Origin: a virus
Strand: one strand, 5' to 3'
Virus record (IMG/VR): IMGVR_UViG_3300042890_005662
Span: 1-21,628 of that record
Length of the DNA stretch: 21,628 nt
Program-made: the position numbers and the translations under genes
The notes under the pieces: model-generated
Told to the model about the DNA's origin: nothing
The model's input: only the letters and a program-made list of their open reading frames with translations
Database searches by the model: none
Shown: positions 1 through 21,628 of the stretch, piece after piece
Layout: each line of letters starts with the position of its first letter
Numbering within the stretch: position 1 is the first letter of the stretch

Positions 1-792
1 CGGGCGGAGCTGGAGTTCAAAACAGTGCTCTCGTTTTTAACGGATACGCACCTCCTTCAATGCGTAACTGTACTGAGGAATACAATGGAACATCATGGGC
101 GGCAAGCAATGCAATGATAACAGGTAGGTTTGGTTTAGGAGGTACAGGTACGCAAAATGCAGCTTTAGGATTTTCAGGAGCAACAAACCCACCTACTAAT
201 ACAGCTATTGTCACTTGTACTGAAGAATACGATGGAGCAACATGGGCAACAGGCGGTGCTATGATAGCTACTAGATGGTATTCACCGGGAGTTGGAACTC
301 AAAATGCAGCTTTAGCTGTTGGGGGTTCAGGAGCTGCTCCAACATATACAGCTTGTTCATGTACAGAAGAATATGATGGTACAGCATGGGCAGTAGCTAG
401 TGGTTTGATAACTGCTAGATTCGGTTCAGCGGCATCTGGAATACAAAATGCTAGTTTAGCATCTGGAGGTAATACAACTCCATCCGCTACTGCATGTACA
501 GAAGAATACAACGGAACAGTATGGGCAGCAGGTGGTGCATTAATTACAGCTAGAGATCAATCAGCAGGAGCCGGCTTTCAAAACTCAGGCCTCGTTTTTG
601 GAGGATCAACACCAACGTTAGTTAGCTGTACAGAAGCATATAATGGATCAACTTGGGCTACAGGCGGTGCTTTAATACAGGCTAGATATGCCCTTGAAGG
701 AGCAGGAACACAGAATGAAGCTTTAGCTTTTGGTGGTGCAAGCCCAGCTGGTGCTACAGGTTATGCCTGTACAGAAGAATATAGCGGTGCCC
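1..792 (+). repeat. Six-bladed propeller A (first blade partial)
   Basis: Blade boundaries taken at the conserved Trp give one partial and five full blades. Repeats are degenerate compared with the other propellers (for example AASNAMITGR and SPGVGTQNAALAVGG), and one blade has TEAY in place of TEEY. Confidence 0.8.
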
Positions 793-2114
793 CTGGTCTT
801 ATCCAAGCATTTAACTATTCAACTTCAACAGGTAATACAGCTATTAGATCGGCTAGAGTGACAGAGACGTTAGCAGTAACAGGCTCTGTAAAAGCAATAA
901 GCGATATCGAATTTTGTTTTAATTCATCAGATGGAGGGGCAGGTGTATGGTCAGCAGGCGGTGCTTTGATTACTGCTAGAACTTCTTTAGCAGGGGCAGG
1001 TACACAGAATGCAGGTCTTGCTTTTGGTGGAGCAACACCAACTAAAGTAGCATGTTCTGAAGAATATGATGGATCTTCATGGGCAGCAGGCGGAGCGATG
1101 ATTAGCGGAAGAAGTATTTTAGCAGGCGCTGGTACTCAAAATGCTGGTTTAGCATTTGGAGGATGTATTAATGCTGTTGTAGCTTGCACAGAAGAGTATA
1201 ATGGATCATCTTGGTCAGCTGGTGGAGCATTAATTACTGCTAGAGGTGATTTAGCAGGCGCTGGTACTCAAAATGCTGGTTTAGCATTTGGAAACCCAAC
1301 ATGTACAGAAGAATATGATGGATCTGCTTGGTCAGCGGGAGGTAATATGATTACTTCTAGATTTAGTCTAGCTGGAGCAGGTATTCAAAATGCAGCTATA
1401 GCTTTTGGTGGAAACAATCCAAATGGAGCTTGCACAGAAGAATATGATGGAGCTAGCTGGTCAACAGGCGGTGCTATAATTACTGGTAGAACTCGATTAG
1501 CAGGGACAGGTACTCAAAATACAGCTCTTGCTCTTGGAGGATATGCATCACCTACAGTTCGTGCTTGTACAGAAGAGTATGATGGATCTTCATGGTTGGC
1601 AGGAGGTGCTTTAATCACTGGTAGAGACAGCTTAGCAAGTGCTGGTGTACAACACTCTGCTTTAGCATTTGGCGGTACATCCCCAACAGTTGTAGCATGC
1701 ACAGAAGAATACAACGGTACGGCCGCTATAGTAAAATCATTCGACTACTCATCTAATACCGGTATAACAACAGTATCATGTCTAGTAGAAACTTCAGCCC
1801 ATCGTTATAAAGACAACGTTAAAGAATTAACAAACCAGCTTGATAAGATTAATCAACTTAAACCAGTAGAGTTTGTTTGGAAAACAAGCCGCAAACCAGA
1901 TATTGGTCTGATTGCCGAAGAGGTAGCCGAAATTTATCCCGAGGTAGTAAGTAGAGACGAAGAGGGTAAAATAACAGGTATTAGTTACTCTAAAATGGTA
2001 GCCGCCCTAATTAAAGCTATTCAAGAGCAGCAACAACAAATTGCTGTGTTAACTAAGGAAGCTAGCGATTTAGAAGATCAAAAATATTTATATAAAACAC
2101 CGCCCCAAGAATAG
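1..2114 (+). CDS. Tail fibre/adhesin with two six-bladed kelch-like propellers and S74 chaperone domain (5' partial)
   Basis: The reading frame is already open at the window edge, so the true start lies upstream and the ATG at 60 is internal. Two blocks of ~45-residue repeats follow the pattern W-x-x-G-G-A-(L/M)-I-x-x-R, AGAGTQNAGLAFGG, variable loop, CTEEY(N/D)G. Block one holds six blades (the first cut by the edge) to about 792; block two holds six blades at 948-1721. A linker with the motif FNYSTSTGNT joins them. The C-terminus from about 1780 is an S74 intramolecular chaperone: T-S-A-H-R-Y-K at the expected self-cleavage site (Ser codon at 1794), then LKPVEFVW, IGLIAEEVAEIYPE and a coiled coil with IQEQQQQI. 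In this family the domain trimerises the fibre and is then released. Block one is the most diverged propeller of the window, and one blade of block two lacks its GG pair. Likely a receptor-binding tail protein; the ligand is unknown. Confidence 0.85.
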   Translation, partial: GGAGVQNSALVFNGYAPPSMRNCTEEYNGTSWAASNAMITGRFGLGGTGTQNAALGFSGATNPPTNTAIVTCTEEYDGATWATGGAMIATRWYSPGVGTQNAALAVGGSGAAPTYTACSCTEEYDGTAWAVASGLITARFGSAASGIQNASLASGGNTTPSATACTEEYNGTVWAAGGALITARDQSAGAGFQNSGLVFGGSTPTLVSCTEAYNGSTWATGGALIQARYALEGAGTQNEALAFGGASPAGATGYACTEEYSGAPGLIQAFNYSTSTGNTAIRSARVTETLAVTGSVKAISDIEFCFNSSDGGAGVWSAGGALITARTSLAGAGTQNAGLAFGGATPTKVACSEEYDGSSWAAGGAMISGRSILAGAGTQNAGLAFGGCINAVVACTEEYNGSSWSAGGALITARGDLAGAGTQNAGLAFGNPTCTEEYDGSAWSAGGNMITSRFSLAGAGIQNAAIAFGGNNPNGACTEEYDGASWSTGGAIITGRTRLAGTGTQNTALALGGYASPTVRACTEEYDGSSWLAGGALITGRDSLASAGVQHSALAFGGTSPTVVACTEEYNGTAAIVKSFDYSSNTGITTVSCLVETSAHRYKDNVKELTNQLDKINQLKPVEFVWKTSRKPDIGLIAEEVAEIYPEVVSRDEEGKITGISYSKMVAALIKAIQEQQQQIAVLTKEASDLEDQKYLYKTPPQE
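948..1721 (+). repeat. Six-bladed propeller B
   Basis: Six in-frame blades. Blade three is the shortest in the window: its FGG plus loop is reduced to FGNPT before CTEEY. Blades two and three share an identical DNA stretch of over 40 nt (about 1120-1162 and 1251-1293). Confidence 0.85.
2084..2091 (+). promoter_or_regulatory. ATATTTAT promoter-like octamer
   Basis: Lies inside the 3' end of the first fibre gene, 26 nt before the ATG of the second. Its extended context ATATTTATATAAAACA is identical to the site before the tail tube gene at 17827. Confidence 0.55.
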
Positions 2115-2117
2115 ACT

Positions 2118-4526
2118 ATGTCAAACGAATTTGTAGCCAGGAACGGTTTAATTTCTCCAGACAACTCTAGGGTTTCAGGATCCTTCAGAGCGACCGGATC
2201 ACTAGGTGTTACTGGAAGTGTAGGATTTAATTATCATACAGGTGGAGGTACTACACAAACTTTCCTCTATTCAAATTCAACAGGTAATATATCAGCAACA
2301 GGATCTCTATTTGGAACATCTTCATATGCCCTTACAGCATCTTATATAAACCTACCGCCCGTATTCCCTTTTACAGGATCGGCTCAAGTTAGCGGATCAT
2401 TAGGTGTAACAGGAAGTGTAGGATTTGGATATAATATAGTAGCCGGGTGGAGTGCTGGTGGTGCTTTAATTACTGCTAGAGAAAGTTTAGCAGGAGCAGG
2501 TACACAAAATTCAGGCTTAGCATTTGGAGGTATTGTAACATATGTTTGTACATGTACTGAAGAATATAACGGGTCAAGCTGGTTTACAGGCGGAGCTTTG
2601 AGTGTTGCTAGATATCTCTTAGCAGGAGTAGGAACACAAAATGCCGGCTTAGCATTTGGAGGTAGCGATGGATATAATCCTATATCATGTACAGAAGAAT
2701 ATAATGGATCGTCCTGGTCAACTGGTGGAGCTTTAATTACAGCTAGATTGTATTTAGCAGGAGCAGGAACACAAAATTCAGGCTTAGCATTTGGTGGAAT
2801 AACTACCACCCCAACATCAAGAGCATGTACTGAAGAGTACGATGGATCGACTTGGTCGGCAGGCGGTGCTTTAATTACTGCTAGACAAGGTTTAGCAGGA
2901 GCAGGAACACAAAATTCAGGCTTAGCATTTGGTGGAATAACTACCAACCCAACAACAGTAGCATGTACTGAAGAATATAACGGTACTTCTTGGTCGGTAG
3001 GAGGAGCATTGATTAGCTCTAGGTATGCTCTAGCCGGAGCAGGTACACAAAATGCTGCTTTAGGATTTGGAGGCACTCCTTCAGTTACCTGTACAGAGGA
3101 ATATGATGGATCTTCATGGTCTACAGGCGGTGCTTTAATTACTGGTAGAGCATTTTTAGCAGGAGCAGGTACACAAAATGCAGGACTTGCTTTTGGAGGA
3201 AATCCGGGGCAATCATGCACAGAAGAATATGCTGGCTCAAACCCCAACCCCCAAACCTTCAACTTCTCCAACACAACAGGCAATACATCTATCAGAACTA
3301 CATTTGTAGATGATACACTAGAGATATCAGGTTCTATAAAAACAATAAGTAATGTTCAATTTTGTTATTATACATCTGGTGTAGGGCCAGGAGGATCGTG
3401 GTCGGCAGGCGGTGCTATGATCACTGCTAGACATTTTTTAGCAGGAGCAGGTACTCAAAATGCAGGTCTTGCTTTTGGCGGTTATCCTACTTATAATTGT
3501 ACAGAGGAGTATGATGGATCTTCATGGTCAAACGGTGGAGCAATGATAAACGCTCAATTCCGTTTAGCAGGAGCAGGAACACAAAATGCAGCTTTAGCTT
3601 TTGGAGGAAGGCCGTCCCCAAATACCTGTACAGAGGAATATGATGGCGCCACTTGGACAGCAGGCGGTGCTTTAATTTCAGGTGGAGAGTATTTAGCAGG
3701 AGCAGGTACACAAAATGCCGGATTAGCATTTGGCGGAAACTATGGACCAGGCGCATGCACAGAAGAATATAACGGAACCTCTTGGTCTGCTGGTGGTGCT
3801 TTAATCGCTGGTAGAGATAGCTTAGCGGGAGCAGGTATACAAAACGCAGCTTTAGCATTTGGAGGATCTGCAGGAGCTTGTACAGAAGAATATAACGGAA
3901 CTTCATGGACAGCAGGCGGTGCTATGATTATTGGTAGAAAATGTTTAGCAGGAGCAGGCACACAAAATGCTGCTTTAGCCTTTGGAGGCAGTAGCGGATA
4001 CGGTGCCTGTACGGAAGAATATAACGGATCAACGTGGTCAACAGGCGGTACTCTAAATAATTCCAGATATGCATTAGCTGGAGCAGGAACACAAAATGCT
4101 GGACTTGCTTTTGGAGGGTTTTACGGGGCATATTTAGCCTGCACGGAAGAATACACAGGTGGAATAGGCCCTCTACTATCTTTCGATTACTGTGCCGAAA
4201 ACGGCATCACAACAGTATCATGCCTTATTGAAACATCAGCCCAGCGCTACAAAGATGATATCAAAGAATTAACATCACAGCTTGATAAAATTAACCAACT
4301 CAAACCTGTTGAATTTGATTGGAAAACCAACCGCAAACATGACATAGGATTGATTGCCGAAGAGGTAGCCAATGTTTATCCTGAAATAGTAAGTAAGGAT
4401 GAAGCAGGCGAGGTAGAGGGTATGAGCTATTCAAAAATTATAGCTCCGCTTATTAAAGCCATCCAAGAACAGCAGCAGCAAATTGCCGATCTTACGGCAA
4501 AAATCAATAAATTTAAGAACAAGTAA
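2118..4526 (+). CDS. Tail fibre/adhesin with two six-bladed kelch-like propellers and S74 chaperone domain
   Basis: 802 residues, complete. Residues 1-110 are a Gly/Ser/Thr-rich beta region with repeated V-T-G-S-V-type motifs and TSSYALTASYI, a style seen in environmental phage tail proteins and probably the virion-attachment part. Propeller one (six blades, 2448-3239) and propeller two (six blades, 3399-4160) are separated by a linker with FNFSNTTGNT. The S74 intramolecular chaperone follows, with the cleavage-site Ser at residue 707 (T-S-A-Q-R-Y-K), LKPVEFDW, IGLIAEEVANVYPE and a Gln-rich coiled coil. The start is the ATG four bases after the upstream stop; no Shine-Dalgarno sequence is visible. 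It is a paralogue of the preceding gene with the same domain order, which implies gene duplication. Role by inference: trimeric receptor-binding fibre. Confidence 0.88.
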   Translation: MSNEFVARNGLISPDNSRVSGSFRATGSLGVTGSVGFNYHTGGGTTQTFLYSNSTGNISATGSLFGTSSYALTASYINLPPVFPFTGSAQVSGSLGVTGSVGFGYNIVAGWSAGGALITARESLAGAGTQNSGLAFGGIVTYVCTCTEEYNGSSWFTGGALSVARYLLAGVGTQNAGLAFGGSDGYNPISCTEEYNGSSWSTGGALITARLYLAGAGTQNSGLAFGGITTTPTSRACTEEYDGSTWSAGGALITARQGLAGAGTQNSGLAFGGITTNPTTVACTEEYNGTSWSVGGALISSRYALAGAGTQNAALGFGGTPSVTCTEEYDGSSWSTGGALITGRAFLAGAGTQNAGLAFGGNPGQSCTEEYAGSNPNPQTFNFSNTTGNTSIRTTFVDDTLEISGSIKTISNVQFCYYTSGVGPGGSWSAGGAMITARHFLAGAGTQNAGLAFGGYPTYNCTEEYDGSSWSNGGAMINAQFRLAGAGTQNAALAFGGRPSPNTCTEEYDGATWTAGGALISGGEYLAGAGTQNAGLAFGGNYGPGACTEEYNGTSWSAGGALIAGRDSLAGAGIQNAALAFGGSAGACTEEYNGTSWTAGGAMIIGRKCLAGAGTQNAALAFGGSSGYGACTEEYNGSTWSTGGTLNNSRYALAGAGTQNAGLAFGGFYGAYLACTEEYTGGIGPLLSFDYCAENGITTVSCLIETSAQRYKDDIKELTSQLDKINQLKPVEFDWKTNRKHDIGLIAEEVANVYPEIVSKDEAGEVEGMSYSKIIAPLIKAIQEQQQQIADLTAKINKFKNK
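2448..3239 (+). repeat. Six-bladed propeller C
   Basis: Six blades of 42-46 residues. Blades three and four share an identical stretch of over 50 nt, running from the LAGAGTQN codons through FGGITT, which points to recent duplication or gene conversion. Confidence 0.9.
3399..4160 (+). repeat. Six-bladed propeller D
   Basis: Six blades. Conserved positions W, GGA, LAGAGTQN, LAFGG and CTEEY are near-invariant, while the loop between FGG and CTEEY varies in length and sequence. Confidence 0.9.
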
Positions 4527-4533
4527 TATTTAT
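4526..4533 (+). promoter_or_regulatory. ATATTTAT promoter-like octamer
   Basis: Begins on the last base of the upstream stop codon and lies 24 nt before the ATG at 4558. Confidence 0.5.
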
Positions 4534-4557
4534 TAATAAACCTTAAAACTAAAAAAC

Positions 4558-4833
4558 ATGCAGTATTACGTAGCAGTTAACACGGGGGTAGGATTCATCA
4601 CCCACGAAGATAACCAAAGATCCCACATTGCCGGATATCCCGCAAACGTATGGGTAACGGAAAACAATCAAATCTGGGCAACCCGGGTAGGAGCTGTAGA
4701 AAAGACTAAAGCAGAAGCACAAGCTCTCGTTGATGCCGTAGTTGATCAGACTCAGACAGAATGGCAAACTTGCGTTTCCGGTTCAACACCATGGCTCTGT
4801 GGCCCTGAACCTCAAAATATCATTCTTCCCTAA
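4558..4833 (+). CDS. Small protein of unknown function
   Basis: 91 residues, family not recognised. The N-terminal half looks beta-rich and hydrophilic (QYYVAVNTGVGFITHEDNQ, NVWVTENNQIWATR). The middle is a likely helix (KAEAQALVDAVVDQTQTEW), and the tail carries two Cys and several Pro. There is no signal peptide or membrane segment. The ATG is preceded by an A-rich stretch and an ATATTTAT element. Its place right after two fibre genes and its small size would suit a minor virion or fibre accessory protein, but that is inference from position only. Confidence 0.7.
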   Translation: MQYYVAVNTGVGFITHEDNQRSHIAGYPANVWVTENNQIWATRVGAVEKTKAEAQALVDAVVDQTQTEWQTCVSGSTPWLCGPEPQNIILP

Positions 4834-4854
4834 AAAGAGTTGGAAGATTGAATA

Positions 4855-4862
4855 ATATTTGT
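4855..4862 (+). promoter_or_regulatory. Near-match to the ATATTTAT element (ATATTTGT)
   Basis: One mismatch to the octamer, 28 nt before the ATG at 4891. Possible promoter for the coiled-coil gene and the oxygenase operon behind it. Confidence 0.3.
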
Positions 4863-4890
4863 TACATTAATAGTAAATACAAACTTCGTT

Positions 4891-5604
4891 ATGGACGAAA
4901 ATAAACAAGAATCAGGTCGCGAACTAGCAATTCCTAGTGATTTACAGAATATTCTAGCGGTTTTGAAACCGGAAGACGCTAGGGAAGTTGTAAGATTAAA
5001 AGAAGAACTGGCCGATAACTGGAATAAAAAACAAATTTTCCGTACTGAAACGGAAATGCGTGTATCGGTCTTGAATGATGCCAAGCATCCCACTCCGGCA
5101 TCTAAATACTGGCAGTCGGTTAGGGAAATGTCTGCGCACTTTGATGCGATGATGAATCTTTCATTTGAAATGAGAAGAGCCGATGTAGAAAGGCTCAGAC
5201 TCGAACGTAAAATGAAAGAAGCAGAACTTAAAGGTGATATGCTCGATATTATAGAGGCACAGATCGATTTAGATCAAAATCTCTACAATAAAGCCTGCAT
5301 GGAACAGGTAGCCCACGACCGTGTTCGTGAGATCCAGACTTGGTCTAAGATTAAAGCCGAACTCAACGATGGAACCTTCGACGATAGAGAGGTAAATACA
5401 CATCAGGCCGAAAGCTTAGGACTAAGGCTTGAAAATAGAGTAAAGGCTCTCAGTCCAAATAGTGAACCGAGTGAAGTTATTAACGCTGTAGGTCCTTATC
5501 AAACCCTGCAAAGACTCAAGGCCGAAGGTAATACACTTTTGACATTTGAACAGGCTCGTCAACAGCAGCTTGCCCAGCATGTTGAAAGCCAGCAACAACA
5601 GTAA
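4891..5604 (+). CDS. Coiled-coil protein of unknown function
   Basis: 237 residues, strongly charged and mostly helical. A probable coiled coil covers about residues 90-160, with repeated Arg/Glu/Leu heptad-like spacing (MRRADVERLRLERKMKEAEL). The C-terminus is Gln-rich (ARQQQLAQHVESQQQQ). No enzyme motif or membrane segment is visible. The start context AAACTTCGTTATG is nearly the same as at two oxygenase genes downstream, and the next gene begins eight bases after the stop, so it probably belongs to the same transcript as the oxygenases. Possible roles are a scaffold or an adaptor for the modification enzymes; nothing in the sequence decides this. Confidence 0.75.
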   Translation: MDENKQESGRELAIPSDLQNILAVLKPEDAREVVRLKEELADNWNKKQIFRTETEMRVSVLNDAKHPTPASKYWQSVREMSAHFDAMMNLSFEMRRADVERLRLERKMKEAELKGDMLDIIEAQIDLDQNLYNKACMEQVAHDRVREIQTWSKIKAELNDGTFDDREVNTHQAESLGLRLENRVKALSPNSEPSEVINAVGPYQTLQRLKAEGNTLLTFEQARQQQLAQHVESQQQQ

Positions 5605-5612
5605 ACTTAGTT

Positions 5613-6200
5613 ATGTTCATATACAGAAAAGAGAAGGCATTATCCTCTCAGTTATGTAAAGCTTTTATAGATGCGTTTGAAGTATCCGAAGATAAAAAAC
5701 CGGGCGTACTCTACGGCCCCGACGGTACTTCGTCATCTAACGGAAAAAAGTCAACAGACATAACTTTTGATCCTAGGTACTTGCAACATCCGACTTGGAG
5801 TCCTTTGCTAACAGAATTAGTAGGTATTTTAGAAAAAGGTCAACGAGATTATATTGACAGACATTCTCTAGCATTCTCTAAGCTTGATCCTTTGCAGATT
5901 AGCCCTCTATTCAATATGCAGCGCTACGAACCAGGAGAAGGATTTCACGGGTGGCATTGCGAAAGAGCAACAAACAAATACAGTAACAGGTTTCTAGTCT
6001 GGGCTGTTTACTTAAATACAGTAACAGATAGAGGTGAAACTGAATTTTTTTATCAGCACCATTTCGAATCAGCAGTCGAAGGAAAGTTAATAATATGGCC
6101 GTCGGACTGGATGCATTTACATAGAGGTGTTCCTTCTCCCACTCAAACAAAGTATATTTTAACAGGCTGGTTTACCATGCTTGATAGAACTGAAAAATAA
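5613..6200 (+). CDS. 2-oxoglutarate/Fe(II) oxygenase, prolyl-4-hydroxylase-like
   Basis: 195 residues. The double-stranded beta-helix core is recognisable: F-H-G-W-H-C-E supplies a proximal His115 with an acidic Glu117 in the H-x-D/E position, LNTVTDRGETEFF is the typical P4H strand, and FPS-like WPSDWMHLHRGVPSP gives the distal His (most likely His170). Lys180 lies ten residues later, where the family binds the 2-oxoglutarate C5 carboxylate. Expected reaction: hydroxylation of a carbon in a protein side chain or small molecule, using O2 and 2-oxoglutarate. Glu rather than Asp as the acidic iron ligand is less usual. It is the first of five oxygenases in a row. The substrate is unknown; nearby fibre proteins are candidates by context. 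The start follows the context AAACTTAGTTATG. Confidence 0.82.
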   Translation: MFIYRKEKALSSQLCKAFIDAFEVSEDKKPGVLYGPDGTSSSNGKKSTDITFDPRYLQHPTWSPLLTELVGILEKGQRDYIDRHSLAFSKLDPLQISPLFNMQRYEPGEGFHGWHCERATNKYSNRFLVWAVYLNTVTDRGETEFFYQHHFESAVEGKLIIWPSDWMHLHRGVPSPTQTKYILTGWFTMLDRTEK

Positions 6201-6206
6201 ATTGTT

Positions 6207-6818
6207 ATGTTTCCATTAAAGCCGTACAATAATTTTAAGCCACAATCTAACTGGAATACGTTTTACTATTTTAAAAACGTATTTAATGATCGTATGATCG
6301 GAGAACTGGAGCAGATGGTTAAAGCAAACTATAAATTTTCCAAGGGTAGGACTGGTGTAAGAGAATTAGGTACCGATACTGATTCCTACCAAACAAATAA
6401 CCGAGATATTGCCTACCTTGAACCAGCCCCGCATACAAAATGGCTTTATGATATTTTATTTCCGCTAGTATTAGAAGCTAACGAAAAAGCATTTCATTTT
6501 GATATCGATGTTGTTACCGATCCCATCCACTATGTAGTCTACCCAACTGATGGAGGGCACCTGGACTGGCATATGGACGTAGGTGCTCTCGATGTTAATA
6601 AAAGAAAGATCGCTACTACTGTTCAATTATCAGATCCTAGGGATTATGAAGGAGGCGATTTTGAGATCTGGTTTGGTGGTCAAAAATCAGTAGTTGTGCC
6701 CAGGGAGAAAGGAGACGTTATTTGCTTTCCAGCATTCTGCATGCATAGAGTAAAACCAATCACACGAGGCCAGCGTAAGTGTCTAGTATTTTGGACCGGC
6801 GGTCGCCCATTTAGATAA
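6207..6818 (+). CDS. 2-oxoglutarate/Fe(II) oxygenase, PKHD-type
   Basis: 203 residues. Iron ligands are clear: W-H-M-D gives His122 and Asp124, and FPAFCMHRVKPITRG gives His180. Arg190, ten residues after the distal His, fits the 2-oxoglutarate binding position. YEGGDFEIWFG and VPREKGDVICFP match the PKHD/PiuC-type prolyl hydroxylase pattern. This is the best-preserved active site of the five. It starts seven bases after the previous stop with a GTTATG context. Predicted to hydroxylate a protein or peptide side chain; the substrate is not shown by the sequence. Confidence 0.87.
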   Translation: MFPLKPYNNFKPQSNWNTFYYFKNVFNDRMIGELEQMVKANYKFSKGRTGVRELGTDTDSYQTNNRDIAYLEPAPHTKWLYDILFPLVLEANEKAFHFDIDVVTDPIHYVVYPTDGGHLDWHMDVGALDVNKRKIATTVQLSDPRDYEGGDFEIWFGGQKSVVVPREKGDVICFPAFCMHRVKPITRGQRKCLVFWTGGRPFR

Positions 6819-6832
6819 TTAAAAACTTAGTT

Positions 6833-7438
6833 ATGGAATTTAAAGTTTACGAACAGTTATGGTTCGCAACTCCGGTTTGGGAGTGTCCTGTATCAGGAAT
6901 CGATAATCAATCTATCAAGCAGTATTGCCTGGAAACCCGTAGACAGAAGCCCGGGGTTACGATTTCAAATCGAGGAGGATGGCATTCAGGCGAACTCCTC
7001 TTCCCAATTCCGGTAGCGTTAGAAAACCTCTTCAATGACTTGAACGTATTCGTCAACGATGTATGTGCTCGTTATACTGGAATCAATAACCTAGAGATAG
7101 GTAATTTCTGGATTAACATCAACGGACATCATGATTATAACCTATTACACGATCATCAGAACAGTATCTTGTCTGGGGTATACTATGTATCGGTTCCAAG
7201 AAATAACATGGGAGATTTAGTGCTACATAGGGGAGACGACATAGAATTCTTCATGAATAGTAAGGTACAGAGAGAGCATACAATGGCTAACGCATTTTCT
7301 GTGACAAAGCCAGCTAAAGAATCTACTTTCTACCTGTTTCCAAGTTGGATCAAACATCACGTAGAAAGAAACGAATCAAACGAAGAGAGAATCTCTATAG
7401 CATTTAATTTTATCAGTCCTTCACAAAAAAGTAATTAA
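6833..7438 (+). CDS. Putative 2OG-Fe(II) oxygenase, TIGR02466-like
   Basis: 201 residues. The pattern of the TIGR02466 / 2OG-FeII_Oxy_5 family is visible: an N-terminal FATPVWE, central NLLHDHQNSILSGVYYVSVP with His106 and His108, and a C-terminal FYLFPSWIKHHVERNES with distal His176, then Arg and ISIAFNF. The iron site in this family is less well characterised than in P4H; here the second proximal position is His or Asp107 rather than a plain H-x-D. The gene starts after AAACTTAGTTATG, the same 13-nt context as the first oxygenase. Hydroxylase activity is inferred from the fold. Confidence 0.8.
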   Translation: MEFKVYEQLWFATPVWECPVSGIDNQSIKQYCLETRRQKPGVTISNRGGWHSGELLFPIPVALENLFNDLNVFVNDVCARYTGINNLEIGNFWININGHHDYNLLHDHQNSILSGVYYVSVPRNNMGDLVLHRGDDIEFFMNSKVQREHTMANAFSVTKPAKESTFYLFPSWIKHHVERNESNEERISIAFNFISPSQKSN

Positions 7439-7442
7439 GGTT

Positions 7443-8102
7443 ATGAATATAGCAGGGAGTAGTGCTAAAGTTTTTGAAATGTTTCCAACTCCGCTGTATG
7501 TAGCAACATACCCGGGAGATACAACTGAAATAGTTAAGTACTTCGATAGTTGCGAAATGAACGATGGAAAAAATAGCCCTTATGGTTGGATATCAAAAAA
7601 TAGCTATATAATTGATCATCCAATCTGTAAACCGCTGGCTAATTTTTTCATGCAATGCTTTAATGACTTTGCCACTAACGTAATGAGGTATCGCTATAAG
7701 GAATTGCAGTTTTCTCAATCGTGGCTTACCTATAAAATGCCCGGTCAATTTCACAAAGCACATACTCACCCAAACACTCTACTTGCCGGCGTATTTTATT
7801 ACGATTTTGAACCCGGGGATGCAGCTATTTGCTTTAGTAAAGTAGCTGGATCTCAGTATAGAACTTATTTAGAACCCTCTCTACAGGACGATTATCAGCA
7901 GCATAAATTCTCTCAGGAGGAAATTTATTTTACACCGCAACAAAATAATTTCATTATATTTCCTTCATACGTTACACATGGTGTACCTCCCAATAGAACA
8001 AATAAAGTCAGGAAAGCATTAGGTGTAAACGTATTAACGAAAGGAACACTGGGCGATAAAGAAACCATTTCTGAAATAATATTTGGACGTTATGCAAATT
8101 AA
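7443..8102 (+). CDS. Putative 2OG-Fe(II) oxygenase, TIGR02466-like (tandem paralogue 1)
   Basis: 219 residues. Begins with the family signature F-P-T-P-L-Y. The central motif FHKAHTHPNTLLAGVFYY contains His107 and His109, and FIIFPSYVTHGVPPNRT contains the distal His179. Downstream R-K-A-L-G-V-N-V takes the place of the R-x-S-x-A-F-N strand. It resembles the next gene along its whole length, so the two look like an old tandem duplication. It starts four bases after the upstream stop and is translationally packed with its neighbours. Confidence 0.8.
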   Translation: MNIAGSSAKVFEMFPTPLYVATYPGDTTEIVKYFDSCEMNDGKNSPYGWISKNSYIIDHPICKPLANFFMQCFNDFATNVMRYRYKELQFSQSWLTYKMPGQFHKAHTHPNTLLAGVFYYDFEPGDAAICFSKVAGSQYRTYLEPSLQDDYQQHKFSQEEIYFTPQQNNFIIFPSYVTHGVPPNRTNKVRKALGVNVLTKGTLGDKETISEIIFGRYAN

Positions 8103-8730
8103 TTATGAAATACTGGAGTTGTTCCCAACCCCGGTTTACGCTACCACGCTGCCCGTGCAGTATGCAAAGGTAATTAAGTTCTTCGATGGTCAAGACATGG
8201 GTACCGATTCCGATCATGATAACTACGGGTTCAGATCTAAGGATAGCTATTTGTTAGATAAACCTGAATGTGCGACATTAGCTGAATTTATCTTAGGTAA
8301 CGTGAAGGTGTATGCCGAGAAGCTAGGATACGCCTATAATGAATATAGATTCGGACAATCTTGGGTCTCTATAAAAGCCCCAGGACAGCACCATACTGCA
8401 CATACTCACCCAAATAGTCTACTCTCAGGAGTACTCTATTACGGACATGCAGCTGAAAAAACATCGGCTATCAAGTTTCATAGAACAGCAGGCGGTGTTA
8501 ATGCATCTTATATTTCCCCAAAGCTAGTAAAAGATAAAAAAGACTTAAGGTATGCACAGCAGGAATTCGCTATAACATTTGAACCAGGCCTGTTAATACT
8601 ATTCCCTTCTCATCTCATGCATTCGGTACCGGTCAATAAGACTGATAAACCTAGATGCAGTTTAGCATTCAACGTAGTACCTAAAGTAGGATTTGGAGAG
8701 GAAGAGAACTTAACTGAATTAATATTTTAA
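8092..8730 (+). CDS. Putative 2OG-Fe(II) oxygenase, TIGR02466-like (tandem paralogue 2)
   Basis: 212 residues from the ATG at 8092, which overlaps the upstream gene by 11 nt and sits in the recurrent GTTATG context. A TTG at 8083 would add three residues but seems less likely. Signature FPTPVY near the N-terminus; HHTAHTHPNSLLSGVLYY with His104 and His106; LILFPSHLMHSVPVNKT with distal His177; then CSLAFNV. Closest relative in the window is the preceding gene. The stop codon overlaps the ATG of the glycosyltransferase gene (T-A-A-T-G), so the two are probably translationally coupled. Confidence 0.82.
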   Translation: MQINYEILELFPTPVYATTLPVQYAKVIKFFDGQDMGTDSDHDNYGFRSKDSYLLDKPECATLAEFILGNVKVYAEKLGYAYNEYRFGQSWVSIKAPGQHHTAHTHPNSLLSGVLYYGHAAEKTSAIKFHRTAGGVNASYISPKLVKDKKDLRYAQQEFAITFEPGLLILFPSHLMHSVPVNKTDKPRCSLAFNVVPKVGFGEEENLTELIF

Positions 8731-9653
8731 TGAAACAAGAACAAGGATACATATACCACTCAAACAGGAATATTGGAGATAAATTTTTTATCTGGCATAT
8801 ACAGGGAGGATTAGGTAAAAATATTGCAGCAACCTCTCTATGTAAAGATATAAAAGAAGCTTTTCCTGACAGAAAGCTGATAATGGTAGTATCCTATCCA
8901 GAAGCATTTCTAAATAACCCTTATATCGATAGGGTATACAATTTAACACAAGCACCCTACTTCTATGAAGACTATATCTACGAGAAAGATATCATTGTCT
9001 GTAGACACGAACCCTACAATCAAACAGGACATATTACTAAAACAAAGCATTTGATTGAAAACTGGTGCGATCTACTGGGTATAAAATATACTGAACAACA
9101 GCCCCAAGTATTTGCAAACTACGTACAAAGACAATTAGTCGGTCTTTGGAAAAGACAAAAACCAACAATAGTTATTCAAACAGGGGGAGGACCGGGCCAA
9201 GGTCAAAAGTATAATTACTCCTGGACCCGCGATATGCCTCAAGATATAGCCCAGGCAATTGTAAATAAATTCAGAAATCAATACCACATATTTCAAGTAA
9301 CTAGACCCGACGGATATCACCTAGACGGGGTAGAGAGAATAGACCAACAGCTATCCAATATTGAGTTATTTGCAATACTAGTTGATGCACAGAAACGCGT
9401 TCTAATCGATTCTTGTCTACAGCATGCTGCTGCCGCATTCAAACTTCCATCGACAGTACTATGGGTAGGAACTTCGCCGACAGTATTCGGATATAGATTA
9501 CATAAAAATGTAGTTGCAAACCTACCCAAGAAAGCAAATCAGCTCATAGGATCGTATCTCTTTGATTTTCAATTTGAAAATAATCTACACGAATGTCCTT
9601 ACATGGAGTTAACAGACATGTTTAATATTGACGAAATACTCAATAACATTTGA
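8730..9653 (+). CDS. GT9-like (heptosyltransferase superfamily) glycosyltransferase
   Basis: 307 residues. The N-terminal Rossmann half has GGLGKNIAATSLCKDIKEAF (residues 26-45), a glycine-rich loop placed as in ADP-heptose:LPS heptosyltransferases, followed by DRKLIMVVSYPEAFLNNPYI and DRVYNL, which match the 'hypothetical neighbour protein' pattern of the family. The C-terminal half has RVLIDSCLQHAAAAFKLPST with Asp227 and His232, then LWVGTSP, in the position of the donor-site D-S-x-x-x-H-x-A motif. A GT-B-fold transfer of a sugar from a nucleotide donor is predicted. The acceptor could be host surface glycan or, given five hydroxylases in the same operon, a hydroxylated residue on a phage protein. 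No membrane segment is visible. Ends before an ATATTTAT element that starts the next unit. Confidence 0.72.
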   Translation: MKQEQGYIYHSNRNIGDKFFIWHIQGGLGKNIAATSLCKDIKEAFPDRKLIMVVSYPEAFLNNPYIDRVYNLTQAPYFYEDYIYEKDIIVCRHEPYNQTGHITKTKHLIENWCDLLGIKYTEQQPQVFANYVQRQLVGLWKRQKPTIVIQTGGGPGQGQKYNYSWTRDMPQDIAQAIVNKFRNQYHIFQVTRPDGYHLDGVERIDQQLSNIELFAILVDAQKRVLIDSCLQHAAAAFKLPSTVLWVGTSPTVFGYRLHKNVVANLPKKANQLIGSYLFDFQFENNLHECPYMELTDMFNIDEILNNI

Positions 9654-9660
9654 TTCTAAT

Positions 9661-9668
9661 ATATTTAT
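9661..9668 (+). promoter_or_regulatory. ATATTTAT promoter-like octamer
   Basis: In the short gap after the glycosyltransferase gene, 18 nt before the ATG at 9687. Confidence 0.55.
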
Positions 9669-9686
9669 TATCAAATGTGACGTAGT

Positions 9687-10646
9687 ATGAAAGTTTGCGG
9701 ACCTCCTAACCTAGTTATATCAGGCCAAGCGGTTTTAACACTTGGAAGAGCAGACGATACTGCTATAGAGGGCGCTATATGGTATAATAAATTATTACAG
9801 AAAGTACAGTATACCGGGCTTGGTAATGGAGCATGGGCGGCAGGCGGTGCTTTAATCACTGCTAGAAACGGGCTCGCCGGAGCAGGTACTCAAAACTCAG
9901 CCCTCGCATTCGGGGGTAGTACTCCAACAGTAGTATCTTGTACAGAAGAGTATAATGGATCATCTTGGGCAGCAGGCGGAGCTTTAATTACCGCTAGATA
10001 TCTTTTAGCTGGAGCAGGTACTCAAAATGCTGGTCTCGCTTTCGGAGGTGGTATACCAACTATAGTAGCTTGTACTGAAGAATATAACGGAACAGCCTGG
10101 TCGACAGGTACTACTTTAATTACAGCTAGATTTAATTTAGCAGGAGCAGGAACACAAAATGCGGGGCTTGCTTTTGGAGGATATGCCGGAACTCCGGTTA
10201 GTAGTAACGTATCCTGTACGGAAGAGTATGACGGATCTAATTGGTCGGCCGGTGGAGCAATGATTAATGCCCGATGTATTCTAGCAGGAGTAGGTACACA
10301 AAATGCTGGTCTTGCATTTGGCGGACAGAACGGACCTATACTATCATGTACAGAAGAATATAACGGAACTAATTGGTCGGCAGGCGGCGCTATGATTATT
10401 GGCAGGAGAACACTAGCTGGTGCAGGGACACAAAATGCAGGTTTAGCCTTTGGAGGTACAACTCCAAATGAGGCTTGTACAGAGGAATACAATGGTATAT
10501 CATGGTTAGCAGGCGGCGCATTAATTACCGGTAGAGGTAGTTTAGCAGGCGCAGGTACATTTGCTAAAGCTCTTGCTTTTGGAGGAGATCCAAATGTAGC
10601 ATGCACAGAAGAATACAATACAGTACCAGTCATATGCTGCTTCTAA
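9687..10646 (+). CDS. Compact adhesin: head domain plus one six-bladed kelch-like propeller
   Basis: 319 residues. Residues 1-49 form a head domain shared with the next two genes (PNLVISGQAVLTLG, then A-I-E-G-A-I-W-Y-N-x-x-x-x-K-V-Q-Y-T-G), a pattern common at the virion-attachment end of phage tail proteins. Residues 50 to about 311 are six propeller blades. The last strand ends in V-P-V-I-C-C-F, which could close the ring. There is no S74 domain, unlike the two larger fibre genes. First of three tandem paralogues. Inferred to be a receptor-binding or fibre-tip protein whose specificity lies in the blade loops. Confidence 0.82.
   Translation: MKVCGPPNLVISGQAVLTLGRADDTAIEGAIWYNKLLQKVQYTGLGNGAWAAGGALITARNGLAGAGTQNSALAFGGSTPTVVSCTEEYNGSSWAAGGALITARYLLAGAGTQNAGLAFGGGIPTIVACTEEYNGTAWSTGTTLITARFNLAGAGTQNAGLAFGGYAGTPVSSNVSCTEEYDGSNWSAGGAMINARCILAGVGTQNAGLAFGGQNGPILSCTEEYNGTNWSAGGAMIIGRRTLAGAGTQNAGLAFGGTTPNEACTEEYNGISWLAGGALITGRGSLAGAGTFAKALAFGGDPNVACTEEYNTVPVICCF
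9834..10620 (+). repeat. Six-bladed propeller E
   Basis: Six blades. In the sixth blade the TQNA segment is replaced by TFAKA, the only such replacement in this propeller. Confidence 0.9.
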
Positions 10647-10647
10647 A

Positions 10648-10655
10648 ATATTTAT
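10648..10655 (+). promoter_or_regulatory. ATATTTAT promoter-like octamer
   Basis: 26 nt before the ATG at 10682. It follows TTCTAA, as does the site at 9661. Confidence 0.55.
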
Positions 10656-10681
10656 AATAGAAAGGACAACACCACATATCA

Positions 10682-11632
10682 ATGAACATAGATAATTCAA
10701 ATTTAGTCATTACAGGATCGGCAGTACTGATACTTAATACAGTATCGAATACAACTACTGCTGGTAATATGTGGTTTAATCCTACATTAGGAAAAATACA
10801 GTTTACATTTGGATCAGGGAATAGTACATGGTCGGCAGGCGGTGCATTGATTACCTGTAGGACAGAAGGAGCAGGAGGGGCAGGCACACAAAATGCAGGT
10901 TTAGTATTTGGAGGAGGGGATGGTGGACCTAATCCTTTAAGAAATACAGAAGAATATAACGGAACATCGTGGGCAGCAGGCGGTAATTTAATTACGTGTA
11001 GATTTGGAGTAGGTGGAGCAGGAATCCAAAACGCAGGCCTTGCTTTTGGGGGAAATAATCCTTCAATTAATGTAGGAACATGCACAGAAGAATATAATGG
11101 ATCTTCTTGGTCAGCCGGCGGCGCTTTAATTAATGGTACATCTCAATTAGCGGGAGCGGGAACTCAAAACGCAGCATTAGCCTCTGGAGGTACTTCATAT
11201 GTATCGTGCACAGAAGAATATAACGGAACTTCGTGGTTAGCAGGCGGTGCTTTAATATTCGGTAGAGAGTCGTCAGCAGGAGCAGGAACACAAAATGCAG
11301 CTCTTTCTTTTGGTGGACAAGGATATACTTGTACAGAAGAATATGACGGATCAGCATGGGCTACAGGCGGTGCACTGATTAACGGTGTTACTAAATTAGC
11401 AGGTGCAGGAAGCCAAAATGCAGGTCTTGCATTTGGCGGATCACCGGGATATGCCTGCACGGAAGAATATAACGGAACTGTATGGTCGACAGGCGGTGCT
11501 TTGATTACTGGTAGACAACAATTAGCAGGAGCAGGAACACAAGCTAGCGGACTTGCTTTTGGAGGGAGTCCATCTGGAGCATCATGCACAGAAGAATACA
11601 ACGGAATATCAATATGTACAATCCCAGAATAA
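10682..11632 (+). CDS. Compact adhesin: head domain plus one six-bladed kelch-like propeller
   Basis: 316 residues, second of the three tandem paralogues. Head residues 1-49 have SNLVITGSAVLIL and G-N-M-W-F-N-P-T-L-G-K-I-Q-F-T. Six blades follow to about residue 308, then the closing strand S-I-C-T-I-P-E. The first blade is atypical: it reads RNTEEYNG with no Cys, has TEGAGGAG in place of the LAGAG segment, and shows ITCR, as does blade two. Blade four carries FGGQGYTCTEEY, identical in protein and over 34 nt of DNA to a blade in the next gene. Confidence 0.82.
   Translation: MNIDNSNLVITGSAVLILNTVSNTTTAGNMWFNPTLGKIQFTFGSGNSTWSAGGALITCRTEGAGGAGTQNAGLVFGGGDGGPNPLRNTEEYNGTSWAAGGNLITCRFGVGGAGIQNAGLAFGGNNPSINVGTCTEEYNGSSWSAGGALINGTSQLAGAGTQNAALASGGTSYVSCTEEYNGTSWLAGGALIFGRESSAGAGTQNAALSFGGQGYTCTEEYDGSAWATGGALINGVTKLAGAGSQNAGLAFGGSPGYACTEEYNGTVWSTGGALITGRQQLAGAGTQASGLAFGGSPSGASCTEEYNGISICTIPE
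10829..11605 (+). repeat. Six-bladed propeller F
   Basis: Six blades. The first lacks the Cys found in the CTEEY motif of every other blade of the window. Confidence 0.9.
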
Positions 11633-11657
11633 ACAATAAAAACATCAACAATACAAC

Positions 11658-12605
11658 ATGTTAATTAACGGCCCTAATTTAACACTTTCAGGTACTGCAG
11701 TTTTGGTGCTTGGTAAAACACCAACACCAGAGATTGAAGGCAGTATGTGGTATGATGAAGATGAGGGGAGAGTTAAATATACCGGACCGCAAGCTTGGTC
11801 AACGGGTGGCGCTATGATTTACGCTAGGTTCGAATTAGCAGGAGCAGGTACACAAAACGCAGGTCTTGCTTTTGGAGGGAGGGCACTCCCCCCTGTCAAC
11901 AGTGTATCTTGTACAGAAGAATATGATGGAACTTCTTGGACAGCGGGTGGTGCTTTAGCTAGTGCTCGACATGGATTAGCAGGAGCAGGAACACAAAACG
12001 CCGGACTTGCTTTTGGAGGTTTTTACTCACCGTATGTACTTAGATGTACAGAAGAATATGATGGATCATCATGGTCAGCAGGAGGTGCTTTAATTACTGG
12101 TAGATATTACTTAGCAGGAGCAGGAACACAAAATGCCGCTTTAGCTGTTGGAGGAGACAGCCCATATGGAGCATGTACAGAAGAATATGATGGATCATCA
12201 TGGTCAGCAGGAAGCGCGTTAATTACCGCTAGAAAATATTTAGCAGGAGCAGGTACACAAAACGCTGGGCTTGTTTTTGGAGGAGAAGATAACGCTTCAA
12301 TTGTCTCTTGCACAGAAGAATACAATGGATCTGCTTGGTCAGCAGGCGGTGCTTTGATTACTGCTAGATTTGCTTTAGCAGGAGCAGGAACACAAAACGC
12401 CGGACTTGCTTTTGGTGGACAAGGATATACTTGTACAGAAGAGTATAATGGATCTACTTGGACAGCAGGTTGTGCTTTAAGTACTGCTAGATATGCATTA
12501 GCAGGGGCAGGTACACAAAATGCAGCTCTTGCATTTGGGGGCATTACCGGACCAACAGAAGTAGCATGCACAGAAGAATATAGTTATATAGTCTGTACTT
12601 TATAA
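11658..12605 (+). CDS. Compact adhesin: head domain plus one six-bladed kelch-like propeller
   Basis: 315 residues, third of the tandem paralogues. Head residues 1-46 have PNLTLSGTAVLVLG and E-G-S-M-W-Y-D-E-D-E-G-R-V-K-Y-T-G. Six blades follow, and the protein ends Y-S-Y-I-V-C-T-L. This is the only one of the three without an ATATTTAT element in its 25-base leader, so it may be co-transcribed with the gene before it. The leader is A-rich (AAACAATAAAAACATC) with no Shine-Dalgarno sequence. Role inferred as for its paralogues: a host-recognition protein with variable blade loops. Confidence 0.82.
   Translation: MLINGPNLTLSGTAVLVLGKTPTPEIEGSMWYDEDEGRVKYTGPQAWSTGGAMIYARFELAGAGTQNAGLAFGGRALPPVNSVSCTEEYDGTSWTAGGALASARHGLAGAGTQNAGLAFGGFYSPYVLRCTEEYDGSSWSAGGALITGRYYLAGAGTQNAALAVGGDSPYGACTEEYDGSSWSAGSALITARKYLAGAGTQNAGLVFGGEDNASIVSCTEEYNGSAWSAGGALITARFALAGAGTQNAGLAFGGQGYTCTEEYNGSTWTAGCALSTARYALAGAGTQNAALAFGGITGPTEVACTEEYSYIVCTL
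11796..12584 (+). repeat. Six-bladed propeller G
   Basis: Six blades. Blade five shares 34 identical nt (12409-12442) with propeller F (11307-11340). Confidence 0.9.
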
Positions 12606-12635
12606 AAAAGTTTTGAAAACATAAAAAATTTAGTT

Positions 12636-12643
12636 ATATTTAA
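12636..12643 (+). promoter_or_regulatory. Near-match to the ATATTTAT element (ATATTTAA)
   Basis: One mismatch, only 8 nt before the ATG at 12652, closer than the other sites. A weak candidate for the promoter of the sulfation cluster. Confidence 0.2.
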
Positions 12644-12651
12644 ATTAAGTT

Positions 12652-13473
12652 ATGAGACAAAAAATATTTTATCAAAGCTCACTTCCTAGAGCCGGTTCAA
12701 CATTACTACAAAACCTCATTGGACAAAATCCTGATTTTCATGTTACGCCTACCTCCGGTATGATTGATCTAGTACTAGGTGCTAGAATTGGTTATAACGG
12801 AAACAAAGAAGCATACGCTGGGGATAAAGAAATGTGGCGTGACGGGTTTTATGCCTTCTGTAGAGAGGGACTAAGAGGTTATATCGAAAATTTAACTGAC
12901 AAGCCTTACATTCTAGACAAAAATAGAAATTGGGGTTCTGTTTACTCCTTAGTGAATAACATTTATCCAAATCCTAAAATGCTATACATGGTAAGGGATT
13001 TGAGAGCGGTATTTGCTTCTATGGAGAAAAAATTTAGAGCCAATCCCGATAGAGATCAGGGTGAAATAGACAATGCTAAATTAACGGGTTTAACTACACA
13101 GCAGCGAGTAGAAAAATGGGCCGTAGGACATCCAATAGGGCATGCAGTACCAAAGCTATATCAAGCAATACTTGATAAGACAGCTCAAAACTTTCTTATT
13201 ATTAGATATGAGGATCTCTGCACTAAACCAGAGGCAATGATGCAGAGTATCTATCAATATCTTGAAGTACCTTATTACCAACATAACTTCAGCCATATAC
13301 CTCAAATCACAGTAGAAGATGATACCGTACACGGTATTTATGGCGATCATACAATTAGAAATACATTAGGTGCTCTACCTGATGATTCAAGAGACATATT
13401 AGGCGATTACACCTACGAATGGATCTACAACAGTCACAAATGGTTCTTTGACATATTCGGTTATAAAAAATGA
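12652..13473 (+). CDS. PAPS-dependent sulfotransferase
   Basis: 273 residues. The 5'-phosphosulfate loop is S-S-L-P-R-A-G-S-T-L-L (residues 9-19), matching the P-R-(S/A)-G-(S/T)-T signature of the Sulfotransfer_3 group, which includes tyrosylprotein sulfotransferases and bacterial RaxST. The 3'-phosphate motif is V-R-D-L-R-A-V-F-A-S, with Arg115 and Ser123 at the classical eight-residue spacing. It would move the sulfuryl group of PAPS to a hydroxyl on a protein, glycan or small molecule. No signal peptide or membrane segment is seen, so it should act in the host cytoplasm. It is the first gene of a unit that continues with an APS-kinase-like protein (4-nt overlap). The protein or sugar acceptor cannot be told from the sequence. 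Confidence 0.87.
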   Translation: MRQKIFYQSSLPRAGSTLLQNLIGQNPDFHVTPTSGMIDLVLGARIGYNGNKEAYAGDKEMWRDGFYAFCREGLRGYIENLTDKPYILDKNRNWGSVYSLVNNIYPNPKMLYMVRDLRAVFASMEKKFRANPDRDQGEIDNAKLTGLTTQQRVEKWAVGHPIGHAVPKLYQAILDKTAQNFLIIRYEDLCTKPEAMMQSIYQYLEVPYYQHNFSHIPQITVEDDTVHGIYGDHTIRNTLGALPDDSRDILGDYTYEWIYNSHKWFFDIFGYKK

Positions 13474-13925
13474 TTATAGTATTATTCGGACAGCCCCACT
13501 GCGGTAAGTCTACCCTGGCAAAAAAATTAGTAAACGAACAGTGTTTCGGTGAATACTGGAATATTGACGGAGATGAACTGCGTGAAATCTTTAAAAACAA
13601 AAATTTCAGTAGAAAAGGCCGTATTCAAAATCTGAATAGAGCCAGTGATATTGCTCACTACATGAATAGTATAGGTAGTGACGGTATTATTCTATCTCTC
13701 GTATATCCTTATAAAGAAGCACGTAACTACCTTAAGAATCTGACCGACGATGTTAAGTGGATATACTTGACCTACGAAGGGGAAAGAGGGAGAGAAAAAT
13801 TTCACGTGCAAGATTTTGAAATACCAGAAAAAGAACGTATATTACATTTAGACACGTCTAAGTTATCAATATCCGAATGCGTAGATGCAATAAAACGCTA
13901 TACTAATGAAGAACTACCTAGCTAA
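13470..13925 (+). CDS. cysC-like: APS (adenylylsulfate) kinase-like protein
   Basis: 151 residues. Walker A G-Q-P-H-C-G-K-S-T lies at residues 7-15. NIDGDELREIF carries the D-G-D motif typical of APS kinases, and FSRKGRIQNLNRASDIAHYM corresponds to the family stretch F-S-x-x-D-R-x-E-N-x-R-R. SLVYPYKEARNYL replaces the usual I-S-P-Y-R-x-x-R. Expected reaction: APS + ATP to PAPS + ADP. It is about 40-50 residues shorter than typical bacterial CysC, and the Asp of D-R-x-x-N-x-R is changed to Gly, so activity needs proof. Overlaps the sulfotransferase gene by four bases (A-T-G-A) and the next gene by 20, which ties PAPS production to its use. Confidence 0.78.
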   Translation: MIIVLFGQPHCGKSTLAKKLVNEQCFGEYWNIDGDELREIFKNKNFSRKGRIQNLNRASDIAHYMNSIGSDGIILSLVYPYKEARNYLKNLTDDVKWIYLTYEGERGREKFHVQDFEIPEKERILHLDTSKLSISECVDAIKRYTNEELPS

Positions 13926-14292
13926 AGCAGAACATAAGTCCGGAGAGTGGGCAATGTTCATCGGGAGATGGCAGCCCTGGCATTCTGGGCATAGATGGTT
14001 AATTGATCAAGCTCTCGAAGAAGGAAAAAAGGTACTTCTCTGTATTCGCGATGTCCCTGTTAGCGAGAAGAACCCGTGGACGGCTCAAGAGATTCTTATG
14101 AACCTATCGAGCGAACTAAGAGATCTCCTAGAAACAGGAAAATTACATATCATGAAAATTCCCGATATCGAATCGGTTAATATCGGAAGAGGAATAGGCT
14201 ACGACGTAATAGAACATGTACCTCCTCAAGAGATCCATGATATATCTGCAACCAAAATCCGTGAACAAATGAAACAGGAGGGAAAATTATGA
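13906..14292 (+). CDS. HxGH-motif nucleotidyltransferase (adenylyl-/cytidylyltransferase superfamily)
   Basis: 128 residues. FIGRWQPWHSGHRWLID contains the H-S-G-H signature (residues 26-29), and D-I-S-A-T-K-I-R (113-119) is the I-S-x-T-x-I-R nucleotide-binding motif. W-T-A-Q-E-I resembles the central part of NMN adenylyltransferases. The fold joins a nucleotide monophosphate to a phosphate-type acceptor and releases pyrophosphate. Relatives include NMN adenylyltransferase, glycerol-3-phosphate cytidylyltransferase and, more distantly, ATP sulfurylase. Its place between an APS kinase and a DUF2061 gene suggests a role in sulfate activation, but NAD or sugar-nucleotide chemistry remain possible. 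The ATG at 13906 overlaps the kinase gene by 20 nt. An ATG at 13954 (Met17), after G-G-A-G-A-G, would give a start closer to the motif. Confidence 0.8.
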   Translation: MKNYLAKAEHKSGEWAMFIGRWQPWHSGHRWLIDQALEEGKKVLLCIRDVPVSEKNPWTAQEILMNLSSELRDLLETGKLHIMKIPDIESVNIGRGIGYDVIEHVPPQEIHDISATKIREQMKQEGKL

Positions 14293-14522
14293 TAGACGTA
14301 AAAGTAAGGTGGAATACCCAGTGTAAGGATAATCATAGCTTTTGGCGAATACTAGTCGACGGACAAGAACGTATTTGCTCAAATGTTATCTTTCAACTCC
14401 CTGTACATACAACCCGAGATACAGTCTGGGATTCGATTAGGAATCAAGAAGTTGAAAAACACCACGTAAGCTGTACTGCAGTAGAGGTAATTTGGAAGGG
14501 AGATGTAGTAATAGTAAGATGA
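14289..14522 (+). CDS. Small protein of unknown function in the sulfation cluster
   Basis: 77 residues, family not recognised. Compact, probably alpha/beta, with two Cys-x-n pairs (C12, C30, C61) and several aromatic residues (SFWRILVDG, VWDSIRNQEVEKHH). There is no signal or membrane segment. The ATG overlaps the upstream stop (A-T-G-A) and is preceded by G-G-A-G-G-G, one of the few good Shine-Dalgarno-like sequences in the window, though it lies inside coding sequence. Its stop overlaps the next ATG in the same way. This double coupling argues that it works with the sulfate-activation enzymes, perhaps as a subunit or partner; no activity can be assigned. Confidence 0.75.
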   Translation: MIDVKVRWNTQCKDNHSFWRILVDGQERICSNVIFQLPVHTTRDTVWDSIRNQEVEKHHVSCTAVEVIWKGDVVIVR

Positions 14523-14746
14523 TAGTTGAAAGAAAACGACATATAGCAAAAACCGTAAGCTATCGAGTTATCAGCACTCTAATTGGCTTTATAATAATGT
14601 GGGGAGTATCAGGTTCAGTCAAAATAGGTGCGGCATTTGGTATCGCCGAACTAGTCTATAAGCCTATTCAATACTATATACACGAAAGGATATGGTATAG
14701 GTGGATTAATTACGGACTTAGGAAAGAAGAAGATAGAAAGGTTTAA
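14519..14746 (+). CDS. DUF2061 small membrane protein
   Basis: 75 residues from the ATG at 14519, which overlaps the upstream stop by four bases; a TTG at 14492 would add nine residues and is less likely. The sequence fits the DUF2061 pattern: basic start with K-T-V-S-Y-R (11-16), a hydrophobic segment STLIGFIIMWGVSG (19-32), a second segment from IGAAFGIAELVYKP (36-49), and the closing Y-Y-I-H-E-R-I-W (52-59). DUF2061 proteins are known to occur beside or fused to sulfate-assimilation genes such as cysC in bacteria, which fits this cluster. The biochemical role of the family is unknown. Expected location: host inner membrane. Confidence 0.85.
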   Translation: MIVERKRHIAKTVSYRVISTLIGFIIMWGVSGSVKIGAAFGIAELVYKPIQYYIHERIWYRWINYGLRKEEDRKV

Positions 14747-14763
14747 TTCTGCAAGTTTAGTAG

Positions 14764-14771
14764 ATATTTAT
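14764..14771 (+). promoter_or_regulatory. ATATTTAT promoter-like octamer
   Basis: 49 nt before the ATG at 14821, farther than the other exact sites. A one-mismatch copy (CTATTTAT, 14796-14803) lies 17 nt before the same ATG and fits the usual spacing better. Confidence 0.45.
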
Positions 14772-14820
14772 ATATTAGATCCCATAGATTCAATACTATT
14801 TATTACCAAATAACTAAACC

Positions 14821-14961
14821 ATGGTACTTAGTAAGATCATCAACAAGTTGAAGAGTCTTTTCATTAAGCCTGAGCCTGAAGTTGAGACCCCTGTTCTAGA
14901 AGTACAGCCTGCTGAAGTCAAAAAACCACGTAAGAAAGCAGCCAAAAAAGTTACAAAATAA
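14821..14961 (+). CDS. Small basic protein of unknown function
   Basis: 46 residues. An amphipathic N-terminus (VLSKIINKLKSLFIKP) is followed by an acidic, Pro-rich middle (PEPEVETP) and a strongly basic tail (KKPRKKAAKKVTK). Supported by its own promoter-like element, an A-rich leader, the ATG at 14821, and position 16 bases ahead of the next gene. The tail could bind DNA or another acidic surface. No family recognised. Confidence 0.6.
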   Translation: MVLSKIINKLKSLFIKPEPEVETPVLEVQPAEVKKPRKKAAKKVTK

Positions 14962-14968
14962 ATAAAAC

Positions 14969-15223
14969 ATGGAAAAACAGACATTATCTCCAGAAGAGTT
15001 ACAAGAGTTTCAAAACAACAGACAAGAGGCCGCTCGTCTAGCGGCAATTCTAGGTGAGTTACATTTTCAAAGAACTCTACTTGATCTCGAATTAGAGAAC
15101 CTAAAAGAAGCTATTAAATCTAATGCACTTAAACAGCGCGTGCAACTTAAACAGCTTGGAGAAAAGTACGGTGATGGCAGTATTGATCCCGAAACTGGAG
15201 ATATCTCTCCGCTTCCTGCATAA
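14969..15223 (+). CDS. Small coiled-coil (prefoldin-like) phage protein
   Basis: 84 residues. A long helical hairpin is predicted: SPEELQEFQNNRQEAARLAA, then LHFQRTLLDLELENLKEAIK and ALKQRVQLKQLGEKYG, followed by a short tail G-D-G-S-I-D-P-E-T-G-D-I. The E-K-Y-G-D-G-x-I-(D/N)-x-x-T-G-x-I ending occurs in small proteins of many large phages of uncertain role. Its position just before the sheath gene suggests a tail-assembly or chaperone part, by inference. The leader is A-rich without a Shine-Dalgarno sequence. Confidence 0.75.
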   Translation: MEKQTLSPEELQEFQNNRQEAARLAAILGELHFQRTLLDLELENLKEAIKSNALKQRVQLKQLGEKYGDGSIDPETGDISPLPA

Positions 15224-15268
15224 GTGAGTACTCCTTGGGAATAAATTAGGTTTTGCCTTTATGGACTG

Positions 15269-15276
15269 ATATTTAT
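15269..15276 (+). promoter_or_regulatory. ATATTTAT promoter-like octamer
   Basis: 21 nt before the ATG of the tail sheath gene, expected to be a strongly expressed late gene. Confidence 0.6.
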
Positions 15277-15297
15277 TACTAGAAATAAATTATTAAA

Positions 15298-17067
15298 ATG
15301 GCAGAAGCATTAATTTCACCAGGTGTATTCCTAAGAGAAAACGACCTTTCCCAGGTAACTGCAGGTCCAGTAACAGTAGGAGCCGCCTTAATCGGTCCAA
15401 CCGTTGTAGGTAGACCTAATATCCCAACACTCGTAACTTCCTATTCTCAGTATAAAGCTAGATTCGGAACTACCTTTGTATCTAACAGTAACACCTACGA
15501 GTATTTAACTTCGCAAGCCGCTTATAACTACTTCCAACAAGGAGGTACTTCACTTCTTGTAACGAGAGTTGCTAGTGGATCCTATACAGCAGCGACTTCA
15601 TCCCTTATCCCTTGTAGTCTTGCTGGCGAGACTCCTTTCGTACTTGAAACCCTTTCAGTAGGTACTATTATGAACAATAACCAGGGTGCAACAACAGCAC
15701 TCAACGGTATTCTACCTTCAGGGTCTATAAATAATATTAGATGGCAAGTTACTCAAGCCGATTCAGCTTCCGGCCTCTTTACTCTTTTGATTAGAAGAGG
15801 AGATGATTATACAGCCAACCAAACCGTACTTGAGACTTGGACAAACCTTTCTCTTGATCCTAATCAGAATAACTATATTGCCTACGTAATCGGTGATCAA
15901 ACCCAAACCGTAGCTACAGATAGCGATGGACAGCAATATTTAGAGATTACCGGTAGCTATCCTAACTCATCATTATATGTACGTGTTAGAAACGTTAACC
16001 TACCGACTCCTAACTACCTAAATCCACAAGGCCGTCCTTATGCCGCCTACACCGCCTCAATTCCTTTGAACGGTAGCGGATCTCAAAACGGTGCTTTCGG
16101 TGGTGCTGTAGGTCCCTTGTACGGTTGTTTCGGTCTTGCTCCATTGAACTTATTCGAGCAAATCCCAACTATAACTTCAGTAGGTTCTAACTCAGCAACA
16201 AATATTCAAGGTGTATTCCCTGACAATTACGCTACTGCTATCAATTTGCTGGCCAATCAAGACCAGTACGTATATGATTCGATATATGCTCCAGGTATCA
16301 CAAATCAAAACGCTACCTCAATAATCAGTAGCCTTCTTGCAATGGTTCAGAATCGTGGAGATGCTATTGCAGTAGTTGATATGGTTGGATATAATCAAGC
16401 CATTAACCTTGTAACTACAGCAGCGCAGTCTTACGACAATAGCTATGGTGCTACATATTGGCCATGGTTACAGGTTCGCTCAATCGAAACCGGACGTCTG
16501 AACTTCGTACCTGCTTCAGTAATTATCCCCGGAGTATACGAGTACAACGATAAGGTATCAGCTGAGTGGTTTGCACCCGCTGGTCTAAATCGCGGAGGTC
16601 TTCCAACTGTAATCCAGCCTGAAAGACGTCTAACTGTAGGTCAACGTAATACATTATATACAGGTCGCGTTAACCCAATCGCAGTATTCCCCGGTCAAGG
16701 TACAGTAGTATATGGACAAAAGACACTACAAGCTCGTGCTTCTGCACTAGATAGAGTGAATGTACGTCGTCTATTGATCGCCCTTAAGAGCTATATCGGT
16801 CAGATTGCCCAGACTTTGGTATTCGAGCAGAATACAGCCGTTACACGTAATCGTTTCCTATCTCAAGTTAATCCATATCTTGATTACGTACAACAGCGTC
16901 AAGGTCTATATGCCTTCCGTGTAGTAATGGATGAGACCAATAATACACCAGATGTAATTGACCGTAACCTTCTTGTAGGTGCTATTTACCTACAGCCTAC
17001 TAGAACAGCTGAATTCATTCAACTTGATTTCAACATCTTACCAACCGGTGTTACGTTTGGTGCATAA
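15298..17067 (+). CDS. Contractile tail sheath protein
   Basis: 589 residues, typical for myovirus sheath proteins. The N-terminus ISPGVFLRENDLS, then G-P-T-V-V-G-R-P, is the usual sheath opening, whose arm links to neighbouring subunits. The middle contains the variable outer domains. The conserved C-terminal part has WPWLQVRSIETGR, VPASVIIPGVYEYND, the stretch around RRLTVGQRNTLYTGRVNPI, and VNVRRLLIALKSYIGQ; it ends with the inner strands NLLVGAIYLQPTRTAEFIQL. These subunits surround the tail tube and contract on infection. Followed at 17851 by the tube gene, the standard pairing. The start is the ATG after an A-rich leader (AAATAAATTATTAAA). Confidence 0.96.
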   Translation: MAEALISPGVFLRENDLSQVTAGPVTVGAALIGPTVVGRPNIPTLVTSYSQYKARFGTTFVSNSNTYEYLTSQAAYNYFQQGGTSLLVTRVASGSYTAATSSLIPCSLAGETPFVLETLSVGTIMNNNQGATTALNGILPSGSINNIRWQVTQADSASGLFTLLIRRGDDYTANQTVLETWTNLSLDPNQNNYIAYVIGDQTQTVATDSDGQQYLEITGSYPNSSLYVRVRNVNLPTPNYLNPQGRPYAAYTASIPLNGSGSQNGAFGGAVGPLYGCFGLAPLNLFEQIPTITSVGSNSATNIQGVFPDNYATAINLLANQDQYVYDSIYAPGITNQNATSIISSLLAMVQNRGDAIAVVDMVGYNQAINLVTTAAQSYDNSYGATYWPWLQVRSIETGRLNFVPASVIIPGVYEYNDKVSAEWFAPAGLNRGGLPTVIQPERRLTVGQRNTLYTGRVNPIAVFPGQGTVVYGQKTLQARASALDRVNVRRLLIALKSYIGQIAQTLVFEQNTAVTRNRFLSQVNPYLDYVQQRQGLYAFRVVMDETNNTPDVIDRNLLVGAIYLQPTRTAEFIQLDFNILPTGVTFGA

Positions 17068-17085
17068 AATAAAAAATAACTCTAG

Positions 17086-17808
17086 ATGAAAAATAACACA
17101 AAAGTTAGATTGCATTTATCAAAGCAATTGTTCGAATCACTTGCCAAGCAGGTATTGACTGAAGCCAAAGGTGATATGTCAGGCGGTGCTTATACCGAGG
17201 CCGTTAAAACACCTAAAGGTGAGAAGAAAGAAAAAGCACCTAAAGAAGAGGCTAAAGCCGATAAAGGAGCAAAAGCTGAAAAGCATAGCGATAAGAAGGT
17301 AAGACCGGAAGCGCTAAATTTGTCTAAGAATGATCAGCCTAACATGGTGTATAACATAAGTGATTTCAAGAAAAAGCTTCTTGATCTAGCCAGGCAAGTA
17401 AGCCTTATGAAGGGCCTCGATAGCTCTGAAATCGGCGCAATAATCGCACTTCTAGACGACGTAATCGATAAGGTACAGAAGGGAAGTATCGTCAATCCTC
17501 TTAAAGCCGCAACCAAAACGTTTAAGGCAACTACTGGTGGTGTAAAGAAAGAGATGGAGACCATTACAGCTGAAGGAGATGAGATAAATGAGCTTGACCC
17601 CCAAACTATGAGTGCTATGCAGCAAGGATTTACGCACTTACCTCCTGGAGGTGTTTTAGCTCAATTGACTGATTACCTTCCTGTTCTAATTGCCGCTTTA
17701 GGAGGCGCTGTTGCTCTAGGAGGTAAACTTAAAAAAGCAGGCGTTTCAGATAAAGACGCAGCTAAAGCAGTAGAAGCAGCAAAAAAAATAGAGAAGGAAG
17801 CTAAGTAA
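17086..17808 (+). CDS. Lys/Ala-rich structural-region protein of unknown function
   Basis: 240 residues. The N-terminus is a short amphipathic helix (LSKQLFESLAKQVLTE), a style seen at the start of many virion proteins of large phages. Residues about 35-75 are low-complexity Lys/Glu/Ala (charged, likely disordered). A helical central part follows (KKLLDLARQVSLMKGLD, IGAIIALLDDVIDKVQKG). A hydrophobic Gly/Ala stretch LPVLIAALGGAVALGG (198-213) could enter a membrane or pack in a helical bundle, and the tail is again Lys/Ala-rich. It sits between sheath and tube, where phages often encode tail accessory proteins. Family not recognised. Confidence 0.75.
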   Translation: MKNNTKVRLHLSKQLFESLAKQVLTEAKGDMSGGAYTEAVKTPKGEKKEKAPKEEAKADKGAKAEKHSDKKVRPEALNLSKNDQPNMVYNISDFKKKLLDLARQVSLMKGLDSSEIGAIIALLDDVIDKVQKGSIVNPLKAATKTFKATTGGVKKEMETITAEGDEINELDPQTMSAMQQGFTHLPPGGVLAQLTDYLPVLIAALGGAVALGGKLKKAGVSDKDAAKAVEAAKKIEKEAK

Positions 17809-17826
17809 TAGGTTCTGTACTAATAG

Positions 17827-17834
17827 ATATTTAT
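17827..17834 (+). promoter_or_regulatory. ATATTTAT promoter-like octamer
   Basis: 16 nt before the ATG of the tail tube gene. Extended context ATATTTATATAAAACA is shared with the site at 2084. Confidence 0.6.
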
Positions 17835-17850
17835 ATAAAACAAGAATAAA

Positions 17851-18336
17851 ATGCCAGTACTAGATCCAAATGAAATAATGTTCACGGCCTATGAACCAAC
17901 GGTTCAGAACCGGTTTATCATGTATATTGACGGCATTCCTTCTTTCATGATTAAGAGTGCTACAGCACCCAATATCAACTTGAATGAGGTAAAGCTAGAC
18001 CACATTAATATCTACCGGAAGATCAAGGGTAAGGCCGAATGGCAAGATATGACCCTTAACCTTTACAATCCTATCTCTCCTTCTGGACAGCAGGCCTGTA
18101 TCGAGTGGATACGTTTATCACACGAATCCGTAACTGGACGTGACGGATATTCTGACTTCTATAAAAAGGATTTGAATCTATCAATCCTTGGACCTGTAGG
18201 CGACGTGGTTTCTGAGTGGATTATTAAGGGAGCTTTCGTTAAGACTGCAAACTTCGGATCTTACGATTGGTCAAATCAAGACGCAATTACCATAGAATTA
18301 GGTATCGGAATGGATTACTGTATCCTCAACTATTGA
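17851..18336 (+). CDS. Tail tube protein, T4 gp19-like
   Basis: 161 residues, the usual size for the gp19 tube family. Characteristic parts: N-R-F-I-M-Y-I-D-G-I-P-S-F-M-I-K-S (21-37), VKLDHINIYRKIKG, the WQDMTLNLYNPI strand, GRDGYSDFYKKDLNLSILGP, and the C-terminal beta strands with WIIKGAFVKTANFGSYDWS and ITIELGIGMDYC. These subunits stack as hexameric rings to form the DNA-conducting tube inside the sheath. Followed by an intrinsic terminator, so it probably ends a transcription unit, which fits a product needed in many copies. Confidence 0.93.
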   Translation: MPVLDPNEIMFTAYEPTVQNRFIMYIDGIPSFMIKSATAPNINLNEVKLDHINIYRKIKGKAEWQDMTLNLYNPISPSGQQACIEWIRLSHESVTGRDGYSDFYKKDLNLSILGPVGDVVSEWIIKGAFVKTANFGSYDWSNQDAITIELGIGMDYCILNY

Positions 18337-18339
18337 TAT

Positions 18340-18354
18340 CTCATTGATTCTCAA
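18340..18354 (+). repeat. 15-nt direct repeat, copy 1
   Basis: CTCATTGATTCTCAA just after the tube stop codon; an identical copy lies 80 bases downstream, beyond the terminator. Confidence 0.8.
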
Positions 18355-18362
18355 CACATTAG

Positions 18363-18388
18363 AAGCCGCCTAAAAAGCGGCTTTTTTT
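18363..18388 (+). terminator. Intrinsic terminator after the tail tube gene
   Basis: A perfect 7-bp stem AAGCCGC / GCGGCTT with loop CTAAAAA, followed by an uninterrupted T tract to 18388. It is the clearest rho-independent terminator in the window. Confidence 0.92.
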
Positions 18389-18419
18389 ATGAATCTTACA
18401 GAAACCCTAATATTCATAA

Positions 18420-18434
18420 CTCATTGATTCTCAA
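18420..18434 (+). repeat. 15-nt direct repeat, copy 2
   Basis: CTCATTGATTCTCAA, identical to copy 1 at 18340. The two copies flank the terminator. Confidence 0.8.
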
Positions 18435-18480
18435 TAAGATATATCACTGTAAAAAGTTGTTTCCTATGGGGTTATCCGTT

Positions 18481-18488
18481 ATATTTAG
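18481..18488 (+). promoter_or_regulatory. Near-match to the ATATTTAT element (ATATTTAG)
   Basis: One mismatch, 17 nt before the ATG at 18506, the usual spacing for this window. Confidence 0.4.
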
Positions 18489-18505
18489 GTATAAAAATCA
18501 ATGTT

Positions 18506-18949
18506 ATGTTTGACTTTATGGACAGAATTACGGCCTACGATGTAGGAGTTATTATCGGGCTTTTTATAGCCTTCTTTATGGTTAGGTTTATATGGTTTGT
18601 GTGTGTTATGGTTAAGTGCGGTATTGAGAAGATAGTTATGAAAGTATTAGGGTGGCTAGGTCTAGAAAGTACTGCTTTCGGCCAGTTTGTAGGAGCCTTC
18701 TTCCGTAGACTAGGTAACCTTATGACTAGGTTTAAGTGGACTGACCCTAAGTATGATTTCAATAGAAGCTCTTACGAGTCTCTTGATGCAATGTATAACG
18801 GAACCTGGACCTCGGAGTTAGAGGCCGAGATTAGTAGACGAGATAATATGAGAGAGGTTTGGGATAATATTAGAGTATCTATTGTATGGATCCTTGTATT
18901 TATTGCAGTTACTATCTACGCCGACCCCTGGAACTGGAATTTGTTCTAG
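18506..18949 (+). CDS. Two-segment membrane protein of unknown function
   Basis: 147 residues. A first membrane segment covers VGVIIGLFIAFFMVRFIWFV (about 13-32), possibly extended by CVMV. A second near the C-terminus is VSIVWILVFIAVTIYA (about 124-139). Between them lies a basic and aromatic soluble part (FFRRLGNLMTRFKWTDPKYD, then SYESLDAMYNGTW). Starts after TGTTATG with its own promoter-like element, downstream of the terminator, so it opens a new unit. A membrane protein is unexpected between the tube and gp26-like genes. Possible roles are superinfection exclusion or lysis timing, but neither is shown. Family not recognised. Confidence 0.72.
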   Translation: MFDFMDRITAYDVGVIIGLFIAFFMVRFIWFVCVMVKCGIEKIVMKVLGWLGLESTAFGQFVGAFFRRLGNLMTRFKWTDPKYDFNRSSYESLDAMYNGTWTSELEAEISRRDNMREVWDNIRVSIVWILVFIAVTIYADPWNWNLF

Positions 18950-18975
18950 AATAGGTAAAAAAACTCATACTTGAT

Positions 18976-18983
18976 ATATTTAT
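18976..18983 (+). promoter_or_regulatory. ATATTTAT promoter-like octamer
   Basis: 24 nt before the ATG at 19008, within an AT-rich leader. Confidence 0.55.
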
Positions 18984-19007
18984 GTATATATAACATAAAT
19001 CAAGATT

Positions 19008-19772
19008 ATGAGTACACAAACCAAGTTATCGCTACCTACTGAAACAGTAGAACTCCCTTCCAAAGGGCTTTTGTATCCCTTAGATAACCCTTTATCCTCA
19101 GGGGTTATTGAAATGAAGTACATGACAGCAAAAGAGGAAGATATCCTCTCTAACCCAAACTATATAAGGCAGGGTACAGTTTTCGATAAGTTACTTAACT
19201 CACTTATCGTTTCTAAAATCAACTACGACGATCTAACTGTAGGCGATAAGAACGCAGTTCTAATAGCGGCCCGTATCCTTGGTTATGGAAAAGATTACCA
19301 CGTTAAAATGGCACATCCTGTAACCGGAGAGGATGAAGCGATCAGTATCGATCTCTCTACTTTAAAGAATAGAGATGTAGATTACAGTACATACAGTAAC
19401 ATTAACGAATTCACATTTACTCTTCCAGCTTCTCAAAACGAAATTACTTTTAAAATTCTCACACACGGAGATGAAAGAATCATCGAGGAAGAACTAAAGG
19501 GCTTGAAAAAAGCTAATTTATCTGCCGAAGTAACTACAAGATTAAAACAAACAATCATTGCCGTTAATGGCGATAGAGATAAGAAGACTGTAAGGGATTT
19601 CATTGATAACTACCTTCTAGCAACAGATGCTAGAGCCTTCAGAGATCATATAAAAAAGATATCTCCTGATTTAGACCTCACTTTTACTTTCGTCGGCTCC
19701 GACGGCTACACACAGGAGGGTGTAGAGATACCATTAAATATTTCCTTTTTTTACCCTACCGCCCGAGTATAG
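19008..19772 (+). CDS. T4 gp26-like baseplate / tail-assembly chaperone protein
   Basis: 254 residues. The opening LPTETVELPSKGLLYPLDNP, then V-I-E-M-K-Y-M-T-A-K-E-E-D-I-L-S-N (35-51) and LLNSLIVSKINYDDLTVGDK, match the T4_baseplate (gp26-like) family of T4-related phages. ITFKILTHGDERIIEEELKG and FVGSDGYTQEGVEIPLNISFF continue it. It lies directly before the tape-measure-like gene, where tail-assembly chaperones are found. The frame ends at 19772, but a second frame is open across and beyond this stop (see next entry), so a longer product of about 361 residues is likely. T4 nomenclature for this family varies, so the exact T4 counterpart is uncertain. Confidence 0.82.
   Translation: MSTQTKLSLPTETVELPSKGLLYPLDNPLSSGVIEMKYMTAKEEDILSNPNYIRQGTVFDKLLNSLIVSKINYDDLTVGDKNAVLIAARILGYGKDYHVKMAHPVTGEDEAISIDLSTLKNRDVDYSTYSNINEFTFTLPASQNEITFKILTHGDERIIEEELKGLKKANLSAEVTTRLKQTIIAVNGDRDKKTVRDFIDNYLLATDARAFRDHIKKISPDLDLTFTFVGSDGYTQEGVEIPLNISFFYPTARV
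19746..19752 (+). other. T7 homopolymer, candidate frameshift site
   Basis: Seven T residues lie inside the only 35-nt interval (19738-19772) where the two frames are both open. A +1 (or -2) slip here joins NISFF to T-L-P-P-E-Y-R-S-D-L. Confidence 0.5.
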
Positions 19773-20094
19773 ATCAGATTTATTCCGACAAATACACGAG
19801 ATAGTTTTCTTTGGTAAAGGAGGCTACGACTGGGACACGGTCTATAATATGCCTATCTGGCTACGTAGATTTACGTTCAATAGTATGAACGAATTTTACG
19901 AAAAAGAACGTGAAGAATATAATAAAGCAGCCGGTAAAGGAGAAATGATTACCGAAAAGACTAAATCGTTTAAATCTCCTATTCCAGATGCTATAGCAAG
20001 TAAACCCGTCTATAAGTCGAAAGTAAGTAGACCTGATGTACCTAATCCTACTCAAAGCACACCTATATATACTAGCAAAGCAGGTAAAAAATAA
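19753..20094 (+). CDS. Frameshifted C-terminal extension of the gp26-like protein
   Basis: About 113 residues in the +1 frame after the T7 run: YRSDLFRQIHEIVFFGKGG, then YDWDTVYNMPIWLRRFTF and NSMNEFYEKEREEYNKA, with a Lys/Pro/Ser-rich tail. The Y-R-S-x-x-x-x-x-I and V-Y-N-M-P-x-x-L-R-x-F pattern is what one expects just after the gp26-like part in related phages. The protein-like stretch begins upstream of the first internal ATG (19849), which has no ribosome binding site, so independent translation from there would lose conserved-looking sequence. Best read as an extension reached by frameshifting, or as one gene split by a homopolymer error. Confidence 0.7.
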   Translation, partial: TLPPEYRSDLFRQIHEIVFFGKGGYDWDTVYNMPIWLRRFTFNSMNEFYEKEREEYNKAAGKGEMITEKTKSFKSPIPDAIASKPVYKSKVSRPDVPNPTQSTPIYTSKAGKK

Positions 20095-20103
20095 CTGTTA
20101 TTC

Positions 20104-20111
20104 ATATTTAT
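20104..20111 (+). promoter_or_regulatory. ATATTTAT promoter-like octamer
   Basis: 15 nt before the ATG of the tape-measure-like gene. Confidence 0.55.
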
Positions 20112-20126
20112 ATCTATAGATAAAGT

Positions 20127-21628
20127 ATGGCTAGAAGAAGAGCAAGATTTACACGTGGAGCTGGTACTGGCGCAACTGGCGGCGGAGCTGGAGGCACTAC
20201 ACCGCCTCCTGGACCTACTGGCAGCAACGCCAATACTACCGAAGCCGAAAAACTCAATGCCGTATTCGGTACAATGAGAGATACGCTAAGAGCAATTAGC
20301 AGTATCATTGGAGATGATATGAGAGATGCTCTCCAGGGCCTTGATATCGATACTCAAAAAGTAGGTAAGAGTATTGCCCGAGATTTTACAAAAGAGCTAA
20401 GAAATGCAGTAAGTGAAACTAATAAGTTAAAAGATAAAAACAAAGACCTCCTAAAAGACCTCTCATCTGTTGCATCGGTAGAAAAGGCGATTCTAGCAAA
20501 CAAACAAAAACAAGAAAGGCTAGCTGAACAGTTATTTGATTTTGAATTATTGATAAAAGGTACAGCAGCCGAGCATAGTCAAGCAGCAAGTGATATAAGG
20601 AATAGTTACTGGAATGCATTGGAAGCAATAAAGATGCAAGGCGCAGAATATGATAAGTTACTAAAAAAAGCAAAACGTTTTGAAACCTCAATGGGAGGTC
20701 TAGCTGTTGTCATGAAAACAATAGGAGGGCTACCTTTCATAGGCCCTCTAATATCCCAGCTAACAAAAGGTGAGAAAGTCCTAGAGGCGATGAAAAAGAA
20801 AGCCGAAGAAGGCGGCTCTAAAATGGAAGTCTTCGCTGAAGGTTTGATGCAGCTCGGAACCAATTTCGGAATTGGTATGCTAGGTTTGCTTGCAAAAGGA
20901 TTTGAAACTCTTGTAAAGCTCGCAATACAGTTCAATCAAAAGGCATTCGATTTTGCTAAGAATCTAGGAGTATCAGTAAGCGAGGCAGGAAAATTACATG
21001 GCCAGTTAATGGCGATTGCACATAGCAATTTCTTACTTTCGAAAGAGGTTACCGAAACGTACTCCCAGTTAACAAATACTTTTGGATTTTTAGTACCTGC
21101 CAATAAAGCATTTGCTGAAACCGCTGCATTAGTTCAAAAACGTATCGGTGCTTCAGCCGACCAAATGGCTGCACTAGCAACAGCTTCTGCTATTTCAGGC
21201 AAGAAGTTAAACCAAACTTACGGTATTTTGCAGGCTAGTGCAAAGATAGAAGGAGCAAGAAATAAGCTAGCCCTTACACAAAGACAGATATTAGACGGTA
21301 TTGCTAAAACTAGTGCAACCGTACTAATGAATTTTAAAGGAGATATAGAAGCCTTAAGTGCAGCTATAGTTAGAGCTACAAAGTTAGGAACTACTCTAGA
21401 ACAAGTTAATAAACAAGCTAGCAGTCTCTTAGATTTTGAATCAAGTATTAGTAGTGAAATAGAAGCCTCTGTTATAACGGGACGTGAAAGTAATTTAATT
21501 AACGCCAGAAACCTAGCTCTTACCGGTGATACTGCCGGTCTTATGGAAGAGTTAAATAAGCAGATGTATACTTATGACAAGTTCATGAATCTGAATGTTA
21601 TTGCAAGAGATGCGGAAGCAAAGAGGAT
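20127..21628 (+). CDS. Tape-measure-like tail protein (3' partial)
   Basis: The frame is open from the ATG at 20127 to the window edge, 500 codons with no stop. It starts with a basic tip MARRRARFTRGAG, then a Gly/Thr/Pro-rich linker (to about residue 34), then long helical, Ala/Lys/Glu-rich sequence. A more hydrophobic part near residues 190-275 (VVMKTIGGLPFIGPLISQL, then MQLGTNFGIGMLGLLAKGF) is followed by further helices such as NLGVSVSEAGKLHGQLMAIA, with repeated Ala/Ser and Leu spacing. Composition, length, position after the gp26-like gene and the hydrophobic block all suit a tape measure protein, which sets tail length and is ejected with the DNA. No peptidase motif is visible in the part present. 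Confidence 0.78.
   Translation, partial: MARRRARFTRGAGTGATGGGAGGTTPPPGPTGSNANTTEAEKLNAVFGTMRDTLRAISSIIGDDMRDALQGLDIDTQKVGKSIARDFTKELRNAVSETNKLKDKNKDLLKDLSSVASVEKAILANKQKQERLAEQLFDFELLIKGTAAEHSQAASDIRNSYWNALEAIKMQGAEYDKLLKKAKRFETSMGGLAVVMKTIGGLPFIGPLISQLTKGEKVLEAMKKKAEEGGSKMEVFAEGLMQLGTNFGIGMLGLLAKGFETLVKLAIQFNQKAFDFAKNLGVSVSEAGKLHGQLMAIAHSNFLLSKEVTETYSQLTNTFGFLVPANKAFAETAALVQKRIGASADQMAALATASAISGKKLNQTYGILQASAKIEGARNKLALTQRQILDGIAKTSATVLMNFKGDIEALSAAIVRATKLGTTLEQVNKQASSLLDFESSISSEIEASVITGRESNLINARNLALTGDTAGLMEELNKQMYTYDKFMNLNVIARDAEAKR

Follow-up and report, generated by a model that had tools for sequence, protein, structure and literature searches.

In Xanthomonas, the genes for synthesis of the sulfate donor PAPS adjoin raxST, whose sulfotransferase product uses this donor, and the synthesis enzymes RaxP and RaxQ are of the CysDN/CysC type (CysD/CysN-C). 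Bifunctional PAPS synthetases carry a kinase followed by an ATP sulfurylase. TibC heptosylates an adhesin protein, TibA; the enzymes WaaC and WaaF build LPS. Among viruses, cysC and cysH genes from sediments have been proposed to boost host sulfate assimilation, and the viral CysC proteins modelled are short phage APS kinases of 109-135 residues, according to the accessible text of PMC9529941. The function of phage sulfotransferases is reported as unclear in that of PMC10580990, and the accessible part of PMC10356861 describes ATP sulfurylase as absent from most SAR11 despite the presence of APS reductase.

The phage locus studied here shares features with each of these systems. As in Xanthomonas, donor synthesis genes appear to stand next to the sulfotransferase using the donor, so that this part of the likeness to RaxST/RaxP/RaxQ drawn in an earlier note on this DNA stands; the likeness does not extend to the enzymes, since a 128-aa HxGH enzyme unlike RaxP and RaxQ occupies the place of the ATP sulfurylase, with a sugar as the likelier acceptor. 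The kinase-then-nucleotidyltransferase order recalls the bifunctional PAPS synthetases, and both parts are fused in some relatives of the nucleotidyltransferase, although the latter lies outside the Sat family and is much smaller. A transferase of GT9 fold near an adhesin resembles the TibC/TibA pair, to which our region adds oxygenases and sulfation, with an acceptor that is here putative. Like the viral CysC, the kinase is a short phage relative of APS kinase, but the accessible text of PMC9529941 mentions no partner nucleotidyltransferase and reads those genes as sulfate assimilation, whereas this cassette has such a partner. This water-borne phage seems to carry its own line for making and attaching activated sulfate, probably to tail-fibre sugars, and one small nucleotidyltransferase family may bear both on the role of phage sulfotransferases and on the ATP sulfurylase gap of SAR11.

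Five overlapping genes

The window, that is, the whole stretch of 21,628 nucleotides analysed, contains the following cluster:

ST, 12652..13473, + strand, 273 aa: predicted PAPS-dependent sulfotransferase (Sulfotransfer_3)
KIN, 13470..13925, + strand, 151 aa: member of the APS kinase family whose lid is shortened
NT, 13906..14292, + strand, 128 aa: nucleotidyltransferase of the HxGH type, proposed to act as a sulfate adenylyltransferase (mini ATP sulfurylase)
U77, 14289..14522, + strand, 77 aa: putative accessory protein of the KIN-NT module
DUF2061, 14519..14746, + strand, 75 aa from ATG 14519: small and hydrophobic, associated with sulfate activation

For DUF2061 we used the ATG at 14519; the TTG at 14492 chosen by the ORF caller would yield 84 aa. 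With this ATG the genes overlap by 4, 20, 4 and 4 nt, exactly as the earlier note had it, and three propeller-type genes (9687-12605) do lie directly upstream of ST. Overlaps occur at all four junctions of the cluster versus 2 of 21 elsewhere in the window (one-sided Fisher p = 0.0012), for a gene set chosen by hand from the ORF list and with one of the two outside overlaps needing a TTG start. A near-identical block recurs in four IMG/VR contigs of differing lengths and is therefore no assembly artefact: the five overlapping genes are real.

The sulfotransferase, the kinase and their phage neighbours

Profile search placed ST in PF13469 (63.4 bits, cut-off 27). The loop pointed out previously holds across 18 aligned ST sequences as PR[AS]GST, with R115 and S123 invariant; we take these to be the 5' phosphosulfate loop and the 3' phosphate Arg and Ser. 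By its family, ST is in all likelihood a PAPS-type sulfotransferase. KIN matches PF01583 (41 bits, cut-off 21.1) and shares the P-loop, DGD and R..N positions of full-length CysC in an alignment where its lid is about 18 residues shorter than that of ordinary CysC. It falls under the NCBIfam APS kinase cut-offs (TIGR00455, 38.4 versus 138.7 bits; PRK cut-offs also missed), and searched against phages it gave no match at 1e-3; PHROG 10255, labelled 'kinase', leads to Stenotrophomonas phages lacking an annotated sulfotransferase nearby. Family-level evidence makes KIN very probably an APS kinase.

KIN and NT travel together. Both are present in 78 of the 80 phage loci fetched by NT, in line with the single sulfate-activation and transfer pathway proposed in the earlier note, and in 48 of 80 ST loci, being absent from the other 32; these and all following ST counts concern the best 80 of 494 ST relatives, some on short contigs. 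U77 alone, used to search IMG/VR, retrieved 27 loci, all with KIN and NT. It occurs in 21 of the 48 ST loci having the pair (best 80 of 494), and its homologues also adjoin KIN-NT in loci L107 and L162. DUF2061 (PF09834, 57.1 bits, cut-off 23.1) is even more closely tied to the pair, with 45 of these 48 ST loci against 2 of the 32 without KIN and NT (best 80 of 494); bacterial DUF2061 loci have cysC, cysD or cysQ nearby in 20 of 40 cases. A second phage group (L063-L096) combines KIN-NT with U77 in 7 of its 34 loci, DUF2061 in just one and ST relatives in none. U77 and DUF2061 are probably accessory parts of the activation module; as a guess, the former might be a small subunit and the latter might serve sulfate supply or membrane anchoring.

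A small nucleotidyltransferase among APS genes

NT belongs to the CTP_transf_like family (PF01467, 30.1 bits, cut-off 21) and misses the Sat profile of ATP sulfurylases (PF01747, 13.4 versus 24.3 bits). Its model (pLDDT 89) has an NMNAT/PPAT fold, and NMNAT/PPAT are its closest relatives in sequence as well as in fold; the VIA-align list includes no ATP sulfurylase chains and is evidence neither way. With archaeal-type NMN adenylyltransferase (NadM) it shares the fold and the GRxQPxHxGH motif, yet it is shorter (128 aa versus 168-181 aa for solved NMNATs), lies far under the NCBIfam NMNAT cut-off (TIGR01527, 36.9 versus 181.2 bits), has sulfur-metabolism neighbours and possesses residues of its own, G94 R95 G98 Y99 and S114 I118 R119, invariant among 29 aligned NT sequences. 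Across the same alignment the arginines R21, R95 and R119 are invariant and R48 nearly so.

The neighbourhoods of prokaryotic relatives point to APS metabolism. With NT as the sole query (best 80 of 486 relatives), 35 loci are aprBA loci, all SAR11 by title, 26 have NT beside an APS kinase gene and 9 have it fused to one; 8 are of other kinds and in 2 the NT ORF was not recovered. Outside SAR11, an APS kinase is present in 33 of 42 loci (best 80 of 486). Profile scores at NT loci are 993 bits for AprA (cut-off 641.75), 188.6 for AprB (135.65) and 270 for CysC (138.7). Fusions run kinase-then-NT, as verified by profile in L129, whose kinase part scores 172.4 bits (cut-off 138.7), and as seen by eye in L131 and L144. 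The picture is therefore mixed as to whether kinase and nucleotidyltransferase might be unrelated enzymes, NT being NMNAT-like and not an ATP sulfurylase by profile but keeping company with APS genes (best 80 of 486), the latter favouring a single pathway.

Genome content largely agrees with such a role. Neither PF01747 nor CysD is above cut-off in 21 of 29 genomes carrying NT; on the opposing side, PF01747 is present in 7 of the 29, including three Nitrospira-type and two SAR11 genomes. CysD occurs in 1 of 7 NT-bearing versus 124 of 189 NT-free genomes of the order of genome G025, Flavobacteriales by title (p = 0.0097), and in a survey of 60 SAR11-family genomes NT accompanies aprA in 21 of 24 genomes but occurs in 8 of the 36 without it (p = 7.9e-7), p values that overstate independence given shared ancestry and many incomplete genomes. 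The classical ATP sulfurylase PF01747 was detected in 3 of these 60 genomes. Less favourable to the role are the 8 genomes with NT but no aprA and the spacing of the two genes where SAR11 genomes carry both: they lie within 7 kb in only 11 of 21, far apart on one contig in 5 and on different contigs in 5.

Together, the NT neighbours (aprBA, APS kinase) and the DUF2061 pattern indicate that KIN and NT probably make PAPS for ST. Judged from genomic context, NT is probably an unrecognised mini ATP sulfurylase, i.e. a sulfate adenylyltransferase. We lean towards a wider reading as well, in which its family would be a third kind of ATP sulfurylase beside Sat and CysDN, with an NMNAT fold of about 110-130 residues, spread over phages, Marinimicrobia, marine Bacteroidota, archaea and SAR11; in SAR11 it would supply the seemingly absent last enzyme of sulfite oxidation by aprBA, and phages would pair it with a short APS kinase towards PAPS and sulfated virion glycans. 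The titles and abstract openings searched, with most subscription journals outside the search, contained no NMNAT-type ATP sulfurylase and no phage KIN-NT pair.

Sulfotransferases above the Pfam cut-off are also present in NT loci L147, L144, L107 and L124; in bacterial locus L147, several lie beside membrane proteins that by eye resemble a flippase and a polymerase. Two further candidate families, c29 and c112, resemble sulfotransferases by eye but are not confirmed by Pfam and profile comparison; they were left uncounted, as was the sulfotransferase-like part of a 623-aa neighbour in L132 (18.8 versus a Pfam cut-off of 23.2). Weak Pfam matches of U77 and c112, below cut-off, were ignored.

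Upstream genes and the probable acceptor

Three groups of genes upstream of ST bear on its acceptor:

5613-6200, 6207-6818, 6833-7438, 7443-8102 and 8083-8730, + strand: five tandem 2OG-Fe(II) oxygenases (Pfam and PHROG)
8730..9653, + strand: glycosyltransferase of GT9 (heptosyltransferase) fold (model and Foldseek)
9687..12605, + strand: three propeller/kelch-like adhesins (PHROG 27227, E 3e-41 to 3e-55), candidate modification carriers

Each oxygenase is above its Pfam cut-off (PF13640 or PF13759; PHROG 61/81), and the last three have relatives in 36 of 80 ST loci (best 80 of 494). The glycosyltransferase assignment comes from structure: the model (pLDDT 83) matches by Foldseek the GT9 chain 3tov (E 4.3e-11), WaaF 1psw (1.4e-8) and TibC 4rb4 (2e-8), as well as WaaC, while its sequence retrieved no GT9 family in Pfam and nothing in a profile search of solved chains, both up to E 1. 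Homologues occur in 68 of 80 ST loci (best 80 of 494), which indicates a sugar acceptor; fold and co-occurrence make this enzyme the likely supplier of that sugar. In some relatives, genes resembling those of ADP-heptose synthesis are inserted between KIN and NT. The adhesins are more loosely attached to the cassette than their adjacency had suggested to the earlier note. Propeller fibre relatives accompany ST in 25 of 80 loci and are missing in 55, against 48 of 80 for KIN and NT (best 80 of 494), so that adhesins and cassette are separable and the fibres are ruled out as an obligate partner.

Proposed pathway and alternatives

Our main reading, to which we give a probability of roughly 0.6, is that the cassette produces PAPS within the infected cell as the donor for sulfation of a glycan. 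In this scheme NT would join ATP and sulfate into APS, KIN would phosphorylate APS at its 3' position to give PAPS, and ST would transfer the sulfate to an acceptor, the last two steps following from family membership. A sugar is the acceptor we favour for ST. The GT9-fold glycosyltransferase would most likely place it, plausibly at fibre residues that the five 2OG oxygenases have hydroxylated, producing a sulfated virion surface; the attachment of this sugar to fibres of the phage itself is a more tentative proposal. If these readings are true, a widespread gene that at present scores only as NMN/cytidylyl-transferase-like would receive a corrected annotation, phages would gain a self-contained PAPS supply and some virions may bear sulfated glycans, possibly relevant to host binding. 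NT, tiny as it is, may then fill the apparent gap in sulfate activation of the most abundant marine bacteria.

The same pathway could instead be directed at the host surface, for example at a capsule or LPS sugar as a block to superinfection. The GT9 matches to the LPS builders WaaC and WaaF and the membrane proteins accompanying NT and several sulfotransferases in L147 (by eye) suit this possibility, which is nonetheless rather unlikely: the cluster is flanked by fibre genes on one side and sheath genes on the other, a region in which late virion genes are expressed, and the fold matches include TibC, whose substrate is an adhesin.

It is less probable still that KIN and NT make another nucleotide-activated donor, e.g. 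by an NAD-salvage or phosphoramidate-like route, with the sulfotransferase an incidental neighbour. Such a donor would fit the NMNAT/PPAT affinity of NT, the low NCBIfam scores of KIN, the second phage group without a nearby ST relative and the Stenotrophomonas phages, where a kinase-NT fusion adjoins unrelated genes, in one case including a NADAR-domain gene. Against it, 70 of 80 prokaryotic NT loci (best 80 of 486) are aprBA loci or have NT beside or fused to APS kinase, DUF2061 is common to the cassette and to cys operons, and NT is both shorter than solved NMNATs and remote from their profile.

A peptide tyrosine is sulfated in the Rax arrangement to which the earlier note likened the cluster, and ST could be a tyrosine sulfotransferase like RaxST or TPST: the solved chains closest to it by sequence are protein-tyrosine sulfotransferases (E 2.7e-8). 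The TPST stretch GEETR, whose Glu is catalytic, faces TPTSG of ST in a weak pairwise alignment, and ST is fused to an FkbM-type methyltransferase in some phages. Because of this link and of the GT9-fold partner in the great majority of ST loci (best 80 of 494), we hold tyrosine to be an improbable acceptor compared with a sugar.

Least probable is an auxiliary metabolic cassette boosting host sulfate assimilation, as short viral CysC genes are read in the accessible text of PMC9529941 and as the presence of DUF2061 in assimilatory operons would allow, given that neither a PAPS reductase nor a sulfite reductase turned up in Pfam and PHROG scans of the genes predicted in the window, that ST overlaps KIN by 4 nt and that the block stands amid tail genes with a glycosyltransferase, oxygenases and fibres.

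Gene cluster and proposed pathway

The central idea of the earlier note, a cluster for sulfate activation and transfer, is right in substance and reaches further than proposed. The 21,628-base virus record is a myophage tail region according to Pfam and PHROG scans, with the following features:

3-4526 and 9687-12605, propeller-repeat fibres
5613-8730, tandem array of five 2OG-Fe(II) oxygenases that all score above a Pfam cut-off, upstream of the glycosyltransferase
8730-9653, glycosyltransferase of GT9 fold
12652-13473, +, ST, PAPS-type sulfotransferase
13470-13925, +, KIN, kinase of the APS kinase family
13906-14292, +, NT, HxGH nucleotidyltransferase
14289-14522, +, U77, 77-aa protein
14519-14746, +, DUF2061 protein
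15298-17067, sheath gene, followed by tube and baseplate-like genes

In our interpretation of the observed gene content, families and linkage, NT would make APS and KIN would make PAPS, as their broad context suggests, and ST would sulfate a sugar attached by the GT9 enzyme; from its position, this acceptor might be located on fibres hydroxylated by the 2OG oxygenases. An ORF check confirmed the five genes of the cluster as real, with the successive overlaps of 4, 20, 4 and 4 nt described before. All four of their junctions overlap, versus 2 of 21 elsewhere in the window (p = 0.0012, a comparison resting on our own gene choice).

ST exceeds the Pfam cut-off for Sulfotransfer_3, and PR[AS]GST, TPTSG, R115 and S123 are retained in its alignment (18 sequences). 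KIN reaches 41 bits against Pfam APS kinase (cut-off 21.1), stays under the cut-offs of the NCBIfam APS kinase profiles, and retains the P-loop, DGD and R..N positions, with its lid shortened by about 18 residues relative to ordinary CysC. The AlphaFold model of NT (pLDDT 89) has the NMNAT/PPAT fold; among solved structures Foldseek matches it to 4yp7 (E 5.8e-4), and VIA-align gives Z values of about 10 across 107-117 residues. NT does not match the Sat profile and therefore falls outside the Sat family, yet, judging from its genomic context, it would act like Sat. The NMNAT-like sequence of NT and the shortness of KIN speak against a sulfation pathway. U77 matches no known family, and the DUF2061 protein is small, hydrophobic and over its Pfam cut-off.

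The KIN-NT module in phages

Of 80 IMG/VR loci retrieved with NT as query, 78 contain KIN; in the two exceptions (L032 and L048) the contig starts 1.9 and 0.1 kb upstream of NT. An ST relative is present in 34 of the 80. Every one of the 27 loci recovered with U77 as sole query has both KIN and NT, and U77 is missing from 27 of the 48 ST loci that have this pair. Among the ST loci (best 80 of 494 relatives), DUF2061 accompanies 45/48 of those with KIN and NT versus 2/32 of those without (p = 2.7e-16), and 28/30 versus 1/16 after dereplication at 90% ST identity (p = 4e-9). A second phage group with KIN-NT (L063-L096) has DUF2061 in only 1/34 loci and U77 in 7/34, so that DUF2061 is tied to KIN-NT in ST phages and not everywhere. 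The same group speaks against the sulfation reading, since a search for ST relatives found them in 0/34 of its loci, as do Stenotrophomonas phages bearing a kinase-NT fusion among unrelated genes (L102:5620-6351 and L103:4587-5327), near which no sulfotransferase is annotated.

Some contigs of the second group exceed 300 kb and, by eye, KIN-NT mostly adjoins a DNA-methyltransferase-like gene. A gene family in ten of these loci (c29) is sulfotransferase-like, a candidacy that Pfam and profile comparison did not confirm.

In a separate search for prokaryotic DUF2061, cysC, cysD or cysQ lay within about 1.5 kb in 20 of the 40 loci read (20/30 from the order survey versus 0/10 others), which suggests a role in sulfate assimilation for this domain of unknown function. 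One locus reads cysQ-DUF2061-cysC-cysD (L298) and in another DUF2061 adjoins a PAPS-reductase-domain gene (L317). Proximity to cysQ, cysC, cysH or cysD recurs in many genomes of the surveyed order (L298, L316-L338).

NT relatives in prokaryotes

The NT alignment alone, used as query on GTDB genomes, recovered 486 relatives. Among the best 80, aprB or aprA shares the fetched locus (up to 7 kb) with 35, an APS kinase lies no more than 1.5 kb from 26 and forms one protein with 9, and 8 have another context; in 2 the NT ORF was not recovered. All 35 aprBA-type loci are SAR11 by record title, and APS kinase is present in 33/42 non-SAR11 loci. Neighbours were checked by profile on examples: AprA (993 bits), AprB (188.6 bits), the CysC of L147 (270 bits) and the kinase portion of the fusion in L129 (172.4 bits) all exceed their cut-offs, and a CysQ-like SAR11 neighbour scores 203 bits, under its cut-off of 228.8. 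Titles span Marinimicrobia, Bacteroidota, marine group III archaea, Haladaptatus plasmids, Acidobacteria and SAR11, with a few contigs of phage-like appearance (L128 and L162, by eye). Three Nitrospira-type loci combine NT or its match with a sulfite-reductase-like gene. Neither APS reductase nor APS kinase would have a partner if no adenylyltransferase handled APS, and NT is the natural candidate for this function.

We examined ATP sulfurylase in 29 NT genomes chosen by us out of the 80 loci. The Sat profile PF01747 is found in 7, which counts against the proposed role of NT, and CysD is over cut-off in 1 other; 21 have neither over cut-off. According to a passing remark in PMC10356861, most SAR11 lack ATP sulfurylase. 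Among 60 SAR11-family genomes, 3 have PF01747, two of them among the 24 with aprA over cut-off. Strong NT (E < 1e-20) occurs in 21/24 aprA-positive versus 8/36 aprA-negative genomes (Fisher p = 7.9e-7), and among 196 genomes of one order, Flavobacteriales by record title, in a comparison covering CysD, this gene occurs in 1/7 NT-positive versus 124/189 NT-negative genomes (p = 0.0097); given shared ancestry and often incomplete genomes, these p values are guides only. In the 21 SAR11-family genomes with both genes, the distance from NT to aprA is at most 7 kb in 11; 5 others have the two wider apart on one contig, and 5 have them on different contigs. In four of the 8 NT-positive, aprA-negative genomes the frame encoding NT measures 258-289 aa, resembling the kinase-NT fusions L145 and L179; such frames occur also in three aprA-positive genomes.

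SAR11 NT is a candidate enzyme for the final reaction of sulfite oxidation, which has been missing; it might alternatively be an ADP-forming variant (APS + phosphate). It often lies (L140:6959-7336 is one example) just before a membrane-protein gene, presumably AprM from its position, and then aprB and aprA, after which comes a gene that by eye looks exporter-like.

Transfer side and acceptor

Among the ST loci (best 80 of 494 relatives; dereplicated values in brackets), homologues of the glycosyltransferase occur in 68/80 (38/46), KIN with NT in 48/80 (30/46), 2OG oxygenases in 36/80 (22/46) and propeller fibres in 25/80 (14/46). The link to adhesins proposed in the earlier note, and its analogy with Rax, are weaker than its central idea. 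Top structural matches of the glycosyltransferase are a GT9 enzyme, WaaF and TibC. ST has an additional N-terminal part in L026, L036 and L041, in the last of which (3733-5145) it is an FkbM methyltransferase domain over the Pfam cut-off. In several loci (L009, L025, L027 and others) cupin, HAD-like, cytidylyltransferase-like, PfkB-kinase and epimerase-like genes separate KIN from NT, assigned by eye except for the cupin of L027 and the PfkB of L032, which Pfam confirmed; we take this block to be reminiscent of ADP-heptose synthesis. Together, the GT9 linkage, the FkbM fusion and the ADP-heptose-like block speak for a sugar acceptor. Since L255-L264 have the row of oxygenases, ST, fibres and GT9 without KIN-NT, ST can apparently draw on host PAPS, which makes KIN-NT an optional addition.

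Viral CysC genes have already been reported and interpreted as sulfate assimilation (PMC9529941), and OM43 phage sulfotransferases have been described with a function called unclear (PMC10580990). A search of titles and abstract starts, mostly outside subscription journals, found neither the KIN-NT pair nor an NMNAT-type ATP sulfurylase.

Five oxygenases side by side are a striking number, and an adjoining ORF of 237 aa (4891-5604) has no Pfam or PHROG match at E 0.001. In the nearest relatives the oxygenase genes include one of the tryptophan-halogenase family (PF04820; L024:1046-2518, also L005, L007 and L008), perhaps for another virion modification, and the three fibres that stand here between GT9 and ST are absent.
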